DNA of 64,000 bases, taken from NCBI RefSeq assembly GCF_024171925.1, contig NZ_JAMTCO010000009.1, positions 62,001 to 126,000 of the forward strand, given 5' to 3'. Below, one piece after another: positions 1-64,000 of the stretch. The notes under the pieces are model-generated. The model was not told where the DNA came from. It saw nothing but the letters and a program-made list of their open reading frames with translations, and did not search any database. Each line of letters starts with the position of its first letter. Within the stretch, counting starts at the first letter, position 1. A program made the position numbers and the translations under genes. The DNA is from Actinokineospora diospyrosa. GTDB taxonomy: Bacteria > Actinomycetota > Actinomycetes > Mycobacteriales > Pseudonocardiaceae.

Positions 1-29
1 CGCAAGATGCCAGTGGCTTGGGAGGCGCA

Positions 30-248
30 GTGAGCTGGTCGGTGAAGGTAGACCAAGACGCCTGCCTGGGATCGGGCATCTGTGCCGGGTCCCGCCCGGA
101 CATCTTCGGCTTCCACGGCACCCACGCCGTGGCGGTGACCGAGCGGATCGACCCGGACGAGGACCTGCTCGACCTGGCCGACACCTGCCCGGCCGCGGCC
201 ATCCTCATCCGCGACGGGTCGGGGGCGGAGCTGGCGCCCCGCCCCTGA
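30..248 (+). CDS. Small [3Fe-4S]-type ferredoxin
   Basis: This 72-aa protein has the layout of the short actinobacterial ferredoxins that feed electrons to cytochromes P450. It carries a CLGSGIC motif near the N-terminus and a late CPAAAI motif, which matches the C-x5-C ... CP ligand pattern, and it is rich in Asp and Glu. The GTG at 30 is preferred because GGAGG lies at 21-25; a TTG at 18 would place that motif inside the gene, and a GTG at 42 is a weaker option. It converges on hisG, with only 7 bp between the two stop codons. A P450 gene may lie upstream, outside the window (inference). Confidence 0.85.
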   Translation: MSWSVKVDQDACLGSGICAGSRPDIFGFHGTHAVAVTERIDPDEDLLDLADTCPAAAILIRDGSGAELAPRP

Positions 249-255
249 CCAGCGC

Positions 256-1122
256 CTAGATCCGGCTCGACTCCAGCGGCGTGACCAGGATCGCCCGGGC
301 GCCGACCTCCCACAGCTCGTCCATCACGAACGGCGCCCGGTCCCGCGGGACCAGCGACCGCACCGCCACCCAGCCCTCGCGGGCCAGCGGCGACACCGTG
401 GGCGACTCGATGCCGGGGGTCAGCGCGCAGGCCGCCTCCTGCACCGCGGTCGGGCAGTCGAAGTCGATCATCACGTACTGCCGGGCGATGAGCACGCCCT
501 TGAGCCGCCTGCGCACCCGCTCCACCGCGGTCGCGATGGACCCGTCGCCGTCCTCGGTGTCCGGGCGGCGGATCAGCACCGCCTCCGAGCGCAGGATGGG
601 CTCGCCGAACACCGCCAGACCGGAGTTGCGCAGGCTGGTGCCGGTCTCGACCACGTCGGCCACCGCGTCGGCGATGCCCAGCTGCACCGAGGTCTCCACC
701 GCGCCGTCGAGCCGCACCAGGCGGGCCTCGACGCCGTGGCGGGCCAGGTAGCCCCCCACGAGACCGGGGTAGCTGGTGGCGACCCGCTTGCCAGCCAGGT
801 CGGCCACCGCGGTCAGCTCGCCGGGGCGGGCCGCGAAGCGGAAGGTCGACTCGGAGTACCCGAGCGGGAGGACCTCCTCGGCGCCGGTGTCGGCGTCGAG
901 CAGCAGGTCGCGGCCGGTGATGCCCGCGTCGAGGGTGCCGGAGCCGACGTAGAGGGCGATGTCGCGCGGGCGCAGGAAGAAGAAGCGCACGTCGTTGCGG
1001 ACGTCATCGATCATCAGCTCGCGGTTGGCGCGATGGACCCGGTACCCCGCCGCGGTGAGGAGTTGGTCGGAGGGGAGGCTCAACGACCCCTTGTTGGGCA
1101 CGGCGATGCGTAGCGTGGTCAC
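256..1122 (-). CDS. hisG: ATP phosphoribosyltransferase HisG
   Basis: HisG catalyses the first committed step of histidine synthesis, joining ATP and PRPP in the cytoplasm. The N-terminus contains RIAVPNKGSL, typical of HisG. A PRPP-binding type segment (VADVVETGTSL) follows, and the length of about 290 residues with a C-terminal regulatory domain (MIDFDCP ... SPTVSPL) marks the long, histidine-inhibited HisG form. I prefer the GTG at 1122, nine bases after AGGA; an ATG at 1140 adds six residues but lacks a ribosome site. hisE, often adjacent in actinobacteria, is not seen upstream here. Confidence 0.95.
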   Translation of the reverse strand: MTTLRIAVPNKGSLSLPSDQLLTAAGYRVHRANRELMIDDVRNDVRFFFLRPRDIALYVGSGTLDAGITGRDLLLDADTGAEEVLPLGYSESTFRFAARPGELTAVADLAGKRVATSYPGLVGGYLARHGVEARLVRLDGAVETSVQLGIADAVADVVETGTSLRNSGLAVFGEPILRSEAVLIRRPDTEDGDGSIATAVERVRRRLKGVLIARQYVMIDFDCPTAVQEAACALTPGIESPTVSPLAREGWVAVRSLVPRDRAPFVMDELWEVGARAILVTPLESSRI

Positions 1123-1531
1123 GCGCCGGGATCCTGCCATACGGAGCAGCGCGACCGATGACCCCTGAGTGAACCCCGGGCGACCTCACAAGCCCGGCGT
1201 CTTTCGGGACCGGGCGACACCGCGGGGGAGGAGTGGCACAAGCCAGCTGCACGACCCCGCGCCGCTGGAAACCCGGCGAGGCCGGACACGCAGGGCGTAG
1301 GTCGCGTGTCCGGCCCGTACCCGTGGCCGACCCACCATTCGGGTGACCCGGGGCCCGGAGCCGACGGCCGGTTTCCGCGACGGCCGTCCGTGCTCCGATC
1401 GGAGTGGTGCAGGGTGACTTGAGCATGCCGGACTGATCGTCGACGCGCCCATCCCAATGACTCATAGTTTCGGGTTATGCACCATTCGCCCGATAGCAGG
1501 CTGGTGTGCGCCGAACGGGTGTATAGCGCGC
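1123..1531. other. Intergenic region, no gene recognised
   Basis: About 400 bp separate the hisG start from the end of the SRPBCC gene. Short reading frames on both strands here have no recognisable protein pattern. The hisG promoter should lie here, but I see no convincing -35/-10 pair. Confidence 0.5.
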
Positions 1532-2122
1532 TCAGTCCTTGACGTCGGGGCAGTATTGCGCAAGGGCGGCCGCCCGGCCTGCCTCGACCTCGGCGTCGGT
1601 CGCCACCCCGGTCGTGGCGCGCACCCAGGCGGCGATCGAGGCCAGGTTGAACCGCTGCGTCTCGATCGAGTTCGGGTCATCGGCGACCGCGCCGACCAGG
1701 TGGAGCGCGAGGCCGAGGGCCGCCCCGTCCCACCCGGGCCCGACGAAGAGCGACCCCGCCGCGCTGCCGGCGAACTCGACCGGGACCGTGTGCTCCAACT
1801 CGAGCCGGGTGTGGGTGTCGTCGCCTGATAGCCGTACCTCGACCAGGCTGCTCGGCCCGCCGAAGGTGACTCTCAGTCGCGAGGGTGGCTCGCAATGCAG
1901 GATCTCCCCGCCCGCGTTGCCCTCCAGTTGGAACTGTCCACCCGCGCGCAGGTCGCCGCTGATCGGCAGGAACCACCGCCGCAGCCGTGCCGGGTCGGTC
2001 AGCGCGTCCCACACGTCGTCGGGGGTGGCCGCGTAGTCGCGGGTCAGCAGGACCCGGATGTGGCCCTCCACCTCGGTGACCGCGCGACCGGTGGCGCCGA
2101 TCTGCGCGCCGATGTCGATCAT
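1532..2122 (-). CDS. SRPBCC (AHSA1-like) domain protein
   Basis: This 196-aa protein begins with the typical Aha1/START-like strand and helix (VLLTRDYAATPDDVWDALT, then RLRRWFLPISGDLRAGG), which builds a hydrophobic ligand cavity. It is encoded directly after an ArsR regulator with a 4-nt ATGA overlap (2119-2122), so the two are very likely translated together. Such ArsR/SRPBCC pairs are common in actinobacteria and their ligand is usually unknown. The start at 2122 is supported by AGGAAGGA six bases upstream. Function beyond ligand binding is not known. Confidence 0.88.
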   Translation of the reverse strand: MIDIGAQIGATGRAVTEVEGHIRVLLTRDYAATPDDVWDALTDPARLRRWFLPISGDLRAGGQFQLEGNAGGEILHCEPPSRLRVTFGGPSSLVEVRLSGDDTHTRLELEHTVPVEFAGSAAGSLFVGPGWDGAALGLALHLVGAVADDPNSIETQRFNLASIAAWVRATTGVATDAEVEAGRAAALAQYCPDVKD

Positions 2123-2466
2123 GGTGGGTCCTTCCTGGTCGGGGTGCCCCGGCGCCTGCCCCTGGCCAGCTCGGTGCCCAGCGCGTCGAGCCGCTGGTCC
2201 CAGAACCCGCGGAAGCGCTCCAGCCACCGGTCGACCTCGCGCAGCGGCTCGGCCTCGACCGAGTACAGCCTGCGGGTGCCCTCGGCGCGCACCGCGGTGA
2301 AGCCGTTCTCCCGCAACACCCGCAGGTGCTGGGAGACGCCCGGCTGGGAGATGCCGAACTCCGAGCGGATGAGCTCGGTGATGGACCCCGCGGAGCGCTC
2401 GCCGTCGGTGAGCAGTTCCAGGATCCGGCGGCGGACCGGGTCGCCGAGGACGTCGAACGCGTGCAC
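2119..2466 (-). CDS. ArsR-family winged-helix repressor
   Basis: The 115-aa protein shows the ArsR/SmtB fold: VLGDPVRRRILELL at the start, a recognition helix region (GISQPGVSQHLRVLRENG) and a wing (RAEGTRRLYSV). No Cys-rich metal site is visible, so it is probably one of the non-metal ArsR regulators that control their own operon together with the SRPBCC gene that follows. It starts with GTG at 2466 without a clear ribosome site, so a very short or absent leader is likely. An AT-rich palindrome 20 bp upstream is the candidate operator. Confidence 0.88.
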   Translation of the reverse strand: MHAFDVLGDPVRRRILELLTDGERSAGSITELIRSEFGISQPGVSQHLRVLRENGFTAVRAEGTRRLYSVEAEPLREVDRWLERFRGFWDQRLDALGTELARGRRRGTPTRKDPP

Positions 2467-2486
2467 GGCGCCACTGTGTCAGTTTG

Positions 2487-2501
2487 TGATTATATAAGTC
2501 A
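2487..2501. promoter_or_regulatory. AT-rich candidate operator for the ArsR/SRPBCC pair
   Basis: The stretch TGATTATATAAGTCA is strikingly AT-rich for this genome. It contains the self-complementary core TTATATAA and near-symmetric TGA/TCA ends. It sits just upstream of the leftward arsR start at 2466 and next to a TTGACT hexamer on that strand. Autoregulation is inferred from position only. Confidence 0.45.
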
Positions 2502-2572
2502 AGCCTGGCATCCACTGAGGAGTGTCGTACCCCCGGGGTAGCGTCGCGAGCACCTGAGGAGGAGGGGACCAG

Positions 2573-2989
2573 ATGGGCTTCAAGATCGACCTGACCCTGG
2601 ACTGCGTCGACGCGGAGCGGCTCGCGGAGTTCTACAAGGCCGCCTTCGGCTACCTCGACGAGCCGCCGCCCGCCCCGTTCGCCACCAGGCAGGAGTGGCT
2701 GGCGCAGTTCGAGGACGAGGACGACGGGGGTGGTGGTGCCTGGCTGTACGACCCGGACGGTGTCGCGCCGCGGCTCTGCCTGCTGGACGTGCCCGAGCCC
2801 AAGACGGCGAAGAACCGTTTGCACATGGACATCCGGGCCTCGGCGGCCGGGCCGCCCGAGCGGCGGTGGGAGCTCGTCTCCGCCGAGGTGGACCGGCTGG
2901 TCGGCCTCGGCGCGCGCCGGGTCACCGAGTTCGCGGGCCACCACGTGGTCATGGCCGACCCGGAGGGCAACGAGTTCTGCGTCGCGTGA
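2573..2989 (+). CDS. VOC (glyoxalase/bleomycin-resistance fold) protein
   Basis: This 138-aa protein follows the vicinal oxygen chelate pattern: KIDLTLDCVDAERLAEFY opens the first beta-alpha unit, LHMDIRA gives a metal-ligand-type His, and VMADPEGNEFCV closes the fold. These proteins are dioxygenases, isomerases or antibiotic-binding proteins, and the substrate cannot be read from sequence. The start at 2573 has a strong GGAGGAGGGG ribosome site. It is transcribed away from arsR, with the AT-rich operator between them, so joint control is possible. Confidence 0.85.
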   Translation: MGFKIDLTLDCVDAERLAEFYKAAFGYLDEPPPAPFATRQEWLAQFEDEDDGGGGAWLYDPDGVAPRLCLLDVPEPKTAKNRLHMDIRASAAGPPERRWELVSAEVDRLVGLGARRVTEFAGHHVVMADPEGNEFCVA

Positions 2990-3046
2990 CGCCCCGTCCA
3001 CTGTGGAGCAGCTGAAAACCGCCGGTCGCCGCCCGCCCGCGGCGGT

Positions 3047-3061
3047 TACACTTGATCGTCA
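3047..3061 (+). promoter_or_regulatory. Leaderless-type promoter before the STAS gene
   Basis: A TACACT hexamer at 3047-3052 lies 8 nt before an ATG at 3061, which puts the expected transcription start at or next to that ATG. No ribosome site is present. Confidence 0.45.
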
Positions 3062-3093
3062 TGCGGATGTGTGGCGTCGGGTGGCGTCCGTGA
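3061..3093 (+). CDS. Possible 10-codon leader peptide
   Basis: The frame from 3061 reads MRMCGVGWRP and stops with a TGA whose last base is the A of the next ATG (TGATG, 3091-3095). The transcript from the TACACT hexamer would begin at about this ATG, so the ribosome may start without a leader here and re-initiate on the STAS gene. Short Cys-containing leaderless upstream frames are known in actinobacteria. Alternatively, the STAS gene starts further up at GTG 3069 or 3081 and the mini-frame is fortuitous. Confidence 0.3.
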   Translation: MRMCGVGWRP

Positions 3094-3446
3094 TGCGCCC
3101 CTTGCTCGCCTTCGCCAGCACCGTGGGCCCGGGCTACACCGCGCTCACCGTGTCCGGCGAGGTCGACATGTCCAGCGCGCACCTGCTCGACCAGGAGCTC
3201 AGGGCCGCCCAGGCCGACCGCGGCACCGTCATCCTCGACCTCACCGCCGTCCGCTTCCTCAGCGGCGCGGGCGTGGACGTGATCCTCACCGCCGCCCAGC
3301 GCGCCGCCGAGACCGGCACCCGCTTCGCGGTGGTGGCCCCCGCCGACGAGCCCGCCCACCGCACCATCACCCTCGCGGGCCTCACCGCCCCCGCCGAGTC
3401 GATCCCAGCCGCACTGTCCGATGCCGACCACGAGCCCCTGACCTAG
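3093..3446 (+). CDS. STAS-domain protein (anti-sigma factor antagonist-like)
   Basis: The 117-aa protein has the STAS pattern: YTALTVSGEVDMSSAHLLDQ, then VILDLTAVRFLSGAGVDVIL. The Ser before Gly in FLSGAG, about residue 57, matches the phosphorylated Ser of SpoIIAA-type proteins. Such proteins bind anti-sigma kinases and free a sigma factor; no partner kinase is nearby. The ATG at 3093 overlaps the stop of a short leader frame; in-frame GTGs at 3069, 3081 and 3090 are alternatives. The stop codon TAG lies inside the CTAG end of a hairpin repeat. Confidence 0.8.
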   Translation: MRPLLAFASTVGPGYTALTVSGEVDMSSAHLLDQELRAAQADRGTVILDLTAVRFLSGAGVDVILTAAQRAAETGTRFAVVAPADEPAHRTITLAGLTAPAESIPAALSDADHEPLT

Positions 3447-3609
3447 TGGCGCGACCCAGAACGTCGACCGTGTCTCGACCCGCCCACGACGCGCCTGGCG
3501 GCGTTGCCGAAACGCCCAAGTACACCCAGTACGAGGACGTTCCGGCGCCTTGCCGGCCACGCCGTGGACCCGCCGACACACGGCCAACGTTCTGAGTCGA
3601 GCCACTAGC
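3443..3609. repeat. CTAG-ended inverted-repeat element, copy 1 (long)
   Basis: Imperfect 22-bp inverted repeats at 3443-3464 (CTAGTGGCGCGACC...) and 3588-3609 (...GTCGAGCCACTAG) match at 20 of 22 positions and enclose about 120 bp. The CTAG at 3443-3446 supplies the stop codon of the STAS gene. Related copies are at 34112-34144 and 60101-60166. It resembles a small non-autonomous mobile element or a terminator-type repeat. Confidence 0.75.
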
Positions 3610-3717
3610 CCTGCGGCCTTGCCTCCAGGGCCTCGACCGTGCCCCGCCCCGTGCTACCCGAGCGTTCCCGGCGCCGCCGAGGCCCAGCAACGCCCCGGGG
3701 TGGACCACCGGTTGCCT

Positions 3718-3886
3718 GAGGGCTGTCGGACCAACCGATTCGGCCGTTCGGAGGTCTCGGTTGTTCCCGGCTGGGAGTCGCGCGGTGTCCGCCGTGGACA
3801 TGGCGCCGGCGTCGCCGGTACTCGGCAGGCGCTCCGGTGGCGCATCGGCTGTCCGAGGGCTGTCGGACCAACCGATTCGGCCGTTC
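3718..3886. repeat. Pair of 32-bp direct repeats
   Basis: The same 32-bp sequence, containing GGCTGTCGGACCAACCGATT, occurs at 3718-3749 and 3855-3886, 137 bp apart. No coding pattern is seen between the copies. The region 3610-4368 has no confident gene. Confidence 0.7.
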
Positions 3887-4023
3887 AGCGTCGCTGACTA
3901 TCCATAGTCGACAGTTGTGCGCCCGGGTGGGCGGTGCCCGCGGACTCCACCGTGGCCGCGTAGGCGTTCAAGTACGCGGGCCCGCCGCTGTCGAGCGGGT
4001 CGCCGACCGGGATCGCCGAGCAC

Positions 4024-4290
4024 GTGTCGAGCCGGTCGGCGGCGCGGCGGTTGACCCGGTTCCTCGGCGACCTGTTCACCGGGCTGGTCCCGGTGCGGCC
4101 CGACCGCGCGAGCGTGGTGTTCGCGGTGCCGGACCGGTGGGCGGTGTTCGGTGAGAACGCGGTCATCGCGCCGGAGGAGAGCCAGACCGGCCGGGAGTTC
4201 ACCCGGCTGCTGACCGCCGAGGTCGGGTTCGCTGACGCGCGGCTGGTCCCCGGCCTGCAATGCGTCGCCGCGGTGGACTCGGCGATGTCG
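4024..4290 (+). pseudogene. Possible coding remnant, unidentified
   Basis: On the plus strand this stretch reads as about 89 residues with almost only G/C-ending codons and a protein-like composition (for example RLTRFLGDLFTGLVPVRP and VPDRWAVFGENAVIAPEES). In-frame similarity in codon use extends upstream but is cut by a TAG at 3961-3963, and the codon pattern decays after about 4290, before the frame's stop at 4494. I recognise no family. It may be the middle of a gene broken by mutation. On the other strand, 3890-3975 ends in AQLSTMD, which recalls the AEQLSVVD end of the neighbouring monooxygenase, hinting at a local duplication. Confidence 0.3.
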
Positions 4291-4368
4291 GGCACCACTC
4301 GCTCATGCCCGATCGGCGCTCGGGGATGGGTAGCCTGCTGTGTAAGGCTTTCGCATTGGTTTGGTCGG

Positions 4369-5688
4369 TCAACGATTGTCCACTACCGACAGTTGTTCGG
4401 CTCGGGCGTGGAGGCGTGTGATGTCCGCGGCGGACTTGGCGGTGTCGAGCACGATCAGGTCCGGGCGGATCAGTGCCGCGTGGACTCCTGCTGAGCGCAG
4501 CCACCCGGCGTAGGGGGAGTCGAGGTCGACCACCGCGGGGTGCGGGCCGAGCAGGTCGTCGGTCCAGCCGTCCGGCGTGGACCACTGCGGGCACAGGCGT
4601 CCCGCCAGTGGGGTCCGGCCGACCAGTGGGCCGGGGGCGAGCGCGGGGGAGCTGTAGCGCAGTGCGGCCCCGGCGACCCCGGGCAGTCGGGCGGCGCCCC
4701 GGATCACCGCGCGCCGCGCGGGCCCGGCACCCAGTGCCCACCCGACGACCTGCGCCGACCGGATGGTCCGCACCGCCTGCGCCCCCCGCTCGGACTCGTA
4801 GGTGTCGAGGATCCCGGGGTCGCCGCCGCGCAGGGCGTGCACCAGCTTCCACGCGAGGTTGTGCGCGTCGCGCAGCCCCGACCCCAACCCCTGCCCCACG
4901 AACGGCGGCCCCTCGTGCGCCGCGTCCCCCGCCAGGAACACCGACCCGACCCGCCACCGCCGCGCGACCCGGGCCCGGAACGTGTACGCCGCCTCCCGCA
5001 CGACCTCCGCCCCGCCGGTCCACGGCGGAGCGGGCCGCCCACCGTCCACCCGGTACTCCCACCGGTACCGCCGCCCCACGACCCGCATGTACGTCGCCGC
5101 CCGCCGCCGGTCGCACACCTGGTGCACCCCACCCCACCGCACCAGGTCGTCCCCCTCGACGTCCACCACCACCCACGACTGCGGCCGCCCCAACGTCCGG
5201 CTCCCGATCCCCAACTCCCGCCGCACGAAGCTGTCCGCCCCGTCGCACGCCACGACGTACCGCGCCCGCACATCGCCCGCGTCCGTCCGCACACCCCACT
5301 GCTCAACACCCGTGACCGTCACCCCCCACCGAACCCGGTCCCCGACCTCGTCCAGCAACAACCGCTCCAGATCGGGCTGGTGGAACATCGACGACTCCGG
5401 GTACCCGCCCGCCCCCACCGCCGAGTCCCGGGTGAACTCCGCGAGCACCGACCCGCCCGGCCCCACCAACCGCAACCCCGGCATCCCCCGGCTGATCGCT
5501 CGAAACCTCTCACCGACCCCAACAGCCTGCAAAACCCGCGCGACCTCCCCATCCACATGCACAGCCCGCGGCAACCCGTACGGCCCCGCGTGCCGCTCCA
5601 CTACCTGGACATCCACCCCACCCCGCCCCAACAACCCCGCCACCACCAACCCGACCGGCCCCGCACCAACCACCACAACCTCAGTCAC
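4369..5688 (-). CDS. FAD-dependent aromatic monooxygenase (PheA/TfdB, MhpA-like)
   Basis: This 439-aa class A flavoprotein monooxygenase has the three family signatures: GAGPVGLVVAGLL for dinucleotide binding at residues 8-20, CDGADSFVRRELG (the DG motif) mid-protein, and FLAGDAAHEGPPFVGQG (the GD motif). It would hydroxylate an aromatic or polyketide substrate using NAD(P)H and oxygen. The C-terminal part has a short thioredoxin-like tail. The GTG start at 5688 follows a purine-rich AGGGGGGAGG. A near-perfect palindrome at 5771-5781 upstream is a candidate operator. The gene stands alone, so the substrate is unknown. Confidence 0.9.
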   Translation of the reverse strand: MTEVVVVGAGPVGLVVAGLLGRGGVDVQVVERHAGPYGLPRAVHVDGEVARVLQAVGVGERFRAISRGMPGLRLVGPGGSVLAEFTRDSAVGAGGYPESSMFHQPDLERLLLDEVGDRVRWGVTVTGVEQWGVRTDAGDVRARYVVACDGADSFVRRELGIGSRTLGRPQSWVVVDVEGDDLVRWGGVHQVCDRRRAATYMRVVGRRYRWEYRVDGGRPAPPWTGGAEVVREAAYTFRARVARRWRVGSVFLAGDAAHEGPPFVGQGLGSGLRDAHNLAWKLVHALRGGDPGILDTYESERGAQAVRTIRSAQVVGWALGAGPARRAVIRGAARLPGVAGAALRYSSPALAPGPLVGRTPLAGRLCPQWSTPDGWTDDLLGPHPAVVDLDSPYAGWLRSAGVHAALIRPDLIVLDTAKSAADITRLHARAEQLSVVDNR

Positions 5689-6092
5689 CCCTCCCCCCTA
5701 CCACCCCCCGCGCCTCCCCACCACCCCCCGACTTTCGGCTCCTCGAATCCCCCTACCACTAGCCGCTATCAAGATAATCTTTAGTACCCGGAACAAGCTC
5801 GCCTCAGCCCAAGAAGCCCCCCCGCAGCCGCGTCAATACCGCCGTGCGCTGTGGTGTTCCGGCGCACGGCACCGTCGCACCGGGTCCTCGGTCCGGGGCT
5901 GAGTTGTCCACAGCCTCTGGCTCGACGCCCCGGTTTTGGTGGTGTTTGTCGGTAAGCTGTATGTCGGGGGCTGCTCAGTCCGGTTTGATCTTCATCGGAC
6001 CCGGATCTGTTCGGTCCGGGGCCTCAGTGTCGAATGCCTGGGGCGCCGCCGACACCGGCCGCCCAAAGACGACGCCCGCTGGTCCACGGAAC
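5689..6092. other. Intergenic region between two leftward genes
   Basis: This 400-bp gap holds the monooxygenase promoter region. The AT-rich patch 5768-5785 is unusual for this genome. Near 6000-6020, CCCGGA and TCCGGG arms with a 9-nt loop could form a weak terminator for the MFS gene that ends at 6093. No credible gene is seen. Confidence 0.4.
5771..5781. promoter_or_regulatory. Palindromic candidate operator upstream of the monooxygenase
   Basis: AAGATAATCTT is an 11-bp perfect palindrome around a central base, embedded in an AT-rich run and about 83 bp before the GTG start at 5688. The form recalls operators of MarR-type repressors, which often govern monooxygenases, but no MarR gene is adjacent. 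The regulator is unknown. Confidence 0.4.
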
Positions 6093-7232
6093 CTACCGGC
6101 TGGCCAACCCGCGTCCCAGCGCCACGACCACCACCCCCGCCACAACCACCCCCACCAACCCCACCCGCAAACTCACCGCGTCCGCCACCACCCCCACCAC
6201 CGGTGGCGACACCAGCGATCCGATCCGCAGCATCCAGCTCACCACCGTCAACCCCACCCCAGCCCCCAACCCCGGCAGCTCGTCCGCGCTGTGCATCGCT
6301 GCGGGCACCAAAGTCGCGGTCCCCAAGCCCGCCAACGTGAAGCCCACCAACGTCATCCCCACCGACGGCACTGCCAGCGCGACCCCCATCCCCACCGCCG
6401 CCAGTCCGCCGCCCCACCGCACCACGCGGCGCTGGCCGAAGCGGTCCGTCACGCGGTCCCCGAGCAGCCGCCCCACCGTCATCGCGGTTTGCAGGCATAC
6501 GAACCCCAGGCCCGCCGTCAGCGCCCCCGCGCCCAGCGAGCCCGACAGGTAGATCGCCGACCACGAAGCTCCCGCGTCCTCCACCAGTGCTCCGCAAGCC
6601 GCCAACACCCCGAACGCGACCAGCAATCCCACCGGACGCCCGGATGTGTGGACCTGGGGGACCCGGTCGTCCCCGGGCAACATGAAGCGATAACACGCCA
6701 GCGCCACCGCGCTGAACAACGCGGCCACCCCGATCAGGTGCGCCGCCAGCGGCACCGCCAGCCCGGCCGCGGCTGAGCCGAGCAGGCCGCCGCTGACCGC
6801 GCCCACGCTCCACAGGCCGTGGAACGAGTTGACGATCGAGCGCCCGTAGCGGCGTTGGACGCGCAGGCCGTGCGCGTTCTGGGCGACGTCCACAACGGAG
6901 TCCAGGGCGCCCGCGGTGAAGAGGGCGGCGGCCAGCGGGAGCCACCCGGGGGCGAGCCCGATGGCCACGACCGCGACCGAGAGCGCCACGATCCCCCACG
7001 CCGCCACCCGGGAGGAGCGCAGGCGGGTGATCAGCGCGGGGGCGAACAACCCCGCCACCAAGGCGCCGAGGGGAGCCGCCGCCAGGGCCGTGCCCAGGGC
7101 GGCGTTGGTCAGCCCGAGACCGGCCTTGATCTCCGGCAACCGGGGGACGACGGTCGCGTAGAGGGCTCCGTTGGTCAGGAACACGCCCGCGACGGCGGCC
7201 CGGGCGCGGCGGTCGGAGGGAGTCGGCGGCAT
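6093..7232 (-). CDS. MFS transporter, probable efflux
   Basis: The 379-aa protein has about 12 hydrophobic segments, a common size for the major facilitator superfamily. The loop after segment 2 reads ALITRLRSSRVAAWG, and a second basic loop (GDRVTDRFGQRRVVRWGG) follows segment 8, giving the two-halves pattern. It resembles the small drug/metabolite exporters with an N-terminal NGALYATVVPRLPEIKAGLG segment. The ATG at 7232 lies 8 nt after TAGCCT and has no ribosome site, so leaderless translation is likely; GTGs at 7235 and 7256 are alternatives. The substrate is unknown. It diverges from the geosmin synthase gene. Confidence 0.85.
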   Translation of the reverse strand: MPPTPSDRRARAAVAGVFLTNGALYATVVPRLPEIKAGLGLTNAALGTALAAAPLGALVAGLFAPALITRLRSSRVAAWGIVALSVAVVAIGLAPGWLPLAAALFTAGALDSVVDVAQNAHGLRVQRRYGRSIVNSFHGLWSVGAVSGGLLGSAAAGLAVPLAAHLIGVAALFSAVALACYRFMLPGDDRVPQVHTSGRPVGLLVAFGVLAACGALVEDAGASWSAIYLSGSLGAGALTAGLGFVCLQTAMTVGRLLGDRVTDRFGQRRVVRWGGGLAAVGMGVALAVPSVGMTLVGFTLAGLGTATLVPAAMHSADELPGLGAGVGLTVVSWMLRIGSLVSPPVVGVVADAVSLRVGLVGVVVAGVVVVALGRGLASR

Positions 7233-7240
7233 CACGAATG

Positions 7241-7246
7241 AGGCTA
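7241..7246 (-). promoter_or_regulatory. -10 hexamer of a leaderless-type promoter (MFS gene)
   Basis: On the minus strand TAGCCT is followed by 8 nt and then the ATG at 7232. It is the only minus-strand member of a set of similar starts in this window. Confidence 0.35.
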
Positions 7247-7310
7247 CGTCACCCACCGTGAGTGGTCGTTCTGGATCTTGAGCGGCTCGATCGGGTGGAT
7301 TCGGCGGTAG

Positions 7311-9950
<2,640 letters not shown>

Positions 9951-10010
9951 GCGCTGGGCGCTGTCCTGTGAGTCTGGTGCGTGCGCCCGGCTTGTCGGGC
10001 AGCGCCTAGT

Positions 10011-10033
10011 CCGCTCGGCCCAATCCCGAGCGG
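10011..10033. terminator. Hairpin after the geosmin synthase gene
   Basis: CCGCTCGG and CCGAGCGG form a perfect 8-bp stem with a 7-nt loop, 60 bp after the geoA stop codon. No U-tract is present, as is usual in high-GC actinobacteria. Confidence 0.5.
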
Positions 10034-10075
10034 GGCCCACTGCGCCGCGCGGTCCGCGTGGCACACTTCGGGATC

Positions 10076-10747
10076 GTGTGGACATTCGGGTGGCGGGCGC
10101 TCTACCGCCAGGTGGTGCGGTCGTCGTTCGCGACCGTCCCGTTCTACCGGGAGCTGTGGGCCGTGGACGGTCGCACCGAGCCGGTGGTGGTCAGCGGTCG
10201 GACCGGTGCGCACGGCGGCGCCGTCCCGGCCGCCGCGGTCAGCGGGCGGTTACCCGACCTGGTGCCCCTCGCGGGCGGGTCCGCCGAGGTGGATCCCCTG
10301 CGCGGCTTGGAGATGGTGCTGCACCAGTGCGCCAGGGTCACCCCGGACACGGTGATCATCGGTGCCGTGCCGCCGCACCACCCGCGCGGGCTCGCGCTGG
10401 AGTCCACACCGGACGAACCGCGGGGCGATCTCCTCGCCGTCGGCACCCCGGCGCAATTGGCCGGTGTCGCCGCGGGGATTCCCCGGGTCCCCCTGGTCAC
10501 CCCCGGCGAGCGCGGGACCGAGGGCTTGCTGGTCGACGACCTGCTCGGCGTGCTGGGCGGGGTCCGCGACTGCGGGAACTGGCACCTGGATTGGCCCCGG
10601 GTCTACGCCCGGGAAACCCCGCTCGGACTCGCGTTCACCCTGCTGCTGCAACGCTCCCCGCGCCTGGTGGACATCGTGCCCGCAGGGGGCGCTGAGGGCC
10701 GGGTCGACCGCTGCCCCCAGCACCGGACCCCGGTGATCGCCGCGTGA
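10076..10747 (+). CDS. Unknown protein, paralogue of the 13867-14607 product
   Basis: This protein of about 223 aa belongs to no family I can name. It shares an architecture with the product of 13867-14607: a basic helix ending in VPFYREL, a variable middle, and a C-terminal block CGNWHLDW ... CPQHRTPVI that parallels CGQWHVLW ... CPVHGTPVL in the other. The VPFYRE start and VVVSGRTGAHGG segment recall the N-terminus of PaaK-type adenylate-forming enzymes, but the protein is too short for a full ligase. The start may be GTG 10076 or GTG 10058. It overlaps the next acyltransferase gene by 4 nt (GTGA), so they form one operon. Confidence 0.75.
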   Translation: MWTFGWRALYRQVVRSSFATVPFYRELWAVDGRTEPVVVSGRTGAHGGAVPAAAVSGRLPDLVPLAGGSAEVDPLRGLEMVLHQCARVTPDTVIIGAVPPHHPRGLALESTPDEPRGDLLAVGTPAQLAGVAAGIPRVPLVTPGERGTEGLLVDDLLGVLGGVRDCGNWHLDWPRVYARETPLGLAFTLLLQRSPRLVDIVPAGGAEGRVDRCPQHRTPVIAA

Positions 10748-11763
10748 GGGCTGACATCTTCGACCCCAGGACCGACCCGGAACCGCCGTACTGGCGGGAA
10801 CTGCGCGTCACCGCGGGGTTGCGCGCGGACTGGGCTTGGGAGGTCCTCGCCGCCCAGGCCTGGGGCGCCAGGACCGTCCAGCTGATCACCGTGCTCTTCG
10901 ACGGCACCACCCCGAAAGCCGTGGTCAACGCGGCCTGGCTCGGCGCGCCGCTGCACCGGTTCTCCTTCGCCGCCGCCGGGTCGCGGCCGTGGGTGGGCGC
11001 GGTGCACGTGCGCGGACCCGGCAGCGGCGCGGTCCCCGGCTGGTGGCTGGCCGACGACCTCCCGATCACCGTGCTCACCGAGGCGTACGCCCGCGCGATG
11101 CGCCGTGAACTCGGCCCCGGCTGCCTCGCCCTGGTGCTGCGGCAGGTCACCGAGGAGCAGGCGGCCCAGGCGGGACGGCTGCGGGTGGTGCGGCCGACCG
11201 AGCGGATCTGGCGGTTCCCGGTCCACGCCTGGTCGGACCCGGAGGCGTGGCTGATGACGTTGAGCCGCAGCCGCCGCAGCAACCTGCGCGGGATCTTCCG
11301 CCGGGTGCGGGAGAACGAGGACCTCGAGATCCGGATCGAGACCGGCACCACGACCCTCGACGAGGTCCGGGTCATCGAGGCGATGCGCTGGAACGACGAC
11401 AAGTACGGTGGCAAGCTGATCCCCCGGGTCCGCATCCTCAGCGGGTACCTGCGGGCGCTGGTCGCGCAGCCGGACGTGCACTCCACCAGCTACATCGACC
11501 GCCAGAGCGGGGAGTTGATCGCGTTCGGCACCGCGCTGGACCACCCGACGGTGCCGATCGTGCGGTCCTGGACGCAGCGGCCCGCCGAGCAGGGCGGCGC
11601 GAAGTACCTGTACTTCTACCACCTGGCCAAGCAGGTCGACTGGGCCATCGCCGGGGGCAAGCAGTGGGTCGAGCTGGGCAAGGGCAAGGCGCAGGAGAAG
11701 CAGTCCCTCGGCGCGGTCCCGGCCGACCAGGCGGCGATGGCGGTCCCTATCCGACCGTGGTGA
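10744..11763 (+). CDS. BioF2/FemAB-like GNAT acyltransferase
   Basis: The 339-aa protein has the pattern of the CelD/BioF2-like acyltransferases that use the GNAT fold in two halves: TLSRSRRSNLRGIFRRV in the middle, an AGVxG-like beta strand replaced by YIDRQSGELIAFGTAL, and a late YLYFYHLAKQVDWAIAGG helix followed by LGKGKAQEKQSLGA. Relatives transfer acyl or aminoacyl groups in cell-envelope or exopolysaccharide pathways. Its partner is the preceding gene (4-nt overlap). It converges on the flippase-like gene with a 17-bp overlap at 11747-11763. A second protein of the same type is encoded at 15395-16372. Confidence 0.8.
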   Translation: MRADIFDPRTDPEPPYWRELRVTAGLRADWAWEVLAAQAWGARTVQLITVLFDGTTPKAVVNAAWLGAPLHRFSFAAAGSRPWVGAVHVRGPGSGAVPGWWLADDLPITVLTEAYARAMRRELGPGCLALVLRQVTEEQAAQAGRLRVVRPTERIWRFPVHAWSDPEAWLMTLSRSRRSNLRGIFRRVRENEDLEIRIETGTTTLDEVRVIEAMRWNDDKYGGKLIPRVRILSGYLRALVAQPDVHSTSYIDRQSGELIAFGTALDHPTVPIVRSWTQRPAEQGGAKYLYFYHLAKQVDWAIAGGKQWVELGKGKAQEKQSLGAVPADQAAMAVPIRPW

Positions 11764-12931
11764 CCTCTCTGGACAGTCTGGTGTGGAGCACGATCGCCTT
11801 GGTCGCCAGGCCGACCACCAGCGCCAGGAACGCGCCGACCGCGCCGAGCGGTCCCGTCGCGGCGATGGCGGCGACCGAGGTCGCGATGAGCGAGGCCAGC
11901 GCCGCGCTGGTGGTCAGCGACAGGACGGACCCGTTGGTGTTCTCCAACAGGAACACCGCGTAGACGACCGCGCAGAACGTCGTCATCTCGACCAGTACCA
12001 CGACCCCGAGCAGGATCCGGTTGTCCGACACCGGGGCGAGGGTCCCGAGCACGGCGACGGTGACCACCACCAGGCTCGCGATCACCGCCGTCCACCCGCT
12101 GATCCGCCGCGCCAGGGCCCTGCCGCCCACCCCGCCCGTGCCGCGCAGGCGCAGTGACGTCGCGGGTTGGATCAGTCGCAGCACCAGCACGCCGAAGGCG
12201 CCCAGCGCGCTCGACACCAGGATCAGCACGTACACCAGTGCCGTCTCCGCCGGTTTCGCCGCCACCGCCAAAACGATGTAAAGCACTGAAACGCCCGCGG
12301 TGTCGGCGACATCGGAGAAGCCCAGCAAGAACACGCGCCGGTTGAGCAGCGTCGCCAAACCAGGCCGGGTCTCGTGTGGACGGTCACGGGGGACCAGGGC
12401 CGCCAGCACCGCGCACACCACGATCAGCCCGCCGGTCAACGCGAGCAGGTAGCTCACCGGACGCAATAGGCCCACAGCGGCGAGTCCGGCCATCCCGACG
12501 ACCCATGCCGCGTAGCTCAAGAACGCCGCGGTGTCCCGCCCGGGTCGTGACGCCAGCCGGTGCACGGCGGCCAAGACGGACAACAGGCCCAAACCGGCGG
12601 CGTTGGTCGCCGCGGCCGCATAGAGGGCGACCAGTCCGCCGACGGGTAGTAGCGCGGCGGTGATCAGCAGCCCGATCGCGAACGGCAAGGCCGCCCGGAT
12701 CAGCAGCATCCGGGTTACCTGCGGCCCCAGCATCCGAGTGCGGGGGACCGCGGTGAGCGCGGACTTCTCCACGCCGAGCACCAGGGTCTGCAACCAGGCG
12801 AAGGTCCCGGTGGCCGCGACGTAGCGGCCGAAGTCGTCGGCACCCCAGACCGGTAGCAGCGCCACCATCGACAGCTGGATACCGGCTCGGGCCGCCCCAC
12901 GGCCCGCGATGACCCGCAGGGCGGCCCGCAC
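11747..12931 (-). CDS. Polysaccharide flippase-like membrane protein
   Basis: This 394-aa protein is almost wholly hydrophobic, with about 12 membrane segments and short charged loops. The start, RAGIQLSMVALLPVWGADDFGRYVAATG, resembles the first segment of Wzx-type lipid-linked oligosaccharide flippases, where a Gly-x-Tyr element follows the first helix. In this gene neighbourhood of glycosyltransferase, epimerase and acyltransferases, export of a lipid-linked glycan is a reasonable inference. It begins with GTG one base after the stop of the upstream membrane-protein gene, so the two form an operon. Confidence 0.7.
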   Translation of the reverse strand: MRAALRVIAGRGAARAGIQLSMVALLPVWGADDFGRYVAATGTFAWLQTLVLGVEKSALTAVPRTRMLGPQVTRMLLIRAALPFAIGLLITAALLPVGGLVALYAAAATNAAGLGLLSVLAAVHRLASRPGRDTAAFLSYAAWVVGMAGLAAVGLLRPVSYLLALTGGLIVVCAVLAALVPRDRPHETRPGLATLLNRRVFLLGFSDVADTAGVSVLYIVLAVAAKPAETALVYVLILVSSALGAFGVLVLRLIQPATSLRLRGTGGVGGRALARRISGWTAVIASLVVVTVAVLGTLAPVSDNRILLGVVVLVEMTTFCAVVYAVFLLENTNGSVLSLTTSAALASLIATSVAAIAATGPLGAVGAFLALVVGLATKAIVLHTRLSREVTTVG

Positions 12932-12932
12932 C

Positions 12933-13730
12933 TCAGCCCTTGCTGGTCACGGCGGGCGACTCGTCGGTCCCGGCCGAGTCGGCCCCGTGTGAGTCGGCTC
13001 CGTGTGAGTCGGTCCCGCTCGCGGCGTCGGCCTTGGCCGACCCGCTGGCCTGCGACGACTCGCCGGACACCGGGGCCGCCTTGCCGCGGCCGACCAGCTT
13101 GCGCCACACCCGGTCCGGCAGCGTCAGGATCAGCACCGCGACCACGACGTGCACGATGATCAGCGCGAACGCCTCGTACTTCGTCGCCGGGTGTCCGAGT
13201 CGGACGGTCATGTGGTCGGCCCAGGTCCACACCTCGGGGATCGGCGTCCACGCCGGGTCGGTGTGCGGGTTGAGGGTGAGGAACGCCAGGTCCTCCAGCC
13301 CCGAGAGCTGCAGCACGATCATCGCGTAGCCCAGCCTGCGGGCCCCGCCCGGGGTGCCGCCGCCGAGGCGGTGCGACAGCGTCAGCGCCAGGATCAGGAA
13401 CGGCGTCAGGGTGAGGACCAGGTAGTAGAAGCTCTTCTCGTTGGCCGCGGCGAAGAAGATCTGCGGGACGAAGTAGGCGAAGTACACCAGGAAGCACAGC
13501 GGGACCGCGACCCGCGCGATCTTGTGCCGGACCGCCAGGCTGAACCGCATCGCCGCGATCGCCTCGACGGCGAGCACGAACGGGACGAGCTTGGCCAGCA
13601 GCACCCAGATGTTCGGAATCGATTTCTGGTGCGGGAACCCGAACCAGACCGCGCCCGCCGCCGCGAACGCGAGAGCGGTGATGATGATGAACGTCCTGTG
13701 CGCGCGCAGGCCCGTGCCGGTATCCGCCAT
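12933..13730 (-). CDS. Polytopic membrane protein, unknown function
   Basis: The 265-aa product has about six or seven hydrophobic segments and a hydrophilic C-terminal tail rich in Ser, Asp and Ala, with a repeated DSHGA unit. The segment NEKSFYYLVLTLTPFLILA and the loop PHTDPAWTPIPEVWTW are distinctive, but I cannot assign a family. The ATG at 13730 is chosen because GGAG lies nine bases upstream; ATG 13745 is an alternative. It is followed after one base by the flippase-like gene, suggesting a joint role in transport or assembly. Confidence 0.75.
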   Translation of the reverse strand: MADTGTGLRAHRTFIIITALAFAAAGAVWFGFPHQKSIPNIWVLLAKLVPFVLAVEAIAAMRFSLAVRHKIARVAVPLCFLVYFAYFVPQIFFAAANEKSFYYLVLTLTPFLILALTLSHRLGGGTPGGARRLGYAMIVLQLSGLEDLAFLTLNPHTDPAWTPIPEVWTWADHMTVRLGHPATKYEAFALIIVHVVVAVLILTLPDRVWRKLVGRGKAAPVSGESSQASGSAKADAASGTDSHGADSHGADSAGTDESPAVTSKG

Positions 13731-13866
13731 GCCGTTGAACTCCATGCCCCGTGTTGCCCCGATCCAGAATGGGCATAATACGCGGGAATCCCTTGCGTGG
13801 AAGGGGGATCGGCCCCCTGGTCGAAGCGGTGGGGCCAATCGGAGCACCCGGGGAGGGAGTGGCCGG

Positions 13867-14607
13867 ATGGGATATTCCCAGTTGGCCTGGGAACGGGCGG
13901 CCGCCGCGGTGGGCGCGCGGGCGGTGCGCGAGGTCCCGTTTTACAGGGAGCGGCACGCCCGCGGCCTGGGTTTGGCGCCGGTGCCGACCGCGGAGCTGGA
14001 GCGGCGGCTGTGGGCGTTGTGCCCGTTGTCGCGGCCCTACCGGGCCACGGCCGAACCCACGCTGTGGACCGGGGATCCCGCTGATCTCGCCGCCGCGGTG
14101 CGCGGGTGCGGTGCCGGTGGGGGAGCCGTGGTCGAGGTGCGCTCGGCGCTGGTGCCGTGGGAGCGCCTGGGACCGCTGGGGCCCCGGTACGCGGCGGTGC
14201 TCGCACCCACGGCCACCGCGGTCGAGGTGTCCGCCTCGGACGGTCCGGCCCGTGCGCTCGTCGCGGCCGGGCGGGCGCTGCTGGTGTCCCCGCCGGACGT
14301 GGCCGCTGCCGTCCAGTCCCGGATCGGGACCGCTACAACGATCGTGCGCAGGCTGAGCAAGGTGGGTGACCCGGGCAGCCCCGCCGTCTTGTACGACCGG
14401 CACCTGGGCTACTTCGCCGCGCGACCGACCAGTTGCGGCCAGTGGCACGTGCTCTGGCGTCGTTTCCACGTCTCACCAGGGGAGACCGGCGTTCTGGTCA
14501 CCGCGCTGAAGCGGCGCAGGCCGACCTTGGTGCGGGTCGCGGTCGACGTCGGGTTGGGCCGAGTGGGGGAGTGTCCCGTGCACGGCACACCCGTCCTTCA
14601 GGCCTGA
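13867..14607 (+). CDS. Unknown protein, paralogue of the 10076-10747 product
   Basis: A 246-aa protein with a basic amphipathic start (AVREVPFYRERHARG), a Pro- and Ala-rich middle with Rossmann-like strands (YAAVLAPTATAVEVSASDG), and the end block CGQWHVLWRRF ... ECPVHGTPVLQA. The same frame of motifs is found in the product of 10076-10747, so the pair comes from duplication. The two Cys-x2-3-His pairs near the end could bind metal (inference). The start follows GGGAGGGAG. Its end overlaps the converging zinc-ribbon gene by 10 bp. Confidence 0.75.
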   Translation: MGYSQLAWERAAAAVGARAVREVPFYRERHARGLGLAPVPTAELERRLWALCPLSRPYRATAEPTLWTGDPADLAAAVRGCGAGGGAVVEVRSALVPWERLGPLGPRYAAVLAPTATAVEVSASDGPARALVAAGRALLVSPPDVAAAVQSRIGTATTIVRRLSKVGDPGSPAVLYDRHLGYFAARPTSCGQWHVLWRRFHVSPGETGVLVTALKRRRPTLVRVAVDVGLGRVGECPVHGTPVLQA

Positions 14608-15398
14608 AGCGCCGCCAACACCGCGTCCCGCAAGGGCTGCGCGCCGTCGCGGTAATCCCGCACCGCGGCGGAGATCTCCTCGGCGGTGAACAGCTCCAGC
14701 AGCGCCACCGGGCGCGGCCCACCGTCGGTTCCGAACAGTCCCGACCGCAACGCTGAAGCCTGTTCGCGTTCCAGGGGTTCCCCGCGCAGGTAGACCGCCG
14801 CCGCCTCGTCGACCGCGGCCGCGTCCGGCAGGTCCTGCGCCCGGCGTGACACGATCCAGCACTGGGCGCGTCCGGGGCCCGCGAGCCAGCGCCTGGCGTG
14901 GTCGACCCGCTCGCGGGCGGCGTCGGTGTCGTCGCCGAGGTCGGCGACCACGTGGTCCACCCGGTAGCACCGTTCGTGCAGCCGACCGATGATGGCCGAC
15001 ACCGGCGGTAGGCCACTGTGGACGGAACCATCGGCCATTCGGTCGAACCGGTTGTGCAGCTGGTAGTAGGTCGCCCGGTCGAGTTCCGCCGCCGCGAGCG
15101 CTTTCCCGGCCGCGGTTCGCGCCCACGCGAGCACGTCCGGGGCCAGGTACCTGGCGTGCGGGTCCGGCGGTGCGGGCGGGGGGCCGCTGGGGGCCGCCCG
15201 CAGCGCGTCGAGGTCCCGGGTGGACACCACGGCCTCGCAGCGGGCGCACCAGAACCGGGCCGAGCGCCTGCCCAGCCGGTACACCACGGTCGTCCCGTCC
15301 CGGCCGCACTGCGGGCACCTCGGCGACAGCGCCTCCCGCTCCGGCGAACGGCCCAGCAGCGTCGCCGCCATCCGGGCGTGCCTGGCCAGCGGGGTCAC
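14598..15398 (-). CDS. Zinc-ribbon protein of unknown function
   Basis: The 266-aa product has an N-terminal zinc ribbon, CPQCGRDG ... FWCARCEAVV, with four Cys in two CxxC knuckles at about residues 28-52. The rest is helical and rich in Ala and Arg, with no catalytic signature I recognise. It starts with GTG at 15398, which overlaps the stop of the upstream acyltransferase by 4 nt (GTGA), so the two are coupled. This mirrors the coupling of the first acyltransferase with the gene before it. Confidence 0.75.
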   Translation of the reverse strand: MTPLARHARMAATLLGRSPEREALSPRCPQCGRDGTTVVYRLGRRSARFWCARCEAVVSTRDLDALRAAPSGPPPAPPDPHARYLAPDVLAWARTAAGKALAAAELDRATYYQLHNRFDRMADGSVHSGLPPVSAIIGRLHERCYRVDHVVADLGDDTDAARERVDHARRWLAGPGRAQCWIVSRRAQDLPDAAAVDEAAAVYLRGEPLEREQASALRSGLFGTDGGPRPVALLELFTAEEISAAVRDYRDGAQPLRDAVLAALQA

Positions 15399-16372
15399 CA
15401 GCCCACCACCAGGTTGCTGGCGACCGGTCGCGCGCCGAAGCGCTCCTTGATCCTGGCCATCCCCTTGCCGGGGCGCAATGTGGCCCTGCCCAGCGAGATC
15501 GTGTGCGCGACCAGGTCGACGTAGTGGTCGAAGTAGAGGTTCGCCACGTCGCCGTCCACCCGGTCGCGGGCGCCCCAGTAGCTCATGGTCAGATCGATTC
15601 CGTTGTCGTGCACCGTCGAGAGCGCCAGCAGCCCGGACTCGTCGGAGTAGGTCGCGAACCGGGTCGCCGGGTCGGCGTTGAGGTGCTCGAGGTAGTGCTC
15701 GGGGACCGGGGTGCGCACGACCGCGCGGCGCTGGTGGCGGAACCGGATGAGGTTGATCAACCGGGCCGCCTCCGCGGTGGGCACGGTGTCCACGATCGCC
15801 CGCGTGGCGGTGATCCCGCTGCGCATCTTGCGCAACTGCGAACGCCACTTCGCGGGAAGGGTGCTCAGGTAGTCCTCCACACTGGACCATTCGGTCGACA
15901 GCACCGTGTCCGGTGAGACGGCCAGCACCCGTCGGGTCCGGCGGTCGAAGGCGGCGACGTCGTCGGATCCCACGTGCCGGTAGCAGAATCCGGCCACCCG
16001 GTGCCGGGCGCGCACGGCCCGCTCGAACGCCAGCACGGCGGCCCTTTTGCCCGCCGCGTCCAGCCCGACCGCGAACAGGTGCCCGGCGATCGAGGCGGGC
16101 GCGAGGCGGCATTCGATGAATCCCGCGCGCGGCACCGAGCCCGCCCGGTGGTAGTGGCGGTAGCCGCCCGCGCCGAGGAACCTGGTGTGGAGCAAGGCAA
16201 CCACGTCCGTCCCATCGCGAACGACCGCGAGCACGGTGGCCGACTGGCTGGCCCAGGCCGCGGTCGTCAGCGGCGCCGCCCGCCACAGCACCGGCGCGCC
16301 CACCGAGGTCACGAACCGGTCCCAGTCCGGGGGCACCGCCTCGGTGAGGGGATCGAGCAGTTCCCCGTGCAT
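15395..16372 (-). CDS. BioF2/FemAB-like GNAT acyltransferase
   Basis: This 325-aa protein is the second BioF2-like acyltransferase of the locus. It shares with the first the central basic helix (LPAKWRSQLRKMRSG), a strand-rich block (LLALSTVHDNGIDLTMSYWG) and the late LYFDHYVDLVAHTISLG helix followed by GKGMARIKERFGARPV. In this family the second half binds the acyl donor. The ATG at 16372 is chosen because GAGGAG lies just before it; an upstream GTG lacks support. It is divergent from a SnoaL-like gene and is followed by the zinc-ribbon gene in the same operon. Confidence 0.8.
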   Translation of the reverse strand: MHGELLDPLTEAVPPDWDRFVTSVGAPVLWRAAPLTTAAWASQSATVLAVVRDGTDVVALLHTRFLGAGGYRHYHRAGSVPRAGFIECRLAPASIAGHLFAVGLDAAGKRAAVLAFERAVRARHRVAGFCYRHVGSDDVAAFDRRTRRVLAVSPDTVLSTEWSSVEDYLSTLPAKWRSQLRKMRSGITATRAIVDTVPTAEAARLINLIRFRHQRRAVVRTPVPEHYLEHLNADPATRFATYSDESGLLALSTVHDNGIDLTMSYWGARDRVDGDVANLYFDHYVDLVAHTISLGRATLRPGKGMARIKERFGARPVASNLVVGW

Positions 16373-16443
16373 GATCTCCTCGTTACGCTCCACCGACCCC
16401 GCGGGAGACACCCGCGCGGGCGACACTCTCCCGGAGGACCACC

Positions 16444-16827
16444 GTGCCTGTCCAGGACTGGCAGTCCGACGCCGAGGCCACCATCGACGCGCACCTGCGC
16501 GCGGTGGCCGGGCGCGACCTCGACACCCTCGCCGCGACCGTCCACCCGGACGTGACGGTGATCATCCCGTCCGGACGGATCCTGCGCGGCGCCGAGGAGG
16601 TCGTGGCCTTCCACCGGGAGTGGTTCACCGACGGTGACTGGACCTACGCTACCGAGCCGGTCCTGGCCACCACCACGGCCACCACCGCGACCCGGGTGCT
16701 GGCGGTGACCGTGGTCGGCGAGCCGGGCGCCGAGCCGTCCCGGTTCCTCATGGGACTGACCTTCGTCGCCGAGGCCGGGCGCTGGCTACTCATTCACGAC
16801 CAGTGCACGATCGGCCGTCCGGCGTAG
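16444..16827 (+). CDS. SnoaL/NTF2-like protein
   Basis: A 127-aa cone-fold protein: helix DAEATIDAHLRAVAGRDLDTLAATVHPDV, then strands with GRILRGAEEVVAFHREWF and a final RWLLIHDQCTIG. Members include polyketide cyclases, isomerases and non-enzymatic ligand binders. The GTG start follows CCGGAGG. It is transcribed away from the acyltransferase gene, with 71 bp between the starts. No partner enzyme fixes its substrate. Confidence 0.8.
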   Translation: MPVQDWQSDAEATIDAHLRAVAGRDLDTLAATVHPDVTVIIPSGRILRGAEEVVAFHREWFTDGDWTYATEPVLATTTATTATRVLAVTVVGEPGAEPSRFLMGLTFVAEAGRWLLIHDQCTIGRPA

Positions 16828-16877
16828 TTTCTCCGCCTCCTCACCCGCGCCGGGGAATTCCGGCGTGCATGACCCTT

Positions 16878-16906
16878 TTGCCACCTCAAAAGCGTTGTTA
16901 TAGTCC
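16878..16906 (+). promoter_or_regulatory. Candidate promoter for the epimerase operon
   Basis: TTGCCA at 16878-16883 and TAGTCC at 16901-16906 are separated by 17 bp (or TATAGT at 16899-16904 by 15 bp) in a locally AT-rich patch. The epimerase start lies about 200 bp downstream, giving a long leader with no other gene recognised. Confidence 0.45.
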
Positions 16907-17110
16907 GCGTCACTTCGTGGCAAGTCCGACTCGCACAACGGCGCCGAACCCACATCGGCGCGGATCCGCCATGCGCGCAAGCGAAACCGGGTCAAGTTCG
17001 GCGCAGCGTGACCGGACCACGAACGCGGTGTCCCACCTCACCGGTGGGCGCCGCTGGGACCAGGCGTGACCGACGCCGGGTCGCCGTCGGCTGAGGAGGG
17101 GTTCGCGGCA

Positions 17111-18118
17111 ATGGGGAAACCGGTCCTGATAACCGGAGTGGCGGGTTTTCTCGGCAGTCATCTGGCCGATGATTTGCTCGACCGCGGTTACTCCGTTCGC
17201 GGTATCGACAACATGATCGATGGATTCAAGGAGAATATCCCGGCCGGGGTGGAGTTCCACGAAGTCGACTGCCGGGACGCGCTCGCGCACCCGGAGCTGT
17301 TCGACGGCGTGGAGCTGGTGTACCACTGCGCGGCCGCCCCCTACGAGGGGCTCTCGGTGTTCTCGCCGTTCCTGGTGCACGAGCACACGACCAGTGCCAC
17401 CGTGGCGATGCTCTCGGCCTCGGTGCGCGCCGGGGTGTCGCGGTTCGTGCACTGCTCGTCGATGTCGCGCTACGGCGAGCTGGTGCCGCCGTTCACCGAG
17501 GACATGACGCCGGTGCCGCTGACCCCCTACGGCATCGCGAAGTACGCCGCGGACCTGCAGGTGCGCGCGATCGCGGGGGTGCACGGCATGGAGCACAACA
17601 TCGCCGTGCCGCACAACATCATCGGCTCCCGGCAGCGCTTCGACGACCCGTACCGCAACGTCGCGGCGATCATGATCAACCGGGTGCTGCGCGGGCTGCA
17701 GCCGATCATCTACGGCGACGGCAGCCAGACCCGCTGCTTCAGCTTCGTCTCCGACGTGGTGTCCTGCTTGACGAAGCTGGGCATCGATCCCGCCATCACC
17801 GGTGAGACGATCAACGTCGGCCCGGACGAGGGCGAGGTCACCGTGCTGGCCCTGGCCCAGGAGATCTGCTCGATCGTCGGCGTCGACTGCGACCCGATCT
17901 TCATGCCCGCCCGCCCGCTCGAGGTGCACCACGCCACCTGCAGCTCCGACAAGGCGCGCCGCCTGCTGGGCTACCGCACCGAGGTCGGCCTGCGCGACGG
18001 GCTCACCGAGATGGTCGGCTGGATCGAGCGGACCGGGCCGCGCGAGTTCGACTACAACCTGGAACTGGAGATCGTCAACGAGCTGACCCCGCGCACCTGG
18101 TCGAGCAGGTTGATGTGA
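17111..18118 (+). CDS. NAD-dependent nucleotide-sugar epimerase/dehydratase
   Basis: This 335-aa extended short-chain dehydrogenase has the NAD motif GVAGFLGSHLADDLL at the N-terminus, a catalytic Ser block (HCSSMSRYGE) and YGIAK, giving the Ser-Tyr-Lys set. The C-terminal half (IIYGDGSQTRCFSFVSDVV, then INVGPDEGEVTVLALA) is typical of UDP-glucose 4-epimerase-like enzymes. It should make the sugar donor for the next gene. The ATG at 17111 is supported by GAGGAGGG ten bases before. The gene overlaps the glycosyltransferase start by 4 nt. Confidence 0.92.
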   Translation: MGKPVLITGVAGFLGSHLADDLLDRGYSVRGIDNMIDGFKENIPAGVEFHEVDCRDALAHPELFDGVELVYHCAAAPYEGLSVFSPFLVHEHTTSATVAMLSASVRAGVSRFVHCSSMSRYGELVPPFTEDMTPVPLTPYGIAKYAADLQVRAIAGVHGMEHNIAVPHNIIGSRQRFDDPYRNVAAIMINRVLRGLQPIIYGDGSQTRCFSFVSDVVSCLTKLGIDPAITGETINVGPDEGEVTVLALAQEICSIVGVDCDPIFMPARPLEVHHATCSSDKARRLLGYRTEVGLRDGLTEMVGWIERTGPREFDYNLELEIVNELTPRTWSSRLM

Positions 18119-19095
18119 CCGGCCTGACCGCGATCGTGCCCTGCTACAACGAGGGCGAGCAGGTCGACGTGGCCTACCGCTCGGTGTGCGCGGCGCTGGG
18201 CGGCATCGACGGGTTCGAGTTGCTGTTCATCGACGACGGCAGCCGCGACGACACCCTCGCGCGGATCAAGGCGCTCGCCGCGGCCGACAACCGGGTCCGC
18301 TACATCTCCTTCGCGCGCAACTTCGGCCTGGTGGCCGCGGTGACGGCCGGGTTCCGGTACGCCTCGCGGCCGTGGTCGGTGCAGTTGGACGCGGACCTGC
18401 AGTTCCCGGCCGAGGAGACCTGGGCGCTGCTGGACACCGCGGCGCAGGGCTACGACGTGGTGTTCGGGGTGCGCCGCGACCGCCAGGACTCGTGGCTGCG
18501 GCGGGTCGGCGCGGCGGGCACGCACTCGGTGGCCCGGCGGTTGTTGGGCATCGAGGTGCCGCAGGGGGCGAGTTCGTTCCGGGTGGTGCGCACCGCGGTC
18601 GGTCGGACCATTGTGGACTTACCGACCGGGAACTCGCACTTCGTCGCCAAGGCACCGCAGATCGGCGCGCGGTACACCACGGTGCCGGTGGCGCACGCGC
18701 CGCGCACCGCTGGCACGTCGAAGTTCCGCTTCGGCAGGCTGGCAGGCGACGCGTTCGAGCTGCTGTTCGGCTTCTCGTGGCGGCCGCTGAACGTGTTGTA
18801 CGGCACGGCGGCCGCGGTGTTCGCCATCGCGGCGGTGCTGTCGTTGCTCGGCGCGTTCGGTGTCGTGTCGGGCACGGCGCTGCTGATCGCCGCGGTGCTG
18901 ACCAGCGCGCTCGGCATGGCGTCGACCGCGTTGGTCGGCCGCTACCTGCACCGCCGGATGCTGGACGCGCGGCCCCGCCGGATCTACTACATCCGGGAGG
19001 CCAACCTCCCGGTCGCCGACGAGGACCTCCTCGACCGCGGCGCGTCGACCGTCCCGCCGCCCGTGCGGCGACCGAACCTCGAGGTGGCTTCATGA
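18115..19095 (+). CDS. GT2 glycosyltransferase, DPM1/GtrB-like with two membrane segments
   Basis: The 326-aa protein opens with TAIVPCYNEGEQVD, then LLFIDDGSRDDT and VQLDADLQFP (the DXD-type metal site), all typical of family 2 transferases acting on polyprenyl phosphate. Near residues 225-285 two hydrophobic helices follow, as in GtrB/ArnC proteins that anchor at the membrane. The likely reaction is transfer of a sugar, perhaps the product of the preceding epimerase, to undecaprenyl phosphate. It overlaps both neighbours by 4 nt, so the three-gene operon is tightly coupled. Confidence 0.9.
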   Translation: MTGLTAIVPCYNEGEQVDVAYRSVCAALGGIDGFELLFIDDGSRDDTLARIKALAAADNRVRYISFARNFGLVAAVTAGFRYASRPWSVQLDADLQFPAEETWALLDTAAQGYDVVFGVRRDRQDSWLRRVGAAGTHSVARRLLGIEVPQGASSFRVVRTAVGRTIVDLPTGNSHFVAKAPQIGARYTTVPVAHAPRTAGTSKFRFGRLAGDAFELLFGFSWRPLNVLYGTAAAVFAIAAVLSLLGAFGVVSGTALLIAAVLTSALGMASTALVGRYLHRRMLDARPRRIYYIREANLPVADEDLLDRGASTVPPPVRRPNLEVAS

Positions 19096-20306
19096 CCCCC
19101 GCCCTGATCGTGCTCGGCGCGGGTGAGGAGCAGGTGGTGCTGTTCCGCGAGGCGCGCCGCCGCGGTCTGCCGACCATCGCGGTCGACATGCGCGCCGACC
19201 GGCCGGGCATCGCGTTGGCCGACCGGTTCCTGCAACTGTCCACAACCGACCACCAGGCGATCGCGGAGGCGTTGGCGGGCGAGGAGATCGCCGGGGTCGT
19301 GTCGACCGCGGCGGACACCTGCCTGGACTCCTGGCACCACCTGTCGGAGCACTTCGCCACCCCGTGGCGCTACCCGGCGTCGGCGGCGTCGGTGTCGATG
19401 GACAAGTCGGCCTTCCACGCCCTGGCCGCCTCGGTCGGTGTCCCGGTGTACCGCTGGGCGCAGTCGCACGACCTGGCGCACCTCGCGACCACGGCGGCGG
19501 GGTTCGGGCTGCCGCTGGTGGTCAAGCCGACCGACGCGTCGGGGTGCCGCGGTGTGCTGCGGGTGGATGATCTGTCCGAATTGGACGCCGCGCTGCACAA
19601 CGCGGCGGTGAACTCCCCGAGCGGGCAGGTCATCGTCGAGGAGTTGGTGCGGGGCAAGGACTACACGGTCAACGTGTTCCTCGCCGGGGGCGAGCTCGCG
19701 CTGGCCCTGATCACCGAGAAGCACATCGTGCCCGGGCCGCGGTTCCTGATCGGCGGCCACGTCGCGCCTGCCGACCTGGACCCGGGTGTGGAGACCGCGC
19801 TGCTGGCCGACGCGCACGCCCTGTGCCTGGCGATGGGCCTGACCGACGGCCCCGCCAACTTCGACGTGATCGTCGCCCCGGACGGCACGCGCTACATCCT
19901 CGAGGTCGGCGCCCGCATGTCGGGCAACGGCTTCCCCCGCCTGGCGCACGCCGTGGCGGGTGTCGACTGCGTCGAGGCCCTGGTGTCGCTGGCCATCGGC
20001 GAACCGGTCGAGCTGCGGCGCGACCGGAGCGAGGTGGCCCGGCTGCACGTGTTGACCTCGCCGCTGGAGGAGCCGGGCGAGCTGGTCTCGGTCGGGGACT
20101 TGTCCGAAGTGGCGAAGTTGCCCGGCGTAAGTGACGTGGACGTGTTCGCAGCGCCGGGCGATGTGGTGCAGCCGTTCACCGAAGCGGGCCGCAAGCTGGG
20201 GTGGCTGGTCGTGCACGCGCCTACGCGGGCGGAACTTGAGGAGAACCTGAACGGGGCTCTTGAGGTGCTGGACCTTGTAGTGGCGCCAGCGACGGTTCCT
20301 GTGTGA
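19092..20306 (+). CDS. ATP-grasp carboxylate-amine/thiol ligase
   Basis: The 404-aa enzyme has an N-terminal PurK-like Rossmann half (IVLGAGEEQVVLFREARRRG), the ATP-grasp lid (LVVKPTDASGCRGV), the EELVRGKDYTVNVF strand, and the Mg/ATP site ANFDVIVAPDGTRYILEVG followed by RMSGNGFP. Such enzymes form an amide bond through an acyl phosphate. Here it may couple an amino acid to a sugar or lipid carrier (inference from neighbours). The ATG at 19092 overlaps the GT2 stop (ATGA). The gene ends the operon. Confidence 0.9.
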   Translation: MTPALIVLGAGEEQVVLFREARRRGLPTIAVDMRADRPGIALADRFLQLSTTDHQAIAEALAGEEIAGVVSTAADTCLDSWHHLSEHFATPWRYPASAASVSMDKSAFHALAASVGVPVYRWAQSHDLAHLATTAAGFGLPLVVKPTDASGCRGVLRVDDLSELDAALHNAAVNSPSGQVIVEELVRGKDYTVNVFLAGGELALALITEKHIVPGPRFLIGGHVAPADLDPGVETALLADAHALCLAMGLTDGPANFDVIVAPDGTRYILEVGARMSGNGFPRLAHAVAGVDCVEALVSLAIGEPVELRRDRSEVARLHVLTSPLEEPGELVSVGDLSEVAKLPGVSDVDVFAAPGDVVQPFTEAGRKLGWLVVHAPTRAELEENLNGALEVLDLVVAPATVPV

Positions 20307-20351
20307 GGTTCGGAGATCCGCCGCTCTGATGGGTGTTGGGTAGTGCTGTGG

Positions 20352-20661
20352 GCTCGATGGCGCCGGTCATCGACGTGGTCCGTGGTGGTTGGTAGTGCGG
20401 TTGGCTCGATGGGGCGAACTTGTTTTGCGCGGGGCCCCTACAACACCCGACGCAGAACCGCAAAGCAGGGGCCCAAAAGCAGGCCCTGCCGCTGACGACG
20501 CTACGGGTGTTGTCCCCCCACGCAAAACAAGTCCGCCCCATCGAGCAGTGGCAGGGTGGTGAGGTTGGGGCGGGGGTTCGTGGTGGTGGTGGTGTGCACG
20601 GCTGCCCCATCGAGCAGGAACAGGGGCAGGTTGGCGGGCTGTGTGCAGCCAGCCCATCGAG
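20352..20661. repeat. Intergenic region with five copies of GCTCGATGG
   Basis: The 414-bp gap 20307-20720 has no gene that I recognise. It holds GCTCGATGG forward at 20352 and 20404 and its complement ending at 20546, 20615 and 20661. Two of these are the outer ends of a long palindromic element. The clustering suggests repeated insertion or amplification of one unit. Confidence 0.65.
20404..20546. repeat. 143-bp imperfect palindrome with about 30-bp arms
   Basis: The outer arms at 20404-20434 and 20516-20546 are near-identical inverted copies beginning GCTCGATGGGGCG and running through ACTTGTTTTGCG. Inner arms with ACAACACCCG and CGGGTGTTGT extend the symmetry. The structure resembles a small MITE-like element or a very stable RNA hairpin. 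Confidence 0.75.
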
Positions 20662-20708
20662 CAGAGGGCATCGGCGGTAAGTGCAAGTGGTCTCGTGGGC
20701 CGCGCCGC

Positions 20709-20714
20709 TAGTGT
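20709..20714 (+). promoter_or_regulatory. -10 hexamer close to the amidohydrolase start
   Basis: TAGTGT ends 6 nt before the ATG at 20721. The intervening GAGGGC could be read as a ribosome site instead, so this case is ambiguous. Confidence 0.3.
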
Positions 20715-20720
20715 GAGGGC

Positions 20721-22274
20721 ATGCTGGATCTGCTGCTGCGTGATGCGACGTTCCACACGATGGGTGTTGAGCGGCCGGTGGCCCGCAGGCTTGGGGTGTG
20801 GCGGGGTCGGATCGTCGGTGTTGATGAGCAGCTTGATGGGCTTCCCGCGCGGCGGGTCGTGGACCTCGGCGGCGCTACCGTGGTGCCGGGGTTCGTCGAT
20901 GCGCACGTCCACATGGTGTGGGCGGGGCTGAAGGAGAACGCGCTCTCCGTGGCGCCGTGCGAGAGCGTCGACAAGGTGCTCGCTGCGATCGATCAGGCTC
21001 CGGGGGCACCGGGGGAGTGGCTTGATGTCGTTGGGTACGACCAACGGCCTCTTGGTAGGCATATCACCGCCGATGAGTTGGAGAGCGTCGCGCGCGGGCG
21101 GAAGATCTTGCTCCTGCACGATTCCGGGCACGCCTGCGTGGTCAATCACGCGGTGCTCGCCGAGCTGTCGGTCGAGCACGAGAACGGGTTCCTCGCCGAG
21201 AGCGGTATGGCGGCCGCGCGGGTGCTGCGTCAGCCCTACTCGGTGGCGGAGATGGCCGCCGCGATCTCGACCGCTGCCGCTATCTGCCTGTCTGAGGGTG
21301 TCACGACCGTGGCGGAGGCGGGCATCGGTGGTGGGCTCATCAGCCACAGCCCGGTCGAGCTCGCCGCCTACCAGCGGGCGGATCTACCGCTGCGGGTGCG
21401 GCTCATGGTGGCGGCATCCCTGCTGCGCGACTTGGGCGCCCACCCCGGTGACGACCTGCCCCGCGCGATGGACCTGGGCATCCGCACCGGGTTCGGCGGG
21501 GACCGGCTCGGCATCTCGGCGCTGAAGATCTTCGCCGATGGCGGGATGATGGCCCGCACGGCGGCGCTGACCAGCCCGTACGCGGGCTCCGCGGACAGCG
21601 GGCAGTTCTACGCCGACCCGGCCGAGATCGTCGCGCACATCGTCGACGGGCACCGCGCGGGCTGGCAGTTGGCCGTCCACGCCATCGGCGACCGGGCCGT
21701 GGACCTCGCCCTCGACGCCCTCGCCGACGCCCAGCGCCGCTACCCGCGGACCGACGCCCGGCACCGCATCGAGCACGCCGGGGCGGTCCGCCCCGACCAG
21801 CTACCCAGGTTCGCCGAGTTGGGCATCAGCGCTGTCGTGCAGCCGGGCTTCCTCTACTACAACGGTGACGACTACGCCGCCGTGATGGGACCCGACCGTG
21901 CCGACTGGCTCTATCGCGGCCAGGGGTTCCTCGACCACGGGGTTGACTTGGTCGGTAGCTCTGACCGTCCGGTGACCAATGGCGCCCCACTGCGCGCGAT
22001 TCAGTTCATGGTCACTCGTCGCACCAGCAAGGGCAACGAGGTAGGCCCAGCGGAAGCCGTTAGCGTCGCCGAGGCGCTGCGCGCATTCACGATCACCGCC
22101 GCCCGCGCCTGCCGGATGGAGGACAGCGTCGGGTCGCTGGTGGAAGGCAAGCTCGCCGACCTGACCGTCCTCGCTGACGACCCGCACACCGTCGACCCGG
22201 CGAGCATCGGCGACATCCCCGTGGTCGCCACCGCCATCGACGGGGCCATCGTCCACGGCGCCCCACTCTGGTGA
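20721..22274 (+). CDS. YtcJ-like metal-dependent amidohydrolase
   Basis: The 517-aa protein is an amidohydrolase-superfamily enzyme. It shows the N-terminal composite beta sandwich, PGFVDAHVHMVW (HxH metal site), ALKIFADGGMMARTAAL, the later AVHAIGDRAVD and RHRIEHAG histidines, and the catalytic Asp in VGSSDRPV. Members of this branch hydrolyse amides, often N-acyl compounds, with unknown natural substrates. The C-terminal EGKLADLTVLADDP is the usual family ending. It is followed after 34 bp by a sensor kinase gene. It is probably cytoplasmic since no signal peptide is seen. Confidence 0.9.
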   Translation: MLDLLLRDATFHTMGVERPVARRLGVWRGRIVGVDEQLDGLPARRVVDLGGATVVPGFVDAHVHMVWAGLKENALSVAPCESVDKVLAAIDQAPGAPGEWLDVVGYDQRPLGRHITADELESVARGRKILLLHDSGHACVVNHAVLAELSVEHENGFLAESGMAAARVLRQPYSVAEMAAAISTAAAICLSEGVTTVAEAGIGGGLISHSPVELAAYQRADLPLRVRLMVAASLLRDLGAHPGDDLPRAMDLGIRTGFGGDRLGISALKIFADGGMMARTAALTSPYAGSADSGQFYADPAEIVAHIVDGHRAGWQLAVHAIGDRAVDLALDALADAQRRYPRTDARHRIEHAGAVRPDQLPRFAELGISAVVQPGFLYYNGDDYAAVMGPDRADWLYRGQGFLDHGVDLVGSSDRPVTNGAPLRAIQFMVTRRTSKGNEVGPAEAVSVAEALRAFTITAARACRMEDSVGSLVEGKLADLTVLADDPHTVDPASIGDIPVVATAIDGAIVHGAPLW

Positions 22275-22308
22275 GTTTCGCCGTCCACGGCGCGCGGGAT
22301 GCCAAGCT

Positions 22309-23484
22309 GTGGGGGTGCGGGACACGGCGGTGGTGCTGAAGCGGCAGGCCCTGATCGTGGCGTTCGTATGCGTCGTCGCCGACGTCGGGGTCATCCTGGC
22401 CGAGTGCCCCTGGGTCCTGTCGGACCCGTTCGGGTGGGCGGTGCTGGGGCTCGCTCTCGTCGTTGACGGGGCGTTGGCGACACCGGCTCGGTGGTCTGGG
22501 GCAGTGGCGGTCGCCCACGCGCTGGTGCAGGGGATCGGGCCGTTCCTGATCGGACCACTCGGCCAGACCTACAGCGCCCACGGCAACGTCAACGAGGTGG
22601 GCATCCTCGTCGCCGGGTATCGGGCCGGGGCGTGGTTGGGGACGACAGAGGCCGTTGTTGCTCTGATGTTCATCGCGGGCGGGCTCGCCGCTGAGCGCTT
22701 CGCCTACCCGGGGAGTTGGTGGCCGACCGTGCTTAATGTGCTGGCCAGCGGTGTGCTGCCCTGGCTGGTCGGTAGGCACACCACCGCGCGGCGGGGACAC
22801 CTGGCCGAGTTGGAACAGCGTGAGACGAACCGCCAGGCGGAGGAGCGTGAGGCCGTCAGGCTGGCCGTGGCGCGAGAACGCAGCGCGATCGCTAGAGACC
22901 TGCACGACGTGATCTCGCACCACGTCAGCGCCATCAACGTCCACGCGGGCGCGGCCCGGTTGGCGCTACGAGACCGCCCGGAAGACCGGCTCCGAACCTC
23001 CCTCACCGCCGTCGAGACCGCCAGCCGCTCCGCCATGGGGAGTCTGCGCAGCCTCCTCGACCTGCTCCACCACGGCGACGATGGTGCCGTCCGCCAACCT
23101 GGCCTGGACGACCTCGACGATCTGGTCGCCCTCACCCGATCCGCCGGCCTCCCCACCCGGCTGGTCACCTCCGGCACCGGGGTAGTGGTGCCGCGCTCGG
23201 TTGACATTGCCTTGTTCCGGATAGCCCAAGAGGCGCTCACCAACGCGCTACGCCATGGCGGCGGCGAGGGGGCCACCCTCGAGCTCGCGCGCGCGGATGG
23301 AAGTCTGTGCCTGGCGATCACCAACGATCTCGGCGCATCCAAGCCCGCTGAGGTGGGACACAGGGGCCTGGCAGGCATCCGACACCGCGCGACCCTGATC
23401 GGCGCGACAGTCGAGTGCGGTCCTATAGGTCCACACTGGATCGTCCAGGTCATCGTGCCACTCGATGGTAAGGACCTGACATGA
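22309..23484 (+). CDS. NarL-type membrane sensor histidine kinase
   Basis: The 391-aa protein has an N-terminal membrane domain of about five hydrophobic segments, a short coiled coil (AELEQRETNRQAEEREAVRL), the HisKA_3 dimer helix with the phosphorylated His in ERSAIARDLHDVISHHVS, and an ATPase domain with EALTNALRHGG. It would phosphorylate the response regulator encoded next, which it overlaps by 4 nt. The GTG at 22309 or 22315 may be the start; no ribosome site is evident. The signal is unknown, but the metal-type operon downstream suggests envelope or metal sensing (inference). Confidence 0.9.
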   Translation: MGVRDTAVVLKRQALIVAFVCVVADVGVILAECPWVLSDPFGWAVLGLALVVDGALATPARWSGAVAVAHALVQGIGPFLIGPLGQTYSAHGNVNEVGILVAGYRAGAWLGTTEAVVALMFIAGGLAAERFAYPGSWWPTVLNVLASGVLPWLVGRHTTARRGHLAELEQRETNRQAEEREAVRLAVARERSAIARDLHDVISHHVSAINVHAGAARLALRDRPEDRLRTSLTAVETASRSAMGSLRSLLDLLHHGDDGAVRQPGLDDLDDLVALTRSAGLPTRLVTSGTGVVVPRSVDIALFRIAQEALTNALRHGGGEGATLELARADGSLCLAITNDLGASKPAEVGHRGLAGIRHRATLIGATVECGPIGPHWIVQVIVPLDGKDLT

Positions 23485-24119
23485 CGATCACCGTCTTGCT
23501 GGCCGACGACCACGCCATGTTCCGCTCCGGCCTCCGCGCGGTCCTGGACACCCAGCCCGACCTGATCTGCGTCGCGGAGGCGGGTGACGGTGCCGCCGCC
23601 GTCGAGCAGGCGCGCGTGCACCGGCCGGACGTCGCGGTACTCGACGTGCGCATGCCGAGGATGGACGGCCTCGCCGCCACCGAGGAGATCGTGGCTAACA
23701 ACCACACCAAGGTCCTGGTACTCACCACCTACGACCTCGACGAGTACCTCTATCGCGCGCTAAGGGTCGGCGCGAGCGGTTTCCTCCTCAAGAGCCTGCC
23801 GCCCGAGGAGATGGTGTCCGCCATCAAGGTCGCCGCCCGGGGGGACGCCCTGATCGACCCGTCGGTCACCAGGCGGTTGGCCGCCCGCTTCACCGACAGC
23901 ATCCGGCCGACCGACGCGGGCCACGACCGGCTGACCTCCCGCGAGCGCGAGGTCCTGCTGCTGGTCGCCGAGGCGTTGAGCAACGCCGAGATCGCCGAGC
24001 GGCTGACCATCGGCGAGGAGACCGTGAAGACCCACGTCTCCCGCGTCCTGGCCAAGCTCGACCTGCGCGACCGCGTGCACGCCGTGGTCTACGCCCACCG
24101 GCACGGTTTGGTCCCCTGA
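23481..24119 (+). CDS. NarL/LuxR-family response regulator
   Basis: A 212-aa two-domain regulator: receiver with DDHAMFRSGLRAVL and the phosphorylated Asp in VLDVRMPRMDG, the switch region VLTTYDLDEYLYRAL, then a LuxR-type helix-turn-helix (LTSREREVLLLVAEALSNAEIA, ETVKTHVSRVLAKLD). It is translationally coupled to the kinase (ATGA at 23481-23484). A hairpin directly after the stop ends the transcript. Its targets may include the operon that begins at 24199 (inference). Confidence 0.95.
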   Translation: MTITVLLADDHAMFRSGLRAVLDTQPDLICVAEAGDGAAAVEQARVHRPDVAVLDVRMPRMDGLAATEEIVANNHTKVLVLTTYDLDEYLYRALRVGASGFLLKSLPPEEMVSAIKVAARGDALIDPSVTRRLAARFTDSIRPTDAGHDRLTSREREVLLLVAEALSNAEIAERLTIGEETVKTHVSRVLAKLDLRDRVHAVVYAHRHGLVP

Positions 24120-24144
24120 CGGGTCCCCCGCGCGAGGGACCCGT
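24119..24144. terminator. Terminator of the two-component operon
   Basis: ACGGGTCCC and GGGACCCGT form a perfect 9-bp stem with an 8-nt loop, using the last base of the TGA stop codon. No U-tract is present. Confidence 0.6.
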
Positions 24145-24185
24145 CGATCCCCTCGTGTCGTGACGACGGTCGGGCCCCGGCTCGG

Positions 24186-24191
24186 TACCGT
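24186..24191 (+). promoter_or_regulatory. -10 hexamer of a leaderless-type promoter (envelope operon)
   Basis: TACCGT is followed by 7 nt and the GTG at 24199. It follows the terminator of the two-component operon by 42 bp, so the envelope operon has its own start. Confidence 0.4.
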
Positions 24192-24198
24192 CGATCAT

Positions 24199-25476
24199 GT
24201 GGGGAAGGGGATGCGGCTTCTCGCCCTGTGGGGGTTCGTTCTGCTCGGCCTGGGCGGCACCGGCACGCCCGCCTGGGCGGATGGCGCCCCCGTCGGGTCG
24301 GACGTCGCGGTAGCGCAAACGTTGGGGGAGCGGGAGCTGACGGTCACGGTGCGCCGGACCGACGGCGCGCCCGCACCGCTGCAGGTCGACATCATCAACC
24401 ACGTGGGCAGCCCGCTCGGCACCCTGCGGTTGAGCGCGGTACCGGCGGGCGCGCGCGCCACCAGCACGGCCACGATCGACCTCGGGATCGGGCCCTCGTC
24501 CGCGCTGCTCCGCGTAGATCGGTTCGGCTACTGGGAACTGGAGATCGACGACGGTAGTCATACCGCGCGTATCCCGTTCTCGGTGCCGGAACGTGTTGTC
24601 CCTGCCTGGGAACGCGCGGTCTATGGCGGATTCGTCGCGGCAGGGATCTTCCTGATCGGGGGTCTTGTCCTTGCCGCCAGGGGAGGCAAGCTAGTACTCG
24701 TCCCGGCGGCCGGGCTGGTAGCAGCACTGTCGGTCGCTGTCACGGCAGCGCTGCTGTCGCCGACCATCCCCGCGAAGTCCACACAGGATAACGCGCGGCC
24801 GCCGGTCAACCTTGCCGTTACAGCAGACAACCCGACCACCGGCAGCCCGGTTACGTTGGCGCTATCGGTCACCGATGGCGCTACCGGGAGGCCGGTTGAT
24901 GACATCGTCCTTCACCACGGCGCTCTCATCCACCTGGCCATCGTCGGCCCCACGGGCAACCTCGCCCACGTGCACCCGGTCCGGACCGCACCCGGTGACT
25001 ACCGCGCGCAGTTCACCCCAACTGAGCCAGGTCGCTACGTCATGGCAGCCGAAGTGGCCCGTGTCGGCGGTGGCACACAACAGGTCCGCGCCGACATCAC
25101 CGTCACAGGCGACGCGGTCCCGCTAAGCAAAGCCACGCCGGGAACCGTCACGGTAGGCCCGCTCGTGGCAGGCGACCCTGCCACGCTCACCGCCGATTTC
25201 ACCGGGAAAGACGACCTCCAGCCGTGGCTGGGCATGCGTGGCCACCTCATCGTTGTCGGCCCGCTGCCCACCCAGGACGTCTGGGCGCACGTTCACGCCA
25301 TGACCACCGCCACGGCGGGCACCCAACCGGACGAGACCGTCGCGGCGTACCCGGCGAAGGTCAGCTTCACCTTCACGTTCCCCCGCCCCGGCCGCTACCT
25401 GGCCTGGTTCCAGGCTGAACGCGACTTCGCGATCCTCACCATCCCCACGACCCTCGACGTGGAGGCACAGCCATGA
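24199..25476 (+). CDS. Secreted/membrane protein with histidine-rich immunoglobulin-like domains, probably metal-related
   Basis: The 425-aa product has a signal peptide (LLALWGFVLLGLGGTGTPAWA), an extracytoplasmic beta domain, two membrane helices near residues 150-195, and two further beta domains that resemble YtkA/FixH-type folds. His-rich motifs appear at LHHGALIHLAIVGPTGNLAHVHP and again at VWAHVHAM. Such HxxAHxHP motifs are found in proteins linked with copper or heavy-metal handling. The GTG at 24199 gives a leaderless start; ATG 24211 is an alternative. It overlaps the next gene by 4 nt. The exact function is unknown. Confidence 0.75.
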   Translation: MGKGMRLLALWGFVLLGLGGTGTPAWADGAPVGSDVAVAQTLGERELTVTVRRTDGAPAPLQVDIINHVGSPLGTLRLSAVPAGARATSTATIDLGIGPSSALLRVDRFGYWELEIDDGSHTARIPFSVPERVVPAWERAVYGGFVAAGIFLIGGLVLAARGGKLVLVPAAGLVAALSVAVTAALLSPTIPAKSTQDNARPPVNLAVTADNPTTGSPVTLALSVTDGATGRPVDDIVLHHGALIHLAIVGPTGNLAHVHPVRTAPGDYRAQFTPTEPGRYVMAAEVARVGGGTQQVRADITVTGDAVPLSKATPGTVTVGPLVAGDPATLTADFTGKDDLQPWLGMRGHLIVVGPLPTQDVWAHVHAMTTATAGTQPDETVAAYPAKVSFTFTFPRPGRYLAWFQAERDFAILTIPTTLDVEAQP

Positions 25477-25892
25477 CCCGCCTCGGCAAGAGCGTCCTGA
25501 CCGTCGTCGTCGCCCTGCTCGCGGGCGCGCTCATCATCTGGTGGGTCGCCCCCGGTGACGACACCGTCGACCTTCACGCGGGGACCACCAGCTACTCGGT
25601 GCGGCTAAGTGTTACCGACCCGGCTGTGGGCACCAACACCGTCGATGTTGAGGTCGCCGACCTCAGTGGAACGTTGATCGCCGCTGACGAGGTCATCTTG
25701 GAACCGGTCATGGTCGACATGGGCCACGCTCTTACTCCCACCGCGCTCACTCCGACTGCGGCCAAGGCAGGCCAACCGGGCCACTACCGCGCCGAACGCA
25801 TAGATCTGCCCATGACCGGCCCGTGGGAGCTGACCGTCACGATCCGCCACAGGAACACCACTGAGCGCGCTGTCTTCTCGCTAGTCGTCTGA
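25473..25892 (+). CDS. Membrane-anchored FixH/YtkA-like protein
   Basis: A 139-aa protein with one N-terminal membrane anchor (VLTVVVALLAGALIIWWV) and an external beta-sandwich domain ending in PMTGPWELTVTIRHRNTTERAVF. The closing G-x-W-E-L-T-V motif is shared with FixH and YtkA-like proteins, which act in metal or oxidase assembly. The Met pair in EPVMVDMGHAL could be a copper site, as in other Cu chaperones (inference). The ATG overlaps the stop of the preceding gene. Confidence 0.75.
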   Translation: MTRLGKSVLTVVVALLAGALIIWWVAPGDDTVDLHAGTTSYSVRLSVTDPAVGTNTVDVEVADLSGTLIAADEVILEPVMVDMGHALTPTALTPTAAKAGQPGHYRAERIDLPMTGPWELTVTIRHRNTTERAVFSLVV

Positions 25893-25928
25893 GCTCTACC
25901 CGCATCTAGTGATCTGCGAGGAAGGACC

Positions 25929-27014
25929 ATGGACACACAGACACCGAGTGCCGCGACCGGCACCCGTGGCCTCACCGCCGCGGTAGTGCTGTTCGTCGGT
26001 GCTCTGCTCACCTTCACTGGACTGACGTGGGACGTGCAGTGGCACGAAGACGTCGGCCCGGACACCTTCTTCACCCTCCCGCACCTGTTCCTCTACGCCG
26101 GTAGCGCTGTCTCCGGCCTGGCGAGCCTGACCGCTGTGCTGATGACGACCGCCGCAAGGCGCGCGGGCCAGGTACCGGACCCCACGGTGGGTGGCGTGCC
26201 GGTCGGTGTGTTCGGCCGGGTCTTCACGGCCCCCTTGGGCTACCTGGTCTCCGGTAGCGGTGCCGCCGCCTTCTTGCTCTACGGGCTGTGGGACCAGTGG
26301 TGGCACGGCATCTACGGGTTCGACGCGGTCATCGATTCACCCCCGCACGTCGGCCTGTTGCTCTCGGTGGCGATGACCCTCGTCGGCACCGTGATCGTTT
26401 TCGCCGCGTCCCGTGATCGACTGTGGGGACGGCTGGGCGTTTTCGCCGCTTTCGGCTTGCTCGCCGGATTCACCACCATCACCGCGGTCGCATTCCAGGA
26501 CCTCTCCGACACCGTCGACTCGATGCACGTCGCGATGGCCTGGTTCGTGTCGTTGATCCTCTTCTCCGGTGCCGGATTCATCCGTAAAGGTGGAATCGCG
26601 GTCGCGGTGGCGCTCGGGGTCATTCAGGCCATTTCCTGGTGGTTTTCCCCCTGGGCGACCCGCCGCTACGCCGACGCCGTCGACCTCCCGGTCCGCGACT
26701 ACATCTCGGGCGTTCCGACAATGCCCGCGCTCATGCCGATGGCGCTGATCCTCATCGCCCTGCTCACCTATCCGCTGCTGGCCACCACCGCCCGGTGGGC
26801 CCCGCCGGTCGCGGGCGGCCTGGCCGGTGTCGCCCTGGTCGTCCTCCAGGACTTCCAGGACGCCCTCGTCTACGGCATCCCCGCCCCCGCCGTCGACGAC
26901 CTGCTGCCCACGGCCCTGGTCGCGGCCGTCCTCGGCCTGCTCGCGGGCCACCTCGGCACCCGGTTCGGCCGGATGCTGCGCCTCGCCGCTGGCGCCCGAC
27001 CGGAAGGAGCATGA
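25929..27014 (+). CDS. Polytopic membrane protein of the envelope operon
   Basis: This 361-aa protein has about nine or ten hydrophobic segments. Potential ligand residues sit at the membrane face: WDVQWHEDVGPDTFFTLPHLFLY, WDQWWHGIYGFD and SPPHVGLLLS. These His/Trp clusters recall heme- or copper-related membrane proteins, but I do not recognise a named family. It starts with ATG after GAGGAAGGACC and ends with an ATGA overlap with the next gene. The neighbours on both sides are secreted beta proteins, which suggests a complex. Confidence 0.75.
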   Translation: MDTQTPSAATGTRGLTAAVVLFVGALLTFTGLTWDVQWHEDVGPDTFFTLPHLFLYAGSAVSGLASLTAVLMTTAARRAGQVPDPTVGGVPVGVFGRVFTAPLGYLVSGSGAAAFLLYGLWDQWWHGIYGFDAVIDSPPHVGLLLSVAMTLVGTVIVFAASRDRLWGRLGVFAAFGLLAGFTTITAVAFQDLSDTVDSMHVAMAWFVSLILFSGAGFIRKGGIAVAVALGVIQAISWWFSPWATRRYADAVDLPVRDYISGVPTMPALMPMALILIALLTYPLLATTARWAPPVAGGLAGVALVVLQDFQDALVYGIPAPAVDDLLPTALVAAVLGLLAGHLGTRFGRMLRLAAGARPEGA

Positions 27015-27538
27015 CCGTGCGCAAGCTCGCCACCGCGCTCGCCACCGCCGCCGCCCTGCTCGTCATCGCCGCGCCGACCGCCAACGCCTACGAGCCGGTC
27101 GGGATCGTGCACACCGAGAAGGTCCAGGCAGGCCCCTACCCGATCGTGGTCGGCTTCAGCACCTGGCCGGTCCGCGCCCAGCAATCGCTGGACTTCACCT
27201 TCGCCGTCGACGGCGGCGTCCAGGGCAAGTCCGGCGTCCTCACCGTCACCGCCCCCGACGACACCTGGCGCGAACCCCTGGCCCGCCACCCCCGCAAACG
27301 CGACGTGTGGGGGCTGGACGTGCGGGCCATGCAGCAGCCGGGCAAGTACACCTTCCAGTTCCGCGTGGACGGCCCACAAGGGGTCGGTGAAGGCAGGCTC
27401 GCCGACCTCGCCGTCCTGGAACAGCCAGGCCCGCCTATGGGCCTCAGTTGGGGCATCAGCACCGTGCCCCTCTTGGGCCTAGTGGTCTTCCTCGCCGTCG
27501 CCTGGCGCCGCACTAGGAAGGCCGTGCTCGCTGGGTAG
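27011..27538 (+). CDS. Secreted protein with C-terminal membrane anchor
   Basis: The 175-aa product has a cleavable signal (LATALATAAALLVIAAPTANA), an extracytoplasmic beta domain (YPIVVGFSTWPVRAQQSLDF, later QPGKYTFQFRVDGP), and a final membrane helix followed by a basic RRTRK tail. The layout resembles small YcnI- or CopC-like envelope proteins, without the typical copper motif. It overlaps the preceding gene by 4 nt and closes the operon. The stop codon TAG forms part of the -10 hexamer of the next gene. Confidence 0.75.
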   Translation: MTVRKLATALATAAALLVIAAPTANAYEPVGIVHTEKVQAGPYPIVVGFSTWPVRAQQSLDFTFAVDGGVQGKSGVLTVTAPDDTWREPLARHPRKRDVWGLDVRAMQQPGKYTFQFRVDGPQGVGEGRLADLAVLEQPGPPMGLSWGISTVPLLGLVVFLAVAWRRTRKAVLAG

Positions 27539-27541
27539 GGT
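27536..27541 (+). promoter_or_regulatory. -10 hexamer overlapping a stop codon (MOSC gene)
   Basis: TAGGGT includes the TAG stop of the preceding gene and ends 6 nt before the ATG at 27548. Leaderless initiation is the natural reading. Confidence 0.4.
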
Positions 27542-27547
27542 CACCGC

Positions 27548-28030
27548 ATGGCCGAGGTACTCGCTCTGGTGGTCTCGTCCGTCCACGCTTACGAGGGCCG
27601 CCCCCAGGACGGTCCCCGGCCGGACCCGGAACCGGTGTCGCGCCCCGAGGTCCGGGTCCGCGCCGGTCTGGGCCTGGTGGGTGACCGCTACTTCAACCGC
27701 CCCGCCCACCGCGCCGCCGCCGTCACCCTCTTCGCGGTGGAGTCCCTGGCCGACATCGGCGGCGACCCGCTGAACACCCGCCGCAACATCATCGTCCGGG
27801 GTATCGACGTGGACCTGCTGGCCCGCGAGAAGGCCGAGTTCACCCTGGACACCGGCGACGGCCCGATCCGCTTCCAGGCCCACACCGCCGCCACCCCGTG
27901 CCGCTGGATGGACACCGTGCTCGCCCCCGGCGCCTTCCGCGCTCTCCGGGGTAAAGGCGGCGCCCGGTGCACCCCCCTCACAGACGGCCTCTTGCGGGTA
28001 GGGCAGGCCACGTTCACGCGGCACACCTAG
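27548..28030 (+). CDS. MOSC-domain protein
   Basis: The 160-aa protein matches the MOSC domain (C-terminal domain of molybdenum cofactor sulfurase): GLGLVGDRYF, the TRRNIIVRGIDVDLL strand-turn, and TPCRWMDTV with the conserved Cys, then LRGKGGARC. Stand-alone MOSC proteins, such as YiiM and YuaD, act in molybdenum-dependent reduction of N-hydroxylated compounds or sulfur transfer. The gene is single and starts without a ribosome site. Confidence 0.9.
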   Translation: MAEVLALVVSSVHAYEGRPQDGPRPDPEPVSRPEVRVRAGLGLVGDRYFNRPAHRAAAVTLFAVESLADIGGDPLNTRRNIIVRGIDVDLLAREKAEFTLDTGDGPIRFQAHTAATPCRWMDTVLAPGAFRALRGKGGARCTPLTDGLLRVGQATFTRHT

Positions 28031-28074
28031 CCCGACCCCGGCAGGCCCGCCTGCTCCCGGCATGATTGACCGCC

Positions 28075-29028
28075 ATGGCCACCCTGCCCGACGCCCTTGA
28101 TGCCGAGGTCGCGCGGTATCCGACCAAACGCCTCGCGGACTCGGCGCAGCACCTCATCCACCGCTACCGCACCGGTGTGGACCCCTCGTCCTTGGTCCTC
28201 GACGCCGAGGTCACCGCCGCTGCCTACGCGGCCTACCGGATGCCTGCCACACATGCCGCCGTCACGGCGGCTCTCAGTGAGGTCGCCGACCTCAGGCCCG
28301 ACTACGAGCCGCGCACGATGGTCGACATCGGTGGAGGAACCGGCGCGGCGGTGTGGGCGGCGACCGGCGTGTGGCCCTCGCTCGGTGAGCTCACCGTGCT
28401 CGACCAGTCCACTCAGGCGATGGCCCTGGGCAGGCGCCTCGCCGAGCACGCCGATAACGCCGCCGTCCGACGCGTGCGGTGGCAGCGCGCCACCATCAAC
28501 GACCTCCAACTGCCGCCCGTCGACGTGGCCACCCTGTCCTATGTGCTCAGCGAGCTCACCGACCGTGCCCGTGCCGACACCGTCCGCGCCATGGCGACCG
28601 CCACCCTCGCCGTGGTCATCGAGCCCGGTACCCCTGCCGGGTACGAGCGCATCATGGCCGCGCGGGATGTCCTCTTGGCCGCGGGCATGCACATCGTCGC
28701 CCCGTGCCCGCACAGCGACGGGTGTCCTATCCCGCGTGGACAGGACTGGTGCCACTTCGCCGCCCGCCTCGGTCGCAGCCCCCTGCACCAGCGGCTCAAG
28801 ACGGCCACCCTGAACTTCGAGGACGAGAAGTTCTCTTACGTCGCCGCCACCCGCGAACCCTGGCCCAGTGCCCCAGGCCGGGTGTTGCGGCACCCCGTCA
28901 AGCGCAAGGGCTTGGTGTCCTTGAGGCTGTGTGGACCAGATGGGCTCAACGACACGATCGTCAGCAAGCGCGACCCCGCCGCCTATAGGGCCGCCCGGGA
29001 CACGTCTTGGGGCGACTCCTGGCCGTGA
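28075..29028 (+). CDS. Rsm22-like (METTL17 family) ribosomal methyltransferase-type protein
   Basis: A 317-aa protein with a SAM-binding core (RTMVDIGGGTGAAVWAA, then LTVLDQSTQAM) and the typical Rsm22 Cys cluster PCPHSDGCPIPRGQDWCHF, followed by FEDEKFSYVAATR. In mitochondria these proteins are small-subunit assembly factors and the Cys cluster binds iron-sulfur. The bacterial role is probably also in ribosome assembly. All four Cys positions are intact. The start is ATG 28075; an in-frame TTG at 28066 is less likely. Confidence 0.88.
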   Translation: MATLPDALDAEVARYPTKRLADSAQHLIHRYRTGVDPSSLVLDAEVTAAAYAAYRMPATHAAVTAALSEVADLRPDYEPRTMVDIGGGTGAAVWAATGVWPSLGELTVLDQSTQAMALGRRLAEHADNAAVRRVRWQRATINDLQLPPVDVATLSYVLSELTDRARADTVRAMATATLAVVIEPGTPAGYERIMAARDVLLAAGMHIVAPCPHSDGCPIPRGQDWCHFAARLGRSPLHQRLKTATLNFEDEKFSYVAATREPWPSAPGRVLRHPVKRKGLVSLRLCGPDGLNDTIVSKRDPAAYRAARDTSWGDSWP

Positions 29029-29088
29029 CGAAGTGTGCACCCCTCGTAACCTGAGCCCTGTTGGAGAAATTCGCACGTAAGTGGCGTC

Positions 29089-29367
29089 ATGCCCGTCCGG
29101 CGGGGGCGTCCCATCGGCATGCGGACGCCCAAGACGCCCCACGGCAGGCGGCTCGTGATACCCGGGCCCCGTTGTGACTCGACCGACCCGATGGCCGTGC
29201 TGACCCCGTTGCAGTTGCGGATCCTGCACCTGCGCGTGGTCGGTGGTCACACCGCCGAGCAGGTGGCCAAGAAGCTCGACATGTCGCCGACCGCGGTGCG
29301 CATCACCCAGCACCGCGCGTTGCAGCGGCTGCGCGACCAGCTCGGCGCCGACGCGGACACCACCTGA
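29089..29367 (+). CDS. Small sigma-70 region-4-like helix-turn-helix protein
   Basis: The C-terminal half, LTPLQLRILHLRVVGGHTAEQ followed by KLDMSPTAVRITQHRALQRL, is a sigma region 4 type helix-turn-helix (promoter -35 binding). No region 2 is present, so it cannot act as a complete sigma factor. The N-terminal 35 residues are basic and unassigned; ATG 29191 is an alternative start giving 58 aa. It may be an orphan DNA-binding adaptor or a truncated ECF factor. Confidence 0.6.
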   Translation: MPVRRGRPIGMRTPKTPHGRRLVIPGPRCDSTDPMAVLTPLQLRILHLRVVGGHTAEQVAKKLDMSPTAVRITQHRALQRLRDQLGADADTT

Positions 29368-29404
29368 CCGGGTGGATCTTGTTCCGCGCCACCGCGGTCG
29401 TCCC

Positions 29405-29410
29405 TAGCGT
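29405..29410 (+). promoter_or_regulatory. -10 hexamer of a leaderless-type promoter (SnoaL gene)
   Basis: TAGCGT ends 6 nt before the ATG at 29417, with no ribosome site between. Confidence 0.4.
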
Positions 29411-29416
29411 GACCGC

Positions 29417-29842
29417 ATGAACGCCTCGACCGTGCACCGCGCGCACTGGCAGACCATCGATGTCTACGACTGGGAAGCCATGCGCGCGCACTACCACCCC
29501 GACTACCTCTACACCGACGTCACCGGCACCCGGTACACCTCAACCGACCAGCCGGTCGAGGTGATGCGCACGCTGCACGCCGCCTTCCCCGACGTGGTGT
29601 TCGACTACCGCGACTTCCACCCCAGCGCCGACGGCACCACCTCCTTCGTCGAGGTCCGCTGCGTGGGCACCCACCTGGGCCCGCTCGGCCCGCTCGCCGC
29701 CACCGGCCGCCGGGTCGCCAGCTTCGCCTGCCACGTCGTCGAGGTCCGCGACGGGTTGATCGTCGCCGAGCGCGACTACTTCGACATGGCCGCCATCCAC
29801 CGCCAGATCACCGGGGATCTTGTTGTCGAACTCGACGACTGA
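29417..29842 (+). CDS. SnoaL-like polyketide cyclase-family protein
   Basis: A 141-aa cone-fold protein with the SnoaL pattern: WQTIDVYDWEAMRAHYHPDY, then a Phe/Tyr-rich strand (FPDVVFDYRDFHPSADG) and a closing RDYFDMAAIHRQITG. The His and Asp in HYHPDY and RDYFD match the positions of the catalytic pair in SnoaL-like enzymes, but no polyketide genes are near. It is the second of three NTF2-like proteins in the window and starts without a leader. Confidence 0.85.
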   Translation: MNASTVHRAHWQTIDVYDWEAMRAHYHPDYLYTDVTGTRYTSTDQPVEVMRTLHAAFPDVVFDYRDFHPSADGTTSFVEVRCVGTHLGPLGPLAATGRRVASFACHVVEVRDGLIVAERDYFDMAAIHRQITGDLVVELDD

Positions 29843-30156
29843 TCTGTCGGTGACCGACGAGTAGTTCGCGCAATTTGTTGGACCGGTCCCCGCCGTGTTC
29901 ACGGTTTATCTGACAAAACTGTGAAAATCTTCTTTCCCCGCTGTGGTCGCCGAGCCGCCCACCTGCACCCCTCGATTGCCCTGGTCCGGCCGGTTCAACC
30001 GGCCTTTGCGCCATTCGGAGCATCACTCGGTGCTATAGGTGAATGTGATGGCTGGAATGGCTCTTGTAATCAGGTCGTGATACCTGCATAGGTCGCGCTC
30101 CCTTACAGTTTCGCCTGGCTTCACCCGGAGTCGTCCCCACGAAATTGGAGGAATGA
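29843..30156. other. AT-rich upstream region of the M6 protease gene
   Basis: This 314-bp gap holds AT-rich patches (for example TTTATCTGACAAAACTGTG near 29905), which stand out in this genome. No gene is seen. A candidate promoter lies at 30064-30092. Confidence 0.5.
30064..30092 (+). promoter_or_regulatory. Candidate promoter of the M6 protease gene
   Basis: TTGTAA at 30064-30069 and CATAGG at 30087-30092 are separated by exactly 17 bp. The start codon at 30157 lies 64 bp downstream with a good ribosome site. Confidence 0.45.
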
Positions 30157-32556
30157 GTGCGCCGAAGATTGGTCGTCGCGATCGCCGCGGCGACGGTGGT
30201 CGGGACCGGGGCGGTGGTGGTCAACGGTGCCGCTGACGCAGCCCCCGTCGCACCCCAACAGGCTGCCCAGGCCGCCGCGGACCACGCCGACGAGGTGGTG
30301 TCCCCGCTCGAGGAGAAGCGCCGCGCGCTGCGCCAGGAGGGCTTGGCCAAGGTTCTCTCCGGTGAGGCGAGCGCCGAGAAGCGCGGTGCCAGCACCGTGG
30401 TCAAGGTCGGCACCGCCGCCTCGGCCAAGAACAAGAGCACCGGCAAGAAGGGCGTCGACCAGTACGTCGAGTTGGCGCGGGAGAAGACCGACAAGATCTT
30501 CGTGGTCCTCGCCGAGTTCGGTGACGAGCGGCACCCGGACTTCCCGGACAAGGACACCAACCCCAACGTCCCCGGCCCGGCCCGCTACGACGGCCCGCGG
30601 CACAACCAGATCGCCAAGCCCAACCGGGCCGTCGACAACAAGACGATCTGGCAGGCGGACTACTCGAAGAAGCACTTCGAGGACATGTACTTCGCGCAGG
30701 GCGCGAACACCGAGTCCCTGAAGACCTTCTACGAGAAGGCCTCCTCCGGCCGCTACTCGGTCGAGGGCCAGGTCACCGACTGGGTCAAGGTCAAGTACAA
30801 CGAGGCGCGGTACGGCCGTTCCGACGGCTACCCCTGCCCCGGCCGCATCTGCGGCAACTCCTGGTACCTGGTCTCCGACGCGCTGCAGCAGTGGGTCACC
30901 GACCGCAAGGCCGCCGGTGCCACCGACGCCTCGATCAAGGCCGACCTCGCGTCGTACGACACGTGGGACCGCTACGACTTCGACGGTGACGGCGACTTCA
31001 ACGAGCCCGACGGCTACCTGGACCACTTCCAGATCGTGCACGCCGGTGGTGACCAGTCCGACGCCGATCCCGCCCAGGGTGAGGACGCCATCTGGGCGCA
31101 CCGCTGGTACGCCTTCTCCAGCAACACCACCGGCCCGGTCAACAACAAGCTCGGCGGTGTGCAGATCGGCACCACCGGCCTGTGGGTCGGCGACTACACC
31201 ATGCAGCCCGAGAACGGCGGCCTCGGCGTGTTCGCGCACGAGTACGGCCACGACCTCGGTCTGCCGGACCACTACGACACCGTTGGCCCGGGCGGCGCCC
31301 AGGAGAACGGCATCAACTGGTGGTCGCTGATGGGCCAGAGCCGCGTGTCCAACACCAACGAGGCGATCGGCTTGCGGGCCAACGACCTCTCGGCGTGGGA
31401 CAAGCTGCAGCTGGGGTGGCTGGACTACGAGACCGTCGTCGCCGGTCAGGACAAGAAGATCGACCTCGGCCCCGGTGCGTACAACACCGACAAGGCCCAG
31501 GGCGTCGTCGTCGTCCTGCCCGACAAGCAGGTCTCGACCAGCTACGGCACGCCGTTCGCGGGCACGAAGATGTGGTGGAGCAGCAAGGGCGACAACCTGT
31601 CGAACTCGCTGACCCGGTCGGTGAACCTCACCGGCAAGACCTCCGCCGAGCTCAAGCTCAAGGCGCGCTACGACATCGAGGACTGCGACTGCGACTTCCT
31701 GTTCGTGGAGGCCTCGACCGACGGTGGCGCCAACTGGACCGCGCTCGACGGTGTGGCGAACGGCAAGCCGTTCACCCGCGACGCCGTGGGCACCCCGGCG
31801 ATCACCAACACCACGAACAACGCGTGGGTTGACGTCGCCGTGCCGCTGACCTCGCTGGCGGGCAAGGACGCCCAGATCCGACTGCGCTACCGCACCGACG
31901 GCGGCGTGGCCCTGGACGGCTTCTTCGCCGACGAGATCTCCGTCGTCGCCGACGGCGCGCCGCTGTTCACCGATGGTGCCGAGGCGGGCAACAACGGCTG
32001 GACCCCGGCCGGTTTCCGGATCACCACCGGTACCGAGACCGCGAACTACGACCACTTCTACGTGGCCAGCAACCGGACTTACACCGGGTACGACAAGTAC
32101 CTGCAGCCCGGCCCGTACGACTACGGCGACCCGAGCCGCCCGAACTGGGCGACCCGCTTCCCGTACCAGGACGGCCTGCTGGTGACCTACTGGGACACCT
32201 CCCAGCCGGACAACAACGCCTCCGTCCACCCGGGCGAGGGTCTGCTGTCGGTGGTCGACTCGCACCCGGAGCCCATCTACAACCTGCAGGGCCAGGCATG
32301 GCGGCCCCGCGTGGCGGGCTACGACGCTCCGTTCTCGCTGCAGAAGTCGGACTCGTTCACCCTCTACGCGGGTGGTCGGGCCAGCTACATCCGCGGGACC
32401 GAGGCCCAGCCGCTGTTCGACGACACCAAGTCCTACTTCAACGCCGCCCAGCCGACCGCGGGGGTCAAGCTGCCCGCCGCCGGTGTGAGCATCAAGGTGC
32501 TGAAGCAGGAGGGCACGTCGCTGCAGATCCGGGTCTTCCCGAGCAAGAAGAAGTAA
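30157..32556 (+). CDS. Secreted M6 (immune inhibitor A-like) metalloprotease
   Basis: The 799-aa protein has a signal peptide (RRRLVVAIAAATVVGTGAV), a pro-region, and the zinc-binding HEYGHDLGLPDHYDT at about residue 361, which marks the M6 family. A Ca-type DFDGDGDFNEPDGY segment precedes it, and the C-terminal half is a carbohydrate/beta-domain region. It would be exported and degrade extracellular proteins. The GTG at 30157 has GGAGG five bases upstream. A perfect 17-bp stem terminator follows the gene. Confidence 0.95.
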   Translation: MRRRLVVAIAAATVVGTGAVVVNGAADAAPVAPQQAAQAAADHADEVVSPLEEKRRALRQEGLAKVLSGEASAEKRGASTVVKVGTAASAKNKSTGKKGVDQYVELAREKTDKIFVVLAEFGDERHPDFPDKDTNPNVPGPARYDGPRHNQIAKPNRAVDNKTIWQADYSKKHFEDMYFAQGANTESLKTFYEKASSGRYSVEGQVTDWVKVKYNEARYGRSDGYPCPGRICGNSWYLVSDALQQWVTDRKAAGATDASIKADLASYDTWDRYDFDGDGDFNEPDGYLDHFQIVHAGGDQSDADPAQGEDAIWAHRWYAFSSNTTGPVNNKLGGVQIGTTGLWVGDYTMQPENGGLGVFAHEYGHDLGLPDHYDTVGPGGAQENGINWWSLMGQSRVSNTNEAIGLRANDLSAWDKLQLGWLDYETVVAGQDKKIDLGPGAYNTDKAQGVVVVLPDKQVSTSYGTPFAGTKMWWSSKGDNLSNSLTRSVNLTGKTSAELKLKARYDIEDCDCDFLFVEASTDGGANWTALDGVANGKPFTRDAVGTPAITNTTNNAWVDVAVPLTSLAGKDAQIRLRYRTDGGVALDGFFADEISVVADGAPLFTDGAEAGNNGWTPAGFRITTGTETANYDHFYVASNRTYTGYDKYLQPGPYDYGDPSRPNWATRFPYQDGLLVTYWDTSQPDNNASVHPGEGLLSVVDSHPEPIYNLQGQAWRPRVAGYDAPFSLQKSDSFTLYAGGRASYIRGTEAQPLFDDTKSYFNAAQPTAGVKLPAAGVSIKVLKQEGTSLQIRVFPSKKK

Positions 32557-32615
32557 CTGGTACCAAGCTCCTGGTAGCTGTGGCGGGGCATGCCATTGCG
32601 CCGCACGAGGAGTAA

Positions 32616-32653
32616 GAGGGCCGGTGGTGGGGTTGTCCCCACCACCGGCCCTC
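32616..32653. terminator. Strong hairpin terminator after the M6 protease gene
   Basis: GAGGGCCGGTGGTGGGG and its complement form a perfect 17-bp stem with a TTGT loop, 60 bp after the stop codon. Flanking bases extend the pairing. Confidence 0.85.
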
Positions 32654-32688
32654 GTGCTTACCGCATGGTTCGCCGCGCTCGGCGCTCT

Positions 32689-32694
32689 TAGCGT
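32689..32694 (+). promoter_or_regulatory. -10 hexamer of a leaderless-type promoter
   Basis: TAGCGT is followed by 7 nt and the ATG at 32702. It is the same hexamer as at 29405. Confidence 0.4.
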
Positions 32695-32701
32695 GATCAA
32701 C

Positions 32702-33343
32702 ATGACCCGTGCGCCCTGGGCGATCCCGGTAGCCGCCCTCATCACCCTGTTCCTGGCCTTCTCCCTGCCGCCCTACCTGACGTTCGACCCGGCGCAGTCC
32801 CGTGTGCCCGCCGGGTTCGACTTCCACTACCCGGCACTGCTCGTGCACATCACCTTCGGGGCCGTGGCGATGGTGGCAGGCTTCCTCCAGGTGTGGCCGT
32901 GGTTCAGGCAGCACTACCGGCACCTGCACGCACGGGTGGGCCGGATCTACGTCTTCGGGGGCGTGCTCCCGGCAGCCGCAGCTGGTCTGGTCGTGGGGGT
33001 GACCTCGCCGTTCGGGCCGATCGCACGGGTGAGCCACGTGCTGCTGGCCTCGTTGTGGCTGGTGTCGACCGTCATGGGGTACCGGCGGGCCCGGGCGAGG
33101 GACTTCGAGGCGCATCGGGTCTGGATGGTGCGCAGCTACGTGCTGACACTCTCGACCATCACCAACCGGGTCTGGGGTCCGGTTGTGGCTCTTGTGCTCA
33201 CACCGCAGCTCGACACGATGTTCGGGGGCAGCGAGGTAGCGCTAACGCAGGCGATCGCCGGGATCACCGCTTGGCTCGGGTGGACCATCCCGCTGGTGGC
33301 GGTTGAGTGGTTTGTCCGCCGGCGCCGCCGGGTCGCTCGCTAG
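32702..33343 (+). CDS. DUF2306-like membrane protein
   Basis: A 213-aa membrane protein with about six hydrophobic segments. The histidine-bearing stretches LVHITFGAVAMVAGFLQVWP, HYRHLHARVGRIYVFGG and ARDFEAHRVWMVRSYVL match the DUF2306 family, whose conserved His are thought to bind a heme or metal. Function is unknown. The start at 32702 is leaderless, 7 nt after TAGCGT. The stop codon TAG forms part of the next gene's -10 hexamer. Confidence 0.8.
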   Translation: MTRAPWAIPVAALITLFLAFSLPPYLTFDPAQSRVPAGFDFHYPALLVHITFGAVAMVAGFLQVWPWFRQHYRHLHARVGRIYVFGGVLPAAAAGLVVGVTSPFGPIARVSHVLLASLWLVSTVMGYRRARARDFEAHRVWMVRSYVLTLSTITNRVWGPVVALVLTPQLDTMFGGSEVALTQAIAGITAWLGWTIPLVAVEWFVRRRRRVAR

Positions 33344-33346
33344 CCT
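33341..33346 (+). promoter_or_regulatory. -10 hexamer overlapping a stop codon
   Basis: TAGCCT includes the TAG stop of the DUF2306-like gene and ends 7 nt before the GTG at 33354. Confidence 0.4.
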
Positions 33347-33353
33347 GGGAGCC

Positions 33354-34115
33354 GTGGGGAACAGCAGTCCGGTTCATATCAACGGCGCGGCGGGGCGGTG
33401 GGCGGTGTGGCCACCGGACCTGCCGAACGGCTCTTGGGAGCCTCGGGTGGGTATACCGCTCGGGATGGGCACCCTCGCCGGGGTGTTCGGCGGGGCTATC
33501 GGCGGACTGGGTGCCTGGACCCTGCTTGTACCGCTACCCGCGGTTGCCTTCGTCGCGGTGGTCCGGCGAGCCCGCCGCCGTCGCGGCGAGCGGATCGTGG
33601 TGTTCGACTCGACCCGCTTCGCCGAGCTGAGCCCCGAGTCGGTCGTCCTCGCCAACCGCTTGGTGATCTCCCTGGCCACCCTGTTCGCGAGCCGGACCGC
33701 GGGCGCGGGGTGGTTGCCCCCGGCGACCCTGACGACGGCGCACGAGGTCACCTGGGCCGCGCTCCAGACGCTGTGGGACACCGCCGACCTGCACGCGCTG
33801 CTCCGCGAATCGCGCGCCTACCCGGAGTTGAGCACCGAGGTCGAGGAGCGCACCGCGCAGCTGAGGGCGGTCGAGGCGGGTGTCGGCGCGGTCGCCGACC
33901 GGATGGACGAGGTGATCGCGGCCTTGGCGATCGCCGATCAGGAGATCGCGGCAGCCGAGGCGGCCCAGGCCCGCGCTGAGCACGTGGAGCACCTGCGCGA
34001 ACGCCTCTCCGGCAGCAAGGCCACCCCAGCGCCCCACCAGGTAGATCTAGACGCCATCACGGCCGCTGTTACCGCCGCCGCGGAGATCCTCACCAAAACC
34101 AGCTCAAGCATCTAG
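33354..34115 (+). CDS. Membrane-anchored coiled-coil protein, unknown
   Basis: The 253-aa product has one or two hydrophobic segments at residues 35-70 (GTLAGVFGGAIGGLGAWTLL and on), a basic stop (RRARRRRGER), and a long helical C-terminal part with predicted coiled coil (EVEERTAQLRAVEAGVGAVA; EAAQARAEHVEHLRERL). No known catalytic motif is seen. It may be an envelope scaffold. The GTG start is leaderless. Its stop codon lies in the CTAG of a hairpin repeat, shared with the stop of the converging sigma factor gene. Confidence 0.7.
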   Translation: MGNSSPVHINGAAGRWAVWPPDLPNGSWEPRVGIPLGMGTLAGVFGGAIGGLGAWTLLVPLPAVAFVAVVRRARRRRGERIVVFDSTRFAELSPESVVLANRLVISLATLFASRTAGAGWLPPATLTTAHEVTWAALQTLWDTADLHALLRESRAYPELSTEVEERTAQLRAVEAGVGAVADRMDEVIAALAIADQEIAAAEAAQARAEHVEHLRERLSGSKATPAPHQVDLDAITAAVTAAAEILTKTSSSI

Positions 34116-34144
34116 TGGCTCGACGTCTTGGGTCGCGCCACTAG
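34112..34144. repeat. CTAG-ended hairpin repeat, copy 2 (compact, double stop)
   Basis: Arms CTAGTGGCTCGAC and GTCGCGCCACTAG pair at 12 of 13 positions around a 7-nt loop. The left TAG (34113-34115) ends the rightward gene; the right CTA (34141-34143) is the TAG stop of the leftward sigma factor gene. It should also act as a bidirectional terminator. Confidence 0.8.
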
Positions 34145-34629
34145 GCCGCAAGTGAGGGTGCTGACTCGCGGAGAGCGCGCAGCGCGTAGTGCAGGCGGCT
34201 CTTAACGGTGCCCACCGGCACCCGCAAAGTCGCCGCGGCGCCCGCAGCCGTGCGGTCGGCGAAGTAGACCTCCACCACCGTCCGCCGGTGCGGCTCGGGC
34301 AGCGACTCCAGTGCCGCGTCCACCATGACCCGGTCGATGACCTCGTCGGTGCGGGCGGGCGCGCTGGTCATGTCGACCTCCGGCAGCTCCACCTCCGACG
34401 GCCGCGAGGCCCGGCCGCGGTGCTGGTCGATGGCGATGTTGTGCGCCACGCGCATCAGCCAGGCCCGCACGGAGCCGCGGTCCTCGGTGAGTTTGTCCTG
34501 GTGGCGCCAAGCCCGGATCCAGGTCTCCTGGACGACGTCCTCGGCGCGGAAGGGGCAACCGGTGACCCGGCGCGCGTAGCTCAGCAGTGCGGCGCGGTGG
34601 GTGGCGACGATGGTGTCGAAAGTGGTCAT
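34141..34629 (-). CDS. ECF RNA polymerase sigma factor
   Basis: The 162-aa protein has region 2 (ALLSYARRVTGCPFRAEDVVQ, TWIRAWRH, RAWLMRVAHNIAIDQHR) and region 4 (ALESLPEPHRRTVVEVYF, VPVGTVKSRLHYALRALRE), typical of the extracytoplasmic function class near SigL/SigK. The start ATG 34629 follows GGGAGAG. No anti-sigma factor gene follows; downstream is a hairpin repeat and a converging gene. How it is kept inactive is not visible here. Confidence 0.92.
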   Translation of the reverse strand: MTTFDTIVATHRAALLSYARRVTGCPFRAEDVVQETWIRAWRHQDKLTEDRGSVRAWLMRVAHNIAIDQHRGRASRPSEVELPEVDMTSAPARTDEVIDRVMVDAALESLPEPHRRTVVEVYFADRTAAGAAATLRVPVGTVKSRLHYALRALRESAPSLAA

Positions 34630-34764
34630 CTTGGCTCTCCCTGTGTCGCTGTCTCCCTCTGACACAAGGCTTCCGCTTCTTACCCCGCCGCTCTCTGGGC
34701 CAATCCCCCCAACCAGAGGGGATGTCCCGCCTCTTTGGGGAGGCCAACCACCCCCACCCCAGTG

Positions 34765-34774
34765 GGGATATCCC
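34765..34774. other. GGGATATCCC palindrome in a short intergenic gap
   Basis: A perfect 10-bp palindrome lies just after the stop of the leftward gene ending at 34780. A related GGGGATGTCCC stands at 34718-34728. Role unknown; the gap 34630-34779 also holds the sigma gene promoter. Confidence 0.3.
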
Positions 34775-34779
34775 TACCC

Positions 34780-35145
34780 CTACAACGCCGAGGCGTGCGC
34801 GGCGATGATCCGCCACCCCGTCTCGGCGTGGACCCAGGTTCGCGTGTAACGCATCCGGGCGAGCAGCGGCACGCCGCCGACCGTCCCCTCTAGCGTGCCG
34901 AGGAACCACGTGACCCCGGTGTGCTCGGTGGCGAACACCTGTACGTCCTCTTCGTCCACCCGGGTCAGCGCGTACACGCCCGCCGAGTGCGCGGCGAGGT
35001 CATCGGCCTTCGTGTAGACCGTTCCGTCCGGACCGGTGAACCGCAGCGCGTCGTCGAGGAGTTCGGCCAGGGCGGCGACATCCGAGGTGAGTTGGGCGGT
35101 CTGCAGGCGCCGCTCCGCGGCGAGGAGGCTGTCGTGGTGGGACAT
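34780..35145 (-). CDS. DUF4440/SnoaL-like protein
   Basis: A 121-aa NTF2-like protein: LLAAERRLQTAQLTSDVAALAEL opens the helix pair, LRFTGPDGTVYTKADDLAAHS continues, and the end TWVHAETGWRIIAAHAS is the standard DUF4440 close. Such stand-alone proteins often act as small ligand binders or isomerases. The start follows GGAGG by one base, a tight spacing. It lies between the sigma factor and mycP, and has no known partner. Confidence 0.85.
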   Translation of the reverse strand: MSHHDSLLAAERRLQTAQLTSDVAALAELLDDALRFTGPDGTVYTKADDLAAHSAGVYALTRVDEEDVQVFATEHTGVTWFLGTLEGTVGGVPLLARMRYTRTWVHAETGWRIIAAHASAL

Positions 35146-35155
35146 ACCTCCACTA

Positions 35156-36301
35156 CTAGCGCACCGCGGGCTCCCAGCGCCGCCGACGGGCCCGGGTGAT
35201 CACCGCCGCCGATCCGCCCGCGAGCGCCCCGGCCCCCGCCAGGACCGCCACGAACCACATCGCCGCACGTGCGGGGCCGGTGTCCTCGGCGGGCGGTAGC
35301 GTCAACGCCAGGTGTTCGCGCGTAGCGGACGGTTTCGTCGTCTGTCCGCTCAGGAGCGTGGTGACCGCCGCGACCGGGTCGACGATCCCGTACCCCACCG
35401 CCGGGTGCGGGACCTGCCCGGCAGGCCTATCCGCCGTCGCCATGAGCCTCTTCACGACCTCGGCCGAAGGCAGGTCCGGGTACTGGTCCCGGATCAGGGC
35501 GGCGGAGGCGGCGACGAACGCGACCGCCAACTCCGGACCTGACGCCAGCCGGTGCCCCGGCCCCGAAGGGCCGATCCCGACCAGCTGCTCGGCGGGCGCG
35601 GCCACCGTCGGCTGCGCCCCCAACTGGACGCTCTTGGCCGGACCGTCCAGTCCGATCGGGGCGACCGCGACCACCCCGTCCATCACCGCCGGGTACGCCC
35701 GCTGCTTGGCCTGCCGCGCCGCGGCGGGCGCGACCACCACCACGTCCCGCGACCGCGCCAACTCCACCGCCGCCTGCAGCTCGGGGGAGTCGACCGTGTT
35801 GATGACCCCGATCGCGATGATCCGCGCCCCGCTGTCCACCCCGGCCCGGATCCCGGCCGCCAACAACCCGGGCTCGACGCGCGCCGGGTCGTTGGTCACC
35901 CGGACCGGCACGATCTGCGCCTCGGGCGCGATCCCCACGAACGCCGTCTTCTCCCGCGGCCGGGCCGCGATCAGCCCGGCCAGGAACGTGCCGTGCCCGG
36001 CGCAGTCGGTGTTCGCCGGACCACCGGCGACGTCAACCCCCTCGGCGACCGCACCCGCCAGCGTCGGCGCTTCCGCGCTGACCCCGGTGTCGACCACCGC
36101 GATCCGCACCGCGCCTTTGGTCATCGGCCACACCCGCTGCGGCGCCAGCCGCTTCTGCGCCCACGGTTCCGGTTGCGCCACCGTCAGCTCCGGCGGCGCG
36201 CACTGCCCCGGTTGCTGGGCCAGGGCGGGAACCGGTGCCGCCAGCACCAGGGCGACCGCGACGACCGCCGTGACCACCGCGACCACCGCGTTCGTCCTCA
36301 T
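35156..36301 (-). CDS. mycP: Mycosin-like subtilase of the ESX locus, active-site Ser replaced
   Basis: The 381-aa protein has the mycosin layout: signal peptide (residues 1-28), N-terminal extension, subtilisin domain, and a C-terminal membrane helix followed by RARRRRWEP. The catalytic Asp (IAVVDTGV, Asp71) and His (AGHGTFLAG, His103) are in place. The usual GTSFAAP is replaced by SGPELAVAF, with Glu257 where the Ser should be, and the oxyanion Asn block reads VVVVAPAAARQ. It therefore seems not to be a protease. Mycosins also have a structural role in holding the ESX membrane complex together, which would remain. It overlaps eccC by 4 nt. Confidence 0.9.
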   Translation of the reverse strand: MRTNAVVAVVTAVVAVALVLAAPVPALAQQPGQCAPPELTVAQPEPWAQKRLAPQRVWPMTKGAVRIAVVDTGVSAEAPTLAGAVAEGVDVAGGPANTDCAGHGTFLAGLIAARPREKTAFVGIAPEAQIVPVRVTNDPARVEPGLLAAGIRAGVDSGARIIAIGVINTVDSPELQAAVELARSRDVVVVAPAAARQAKQRAYPAVMDGVVAVAPIGLDGPAKSVQLGAQPTVAAPAEQLVGIGPSGPGHRLASGPELAVAFVAASAALIRDQYPDLPSAEVVKRLMATADRPAGQVPHPAVGYGIVDPVAAVTTLLSGQTTKPSATREHLALTLPPAEDTGPARAAMWFVAVLAGAGALAGGSAAVITRARRRRWEPAVR

Positions 36302-39300
36302 GCCGGCTCCTCCGTCCACCCGATCTGCAGCGACGTGGCGTCGCGGCGGGTGACCAGCAGCGCCCGCCCGGGCGGCATCTGCCGCCCGCGCTGGCCGTTG
36401 AGCAGCGGCATCTCGTTGCCCGGCACCGACAGCGCCAGGTCCGGGGTGTTCGACTCCTGCAACCGGCGCACCACCGCGTCCATCGACATCCGGCCCGACC
36501 CGGCCGCGGCGCGGGCCAGGACTACGTGCAGGCCGATGTCCCCGGCCTGCGGCAGCAGCTCCACCAGCGAGTCCAGCGGGCCACCCACCCCGCTGTTGAG
36601 CAGGTCGTAGTCGTCGACGATGACGAAGTACTCCGGGCCGCTCCACCAGTCGCGCTCGCGCAGCCTGCTCGGCGTGATGTCCGCGCCGGGCACCCTGGCC
36701 TTGAGCTCGGCGGCCAGCGGCCGGATCAGCTCCGCGGCCGGACCGGAGGACACCGCCACACCGTGCCGGTACTCCTCCGGGACCGAGTCCAGCAGCCCGC
36801 GCCGCGAGTCCAGCAGCACGATCCGCGCGTCCTCGGGCCTATAGGCCTTCGGGATCGCCCGCGCGATGAGCCGCAGCACCGCAGTCTTACCGCTACCGGT
36901 GTCACCCAGCACTGTCAGGTGCGGGCGAGACGAGAAGTCGTGCCACACCGGCTTGAGGTCCAGCTCACCCGAGCCCAGCGCGACCCGCATCCGCCCTTCG
37001 GGCTCGGGCAGCTCCTCGGCGGGAAGCACCGCGGGCAGCGTCCGCACCCGGGCCGCCGACGGGCCCGTCCAGCACTCGGCGACCGAGCGGGCCAGCTCGC
37101 GGGTCGCCTCGGCCAGCCCCTCGGCGGTGGCTGCACCGTCCGCGCGGGGGACCGCGGCGAGGAAGTGCAGCTTGTCCTGGGTCAGGCCGCGGCCGGGCAG
37201 CCGGGGCACCTGACCCGCCTTGCGCATGTCGATGACCGAGTCGATCGCGTCGCCCAGCCGCAGCTCCAGCCGGGTGCCGAGCTGGTCGCGCAGCCCGCTG
37301 TGCACATCGGACCAGCGACCCGCGGTGATCATCAGGTGCACGCCGTAGGCGAGGCCGCGCACCGTCATCTGCCGGATGGTGTGGTCGTGCTGCTCGAAGT
37401 CCGCGCGCAGCGACCCCCAGCCGTCCACCACCAGGAACACATCGCCGTACGGGTCCTCGGCGAACTCGCCCGCCGCGCGGCGCTCCCGGTAGGCGGCCAT
37501 GCTCTCGATGCCGTGCTCGGCGAACAGCTTCTCCCGCTCGGCGAGCACCCCCTTCACCTCGGCGATGGTGCGACCCACCCGCTCGGGCTGCAGGCGCCCG
37601 CAGACACCACCGACGTGCGGTAGGCCCTCCAGTACCGACAAGGTGCCGCCACCGAAGTCCAAGCAGTAGAACTGCACCTCCGACGGCGTGTGCGTCATCG
37701 CCAGTGCCGTGATCAGCGTCCGCAGCAAGGTGCTCTTACCGGACTGGGTACCGCCCGCGATGCCCACGTGCCCGCCGGAGCCGGACAGGTCCACCATGTG
37801 CAGGTCGCGAACCTGCTCGAACGGCTTGTCGACCACACCCACCGGGATCTTCAGGCCACCGCGCCCAGGCCAGTCGGCAGGCGTAAGACCGAACTCGGGG
37901 TCCGGCACCAACGGGGGGAGGAGCTGGTCCAGCGGCGGCGGGGAGTCCAACGGCGGCAGCCACACCTGGTGCGCGGGAGGTCCTTGCCCCAACAGCTTGT
38001 CGACGGCCACGTCCAAGACGGTGTCGATGTGCTCATCGGCGACCGGGGCGGCAGTCACCTGTTCGACCTCCATGGCCGTGGGCAACCTGCCCGCGCCGAA
38101 CGCCACAACCTGCCTACGCACCTCCTCTTGCCGCTGCTCCTTCGTGCGTCGCTGATAGCGGCCAGAGACGTAAGCGGCCTTGAATCGCACAAGAGTCGCC
38201 ACATCGCTGCGCAGGTAACCGTTGCCGGGAGCGCTGGGCAGCTGGTACGCGTCAGGCACACCAATGACCGACCGGCTCTCCATCGCCGAGAACGTGCGCA
38301 GACCGATCCGGTACGACAGGTGGCTCTCCAGCTTGTGCATGCGCCCGTCGTCGATGCGCTGCGAGGCCAGCAGCAGGTGCACCCCCAGCGACCGGCCGAG
38401 GCGGCCGATCATGACGAACAGCTCCGCGAAGTCCGGGTTGGCGGCCAGCAGCTCGCTGAACTCGTCGACGATGAGGAACAGCGTCGGCAGCGGGTCCAGC
38501 GCCGCGCCCGCCTGCCTGGCGCGCTCGTAGTCCAGCAGCGAGCTGTAGTTGCCCGCCGCCCGCAGCAGCTCCTGGCGGCGCACCATCTCACCGTGCAGCG
38601 AGTCCTGCATGCGGGTCACCAGCGGCGCCTCGTCGGCGAGGTTGGTGATCACCGCCGAGGTGTGCGGCAGCCGGTCCAGGCCCAGGAACGTCGCGCCGCC
38701 CTTGAAGTCGACCAGCACGAAGTTGAGGATCTCCGAGGAGTGCGTCATCGCCAGCCCCAGGACCAGGGTGCGCAGCAGCTCGGACTTGCCGGACCCGGTC
38801 GCCCCGATCAGCAGCCCGTGCGGACCCATGCCGCCCTGCGCCGACTCCTTGATGTCCAGGTCGACCGACGACCCGTCCTCCGCGATGCCCAGCGGGATGC
38901 GGAACCGCTCACTGCCCATCCCGGTGCGCCACAGCGACTTCGGGTCGAGGGCGTCCAGGTCGGCGACACCGAGCAGGCGCGGCAGGTCGAAGTCGGCGAC
39001 CATCGGCTCGGCGACGTCACCGGTGGAGTTGATCCGGTAGGGCGAGATCACCCGGGCAAGCGCGCCGACGCGCGGCACGCTCAACAGGTCAGGGCGGCCC
39101 AACCGCGTCCGCACCTGCTGACCGGTGCGGTCGGTCCGGACCGTGTGCATGTCGGTTGGCGTGACCTCCAACCGCAACCGCGAACGGCCTGCGGCGCCCT
39201 CTAGCGCGCCGGAGATGTCCAACACCACGGTGTTGCGGTAGCCCGCCGCGGCCAGCCGGGACTCGGTAGGCACATCAACCCCGTCAAGCACGACGACGAC

Positions 39301-40245
39301 GTAAGGCTCATCGCGACTCGGTGTGGCCGCGGCCTCGAACCGGGCCCGCTCCTCGAGCTCAGCTGCCAACAGCTCGGTCAGTGCGTCTACGCCATCCGCG
39401 AGCAGGCGTACCTGCCCGGCGCCGTCCTGCTCAACCGGGTGCTGCGCGTGCGGCAGCCACTTGACCCAGTCCCAGTCAGCCAGCCGATCGGGCGCCGCGC
39501 ACACCGCGACCCGCAGGTCCTCGGGGGAGTGGAAGGTGACCAGCTGGGCGAGGATCGCGCGCACCGAGGCGCGGATGGTGTCCTCGTCGCCGGAGAACCG
39601 GATCTGCGCGAACCCGCGCAGGAACAACGCGGTGGGCTGGTCGGCGATCGTCGTATAGGCGTTGATGAACCGGCGCAGCGCCCGCGCCGAGAGCGGCTCC
39701 AGGTCGGCGACCGGCTTGGTGTTGAGCGGGTTCATCGCCATCGCCAGCCGCTGCGGGCCCACCCCGATGCGGACCTCGGCGAAGTCGGCGTGTGCGGCGC
39801 GGCGCTCCCACAGCCTGCTGGTCATCGCCACCGACCACAGCGCGACAGGCTCCGGGTGCCGCCAGCCCAGCGCGGTCCGCTGCTGGTCGGCGACCGCGCG
39901 GACCTGCGCACGCGTACCGGACAGGTAGCGCAGGTAGTCCCGCCGCTCGCCCCGCAGCCGCTGGCGCCGGTCGGCGCCGCCGCGGCCCATCTGGCCGAAC
40001 AGCATCATGACGCCCATCAGGCCCATCATCCCGGCCATCATCAACGCCATCTGCGGGTTCTGCGGCCCCATGAAGAACAACATGGCGCCGCCACCGCCGA
40101 TGACCATGGGCAGGTACATGAGCATGCCGCCCATGCCGCCGCCGATGGTCTCGGGCAGCACCGGCGGCTCCTGCAGGGACAACTCCCCGCCCGGCATCTC
40201 CGGCGGCTTCTCCCGTGCCTGCCTGCGAAACAGCGTGGTGCTCAT
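36298..40245 (-). CDS. eccC: Type VII secretion FtsK/SpoIIIE ATPase EccC (fused EccCa/Cb)
   Basis: The 1315-aa protein is the motor of the ESX system. It starts with the family-typical PEMPGGELSLQEPPVLPE, has two membrane helices near residues 40-85, and three ATPase domains: Walker A motifs GATGSGKS near 482, GGTQSGKS near 830 and GDTGSGKT near 1112, with Walker B strands LFLIVDEFSELL, VFLVVDGWGSLR and YFVIVDDYDLL. All three domains look intact. The ATG at 40245 is supported by GGGAG. It is divergent from eccD, with 166 bp between, and mycP follows with an ATGA overlap. Confidence 0.97.
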   Translation of the reverse strand: MSTTLFRRQAREKPPEMPGGELSLQEPPVLPETIGGGMGGMLMYLPMVIGGGGAMLFFMGPQNPQMALMMAGMMGLMGVMMLFGQMGRGGADRRQRLRGERRDYLRYLSGTRAQVRAVADQQRTALGWRHPEPVALWSVAMTSRLWERRAAHADFAEVRIGVGPQRLAMAMNPLNTKPVADLEPLSARALRRFINAYTTIADQPTALFLRGFAQIRFSGDEDTIRASVRAILAQLVTFHSPEDLRVAVCAAPDRLADWDWVKWLPHAQHPVEQDGAGQVRLLADGVDALTELLAAELEERARFEAAATPSRDEPYVVVVLDGVDVPTESRLAAAGYRNTVVLDISGALEGAAGRSRLRLEVTPTDMHTVRTDRTGQQVRTRLGRPDLLSVPRVGALARVISPYRINSTGDVAEPMVADFDLPRLLGVADLDALDPKSLWRTGMGSERFRIPLGIAEDGSSVDLDIKESAQGGMGPHGLLIGATGSGKSELLRTLVLGLAMTHSSEILNFVLVDFKGGATFLGLDRLPHTSAVITNLADEAPLVTRMQDSLHGEMVRRQELLRAAGNYSSLLDYERARQAGAALDPLPTLFLIVDEFSELLAANPDFAELFVMIGRLGRSLGVHLLLASQRIDDGRMHKLESHLSYRIGLRTFSAMESRSVIGVPDAYQLPSAPGNGYLRSDVATLVRFKAAYVSGRYQRRTKEQRQEEVRRQVVAFGAGRLPTAMEVEQVTAAPVADEHIDTVLDVAVDKLLGQGPPAHQVWLPPLDSPPPLDQLLPPLVPDPEFGLTPADWPGRGGLKIPVGVVDKPFEQVRDLHMVDLSGSGGHVGIAGGTQSGKSTLLRTLITALAMTHTPSEVQFYCLDFGGGTLSVLEGLPHVGGVCGRLQPERVGRTIAEVKGVLAEREKLFAEHGIESMAAYRERRAAGEFAEDPYGDVFLVVDGWGSLRADFEQHDHTIRQMTVRGLAYGVHLMITAGRWSDVHSGLRDQLGTRLELRLGDAIDSVIDMRKAGQVPRLPGRGLTQDKLHFLAAVPRADGAATAEGLAEATRELARSVAECWTGPSAARVRTLPAVLPAEELPEPEGRMRVALGSGELDLKPVWHDFSSRPHLTVLGDTGSGKTAVLRLIARAIPKAYRPEDARIVLLDSRRGLLDSVPEEYRHGVAVSSGPAAELIRPLAAELKARVPGADITPSRLRERDWWSGPEYFVIVDDYDLLNSGVGGPLDSLVELLPQAGDIGLHVVLARAAAGSGRMSMDAVVRRLQESNTPDLALSVPGNEMPLLNGQRGRQMPPGRALLVTRRDATSLQIGWTEEPA

Positions 40246-40305
40246 CCGTCCACTCCCTGACCGTCCCGGCTGCTGCCCGTCACCTCCTACACGGGCGGTC
40301 GGGGT

Positions 40306-40319
40306 CGGTGAGTTCACCG
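40306..40319. promoter_or_regulatory. Palindrome between divergent eccC and eccD
   Basis: CGGTGA-GT-TCACCG is a perfect 6-bp inverted repeat with a 2-bp centre. A second GTTCACC lies at 40361-40367. The reverse form GGTGAAC occurs three times at 46817-46882 in the same locus. A shared regulator site is possible. Confidence 0.4.
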
Positions 40320-40411
40320 GACTTCGCGCGGTACCACCGGTTGCCCGCGCGTCACCCGAAGTTCACCGAACCCGGCTGAACCGTCCGCGCCACCGCGCCC
40401 GTGTCCTGGGC

Positions 40412-41794
40412 ATGGCCACCACCGCAGCCGCGGGTTCCGGCGAGATGTGCAGGCTGACCATTTGCGGGCCTGCCTCCCGCGTCGAACTCGCCGTACCAGC
40501 CCATGTCCCGCTCGCCGACCTGATGCCGACGGTCCTCGGCCACCTCGACCCCGCCCTGGCCACCACCGGCCTGGCGCACGGGGGATGGGTGTTGCAGCGC
40601 CTCGGCGAACCGCCGCTGGACGAGGACCACGGCACCGCCGCCCTCGGCCTCTACGACGGCGACCTGCTGCACCTGCGCCCCCGTGACGCACTGCTCCCGC
40701 TGGTCGACTTCGACGACCTGGTGGACGGCATCCACACCGGCTTGTCCTCTCGCGAGGACAAATGGCGGCCCGCGCTCACCAGGCGCATCTTGGTCGTGTT
40801 GATGGCTCTTACCGCCGCCACCGCCGTGTTCGCTGCGGGCGCCAATGCCATCTTCGCGGGTGCCACCGCTCTAGTCCTGCTGGCCGCTGCTGCGGCGTCG
40901 AGTCGCGCGTTGGGCGATCGCCCCGCCGCGTTGGCATTGGCCGGGATAGGGACGGTTTCCGCCACCCTGGCGGGTTTGGCGATCCCCACCGGAAGCCATC
41001 CACTGGGCAGCCTGTTCACCGGACCCGGTGTGCTGGCAGGTGCCGCTGCCGCCACCGTGGCCGCGATCATCGCCCGAGTGGCGGTAGGCGGGCCGGACGC
41101 CCCCTTCACCGCGGTGGGGCTAGCGGCGCTGCTGGCCACCATCGGCGGGGGATTCGCGACAGCCACGGGCCTCGGCGGAGCTGCCGCGGCGTCGTTGACA
41201 CTGGTCATCGCTCTCACTCTGGTTCGCGCCGCACCACTTGCTTCCGCGAGGTTGGCAGGTCTCGCCGTCGACCAGGTACCCACAAGTGCCGCCGAGTTCC
41301 AGCAAGACCTCGACCCGCAACCCAGCTCGCGAGTCCTCGACAGCGCCAACCGCGCAAACGCTTACCTCACCGCGTTCTTCTTGGCTCTAGGCTTCGTCGC
41401 CGGTGTCTCTATGGTCGTCCTTGCCTTCAACAGCAAGTGGGACGCCAAGACACTCGCCGCTGTCACCGCCTTGCTGATGCTCTTGCACGCCAGGGAACTC
41501 AACGCCACATACCAACGCTTGTCCGCGATGGTCCCAGCGATCGCCGGTTTGCTCGCCTTGCTCGTGGTAGGCACAACCGAGGTGTCAGAACCGTTCCGTC
41601 CAGTTGTGGTCGGTGGGCTCATCATCGTCGCCGGTCTTGTGCTTGCTGCGGCGCACCTCATCCCCGACCGCAAACTCGTGCCGCGCTGGGGCCGTTGGGG
41701 CGACCTGCTGCACTGGGCCACCGCTCTCGCCGTCATCCCGTTGGCTCTATCGGCCATGGGTGTGTACGCCGCGATCATGGGTGCTTGGTCCTAA
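40412..41794 (+). CDS. eccD: Type VII secretion integral membrane protein EccD
   Basis: The 460-aa protein has an N-terminal ubiquitin-like domain (MCRLTICGPASRVELAVPAH to GLYDGDLLHLRPRD, residues 12-92), as in the EccD family, followed by about 11 hydrophobic segments. EccD forms the large membrane channel-like vestibule of the ESX complex. Codons here end in A or T more often than in the neighbours. The start ATG 40412 has no clear ribosome site. Confidence 0.93.
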   Translation: MATTAAAGSGEMCRLTICGPASRVELAVPAHVPLADLMPTVLGHLDPALATTGLAHGGWVLQRLGEPPLDEDHGTAALGLYDGDLLHLRPRDALLPLVDFDDLVDGIHTGLSSREDKWRPALTRRILVVLMALTAATAVFAAGANAIFAGATALVLLAAAAASSRALGDRPAALALAGIGTVSATLAGLAIPTGSHPLGSLFTGPGVLAGAAAATVAAIIARVAVGGPDAPFTAVGLAALLATIGGGFATATGLGGAAAASLTLVIALTLVRAAPLASARLAGLAVDQVPTSAAEFQQDLDPQPSSRVLDSANRANAYLTAFFLALGFVAGVSMVVLAFNSKWDAKTLAAVTALLMLLHARELNATYQRLSAMVPAIAGLLALLVVGTTEVSEPFRPVVVGGLIIVAGLVLAAAHLIPDRKLVPRWGRWGDLLHWATALAVIPLALSAMGVYAAIMGAWS

Positions 41795-41876
41795 GAGGCG
41801 TGAACCTTTTCCCTTGCACCACACGTGTTCTGAGTAGCCGAGCAAGTTCTTAGCGAGAGAGAAGGGAGGCAGGCCC

Positions 41877-43211
41877 ATGTACAGCAGGCGAGACCAGGTC
41901 CAGGCCCACTCGTTCCTCGTCGGCAGGCTGGTGAGCGCGGTCCTGCGGGTCGACCCCGACGCGCTGGACCGGCCGCTGCGGCGCACCGTCGTCGGCCTCT
42001 TCGGCGGCACCGCGGTCGCGGGCCTGGTGGTCGTGGTGGTCCTCGTGATCGGCCTGCTCTCCCCCGGCGGCAAGGACACCTGGCGCGAGCCGGGCGCCCT
42101 GATCGTCGACGAGGACACCGGCAGCCGCTACCTCATGCACGAGGGCAAGTTGCGCCCCGTCCTCAACTACGCCTCGGCCCGGCTGCTGCTCGGTGCCAAC
42201 CCCAAGGTCGCCACCGTCGCCACCGCCGACCTCGCCGGGGTGCCGCAGGGCGGCCCCGTCGGGATCATGGGCGCCCCCGACACCCTCCCCGGCGCCGGTG
42301 GCCCGCCCCGCGCCTGGACCGTGTGCGCCATGTCCACACCGGACGGCCCCGGGGTCACCCTGGCGGTCACCGCCGACGGGCAGTCGATCCCGGCCACCGA
42401 CGGCGCGCTGCTGGTCCGCGCCCCCAACGGCGCCACCCACCTCGCCTGGCGCGACCGCCGGATGCGGGTCACCGCGACCTGGGTGCCCACCGCGCTCGGT
42501 CTGGACCCCGGCTCCGCCGTGCCGGTCACCGAGTCCTGGCTCAACGCCCTCCCCGCAGGACCCGACCTCGGCTCGCCGAAGGTCGAACGCGGGGGAGAAG
42601 GACAGGTCATCGCCGGTAAGACCACCACCATCGGGCAGCTCCTCCAGGTCCCGGAAGCCGTTGTCGGTGACCGGTTCTACCTGGTCCAGCGCGGTGGCCT
42701 GCTACCGGTGAGCGCGACCGTCGCCGCGCTGCTCGTCGCCGACCCCGCCTCGACCGAGCCGCCGCGCCAGGTCACCGCCTCCGCGTTGGCCGCCGCGACA
42801 ATGCTGCCCACCCCCGACTGGCAGAACGCCCTCCCGGCAGAGCTGCCCGAGCCCATGGAGATGGGCAACGGCACACCGTGCGTGCGGTGGGCGGGGGAGA
42901 AGGCCGAAGTGGTCGTCGCCCCGCGGCGCGACGGTGAGCCCGACCCCGCCGTCCAGGGAGCGGGCCGTGACAACCGCACCGCGGACCGCGTCCAGGTCGC
43001 CCCCGGCGCCGGGCTCCTCGTCCGCACCCGCCCGGCCCCCGGCGTACCCGGGGCGGGCATGTACCTCGTCACCGACGCAGGAACCAAGTTCCCCGTCGCG
43101 AGCGGCGACGCCGCCGCCGCGCTGGGTCAACCCGCGGACAGCGCCGCGCAGGTCCCCGCGGACCTCCTCGCGCTGCTGCCCACCGGGCCCGTGCTCGACA
43201 AGCTCGCCTGA
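41877..43211 (+). CDS. eccB: Type VII secretion protein EccB
   Basis: The 444-aa protein begins with YSRRDQVQAHSFLVGRLVSA, the usual EccB start, then has one membrane helix at residues 40-62 and an extracytoplasmic domain with repeated PVGIMGAPDTLP-type segments. EccB anchors the periplasmic part of the ESX membrane complex. The ribosome site AAGGGAGG lies 10 bases before ATG 41877. The membrane-complex set in this window is EccB, EccC and EccD; EccE is not found. Confidence 0.95.
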   Translation: MYSRRDQVQAHSFLVGRLVSAVLRVDPDALDRPLRRTVVGLFGGTAVAGLVVVVVLVIGLLSPGGKDTWREPGALIVDEDTGSRYLMHEGKLRPVLNYASARLLLGANPKVATVATADLAGVPQGGPVGIMGAPDTLPGAGGPPRAWTVCAMSTPDGPGVTLAVTADGQSIPATDGALLVRAPNGATHLAWRDRRMRVTATWVPTALGLDPGSAVPVTESWLNALPAGPDLGSPKVERGGEGQVIAGKTTTIGQLLQVPEAVVGDRFYLVQRGGLLPVSATVAALLVADPASTEPPRQVTASALAAATMLPTPDWQNALPAELPEPMEMGNGTPCVRWAGEKAEVVVAPRRDGEPDPAVQGAGRDNRTADRVQVAPGAGLLVRTRPAPGVPGAGMYLVTDAGTKFPVASGDAAAALGQPADSAAQVPADLLALLPTGPVLDKLA

Positions 43212-43229
43212 CACCGAAGGAGAACGAAG

Positions 43230-43526
43230 ATGGCCAACCGTTACGGCTACGACGACGCCACCCTCCAGGGCATCATCACGGCCACCGACACCAGCCTGCA
43301 GAACATGGGCACCCTCAACCAGAACGTCATGGGCATCCAGGGGATGCTGCCCTCGGTCAACAACTCCACCTCCGGCATCAAGCTCGCCGCCGCGATCGGT
43401 GACTGGACCGGCGACTTCAACCTGGTCAAGAACCAGCTCGAGGCGCTCAACGCCAAGGCGCAGGCGCTGCTGCAGACCAACCGCACCGCCGACACCGACG
43501 CGGACTCGGCCTCCAACTCCGCCTGA
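43230..43526 (+). CDS. WXG100-family protein (EsxB-like)
   Basis: A 98-aa helical hairpin protein of typical WXG100 size. Helix 1 is rich in Gln and Thr (LQGIITATDTSLQNMGTLNQ), the turn reads IGDWTGDFN, which keeps a W-x-G, and helix 2 runs to the end (VKNQLEALNAKAQALLQ). It is presumably secreted as a dimer with the next gene's product. The ribosome site is AAGGAG. It lies 18 bp after eccB, in the same operon. Confidence 0.88.
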   Translation: MANRYGYDDATLQGIITATDTSLQNMGTLNQNVMGIQGMLPSVNNSTSGIKLAAAIGDWTGDFNLVKNQLEALNAKAQALLQTNRTADTDADSASNSA

Positions 43527-43589
43527 TAGCCCTAGCTCGACCAGATAGCGCTACCGCGAGACCCCAGAGAATCCTGAGAGGACAGTGCG

Positions 43590-43880
43590 ATGACCGCCTT
43601 CGACATCGACCACGACGGCTACCTCGAGCTCAACGAGCAGCTCTACATGTACGTCCGCCAGCTCGGCGACATCCTCACCAACCTGAACACCTCGCTCAAG
43701 AACATCGAGGTCGCCACCCAGGGCAAGGCCACGCCGCTGTGGCAGGAGGCCCAGCAGCAGTGGACGCTGACCTACACCGACATGGAGACCAAGCTGAACT
43801 CCCAGTCGCTGTCGTCGATCAACGTGCACGAGATCTTCTCCGAGGGCGACAGCCGCGGCCAGGGCATCATGCTGGGCTGA
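43590..43880 (+). CDS. WXG100-size protein with a WQE turn (EsxA-like)
   Basis: A 96-aa two-helix protein following the Esx gene. Helix 1 reads YVRQLGDILTNLNTSLKNIE; the turn is ATPLWQEAQQQW, with Glu where WXG100 proteins have Gly. The end NVHEIFSEGDSRG could hold the export signal. Loss of the Gly makes this a non-canonical member. Ribosome site AGAGGAC. Dimer formation with the preceding product is an inference from gene pairing. Confidence 0.8.
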   Translation: MTAFDIDHDGYLELNEQLYMYVRQLGDILTNLNTSLKNIEVATQGKATPLWQEAQQQWTLTYTDMETKLNSQSLSSINVHEIFSEGDSRGQGIMLG

Positions 43881-43998
43881 TCCCGCGGGGGCGCCGCGCT
43901 CCACTGCCTCCACAGTGGACGCGTGGCGCCCCGCCCCTGCCCCGCCCCCTCGCGCCACCCACACCCCCGCACCCCGCCGCCCACAGGGAGAACCCATC

Positions 43999-44373
43999 AT
44001 GGCGAACATCACCTTCGACGAGGAGCGCTACAACCAGCTGATCCGCGTCCTCGACGACATGGAGGACGCGCTGCGGCTGTCCACCGACTCCGACACCATG
44101 CCGCTGGACTCCGACTTCACCGTCCAGCCCGGCACCCAGAAGTGGCAGACCGCGATCAACCTGGTCAGCAAGGGCAAGGAGTTCGGCGGCTCGGTCGAGC
44201 AGCAGAACGAGCTGATCCGCCAGGCCATCGTGAAGTTCCGCAACGCGCTCGTGGCCGCCAAGGGGATCTTCAAGGAGACCGACGACCTCGCCGAGTACGA
44301 CATCACCCGCTTCATCGCCGAGTTCCCCGACTTCAACGTCGGCGGCGGCTTCAGCGGCACCCCCGGCAAGTAG
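43999..44373 (+). CDS. Small helical ESX-locus protein, probable substrate or partner
   Basis: The 124-aa protein has two or three helices (NQLIRVLDDMEDALRLST, QNELIRQAIVKFRNALVAAKG) and an acidic end with LAEYDITRFIAEFPDF, in which Tyr followed by charged residues recalls the YxxxD/E export motif. No WXG turn is present. It starts after AGGGAG and sits between the Esx pair and the PPE-like gene, so it could be the PE-like partner of that larger protein (inference). Confidence 0.75.
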   Translation: MANITFDEERYNQLIRVLDDMEDALRLSTDSDTMPLDSDFTVQPGTQKWQTAINLVSKGKEFGGSVEQQNELIRQAIVKFRNALVAAKGIFKETDDLAEYDITRFIAEFPDFNVGGGFSGTPGK

Positions 44374-44415
44374 CAGGCAGACGAGCCAGCAGGCAGCGAC
44401 CTAGGAGCGACAGCG

Positions 44416-46725
44416 ATGCCAGACCCCACGATCCCCGCGACCGGGGACTTCTCCGCCGCGACCTTCGAGCAGATCCTGTTCGCGGTCACCGGTTTGGGCA
44501 GCGACCTCCACGCCCTCCTCGACAACGGCGGTGGGACTGGCGAATCGCCCAACACCTGGTTCACCTTCACCCCACCCGGATCGGCGTCGAACTCCTTCTC
44601 CTACCGCGCCTGGGACAAGTACTACTTCGGCGCCGACTTCAACATGACCGCGTTCAACGCCTGGAACACCGCGTGGAACAACATCAACGACGTGGTGTAC
44701 CGGGCGTCGACCGGCGTCGCCGGGCTGATGAACCGCCCCCACCTCGACGCCTCGCGCACCGTGGTCAACAAGTACCTGACCTTCCTCGACGCCCAGCGCA
44801 CCAGCACCAAGACGTGGGCCGACAGCCTCGACAGCGACGACAGCGCGTTCAAGGGCAAGGCCGCCTACGCGATCCAGGTGAACCTGCGCAGGCTCAACTT
44901 CACCTTCAACGACCTGCACAGCCAGATCTCCCTGGACCGCACGCCGGCGACCCCGGCCGGTCTGGAGGCCGCCTCGACGGCGTTGGCCACCTTCGGCACC
45001 GCCATGTACAACGCGTGGCAGGAGCAGGCCACGTTCCTGCTCAACGCCCCCATGAACACCGCCAACTCCTTCGTCGGCAACGTCAACCAGTACATCAAGA
45101 ACGCGGGCATCGACGTGTCCACCAAGGGCGGTACGCCCCCGTACCTGCTCGACCAGTGGGGGGCTGGGGACCGGGCCAAGGCCGAGCAGTTCATCAAGGA
45201 CGCCTTCGCCCGCTACAGCACCAGCGGCGCCCCCGCGATGCCCACCGACTTCGGCACCGTCACTGGTGACCTCACCACCGCCAACACCTGGCTGAACGTC
45301 AACACCGGCATCAGCAAGGTCGCGATGGTCGCGATGACCAAGCTCGACACCGCGGCCCGCACCGCGCTTGCCAACCTGGACACCGCCTATAAGCGGGCCG
45401 CGCGCGGCTTGGGTGACCTCAAGACCAACCAGCCGCCCACCATCGGCAGCCCGCCGCCGGACCCGAACACGAATCCCAACGGGCCCAACGGCAACACCAA
45501 CGTGCCACCTCCGCCGAACGGCAACACCAACGTTCCGCCGCCGCCCAACGGCAATACGAACGTACCGCCGCCGCCCAACGGCAACACCAACGTTCCCCCG
45601 CCCACCGGCGGCCCCAACGGCGGTCTCAACCTGCCTGGCGGCCCCAACGGCGGGACGAACCTGCCCGGCGGTCCCAACGGCGGCTTGAACTTGCCTGGCG
45701 GTCCTAACGGTGGTCTCAACGAGGCTCTTGGCCCCAACGGCCAACCTAACGGCATCGGCGGCCTGGGCGACCCCGCCAACGGCGGCCTCAACGGTGGCAA
45801 CCTCCCCGGCGGCGCCAATGGCGGATTCGTCCCGCCGGTGCTCCCCCCGAGTCTGCGCCCCGGCGGTCGAGACATCGAGACCCCCAACGGCGGAACGAAC
45901 CTCCCCACCCTGCCGGACCTGGACACCCCCGCCGACGGCACGATCGACGACGACGGCTGGTCTCCCGGTCAACCCACCACCCGCCCCCCGATACTGCCCA
46001 ACCTCCCCGGCGGCACCACCGGCGGCAGCCCCAACGGCGGCGTGAACTTCGGCCCCGGTTCCCTCCCCGGAACCGGCCCCGTGCCCGGACTGGGCGGCGG
46101 TGGTCTCGGTGGCCTCGATGGCCTGGGCGGCGGCGGACTCGGTGCGGGCGGGCTCGGCGGCTCGGGCCTGGACGCCTGGGGATCCGCGGGCGGCGGCGCC
46201 GGAGTGGGCGCGGACGGGTCGTTCGGCGCGGGCGGCGGTCTGGGCGCGGACGGCGCCTTCGGTGCCGGTGGCGGCGCTGGCTTGGGTGGCGACTCGCCCT
46301 TCGGCACACCCTCCGGTGACGGGTGGTCGGACTGGACCGGCAACGGCGCCGACGGCAACAACCAGCAGGGGATCCCCGGCTCCGGCGACCACGACCAACG
46401 CGGTGGGATGCCTTTCTTCCCGCCGATGATGGGCGGCATGGGGGGCATGGGCAACCGGGGCAGCGAGGAGAAGGAGCGCGAACGCACTACCTGGCTCTCC
46501 GAGGACGAGAAGGTCTGGGGCACCGACACCTCGGTGGGCGACGGCGTGATCGGCCGCCCGAACGCGGGCGACCCCGAGATGGACGAGCCCTTGGTCGCCA
46601 CGCACGTGCACCACCGCACGACTACGAAGACCCCGACCACGAAGACTCCGGTTACGAAGACCCCGACCACCCGCCCCGCGGAGACCCAGGACACCACCGG
46701 CACCTCAGCCACCACCTCCGGCTGA
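44416..46725 (+). CDS. PPE-like protein with proline/glycine/asparagine repeat tail
   Basis: The 769-aa protein has a helical N-terminal domain to about residue 345 (WNTAWNNINDVVYRAS, FTFNDLHSQISL) that plays the part of a PPE domain. A low-complexity tail follows, with four units of PNGNTNVPPP and then many GGPNGGxNLP units, a Gly-rich stretch and Thr-rich end (TTKTPTTKTPVTKTP). Near the end, TTWLSEDEKVWGTDT plus GVIGRP is a conserved signature seen in T7SS-linked actinobacterial proteins. No enzymatic motif is seen. It may be a secreted or surface scaffold. Confidence 0.8.
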   Translation: MPDPTIPATGDFSAATFEQILFAVTGLGSDLHALLDNGGGTGESPNTWFTFTPPGSASNSFSYRAWDKYYFGADFNMTAFNAWNTAWNNINDVVYRASTGVAGLMNRPHLDASRTVVNKYLTFLDAQRTSTKTWADSLDSDDSAFKGKAAYAIQVNLRRLNFTFNDLHSQISLDRTPATPAGLEAASTALATFGTAMYNAWQEQATFLLNAPMNTANSFVGNVNQYIKNAGIDVSTKGGTPPYLLDQWGAGDRAKAEQFIKDAFARYSTSGAPAMPTDFGTVTGDLTTANTWLNVNTGISKVAMVAMTKLDTAARTALANLDTAYKRAARGLGDLKTNQPPTIGSPPPDPNTNPNGPNGNTNVPPPPNGNTNVPPPPNGNTNVPPPPNGNTNVPPPTGGPNGGLNLPGGPNGGTNLPGGPNGGLNLPGGPNGGLNEALGPNGQPNGIGGLGDPANGGLNGGNLPGGANGGFVPPVLPPSLRPGGRDIETPNGGTNLPTLPDLDTPADGTIDDDGWSPGQPTTRPPILPNLPGGTTGGSPNGGVNFGPGSLPGTGPVPGLGGGGLGGLDGLGGGGLGAGGLGGSGLDAWGSAGGGAGVGADGSFGAGGGLGADGAFGAGGGAGLGGDSPFGTPSGDGWSDWTGNGADGNNQQGIPGSGDHDQRGGMPFFPPMMGGMGGMGNRGSEEKERERTTWLSEDEKVWGTDTSVGDGVIGRPNAGDPEMDEPLVATHVHHRTTTKTPTTKTPVTKTPTTRPAETQDTTGTSATTSG

Positions 46726-46816
46726 CCCCGGCCCCACCGCCCGGAGCCCATCCCCCCAACGGGCTCCGGGCGGTGGCCCTGCCACTCCGCGAAACGCCAC
46801 CCCGCCGCGCTGTTCC

Positions 46817-46882
46817 GGTGAACCCACCCCGCCCAGTTCTCTAGGTGAACCCACCCGCGCTGCTTTCTTGGTGAACCCACCC
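46817..46882. repeat. Three spaced copies of GGTGAACCCACCC
   Basis: The 13-mer occurs at 46817-46829, 46844-46856 and 46870-46882, spaced 27 and 26 bp, or about 2.5 helical turns. It lies in the 225-bp gap upstream of the YbaB-like gene. Regular spacing suggests operator sites, or a short tandem repeat. Confidence 0.6.
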
Positions 46883-46950
46883 ACCCTGTCTGGCCGTGTG
46901 ACAACTGTGCGGCCCACACCGCCCCCTCCACCCCCGAGAGGAGCCGCGAG

Positions 46951-47349
46951 ATGTCCACCCCACTGCACAACGAACTGGCCACCGCCCTGGCCGAACTCCG
47001 CCAGCAGCAGGAGCGCATCGCCACCGCCGTCGACACCGTCGCCAACGCCACCACCACGGTCGCCACCGAGGACCGCATGGTCGAGGCGACCGTCGACGGC
47101 CAGGGCAAGCTCATCGAGCTCAAGTTCACCGGCCGCCGCTGGCGCGACCTGGCCCCCAAGGAACTCGCCAGCCGCCTGGTCGACACCATCGCCAAGGCCC
47201 AGGAGCAGTCCGCCAAGTCCTCCGCCGCGGTCTTCGCGGGTCTCATGCCCGGCGAGGTCGCCCCGTCGATGTTCGACCTGTCCGACCCCGCCGCGCTCAA
47301 CGCCGAGATCGGCGCCATGTTCGACAAAGCCGTCAAGGAGTGGCGATGA
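46951..47349 (+). CDS. YbaB/EbfC-family protein of the ESX locus
   Basis: The 132-aa protein has the YbaB layout: N-terminal helix (LATALAELRQQQERIATAVD), beta strands around MVEATVDGQGKLIELKFTG, and a C-terminal helix (LASRLVDTIAKAQEQSAKSS). YbaB proteins bind DNA as dimers, and paralogues occur inside ESX loci of mycobacteria and relatives (EspL-like), where they help substrate handling. The next gene overlaps by 4 nt (ATGA), so the two are co-translated. Confidence 0.88.
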   Translation: MSTPLHNELATALAELRQQQERIATAVDTVANATTTVATEDRMVEATVDGQGKLIELKFTGRRWRDLAPKELASRLVDTIAKAQEQSAKSSAAVFAGLMPGEVAPSMFDLSDPAALNAEIGAMFDKAVKEWR

Positions 47350-47651
47350 GCAGGCTGTCGGTCGACCCCGAGGGCCTGCGCCAGGGCGGGGTCAACATCC
47401 AGGCGACCGTGGACCTCGCGGTCAACATCTGCAACGAGCTGTTCGTCGCCGCCGAGGAGAACCGGGGCGCGGGCGGGACCGGCGAGATCGGCGAGAAGTT
47501 CGACAGCGGCTACCGGCCAGGTGAGGAGCAGGGGCTGAAGTTCCTGCGCCTCATGCAGCGCACCATCGGCGAGACCGGCAGCCGCACGGTCAAGACCGCC
47601 GGTGTGTTCAGCGAGGCCTCCGACGACGCCGACGGCGCTGTCCGGCCCTGA
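47346..47651 (+). CDS. EspC-like small type VII secretion target
   Basis: A 101-aa protein: LSVDPEGLRQGGVNIQATVD for helix 1, then EKFDSGYRPGEEQGLKFLRL and a final helix. This is the layout of EspC/DUF2580-like targets, which are substrates or chaperones of ESX export. The start ATG 47346 overlaps the stop of the YbaB gene. It stands directly before the giant gene and may co-export with the giant protein (inference). Confidence 0.82.
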   Translation: MSRLSVDPEGLRQGGVNIQATVDLAVNICNELFVAAEENRGAGGTGEIGEKFDSGYRPGEEQGLKFLRLMQRTIGETGSRTVKTAGVFSEASDDADGAVRP

Positions 47652-47718
47652 TCGCGGGCTCCGAGCCGCCCCCACCCGAGCCACTCCCACCCGAGCTACG
47701 CCAGGAGGTGAACGACCG

Positions 47719-50700
47719 ATGGCCATGATGGTGCCCGACGAGGTCCGCAAGCTGTTCCAGGTGCTCACCGGCGAGGAGTGGCCCGACGCCAACGAGGACA
47801 AGCTGCGCGCCCTCGCCGACGCGTGGGACCGGGCCGCCTACCGGCTCTCCGGCGAGCTCGCCCCGCAGTTGCGCACCGCCGTCGTCACCATCAGGTCGAA
47901 CTTCCACGGCGCCGCCGAGCAGGCGTTCGCCAACCGGATGGCCCCCTACGTCGAGGGGGCGAACAACTACATCTCCATCGCCGACGAGCAGTTCCGCGCC
48001 CTGGCCAAGTTCCTGCGCGACCTGGCGCTGGAGGTCGAGTACATCAAGCTGGTCTCGATCCTGTCGCTGATCATGCTGATCGCCGAGATCGCCTGGGCCA
48101 TCGCCGCCGCCTTCGGCACCGCGGGCGCCAGCATGGCCTGGCTCGCCGCCCGGATGGCGATCGTGCGCTGGCTGCTCAAGTCGCTGCTGGGCAGGCTGCT
48201 GATCAAGGTCGTCCAGGCGCAGATCGTCGGCATCGCGTTCCAGTTGGTCATCGACGTCGTCGCGCAGCTCATCCAGTTCGGCATGGGCACCCGCACCGAG
48301 TGGAACCCCAAGTACACCGCTAGCGCTGCAGCCGTCGGTGCCCTCGGTGGCGCTCTTACCCTGCCGCTGGCCGGTTTCGGCAAGGCGATCGCGCACATCA
48401 CCACCTCTGGGCTCGACTCGTGGCTGGGCAAGATCGGCAAGGACGCCTTCGACTGGCACAAGGTCATCCCGGACAAGATCACCGAAATCGGCATCGAGGC
48501 GTTCCACGAGACTCTGACCGAGGCGCTCTATAAGTACGCCACCGAGGGCGAGTTCGAGATGAACCCGTACTCGACCACCTCTGGTGCCGTTTCCGGCACG
48601 GGTGGCGTTGTCGGCGGTGCCATCGGCGACGCTCTAGCACCGCCCAAGCCCGCCCCCACCACCAAGGGCCCGCAGACCACCCCCCAGACCCGTCCTGACG
48701 GGATTACCGGTGACACGACGGGCAAGGGGGGCTCGAACCCTCCCCCCAGCTCAACGTCCACTACGACCGTGCCGACTACCAACGTCCCGATCACCACCCC
48801 GCCCACGGGCGACCGAGGGCTGGGCGGCGGCAACAACTCCGGTCAGGTCGGCGGCACGGGCCAGCAGGGCGGCACCGGCGCGCCGGGGTCGCAGCAGGGG
48901 ACTGGCACCGGAGGGAACGGGGTCGGCGGGGCCAGCACGCAGGCGCCCCCGGTCACCCAGCCCGTCAACCAGGGGCAGGGCCAGCCCGTCCAGGTCGGTG
49001 CGGGCCAGCCGGGCCAGGTCCCGCAGTCGCAGAACGGCCAGCCCCAGACCCCCCAATCCCAGAACGGCCAGCCGCAGAACGGCCAAGGGCAGAACGGCCA
49101 GTCCCAGACCCAGCAGTCCCAGACCTCCCAGTCCCAGAACGGCCAGAACGGCCAGTCCCAGAACGGTCAGAACCAGGGCGGTCAGGGGCAGCCAAGCCAG
49201 TCGCAGGGTGGCCAGAACCAGTCGAGCCAGAGCGGCCAGTCCCAGCCCGGCCAGGGCCAGTCGCAGAACGGGCAGTCGCAGAACTCGCCGACGCAGTCCC
49301 AGTCGAGCCAGACCACCCAGTCCGGTCAGACCCAGCCCGGCCAGACCCAGACCACCACCTCGACCTCCGGCCAGCAGCCGTCCAACCAGCCGGGCACCAC
49401 CCAATCGACCACATCCCAGTCGAGCACCCAGTCGTCGAACCAGCCCGCGGCCACCCAGTCCACGTCCCAGTCGACGACCCACTCCACCACGCAGTCCTCG
49501 ACCACCCAGTCCAGCACCACGCAGTCCTCGACCACGCAGTCGACCACGTCCCAATCGACGACCGGTCAGTCGAACCAGTCCTCGACCACCCAGTCGAACC
49601 AGCAGTCGAGCACCCAGTCCTCGAACCAGACGGCGAACAACCAGGGCGCCAAGCCGACCACCCCGGCCACCACTGCGAGCACCACCCAGTCGACGCCCCA
49701 GTCCACCACCCAGTCCAGCACCACCCAGTCCACAACGGCCCAGTCGACGGCCACCCAGTCGACCGGGAACCAGACCAGCACCACCCAGTCCTCGTCGAAC
49801 CAGGCCCTCACCCAGGGCAAGCAGCCCGCCACCAGCACCCAGTCGAGCACCACCCAGTCGACCAGCACCCAGTCGAGCACGACCCAGCCGAGCACCACCC
49901 AGTCGACGACGGCCCGAACCACCGTCCCCTCGACCGCCAAGACCCCCACCCCGCCGGGCAAGCCCGTTACCGCGACCGCCTCGGTCGGTGGCAAGCAGCC
50001 CGCCAAGAGCACCGCGAAGCTCACCAAACCCGCCCCGAAACCGGTCACCAAGCCGTCCTCGACCGCGCCGACCCTGCCCAAGTCCACCCCCGGGCAGGCT
50101 CAGGAGACCGCCACCGTCGGCACCCAGCCGGTGTCCACCAAGCGCCCCCGGCGCAACCCGCCGACGTCCACGCCGAAGCTGAAGCCCACCACCGGCAAGT
50201 TCCAGGACTTCCGTGTGTGGGTCGGCGGTATCAACAGCGTCAAGGGCGACATCAACTGCGTTGACGCTTCCGTCGCGTTCCACTCCACTTGGCGCGGTAA
50301 CCCCACCACGGCCGGTAAAGACCGGGCTGGCGCCAGCCTCGCCAGCGAGCGCACCGGCTACGCCCCCGCGTTCCTCGGCGACGGCAAGGCCGCCCTCGCC
50401 GAGGTGGAGAAGCGCGTCAAGCGAGGTGGCCACGGAACCGACGCCATCGTCTTCACCACCCCACCCGGTGCCAAAGACGGGCACGCCTGGAACGTCGTCA
50501 ACCAGAACGGCGAGGTGTTCCATGTGGACGCCCAGTCCGGCACCTGGTCCACCACGGGTCCGGACGCGGGCAAGGTGTGGGCGATCGTGCTCGACCCCGA
50601 GGGCACCTTCGTTGATGGTGACACGGCCTTCAATGACACAGTCAACGAAAGCGCTGAATCGCAAGCGATAGGCGACTCGTTCGGGCAGCGCCCGCCCAAC

Positions 50701-53700
50701 AACATCAACACTCTTGCCACGCAAGCGCTTAACGCCACAGAGGGCCACCGCGACGCGGCGACCCTATCGGTGAGTCGAGCCGACCACGCGCAGCGTTCGG
50801 CGCAGGCGCAGGTATACGGCGCGGCCGAGCCGCACCGGCAAGCCCAGGCAGCCGTAACTGCGACTCAGGCCGTGTCGACCCCACTAGTGCAGCAGTTGAA
50901 CGCGCTGCGCGGGCAGATCAACACAGCGATCACCACGCTCGGTCTCCAAGTGCAGACCGAGAGCGGGCTCCAGCAGCAGGTCGACCAGGCGGACCAAGCC
51001 GAGGACACGGCCGGGATCGCCCTCGACAACGCCCAGACCCTGCTCGACAACGCCATCCCGGCCAACATCGGCACGGCGACCATCGCCCGCGACGCCCGCC
51101 AGACCGCGTTGGACCAGCTCGTGCTCAACCACGGCCCCCTGCGCGCCCAGTTGGCACAGGCCACCCTGACCCGGCAGGGCACGCAGACCCAGATCGCCAA
51201 CCTCCGCTTGCAGGAGGCGGCCGCCCACGCCGCCGCCCGCGGTCCGCAGGCCGCCACGACCGCCGCCGCGGCGAGCGCGGTCACCGCGACCCAGCGCCTC
51301 GGGGCCGCCACCACCGAGCTGAACCACACCACCGGGCACCTGGCCACCACCCGCACCCACCAGCAGACCGCCGACCAGCACGTGACGACCGCGGCGGGCC
51401 TGGTCACCCAGATCCAGACCGAGTCGGCGACCGAGATCCTGCGGCACAACGCCGCGCAGGCCGCCGACCTCACCGCCACCACCGCCGAGCAGGCCGTCGC
51501 CCGGCTGGACCAGCAGGTGGGCGACCTCACGACCCGGATCAACACCCTGCGCGACACCGTCGCCCAGGCGAAGCTGGACGTGGCCCGCGACAAGCGCGCC
51601 GTGGCCGCCGCCAAGGCCCAACTGGCCGCCAACGCCGGATCGAGTTCGACCGCCACCCCGGGCCAGAGCACGACCACCACCACCCCCGCCCCTGCCGTCG
51701 TCGACCCGGCGATCGCGCTGCAGGAGACCGCGATCGGCAAGGCGGAGGAGGCGATCGTCCGGCAGGAGACCGAGATCGGCACCCTCGACCGGCAGCGCCA
51801 GGGCATCAACACCCAGCTCGGCACCGACCGGCCGGAGTCGGTGCGCCTGCGCGGCCTCGCCAACACCGCGCAGCTGGCCGCCGACCAGCAGGCCGACGCC
51901 GTCAACACCCTCTACACCGCGCTCACCACCGCCCGCGACAACGCCCAGTTGGCCGCGCAGAACGCCGCCGCCTCCGCCCAGTCCGCCGCCAACACCGCGC
52001 GCAACGCCAAGGACGCCGCCGCCGACGTCAAGACCGCGGCCAAGCAGGGCGACGTCGAACGCGGCCTCACGCTGCTCACCGACGTCCCCTTCGCCGAGCG
52101 GATCGTCATGGAGGAACTCGGCGACACCACCGCGGTGTCCAACGCCGTCGGCGGCCTGTTCAACGACCACCCCGGTGTGGTCAACCAGGCGGGGCAGACC
52201 GCGGCCAACGCCGTGGTGAACCACCTGGGTGACATCGTCAACCAGGGCCACGAGATCACCGTCGACCTGCCCAACGGCACGACGGCCCGGGTCCTGCTCA
52301 CCGGTCGCCCCAAGCGCCCTGGTGACACCCGCAAGGCGACGACGGTCAACGCCGTGCCCAACTCGCACCCCGACGTCGTCAAGACCAAGCGCGACGACAC
52401 GCACAACCCGAAGGCGGTCACGTCCTCGAGCAACCTGCCGGTGCGCGTCCCGTTCGTCTCGCTCGCCCCGATCGTCGACGGCGGCCTGTTCCTGCGCCCG
52501 ATCGGGTCCGCCGGGTTCACCATGAAGCGCTCGCAGGGCATGACCTCCAACGACATCAGCAGGCCGGGTGTGCGTACCGGGGACCGGCCGTGGGTGGAGA
52601 CCGACTTCGAGATCGTGGCCACCCGCATCGGTGGTCCGATCGGTCCCGTCACCGCCACCGTGCACGGCGGGGTACGCGTTCCCGCCGTGGTCCCGACCAC
52701 CTCCGCGCCCCAGCCACTGCCCGCGATCGGCCGCAACGAACTCACCTCTGACGCGGTCCGCATCCCCACCGCGTTCACCGACGGTGTCGCTACCGCGCTG
52801 AACACCACCGACCACCGCAATGAGATCACCGATCTGCTCGGGTCACCCCGCGTGCGGCACATGCCTAACAACGGCACCATCACCGAGACCATCGGTGGCA
52901 CTCAGGTCACGATCACCCCCAACGGCGCCCCGCAGATCACGCTCATCGGCCCGTCCACGAAGGTCGACGAGCAGCGCACGGGCGTCAACCCGTCGTCGGC
53001 TGTCACCAAGGGCGGCGACGTCACCGCGGCGCTGGCCTTGGCCGTCGGCAAGGATGTCCCGGGCCTGCAGTGGTTCGTCGGCCTCTTCAGCGACTTCGCC
53101 AGTGGCCGCAGCGGCGGCTACAACCGGGGCAACGAGTCCGCTGTGGAGCGCAACTCGTCGCAGCCCGAGTTGGTGTACCAGGTAACCCGTCCACTGACAG
53201 TTACCGCTAACGGCAACCAGGTCAACGACACCGTCACTGAGCTGGTCACGGTTCCGGTGCCATTGGCCCGGCAGTTGAACCTGACTCTCCCGCTGCATCT
53301 AGACCCGACCAACGTGCAGGCAAGGACAGCGGGCAACCAGCCTTACATCATCGGCACCGACGACATCACCGCTGTGCCCGGCAAGGACCAGATGCTGACC
53401 TTCCTCACCAACGGCCTGGACGCTACCGGCCAGGCTGCGGTGCGAGAGAAGTTCAACAGCGACCCCAAGACCGTCACAGCCATCTTCAACTCCATGCACG
53501 GTGGCGAAGAGGTCACCTGGGTCGCCGACGGGCGGTTGCACAAACTCGAGATCTACACCCAGGTCGTGCCGCCGGCGATGAGCTACCCGTCCGGGCAGGC
53601 TAAGGGCACTGTGCAGGACCAGGTCACCTCACAGCGCAGGCGCACCGACCAGATGAGCCGCAACGCCAAATTGGGTGTCGGCGGCGAGGTCCGCCCCACC

Positions 53701-56700
53701 TTCAGCGGCGACAAGCCCGCCAACGGCAACCCCAACGCCGCGGGCACGTCGTCGCAGGGCCTTCCCCGCGTGGTCATCTCCGGCACCTACGAGCGCAACC
53801 GGTCCTCCGCGGTCGGCACCAACGGCCGCGACGGCCGCATCACCGCCTACGGTGGCGAGTACCGGGGCTTCGACGGCACCTTGGAGCTCGTCGTCGTGCA
53901 CCGCGACACCCCGGCCCCCAACTGGTTCCGCCGCGTGATCATGGGCGGCAAGATGACCTTCGGGCCGCCGTCGGCCGACCGCCTCGTCGAACCGACGGCC
54001 GCCGACGTCGACACCGCGCGCACGCTCAACACCAACGCGCCTGCCACAGCACCCCGGGTCACTAAGCAGACCATCCCCAACGCCGTCTCCATCTCGGCGC
54101 CGGTCGACAAGTTCGCCTGGTCCGACAAGGCGATGGCCCCCTCGACGATGACCCCCGGCCTCTACGTCGGCACCGCGCCCAACCAGCCCAACGGCACCGT
54201 CGTGGTCGACCCGGTCCAGTTCGGCGAGTTCGCGGGCATCGAACACGTGCGCGTCAGCCCCAACTCCACCGAGGGCCTCAACCTCGTCCTCGCGAAGAAC
54301 GTGCAGACCCTGCCGGTGGTCAACCCGCCCGCGAACATGCCCGCCCCCGTCACCCGCCGGTCGCCGTTCATGAGCGGTACCTGGCCGTCGTGGGGCACCC
54401 GCACGCTCACCGAGACCAACCGCGGCGCGGGCATCCCCCAGCGCCAGTTCCGCTACAAACTCTCAACCCTCACCAAACCCGGTACCACTGCCGCCGACGC
54501 TGTCCGCGGGTTCGTCTCCCAGGTCGGCAGGCGAGGCGCTGCCGTGCTCGGGCTCAACGGCGAGAAAGCAGGCCCGCACAAGCTGTACGAGCCCGGCAGG
54601 CTCACCGACATGAACGGCGCCATCTCCGCCACCGCCACGTACTCCTCCCCGCGCGTAGTGGATGTGCGCAAGGACGGGCAGCTCCAACGGCGCCAAGACG
54701 GCGATCTAGTCGTCAACAACAGCAAGCACCGCCAGTTCGGCATCGAAGGCGAGCTTGCCGTGGATGCCATCCCAAGGCGGTTCCACCGCTTCGGCGCAAG
54801 GATCCGGCTCGTCTTCGGTGGCAACAAGCGTTGGGGTAAGGGCAAGGTCAGCGAACTCACCCCCGGCGGTCGGCAGCTCTATAACTACAAGGGCCCGACC
54901 GTGTGGATGACGATGGACGTCCGCTACACCTACACCGGCGACGTCAACATCCGAAACTCCATCAAGACCTCTCAAGCGGAGTCCCTGTCCGTCACCGTCG
55001 ACGAGCCAGACGGCGTCTTGGTGCAGGTGCCTGCCACTACCGCGGCGGAGCTGCTGACCCAGGCGGGCCTACCTATTCCGCCCGAGGTCCAGGCAGTCCT
55101 ACCGGCCCCGCCTGCCGCTACCGGCAACACCCAGCACCTGATCACCGACCCGACCAACCCGGCGTACAACAACTACGCCTCGCACGGCACCACGACGGTG
55201 TTCAACTCCCGCCTGCACGGCCCCGACCCGCTGCAGGGCGTCCGCGCCCGGCTCGACGAGCTCGGCGTGACCGGCAAGTGGCAGACCGACGTGCTCGAGC
55301 GGATCACCGAGCTGTTCTCCAGCCCGCGTGGGCAGATCTCGCTGCGCGACGTGCTCGCCGACTCCGGGGTGATCTCCATCCCGGACAACGACCCGTTCTA
55401 CACCGACGTGGTCGACATCCGGATCACCTCGGCGCCCACCCAGCACGCCCCCGGCATCCCGGCCCGCCCCGCGCTGCCGAACAACCCGCTCACGCCGAAC
55501 TCGCAGACCACCTACTCCTACATCACCACCACCGACTCCGCCCAAGAGACCAGCTCTTACAGCCTTGCCGCCGGTCTGCAGAACGACTTGGTCGTCCGTA
55601 CGGCCGCGCCCAAGGACGCCCAGGGCAACGTCCTACCCGGGTCCACCGCGGGCAACCTCGGCGCACTGCTCGGCGTGGGCAGGCAGGTCTCGGAATCGGA
55701 GACCATGCCGGGCAGCAAGACCCTCAAACCGATGCGGTTGGAGACCTTCGAGCAGCTCGACCGCTCCACCCACGACATGACTTACGCGTTGGAGATCTCC
55801 CGGGTCCGCATCGCCAACCCGGCCGCGGACGCTCTTACCCTTACCGCGGCCCGGCACTTCAACCGCAACAACATGGCCACCACCCCGGTCACCACGCACG
55901 GCTCGGTGGACTTGGTCGCCCCGAAACCCGGCTCGTCGCCCGCGATGACCGCGCCGACCACGCCCGCCACCTTCGACGTGCTCGCGACCAACCCGCTCAC
56001 CCTGCCGCCGACCGACCCGAACTTCGTGCAGCAGCAGTACCTCGACCCGGACTCGATGTGGCACATCGAGTCGCTCGGCTCGGACACCGCTAAAGCCATC
56101 CGCGAGGTCGCCTTCGCGCAGACCTCCAACGCGCCGGTCCCGGTCGGCAACGGTGTTGCCCGCGCCGACTTCCGCACCGCGGGCAACACCCCGTCGCCTT
56201 ACACCGCGAAGGGCACGACCTCCGAGTACGCGCTGCACACCCTCACCACCGGCACCGGCCTGCACAACGGCGGCTGGTCGATGTTCAGCAACGGCTCGTA
56301 CTCCACCAAGGGCATCGTCGGTGCTAAGCGCACCTTCCACGACGAGCTGCTCGACGTCTCCGTCGCCGCCCGGTTCGTGCCGGGGTCATTCACCCTGGTG
56401 CCGCTCAACAACCCCGGCAAGGTCGACCACGGCCGCGAAACCGAGGACATCACCCTCACCGGGTCTTCCCGCACGGTCACCTGGTCGCGCGGCATCACCG
56501 CGTCCGGCCTCGGCGGCGGCACGGTCAAGGACCCCAACGACAAGCTGACGCCCGCACCCGCGACCCTGCAGACCACCCCGACCGTCGGCGTCGACAGCGG
56601 CATCGGCAACCCCGAGTCCTGGTCCAACGGCGCCTTCGACCTGACCGTCATCGCCCAGGGCGGCCGGTCCTACCTGTTCAACGCCAACGCGGAGTTCTAC

Positions 56701-58722
56701 GTGCAGACCACGCCGCGGCGCACCAACGTGGTGATGAGCACGATCAAGGGCTGGTTCGGCAGGCAGCCGGTCCCGTCCACGGTCAAGATCACCACGAGCA
56801 ACGACGTCCGGGTCCGGGTCTGGGAGGCCGACGCGCTGCGCCAGGGCCTGATCACCCTCGCCGACGTCTACACCACCGCGGGCACCGCCCCGCCCGCCGG
56901 TCTCGCCTTCACCCCGGCCGCCGACGGCATCATCCTGCACCCCCAGGGCACCCCCGCGGTCCCGCCGCCCGGCCTGGTCAACCTGGGTGCCGCCGACGTC
57001 CGCGGCCGCACCCTGCGCGTCGAACCCGGCGTCACCCAGAACCAGGTCGTGGACTTCGTCGCTGGTCTGGGCCTCGACCTGCGCCCGCGCACCTTCGTCG
57101 TCCCGCCCGGCAGCGCCTTCACCGCCCAGGACATCGCCGACGCCGTCGCCGCCCGCACCGCGCCGGGGGACGTCGCGGGCACCGCGCTGCAGCCAGACCC
57201 GGTCGTCCCCAACTTCACCCCCACCCCGCGCCGCCGCGGCACACCCGCCGTCCGCACGCCAGCCGTCCGCACACCGGTCTTGCCCGCCAACCAGACCAAC
57301 AACGGCGGATCGTCGTCCTCGCGCGGCCCCGGCCCGTTCACCCCCAGCACCCAGCTCACCACGATCCCCGAGGGGAACGCGCCCGGCGACAACGGCCCGC
57401 CCGGGTCCCAGTCGTTCCAGATGACCACCTTCGCCAGTGGTTCCAACAGCAACCGCCCCACCAACGGCGTCGACGAGGTGACCGGTCCGTGGAACTCAGC
57501 CGATCACATGACGACCCCGGAGGTGAGCCCAGCACCGACCGCAGTGAACTCAAATGGGTCGGACTCCAACGGGTCGCGCGGTACTAAGCGCTCACGCGAA
57601 GACTTCGAGTCGGACTTCGGCGCGGTCACCCACCCGGAGCCACCCGGCACCCGCAGCGTCCAAGACACGCTCACCCCCGCTTCCGCCCAGGACGTGCTCG
57701 CGCTGGAAGCGGTCGTCCCCACCGGCACCCGCTTCACCGACCCCGCCCTGTTCGTAGACCTGGTGAACGGCGACCGGACCACCCCCGGCCGCGACATCAA
57801 CTGCGTCGACGCCGCTGTCTCCTTCCACTCCACCTACCACGGCCAACCACGCGTGGCCGGCATCGGAAACCCCGGCCAGGCCCCGCGCGGCGCCGTCAGC
57901 AAAGCCGCTGAGTGGACCTCTTACGCCCCCGAGTTCGTTGGCACCGGCTCGAAGGCCCTCGGTGACGTCATCGAACGCGTCACAAAGGCGGGCCACGGCG
58001 CCGACGCCATGCTGATCGCCTTCGGTGCCAATGGCGGCCGCGGCCACGCTTGGAACGTGGTCAACCACAACGGCACCGTCTCACTGGTCGACCCCCAGCA
58101 GGGCACCATCGTCCCCGCGACCCCCGACGCGCTGCCCGGTCTCGGTCGCGTCCACGCCATCCCGCTGGACGCGAACAACCAGTTCATCCCCGGCACCCCC
58201 GTGCGCGGCCTCCCCACGGGCCTCCCGTCGGGCATCGCCGACGACTTCGCCGCCATCACCGCCATGCCCAACCCCGACTGGGCTGCGCACGTGGACGAGG
58301 TAGGCCAAGAACTCGACGCCCTTCGAGACTCCGTCGACTCCTCTTTCACCAAGGACCAAGCCGACGCACTGTCGCTGCACCTGAGGGCCGTCGACATCCA
58401 GCGCATGCGCGCGCTGTCCGGCGCCAACGACATCATCACCCTCCGCGGTACCGAGTACACCCTCGTCCCGTACCGCGGCGGCTACCGCTTGGTGTCCGAC
58501 ACCGCGGCGGACCCAGGATTCATGGCCGAAATAGCCGCCTCGATCCTCGGCCGAAGCATTTTCGCGTTGGTCATCGGCGCCGACGCCGAAGCCCCCCAGG
58601 TCCTCGAATTCCCGCCCCGGGGTCGCCCCCTGCCGGTCGACCCGGCGGATTTCGAGTTCGGCTCCGAGTTCGACTCGGAGGTCGACGCGGAAGAGGACGA
58701 GAAAGAGCCGCAGAAGGTATGA
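47719..58722 (+). CDS. Giant T7SS-linked toxin-like protein with two glutamine deamidase (Tox-PL) domains
   Basis: The 3667-aa protein starts with a WXG100-like helical domain (residues 1-110, FHGAAEQAF in the turn), followed by hydrophobic helices to about 200 as in CpnT-like proteins. Then come a Pro/Thr linker, a Q/S/T-rich spacer (about 410-740), and a first papain-like Tox-PL domain (829-968) with Cys847 in INCVDASVAF, His922 in GHAWNVVNQNG and Asp937 in VDAQ. An Ala-rich coiled-coil block (about 1000-1450) and a 1700-residue beta-rich region follow. A second Tox-PL domain near the end has Cys3362, His3443 and Asp3458. Both triads are intact. Such domains deamidate glutamine in target proteins. 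The strong AGGAGGTG fixes the start. Confidence 0.85.
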   Translation: MAMMVPDEVRKLFQVLTGEEWPDANEDKLRALADAWDRAAYRLSGELAPQLRTAVVTIRSNFHGAAEQAFANRMAPYVEGANNYISIADEQFRALAKFLRDLALEVEYIKLVSILSLIMLIAEIAWAIAAAFGTAGASMAWLAARMAIVRWLLKSLLGRLLIKVVQAQIVGIAFQLVIDVVAQLIQFGMGTRTEWNPKYTASAAAVGALGGALTLPLAGFGKAIAHITTSGLDSWLGKIGKDAFDWHKVIPDKITEIGIEAFHETLTEALYKYATEGEFEMNPYSTTSGAVSGTGGVVGGAIGDALAPPKPAPTTKGPQTTPQTRPDGITGDTTGKGGSNPPPSSTSTTTVPTTNVPITTPPTGDRGLGGGNNSGQVGGTGQQGGTGAPGSQQGTGTGGNGVGGASTQAPPVTQPVNQGQGQPVQVGAGQPGQVPQSQNGQPQTPQSQNGQPQNGQGQNGQSQTQQSQTSQSQNGQNGQSQNGQNQGGQGQPSQSQGGQNQSSQSGQSQPGQGQSQNGQSQNSPTQSQSSQTTQSGQTQPGQTQTTTSTSGQQPSNQPGTTQSTTSQSSTQSSNQPAATQSTSQSTTHSTTQSSTTQSSTTQSSTTQSTTSQSTTGQSNQSSTTQSNQQSSTQSSNQTANNQGAKPTTPATTASTTQSTPQSTTQSSTTQSTTAQSTATQSTGNQTSTTQSSSNQALTQGKQPATSTQSSTTQSTSTQSSTTQPSTTQSTTARTTVPSTAKTPTPPGKPVTATASVGGKQPAKSTAKLTKPAPKPVTKPSSTAPTLPKSTPGQAQETATVGTQPVSTKRPRRNPPTSTPKLKPTTGKFQDFRVWVGGINSVKGDINCVDASVAFHSTWRGNPTTAGKDRAGASLASERTGYAPAFLGDGKAALAEVEKRVKRGGHGTDAIVFTTPPGAKDGHAWNVVNQNGEVFHVDAQSGTWSTTGPDAGKVWAIVLDPEGTFVDGDTAFNDTVNESAESQAIGDSFGQRPPNNINTLATQALNATEGHRDAATLSVSRADHAQRSAQAQVYGAAEPHRQAQAAVTATQAVSTPLVQQLNALRGQINTAITTLGLQVQTESGLQQQVDQADQAEDTAGIALDNAQTLLDNAIPANIGTATIARDARQTALDQLVLNHGPLRAQLAQATLTRQGTQTQIANLRLQEAAAHAAARGPQAATTAAAASAVTATQRLGAATTELNHTTGHLATTRTHQQTADQHVTTAAGLVTQIQTESATEILRHNAAQAADLTATTAEQAVARLDQQVGDLTTRINTLRDTVAQAKLDVARDKRAVAAAKAQLAANAGSSSTATPGQSTTTTTPAPAVVDPAIALQETAIGKAEEAIVRQETEIGTLDRQRQGINTQLGTDRPESVRLRGLANTAQLAADQQADAVNTLYTALTTARDNAQLAAQNAAASAQSAANTARNAKDAAADVKTAAKQGDVERGLTLLTDVPFAERIVMEELGDTTAVSNAVGGLFNDHPGVVNQAGQTAANAVVNHLGDIVNQGHEITVDLPNGTTARVLLTGRPKRPGDTRKATTVNAVPNSHPDVVKTKRDDTHNPKAVTSSSNLPVRVPFVSLAPIVDGGLFLRPIGSAGFTMKRSQGMTSNDISRPGVRTGDRPWVETDFEIVATRIGGPIGPVTATVHGGVRVPAVVPTTSAPQPLPAIGRNELTSDAVRIPTAFTDGVATALNTTDHRNEITDLLGSPRVRHMPNNGTITETIGGTQVTITPNGAPQITLIGPSTKVDEQRTGVNPSSAVTKGGDVTAALALAVGKDVPGLQWFVGLFSDFASGRSGGYNRGNESAVERNSSQPELVYQVTRPLTVTANGNQVNDTVTELVTVPVPLARQLNLTLPLHLDPTNVQARTAGNQPYIIGTDDITAVPGKDQMLTFLTNGLDATGQAAVREKFNSDPKTVTAIFNSMHGGEEVTWVADGRLHKLEIYTQVVPPAMSYPSGQAKGTVQDQVTSQRRRTDQMSRNAKLGVGGEVRPTFSGDKPANGNPNAAGTSSQGLPRVVISGTYERNRSSAVGTNGRDGRITAYGGEYRGFDGTLELVVVHRDTPAPNWFRRVIMGGKMTFGPPSADRLVEPTAADVDTARTLNTNAPATAPRVTKQTIPNAVSISAPVDKFAWSDKAMAPSTMTPGLYVGTAPNQPNGTVVVDPVQFGEFAGIEHVRVSPNSTEGLNLVLAKNVQTLPVVNPPANMPAPVTRRSPFMSGTWPSWGTRTLTETNRGAGIPQRQFRYKLSTLTKPGTTAADAVRGFVSQVGRRGAAVLGLNGEKAGPHKLYEPGRLTDMNGAISATATYSSPRVVDVRKDGQLQRRQDGDLVVNNSKHRQFGIEGELAVDAIPRRFHRFGARIRLVFGGNKRWGKGKVSELTPGGRQLYNYKGPTVWMTMDVRYTYTGDVNIRNSIKTSQAESLSVTVDEPDGVLVQVPATTAAELLTQAGLPIPPEVQAVLPAPPAATGNTQHLITDPTNPAYNNYASHGTTTVFNSRLHGPDPLQGVRARLDELGVTGKWQTDVLERITELFSSPRGQISLRDVLADSGVISIPDNDPFYTDVVDIRITSAPTQHAPGIPARPALPNNPLTPNSQTTYSYITTTDSAQETSSYSLAAGLQNDLVVRTAAPKDAQGNVLPGSTAGNLGALLGVGRQVSESETMPGSKTLKPMRLETFEQLDRSTHDMTYALEISRVRIANPAADALTLTAARHFNRNNMATTPVTTHGSVDLVAPKPGSSPAMTAPTTPATFDVLATNPLTLPPTDPNFVQQQYLDPDSMWHIESLGSDTAKAIREVAFAQTSNAPVPVGNGVARADFRTAGNTPSPYTAKGTTSEYALHTLTTGTGLHNGGWSMFSNGSYSTKGIVGAKRTFHDELLDVSVAARFVPGSFTLVPLNNPGKVDHGRETEDITLTGSSRTVTWSRGITASGLGGGTVKDPNDKLTPAPATLQTTPTVGVDSGIGNPESWSNGAFDLTVIAQGGRSYLFNANAEFYVQTTPRRTNVVMSTIKGWFGRQPVPSTVKITTSNDVRVRVWEADALRQGLITLADVYTTAGTAPPAGLAFTPAADGIILHPQGTPAVPPPGLVNLGAADVRGRTLRVEPGVTQNQVVDFVAGLGLDLRPRTFVVPPGSAFTAQDIADAVAARTAPGDVAGTALQPDPVVPNFTPTPRRRGTPAVRTPAVRTPVLPANQTNNGGSSSSRGPGPFTPSTQLTTIPEGNAPGDNGPPGSQSFQMTTFASGSNSNRPTNGVDEVTGPWNSADHMTTPEVSPAPTAVNSNGSDSNGSRGTKRSREDFESDFGAVTHPEPPGTRSVQDTLTPASAQDVLALEAVVPTGTRFTDPALFVDLVNGDRTTPGRDINCVDAAVSFHSTYHGQPRVAGIGNPGQAPRGAVSKAAEWTSYAPEFVGTGSKALGDVIERVTKAGHGADAMLIAFGANGGRGHAWNVVNHNGTVSLVDPQQGTIVPATPDALPGLGRVHAIPLDANNQFIPGTPVRGLPTGLPSGIADDFAAITAMPNPDWAAHVDEVGQELDALRDSVDSSFTKDQADALSLHLRAVDIQRMRALSGANDIITLRGTEYTLVPYRGGYRLVSDTAADPGFMAEIAASILGRSIFALVIGADAEAPQVLEFPPRGRPLPVDPADFEFGSEFDSEVDAEEDEKEPQKV
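48960..49930 (+). repeat. Q/S/T low-complexity repeats inside the giant gene
   Basis: The coding repeats run as irregular SQNGQ and then TTQSST units. They are in frame without interruption and look like a flexible stalk. The DNA repeat CCCAGTCGACC-like units make this stretch prone to slippage and assembly error. Confidence 0.75.
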
Positions 58723-58777
58723 CCGGATGATCCCCGCTCGCCCGCGCCGGGTGATCCGCGGCCGAGGTTGCTTGGAT

Positions 58778-58792
58778 CCCCGCGAAACGGGG
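58778..58792. terminator. Short hairpin after the giant gene
   Basis: CCCCG and CGGGG flank a CGAAA loop, 56 bp after the stop codon. The stem is short, so termination may be partial. Confidence 0.35.
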
Positions 58793-58833
58793 CACATGGA
58801 TCTCGCACGCTCCGACCGCGAGAGAGGGACCCC

Positions 58834-59196
58834 GTGACCGCGCTACTCGACCTGGGCCACCAGCAGCTGACCGCCTACCTGGGCGCGGTCGCCACCGAGG
58901 TCGGCGTCCGGCCGGAGTCGGTCATCGTGCACGCGGGCTCGGCCTGCCTCTGGCTCGACCGCCGGGTCGCCACCCACCCCGGCCGCGACGCCGCCCTGCT
59001 CTGGGACCCCCAGCACGGCTGGTCGCTCGCCGTGGAGACGCACTCCGGCGAGGACCTCATCGTCCTGCGCTACCTGGGCGGGGCCCTGTGCCCCTCGCCG
59101 CGGGCCGTGGCCGGGTTCACCACCGCGGCCCGCCACGGCCTCCCGGTCGGCCACCCCGACCCCCCGACGTCCTTCCCCGTGTCGATCGCCGCCTGA
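58834..59196 (+). CDS. DUF6292-like protein, possible immunity or accessory protein
   Basis: This 120-aa protein has the pattern of the DUF6292 family: LTAYLGAVATEVGVRPESVI, RDAALLWDPQHGWSLAVE and DLIVLRYLGGALCPSPRAVA. Family members are small, cytoplasmic, and common in actinobacteria; their function is not known. It lies 111 bp after the giant toxin gene on the same strand, the place where an immunity gene would be expected. That role is only a positional inference. The GTG start follows GAGAGGGA. Confidence 0.75.
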   Translation: MTALLDLGHQQLTAYLGAVATEVGVRPESVIVHAGSACLWLDRRVATHPGRDAALLWDPQHGWSLAVETHSGEDLIVLRYLGGALCPSPRAVAGFTTAARHGLPVGHPDPPTSFPVSIAA

Positions 59197-59372
59197 CCCG
59201 CGGCTACCAGGCAGACCTCGCCGCCGCGCGCTCCCCGGTGTCCACCACCGCTCGGGAGCGCGACCCACGCCCCACCCGCCCTACTAGGATCCTCGCGACG
59301 ACTCCGCGTTGAGCAGCCAGCGCCGGGCCCATGGTGGGTCGCGGGTCGCATGGATGGCGTTGGAGGCATGGC

Positions 59373-60104
59373 GTGGCTGACGGAGTGGATGACGCTGGGG
59401 GCCTTGCCCAGCAGTTGCTCGGGCTGACCGAAGACCTGCTCGCGGCGGGTTCGTTGGCCGACGTGCTGGAGCGCGTCGTGGTCACCGCCAAGGACGTGGT
59501 GGGCGGTGACCTCGTCAGCGTGACCCTGCGCGCCCCCGACGGCGGGTTCCACACCCCCGCGGGCACCGACCTGGTCGCCGCGGAGCTCGACCGGTTGCAG
59601 TACGAGTTCGGCGAGGGCTGCTGCGTCGAGTGCGCCCTGCCCAGCGGCCCGGCCGCCGCGCACAGCCCCGACCTGGCCGTCGACCAGCGTTGGCCCCGGT
59701 TCGGGCCCGCCGCCGCGCGCCTGGGGTTCCGCTCACTGGCCTCGGTCGCGCTGCTGCCCGACGTGCGCGCGCCCCGGCTCTCCGGCGCGCTCAACGTGTA
59801 CTCCCGCGAGGCGGGCGCCTTCGACGAGTCCGACCGCGACGCGCTGTTGCTGCTGGCCACGCACGCCTCGCTGGCGCTGGCGATGACCGAGGGGGTCACC
59901 CGCGAGCAGTTGCGCGTCGAGCAGCTGCAGGCCGCCCTCGACACCCGCGACGTGATCGGCCAGGCCAAGGGCATCCTCATGGCCCGCCGCCGCATCGACG
60001 CCGACCAGGCCTTCGACGTGCTGCGCCGGACCTCGCAGAACATCAACGTCAAGCTGCGCGACCTGGCCAAGACCCTCGTCGACCGCCACCACCTGCTCGA
60101 CTAG
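59373..60104 (+). CDS. GAF-ANTAR transcription antiterminator
   Basis: The 243-aa protein has a GAF sensor domain (VLERVVVTAKDVVGGDLVSV, LNVYSREAGAFDESDRDALL) and a C-terminal ANTAR RNA-binding domain (ALDTRDVIGQAKGILMARRR, DQAFDVLRRTSQNINVKLRD). ANTAR proteins bind paired RNA hairpins and prevent termination. The GTG start at 59373 is chosen because GGAGG lies six bases upstream. The stop TAG is within the CTAG end of a hairpin repeat. Target RNAs are not evident nearby. Confidence 0.92.
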   Translation: MADGVDDAGGLAQQLLGLTEDLLAAGSLADVLERVVVTAKDVVGGDLVSVTLRAPDGGFHTPAGTDLVAAELDRLQYEFGEGCCVECALPSGPAAAHSPDLAVDQRWPRFGPAAARLGFRSLASVALLPDVRAPRLSGALNVYSREAGAFDESDRDALLLLATHASLALAMTEGVTREQLRVEQLQAALDTRDVIGQAKGILMARRRIDADQAFDVLRRTSQNINVKLRDLAKTLVDRHHLLD

Positions 60105-60166
60105 CGGCTCGACTCAGGGCGTTGGGCGGGTCGAGACATGGTGGACGTTTCGGGTCGCGCCACTAG
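60101..60166. repeat. CTAG-ended inverted-repeat element, copy 3
   Basis: The left end CTAGCGGCTCGACTC and right end GAAACG...GTCGCGCCACTAG are imperfect inverted repeats. The right 45 bp is a close inverted match of the left end of copy 1 at 3443. The TAG at 60102-60104 is the stop codon of the GAF-ANTAR gene. A strong terminator follows at 60178. Confidence 0.7.
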
Positions 60167-60177
60167 GTCCGGGGCGA

Positions 60178-60210
60178 CCGTCCGCCGGGTCGCGGCGACC
60201 CGGCGGACGG
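60178..60210. terminator. Perfect 15-bp hairpin terminator
   Basis: CCGTCCGCCGGGTCG and CGACCCGGCGGACGG pair perfectly around a 3-nt loop (CGG). It ends the GAF-ANTAR transcript just after the CTAG repeat. Confidence 0.85.
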
Positions 60211-60330
60211 CCCTTCCCATGGACCGCCGTGCTGCTGCTTAACACGGTCGGTGCACGGCTCTGGACGCCCCAGTGATACCCATCCGACGATCATCCACAC
60301 CACACCGGTCGCGACCAGTCGGGTAAAGAG

Positions 60331-60348
60331 TTGCAAAAGCCAATGCAA
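60331..60348. promoter_or_regulatory. TTGCA-N8-TGCAA inverted repeat upstream of the M4 protease
   Basis: A perfect 5-bp inverted repeat in an AT-rich patch, followed by CTTAAA. It may be an operator or a second promoter for the protease gene. The gap 60105-60538 holds no gene that I recognise. Confidence 0.3.
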
Positions 60349-60461
60349 TGATACTTAAAACAGCCATTCGATGGTCCTGTTAATGGATTCTCCGGCAATG
60401 TGGGGAAACCGGCCGAAAAGTCCGGAAGAAGCGTCTGGCAACTGGGGAAACGGCCTGTTTA

Positions 60462-60490
60462 TTGACGCTGGAATGGACTGGTCCATACAT
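60462..60490 (+). promoter_or_regulatory. M4 protease promoter with a palindrome in its spacer
   Basis: TTGACG (60462-60467) and ATACAT (60485-60490) are 17 bp apart. The spacer contains the palindrome TGGAC-TG-GTCCA at 60474-60485, ideally placed for a repressor to block polymerase. The start codon lies 49 bp downstream. Confidence 0.5.
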
Positions 60491-60538
60491 TGGCCGTCCG
60501 AGTTCTTCGGTATTCCCTGCATACCAGAGGAGTTTGGT

Positions 60539-62881
60539 GTGAAACGCACCCTTGCCCTCGTGGTGGCCGCGAGCGCGGCCACCCTCGCCGTGTACGCGGT
60601 CACCGGCGCCGCGGGCGCGGCCCAACCCGCGCCCCAGGCGGCCCCCTCCCCGGTGGCGCTCGCGGTCGCCGCCGCCGACAAGGCGGCGGCATCCGGTCTC
60701 GACGCCCTCGCCAAGGGCCCCGACGAGCAGTTCACCCGCCGCGCGGTCTACCAAGGGGGCATCCCCGGCCGCAAAGAGCTGTACTACGTCTCCTACGACC
60801 GCACCTACAAGGGGTTGCCGGTAGTCGGCGGTGACGCCGTAGTGGCCACCGACGCCGCGGGCAACACCCTCGACACCGTCGCCGCCAACCGCGGCGGGCT
60901 CGCCGTGTCGACCAAGGCCAAGCTCACCGCGCAGCAGGCCGAGAAGGTCGCCCGCGCCAAGGTCGCGAAGGTCGACAAGGTCGAGTCCACCACGCTCTCG
61001 GTGTTCGCGGGCGGCCACGGCACCCTGGTCTACGAGACCGTCGTCGCCGGGAGCCGTGCCGACGGTGTCCCGACCCGCCTGCACGTCTTCGTCGACGCCC
61101 AGACCGGCGCCGTGGTCGACTCGGTCGACGACGTGCGCGCGGGCACCGGCACCTCCCAGTGGAACGGCCCGAACCCGCTGACCATCGACACCAGCAACAA
61201 CAGCACCGTCGACAGCACCCGCCCCGGCCTCAGCTGCGTCGACTACTCGACCAAGCAGCCCTTCACCAAGGCCAACAACTCCTTCGGCAACGGCCAGGCC
61301 ACCAGCAAGGAGACCGGCTGCGTCGACGTGCTGTTCTCCACCCAGAAGCAGTGGGGGATGCTCAAGGACTGGCTGGGCCGCAACGGCATCGACGGCAACG
61401 GCCGCGGCGTGCAGGTCCAGGTCGGCCTCAACCAGGTCAACGCCTACTGGACCGGTGACCACATCGAGATCGGTCGCAACCAGGCCAACCAGTGGATCGC
61501 CTCGGTCGACGTCTCCGCGCACGAGCACGGCCACGCGATCGACCAGTACACCCCCGGCGGCGCGGGTCGCGAAGCCGGTCTCGGCGAGGGCACCGGCGAC
61601 ATCTTCGGCGCTCTCACCGAGGCGTACGCCAACGAGCCCTCCCCGTACGACGTCCCCGACTACACGGTCGGCGAGTCGGTCAACCTGGTCGGCAACGGCC
61701 CGATCCGCAACATGGCCAACCCGTCGCAGGTCAACGGCGACCCCAACTGCTACTCCAGCGCCATCCCCAACACCGAGGTCCACGCGGCCGCGGGTCCGTT
61801 GAACCACTGGTTCTACCTGCTCGCCGAGGGCACCAACCCCGGCGGTGGCAAGCCGACCAGCCCGACGTGCAACAGCACCTCGCTGACCGGCATCGGCATC
61901 CAGAACGCGGGCCGCATCTTCTACAACGCGATGCTGCTCAAGACCTCTGGCATGTCCTACGCCAAGTACCGCGTCGCCACTCTCACCGCGGCTAAGAACC
62001 TGGACTCGACCTGCGCGCAGTTCAACGCTGTTAAGGCTGCCTGGAACGCGGTTACCTTGCCCGCCCAGTCCGGCGAGCCCACCTGCACCGGCCAGCCCGG
62101 CAACGAGTTCAGCATCTCGCTGAACCCCACCTCCGGCACCGTCCAGGCGGGCGGCAGCACCACCTCGACCGTCTCGACCGCGACCACCTCCGGTAGCGCG
62201 CAGACCGTCGCGTTGTCCGCCACGGGCCAGCCCAACGGTGTGACCGTCACCTTCAACCCGTCCTCGGTCCAGTCCGGCGCGTCGTCCACGCTGAACATCG
62301 CCGTTGGCTCCGGCGTGGCCGCCGGGACCTACCCGATCACGGTTCGCGGAGCGGGTGCCACCTCGCACACCGTCACCTACAACCTGACCGTGGGCGGACA
62401 GCCCCCGACAGACGACTTCTCGCTCGCGCTCAACCCGACCAGCGGTAGCACTGCCGCGGGCGGTTCTGTGAGCACCACGGTGGGCACCGTCGTCACCACG
62501 GGCGGTTCCCAGAAGGTCAACCTCAGCGCCTCCGGCCTGCCCTCCGGCGCCACCGCGACCTTCACCCCGTCGTCCGTCGCCTCCGGCGAGAACGCGACCC
62601 TCACCATCGCCACGACCGCCGACGCCGCCCCCGGCGACTACTCGGTGACGGTCACCGGCGAGGGCACCGCCTCTCACTCCGCCACCTTCACCCTCACCAT
62701 CACCGGCGGAAACCCGGGTGGCTGCGGCGGCGTCGCCGAATGGAGCTCGTCGCAGTCCTACGTCCCCAACGACGAGGTCTCCTACGGTGGCCACAAGTGG
62801 AAGTCCACTTGGTACTCCACCGGTGCCGAGCCGGGAGCCCCCGGTTCCTGGGCGGTCTGGCAGGATGCTGGCACCTGCTGA
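60539..62881 (+). CDS. Secreted M4 (thermolysin-like) metalloprotease with chitin-binding end
   Basis: The 780-aa protein has a signal peptide ([20 protein letters not shown]), FTP/PepSY-type pro-domains to about residue 190, and the M4 catalytic domain with HEHGH at 328-332 and the third ligand Glu in [14 protein letters not shown]. Then come two immunoglobulin-like repeats ([34 protein letters not shown]) and a CBM5/12-type chitin-binding domain ([20 protein letters not shown]). It should cut proteins bound to chitin or fungal walls. The GTG start follows AGAGGAG. A terminator follows. Confidence 0.95.
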
Positions 62882-62895
62882 TCTGACCTGACCAC

Positions 62896-62941
62896 AAAGG
62901 AAAGGCCCCGCGGGTCCACACAACTGCGGGGCCTTTCCTTT
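62896..62941. terminator. Bidirectional terminator between protease and lipoprotein genes
   Basis: AAAGGAAAGGCCCCGC and its exact complement form a 16-bp stem with a 14-nt loop, with T-rich and A-rich outer ends on both strands. It serves both converging genes. Confidence 0.9.
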
Positions 62942-62943
62942 GC

Positions 62944-63612
62944 CTATAGGCGATCCAACGCCTTCACCGCGACAGGCAAGAGTCGAGCGACGACCTTGTT
63001 GCAGTAGCTGAGCTCGGCCTCCAAGGGCGGACCCTCAAGCACGACGGCGGTGAGCAGGTTCCCCCGCGCGGCCACCGCGCCACACCCTTGAACGGCCGCG
63101 CGGATGTAGCACCAGGAGTACGCCGCGTCGACGTCCGGGAGGGTGGGCAGGATCGCCCCGGTGGACCACTTCCCGTTCTCGCCGAGCAGGCAGGCGTCGG
63201 GAACCTCGGACCGCAGACCGGCCACCAGTTCGTCGGCCCCCTCGTAGGACTCCACGGACTGCATGACATTCACCTTGGCGTCGGTGAGTGTCCACAGCGA
63301 CACCATCTTGGCCACTGGCTCGGTCCCCGAGCACCCAGCCAACAACGCGGCGTCCGTCACCCCCTCGGGCTTCGGCACCCCCGCTTCGGCGAGGTCCGCG
63401 GCGGTGAACGCCGCCTTCACCAACTCGGCGCTGGTGTACGCCTTCGGCACCCTGGACTTCGTGGTTGTCGGCCCACCCGTTGACGTCCCACTCGGTGACG
63501 TCCCACTCGGTGACGGCGCGACCGGTGCCGCCCCCGTCGGCGCCTGGTCACCGGTGGGGGTGCCACATCCCGTGACCACAAGACCGGCGACCAGCACGGC
63601 CAACACCCGCAC
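62944..63612 (-). CDS. Lipoprotein of unknown function
   Basis: The 222-aa product has a lipoprotein signal with the lipobox VTGC (LVAGLVVTGCGTP), then a Ser/Pro/Thr linker and a folded domain with several Cys, likely in disulfides (AGCSGTEPV, PDACLLG, SWCYIRAAVQGCG, LSYCNKVV). The domain is like the sensor-type domains of actinobacterial PknH or LppA relatives, but identity is weak. The GTG at 63612 has a strong AGGAGG. It faces the M4 protease gene. Confidence 0.8.
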   Translation of the reverse strand: MRVLAVLVAGLVVTGCGTPTGDQAPTGAAPVAPSPSGTSPSGTSTGGPTTTKSRVPKAYTSAELVKAAFTAADLAEAGVPKPEGVTDAALLAGCSGTEPVAKMVSLWTLTDAKVNVMQSVESYEGADELVAGLRSEVPDACLLGENGKWSTGAILPTLPDVDAAYSWCYIRAAVQGCGAVAARGNLLTAVVLEGPPLEAELSYCNKVVARLLPVAVKALDRL

Positions 63613-63735
63613 GATTCCTCCTGGGTAACGTAGTTGATCATGGGGACGCGAACGGTAGCGCGCCCCGGTTCCTACCGCGACTGTCCCCGCGCACCACCCC
63701 GGTGCCAACGGCGTTGACATCACGCCATCGGGTGA

Positions 63736-63772
63736 CACCGGGGGTGAGCCGCCCGTCGGCCCACCCCCGGTG
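63736..63772. terminator. Hairpin terminator after the partial secreted-protein gene
   Basis: CACCGGGGGTG and CACCCCCGGTG form a perfect 11-bp stem, just after the stop codon (63785-63787) of the leftward gene. Confidence 0.75.
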
Positions 63773-63784
63773 CTATCAGCTGTG

Positions 63785-64000
63785 CTACCAGCCGGTGGCG
63801 ATGACGATGCCGCTGCCGTTGGACCAGCCACCCGCGCCGTCGGTGATGAAGCGCTTCACCGTGCCCGGGCTGAACCGGCTGAGCAACGAGGTGGTCGTGT
63901 CGCCCGGCCACCGGGCGAAGCCGAAGAAGGCCGTCCCGTTGAACCCCGCGCCGACCGTGGCCCCGGCCCCGTCGCCCGTGCCCGTGTTGTCGCCCGGGTA
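63785..64000 (-). CDS. C-terminal part of a secreted protein (partial)
   Basis: The last 71 residues of a leftward gene run off the window edge. They read as a Gly/Thr-rich beta repeat ending GGWSNGSGIVIATGW, with FFGFARWPGDTTTSLLS before it. The composition (Gly, Thr, Trp, no Cys) fits an extracellular beta-propeller or FG-GAP-like domain. The product cannot be named from this fragment. Confidence 0.7.
   Translation of the reverse strand, partial: YPGDNTGTGDGAGATVGAGFNGTAFFGFARWPGDTTTSLLSRFSPGTVKRFITDGAGGWSNGSGIVIATGW

Follow-up and report, generated by a model that had tools for sequence, protein, structure and literature searches.

A candidate multi-payload carrier with two Tox-PL domains, encoded beside an ESX system in Actinokineospora diospyrosa

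Known proteins with papain-like toxin domains

Tox-PL1 domains (PF15644) are papain-like and bear an NC-H-DxQ signature. As passages of a published survey describe (Zhang 2012, PMC3482391), they occur in type VII secretion system (T7SS) toxins, specifically in WXG-headed actinobacterial proteins, at the C terminus or internally. The same passages state that Tox-PL1 may also act as a peptidase, that internal copies are predicted to process their own protein, and that the immunity family Imm35 is specific to Tox-PL1. They also record a giant protein with multiple toxin domains. Passages of a second paper (PMC10318531) describe PF18626 as a family of protein glutaminases, likewise papain-like and glutamine-acting, and place OspI and the Pasteurella multocida toxin in a papain-like fold class with glutamine-deamidase members, the kind of activity that we propose here from sequence.

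Here, we analyze a stretch of 64,000 nucleotides from the 8.1-Mb genome of Actinokineospora diospyrosa (called the window), which encodes a giant protein of 3667 amino acids with a WXG-type head and two domains bearing the NC-H-DxQ signature. Unlike the Tox-PL1 T7SS toxins in the survey passages, the giant carries two constrained and separately descended copies that flank one conserved body. Also unlike them, it has a conserved pre-segment containing the peptide KRSR, dead tandem arrays exist in a relative, and Imm35 is absent from its own genome. PF18626 occurs on the same carrier in five relatives and was not found in the window protein (Pfam, E up to 1). Unlike the class of OspI and the P. 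multocida toxin as those passages present it, the internal domain (D1), the C-terminal domain (D2), and an 18-sequence Tox-PL profile have no convincing sequence match in the PDB, where searches gave just weak matches to unrelated molecules (best E 0.011).

The original prediction, made from the sequence of the window, was that two copies are exceptional. This view stands in part: several giants with multiple Tox-PL domains exist among the relatives, and passages of the published survey already contain a multi-toxin giant (PMC3482391). What is unusual is the presence of enzymes before and after a conserved body, their swapping, and a positional tag, not the two copies as such. Among titles and abstract openings of the open-licence PMC literature, we recognized no description of this carrier or tag. 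By description, the giant can be likened to MARTX-type multi-effector toxins, in which one very long carrier likewise bears several enzyme payloads; these toxins differ from the giant in their secretion route.

A giant gene beside an ESX system

The giant gene occupies window positions 47719-58722 on the + strand, as do all of its features below. It is a single open frame that starts with ATG and is preceded by AGGAGG at 47703-47708; an alternative, longer frame starts with GTG at 47602. Scanned against Pfam at E up to 1, the protein yields exactly two families, PF25547 and PF15644, while NCBIfam gives no match at E 0.1 and PADLOC none at E 0.01. PF25547 marks a WXG100_2 export-type head at residues 4-147 (47728-48159; E 1.3e-18). 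A stalk rich in Q, S, T, G, and P, delimited by composition, follows at about residues 311-800 (48649-50118) and evolves fast, with 28-73% identity to six orthologues. Next come a KRPR basic motif (residues 808-811; 50140-50151), kept as K-R-x-[RK] in 7/7 window-type proteins, and the internal Tox-PL domain, D1 (residues 834-972; 50218-50634). Behind D1 lies an Ala/Gln-rich segment, probably helical as judged by its composition (residues 986-1500; 50674-52218); such an Ala-rich segment precedes the body in relatives both with and without D1. The body itself consists of about 1650 residues without cysteine (residues 1501-3150; 52219-57168). A KRSR tag (residues 3290-3293; 57586-57597) sits inside the conserved pre-segment, 55 residues ahead of the C-terminal Tox-PL domain, D2 (residues 3345-3497; 57751-58209). 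D2 ends 170 residues before the C terminus, and the tail beyond it (58210-58719) has no family match over the scanned residues 3510-3667.

The giant has two cysteines in 3667 residues, and both are the catalytic ones. Similarly, cysteines number 2, 2, 2, 2, 2, and 3 in the six nearest relatives (L062-L067), equal to their numbers of Tox-PL domains, and L070 and L074, two frames with dead Tox-PL domains only, have none.

Components of an ESX system are encoded next door: an EccC-like FtsK/SpoIIIE ATPase (36298-40317, - strand; PF01580, E 1.4e-85) and, on the + strand, EccD with its YukD and transmembrane domains (40007-41794, frame start not refined; PF19053, E 8.3e-75, and PF08817) and EccB (41877-43211; PF05108, E 7.7e-93). 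Between EccB and the giant, all on the + strand, lie genes for three small ESX-cluster proteins of 98, 96, and 152 amino acids (43230-43526, 43590-43880, and 43915-44373), whose order is kept in relatives; a 769-amino acid protein without Pfam match (44416-46725), of which about 345-370 amino acids align in relatives; a conserved YbaB/EbfC-like protein (46951-47349; PF02575, E 4.1e-9); and, directly upstream of the giant, a conserved protein of 103 amino acids (47340-47651). Seven upstream genes, from EccB onward, were tested at 12 named loci. At least six are kept in order at seven loci (L102-L107 and L109), four at L111 (Actinophytocola algeriensis), and none at L110, L112, and L113; L108 starts inside its giant, which places its upstream side outside the comparison. 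Thus, one 3667-residue gene with a WXG100-like N terminus, a Q/S/T-rich stalk, and a link to ESX, as originally predicted, is what the analysis recovers.

Two Tox-PL domains of separate descent

PF15644 matches two stretches of the giant (whole-protein E 3.8e-29), which score 63.9 and 68 bits where the cut-off is 24.1, and these are the only two matches in the genome. The complete signature is present in both: NC847, H922, and D937-A-Q in D1, and NC3362, H3443, and D3458-P-Q in D2. The domain search that the original prediction called for therefore agrees with its two complete putative Tox-PL domains; the residue numbers that it gave for the triads (C847/H922/D937 and C3362/H3443/D3458) are exact, and the distance that it put at about 2400 residues is about 2370. 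Compared with each other, also as proposed originally, D1 and D2 share 44% identity in an alignment of 159 positions (E 8e-37).

Against six orthologues, dN is 0.036-0.265 and dS 0.50-0.78 for D1, and dN is 0.026-0.193 and dS 0.37-0.92 for D2. Both domains are under constraint among orthologues. A Tox-PL tree that took in 67 of 103 domains unites the internal domains of Actinokineospora body proteins, D1 among them, in a single clade of 13 (support 100/100). The window-type terminal domains form a separate clade of seven (support 96/96). D1 and D2 are thus old paralogues from two separate lineages. In Actinokineospora sp. NBRC 105648, the module running from D1 to the body is duplicated, giving a protein with three Tox-PL domains, all with triads, and the middle domain of this protein belongs to the internal clade.

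A constant body with apparently exchangeable payloads

Within the family, a 261-amino acid piece of the body matched 18 of 249 genomes, and the body is present in 8 of the 16 genomes of the genus. In a phylum sample of 396 genomes, the same piece matched the source genome only; this search scored few first-look candidates per genome with that one query, so distant bodies could be missed. All copies examined for composition (17/17) lack cysteine. At E up to 1, no Pfam family matches the window copy, and the other 16 members of the body alignment have weak scattered matches only (best E 0.094). A body profile had no match among PDB sequences at E up to 10, and the body had none in a plasmid collection. 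Profile-profile comparison of 200-residue windows within the body yielded no convincing repeats, with a best probability of 12%.

The enzymes around this body vary. Specifically, PF18626 lies ahead of the body in a protein of Actinophytocola oryzae, after the body in G108, adjoining the internal Tox-PL domain in G029 and G091, and, in G164, with a Tox-PL domain on either side. In A. bangkokensis, a Scabin-like ADP-ribosyltransferase (ART) domain (E 2.9e-18) is inserted between the body and D2. The body protein of G131 shows no Tox-PL, PF18626, or ART domain in the pieces scanned. Tox-PL modules also seem to change places: the internal domain of G029 scores 89.0 bits with window D2 versus 68.9 with D1, that of G091 80.9 versus 62.8, and both bear the pre-segment typical of D2. 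In the tree, a long branch separates these two domains from both clades. It is as if a D2 module had moved ahead of the body.

Because other enzymes occupy the same two places in relatives, the giant looks like a carrier with exchangeable payloads, that is, a multi-warhead delivery protein and not a single-tip toxin. Moreover, the recurrence on one carrier of two Pfam families of papain-like enzymes that act on glutamine would favor deamidation over proteolysis as their common chemistry.

Intact and dead Tox-PL copies

Domains covering fewer than 90 profile positions and the overlapping loci L075 and L099 were dropped before counting, and a weak middle Tox-PL domain of L091/L126, which has its own NC motif, was left outside the resulting 28 intact and 16 dead domains of body proteins. 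The internal clade keeps C-H-D in 13/13 members, and two further internal domains, those of G029 and G091, are also intact. The other 29 domains, all of which follow a body, divide into 13 intact and 16 dead. Five proteins have a dead D2 together with an intact internal copy (L071, L073, L091, L126, and the first gene of L069), and in five others the last Tox-PL domain is intact and no internal one was found (L068, L130, L131, L134, and L136). The latter include the single-domain orthologues that the original prediction proposed to look for, e.g., in A. bangkokensis (L068) and Actinophytocola algeriensis (L130). Only dead copies are present in the second gene of L069 and in L070. Overall, at least one Tox-PL domain with a complete triad, before or after the body, is present in 18 of the 20 body proteins where Tox-PL was found; three further body proteins (L108, L127, and L128) show none.

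A. inagensis has tandem runs in which every copy is dead. The 4784-amino acid frame of L070 (G009 contig 21, minus strand) has a body followed by nine Tox-PL domains, none with a triad. L074 (G009 contig 18, from 5418) is a stop-to-stop frame of 3172 amino acids in which a WXG100_2-like head is accompanied by 12 Tox-PL domains in tandem, with intact triads in 0/12; the frame contains no cysteine, and no body was found. Six of its domains pair with the other six, resembling a duplicated block, and the six pairs have dN 0.18-0.45 versus dS 0.19-0.35. Since dN is close to dS, there is no purifying signal, unlike for D1 and D2 of the orthologues, and the notion that dead arrays are constrained modules is rejected.

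Two further long frames contain Tox-PL domains. L077 (G015 contig 1, 2826000-2845900) is an 18021-amino acid frame with two identical Tox-PL domains 12.4 kb apart, both without triad; the identical copies may stem from recent duplication within the frame or from the assembly. L096 (G048 contig 1, 7473000-7492900), is part of a 10954-amino acid open frame in which no body was detected; six of its Tox-PL domains have complete triads, and two do not.

A basic tag ahead of Tox-PL domains

KRSR followed by xxFE stands at -54/-55 from the Tox-PL start in 12 of the 13 intact terminal domains of body proteins, in linkers after the body that are 127-690 amino acids long. Aligned by module, KRSR is present in 15/15 tagged intact copies: the 12 terminal domains, the two internal ones of G029 and G091, and the middle domain of NBRC 105648, where it lies at -49 and FE is lacking. 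The 16th intact row of this alignment, the end of A. inagensis L072, has a degenerate form. In G029 and G091, the tag precedes the intact internal domains and is absent ahead of the dead terminal ones. For D1, the seven window-type proteins have K-R-x-[RK] at -24 to -34, and the basic motif is missing in the A. inagensis paralogues, whose D1s are intact. The latter are, in fact, the only exceptions: K[RK]x[RK] occurs within 100 residues upstream of 22/28 intact and 0/16 dead domains of body proteins, and all six intact domains without it belong to A. inagensis paralogues. The association between motif and intactness has a Fisher probability of 3.6e-7, a value that ignores relatedness and includes nine of the 16 dead domains from one array. 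Within the same distance, the dead L074 array has 0/12.

A DNA scan of 249 genomes for codons of the type KRSR[DE]xFE gave 18 places. A reversed control pattern gave 23, so the bare count is at background, and weight lies in peptide and position: 11 of the 18 places encode KRSR[DE]xFE, all 11 ahead of Tox-PL domains of this kind, and the other seven encode different peptides. The tag does not mark active Tox-PL domains in general: outside the body family, K[RK]x[RK] lies within 100 residues upstream of 0/26 intact and 2/21 dead domains. G177, a genome outside the 18 with a body match, has an intact-looking D2-type domain with the pre-segment and without KRSR. Similar peptides also occur away from Tox-PL: the A. 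oryzae protein, which has no Tox-PL, contains KRPRLD in its stalk region, about 800 residues ahead of its PF18626 domain, and in L073 KRSR is found also 217 residues ahead of D1. These cases link the tag to body and payload in combination. It is possible that the tag is a release site, a docking site, or a nuclear-localization signal; the last idea comes from its resemblance to general consensus rules for such signals.

What the giant may do

The explanation that we favor, with roughly even confidence, is that the giant of this soil actinobacterium carries several payloads, is exported through ESX, and delivers deamidases that act in trans, perhaps on the cells of eukaryotes. From the sequences, the constant carrier comprises the WXG100_2 head, the low-complexity stalk, the Ala-rich segment, and the conserved cysteine-free body. 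Enzyme domains are mounted before and after the body: here, two Tox-PL domains with complete triads from separate old lineages, and, in the same places in relatives, Tox-PL, PF18626, or Scabin-like ART domains or no recognized domain. The neighboring ESX (type VII) system would export the carrier, the payload enzymes would deamidate glutamines on proteins of another cell, and the basic tags ahead of the Tox-PL domains would serve payload release or targeting. Because no conserved immunity gene was found, the target cell is perhaps more likely a eukaryote. If this carrier reading is right, free-living actinobacteria use type VII secretion to export carriers of multiple payloads, with a large unclassified body at their core, and the same carrier repeatedly recruits glutamine-acting enzymes. 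The locus would then offer a natural system for the export, splitting, and delivery of an ESX substrate of several thousand residues, with controls made by evolution: intact versus dead, tagged versus untagged, and before versus after the body.

An elaboration that we judge unlikely sees a clade-specific ESX machine that delivers nuclear or cytosolic glutamine deamidases, with the body of about 1650 amino acids as a new translocation carrier and a basic tag for each payload. KRSR (about 55 residues ahead of D2-type domains, in most cases with xxFE behind it) and KR[PR][RK] (D1) would be nuclear-localization or release signals in eukaryotic prey. In another genus, a tagged D2-type module would have come to lie ahead of the body, whereas copies without a tag would decay into dead arrays.

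The main rival to a carrier with payloads acting in trans is self-processing by D1, a division of labor that we hold to be somewhat improbable. Here, D1 would be a peptidase that cuts its own protein and so releases the cargo from the export head, D2 would be the toxin, and cuts at KRPR and KRSR would yield head plus stalk, D1-body, and D2-tail. Passages of the survey do predict internal Tox-PL1 generally as processing domains (PMC3482391), the internal domains are intact throughout their clade and in G029 and G091, and basic motifs lie in the linkers just ahead of both domains of the window protein. Against this arrangement, the five body proteins named above have an intact terminal Tox-PL domain and no internal one that was found, and intact D1s of A. 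inagensis paralogues have no basic motif ahead of them. Furthermore, PF18626 can occupy the place before the body, and D1 is intact though D2 is dead in L071, L073, and the first gene of L069, which argues that release of D2 is not the sole reason for keeping D1. The original prediction had raised the question of whether one copy acts on the carrier itself. For the internal copy, the comparison lends this no support: Tox-PL, a second glutaminase, or an ART takes those places across relatives, and the glutamine content of the stalk is independent of the internal domain. The latter result also bears on self-modification, in which D1 and D2, as deamidases or transglutaminases, would act on their own Gln-rich stalk for surface attachment or crosslinking. 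The window stalk is indeed 20% Gln and the Ala-rich segment 11%, but the seven proteins that carry D1 and D2 vary from 6 to 22% in stalk Gln, and five body proteins that lack D1 (L111, L131, L134, L135, and L136) show 13-15%. Since Gln content does not track D1, action in cis on the stalk is unsupported, the stalk is rejected as the D1 substrate, and we regard self-modification as very improbable.

It is also quite improbable, in our view, that the giant is a polymorphic toxin used between bacteria, with two warheads matched by a cognate immunity protein, either DUF6292 or another neighbor. WXG-type polymorphic toxins are a known class, and a DUF6292 gene (58834-59196, + strand; PF19809) adjoins the giant in the window, as it does in A. 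terrae and A. globicatena; in A. inagensis L104, it lies close by, inverted. However, DUF6292 was not found at the loci of A. auranticolor (L103), A. bangkokensis (L107), or Actinophytocola algeriensis (L111) or at the second A. inagensis ESX locus (L109), and is thus near the giant in some orthologues only, not a constant partner. Across nine downstream regions, of which L105 contributes 863 bases only, no gene is common to all, and the absence from the source genome of Imm35, reported in the survey passages as specific to Tox-PL1 (PMC3482391), likewise speaks against this reading. A missing immunity gene is weak evidence because the partner could lie elsewhere or belong to another family. 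For the giant, we claim membership among polymorphic toxins for its architecture only, i.e., the WXG head, a toxin domain near the C terminus, the ESX linkage, and the effector domains that appear exchangeable among relatives, and not for interbacterial function.

Other genes around the giant

Two metalloprotease genes flank the giant at some distance. An InhA-like M6 gene lies at window positions 30157-32556, about 15 kb upstream, and a thermolysin-like M4 gene at 60371-62881, 1.6 kb downstream; a gene of the latter kind is also near the giant in L102, L104, and L106. Finally, related long frames lie downstream of the giant at three loci (L103, L107, and L111).
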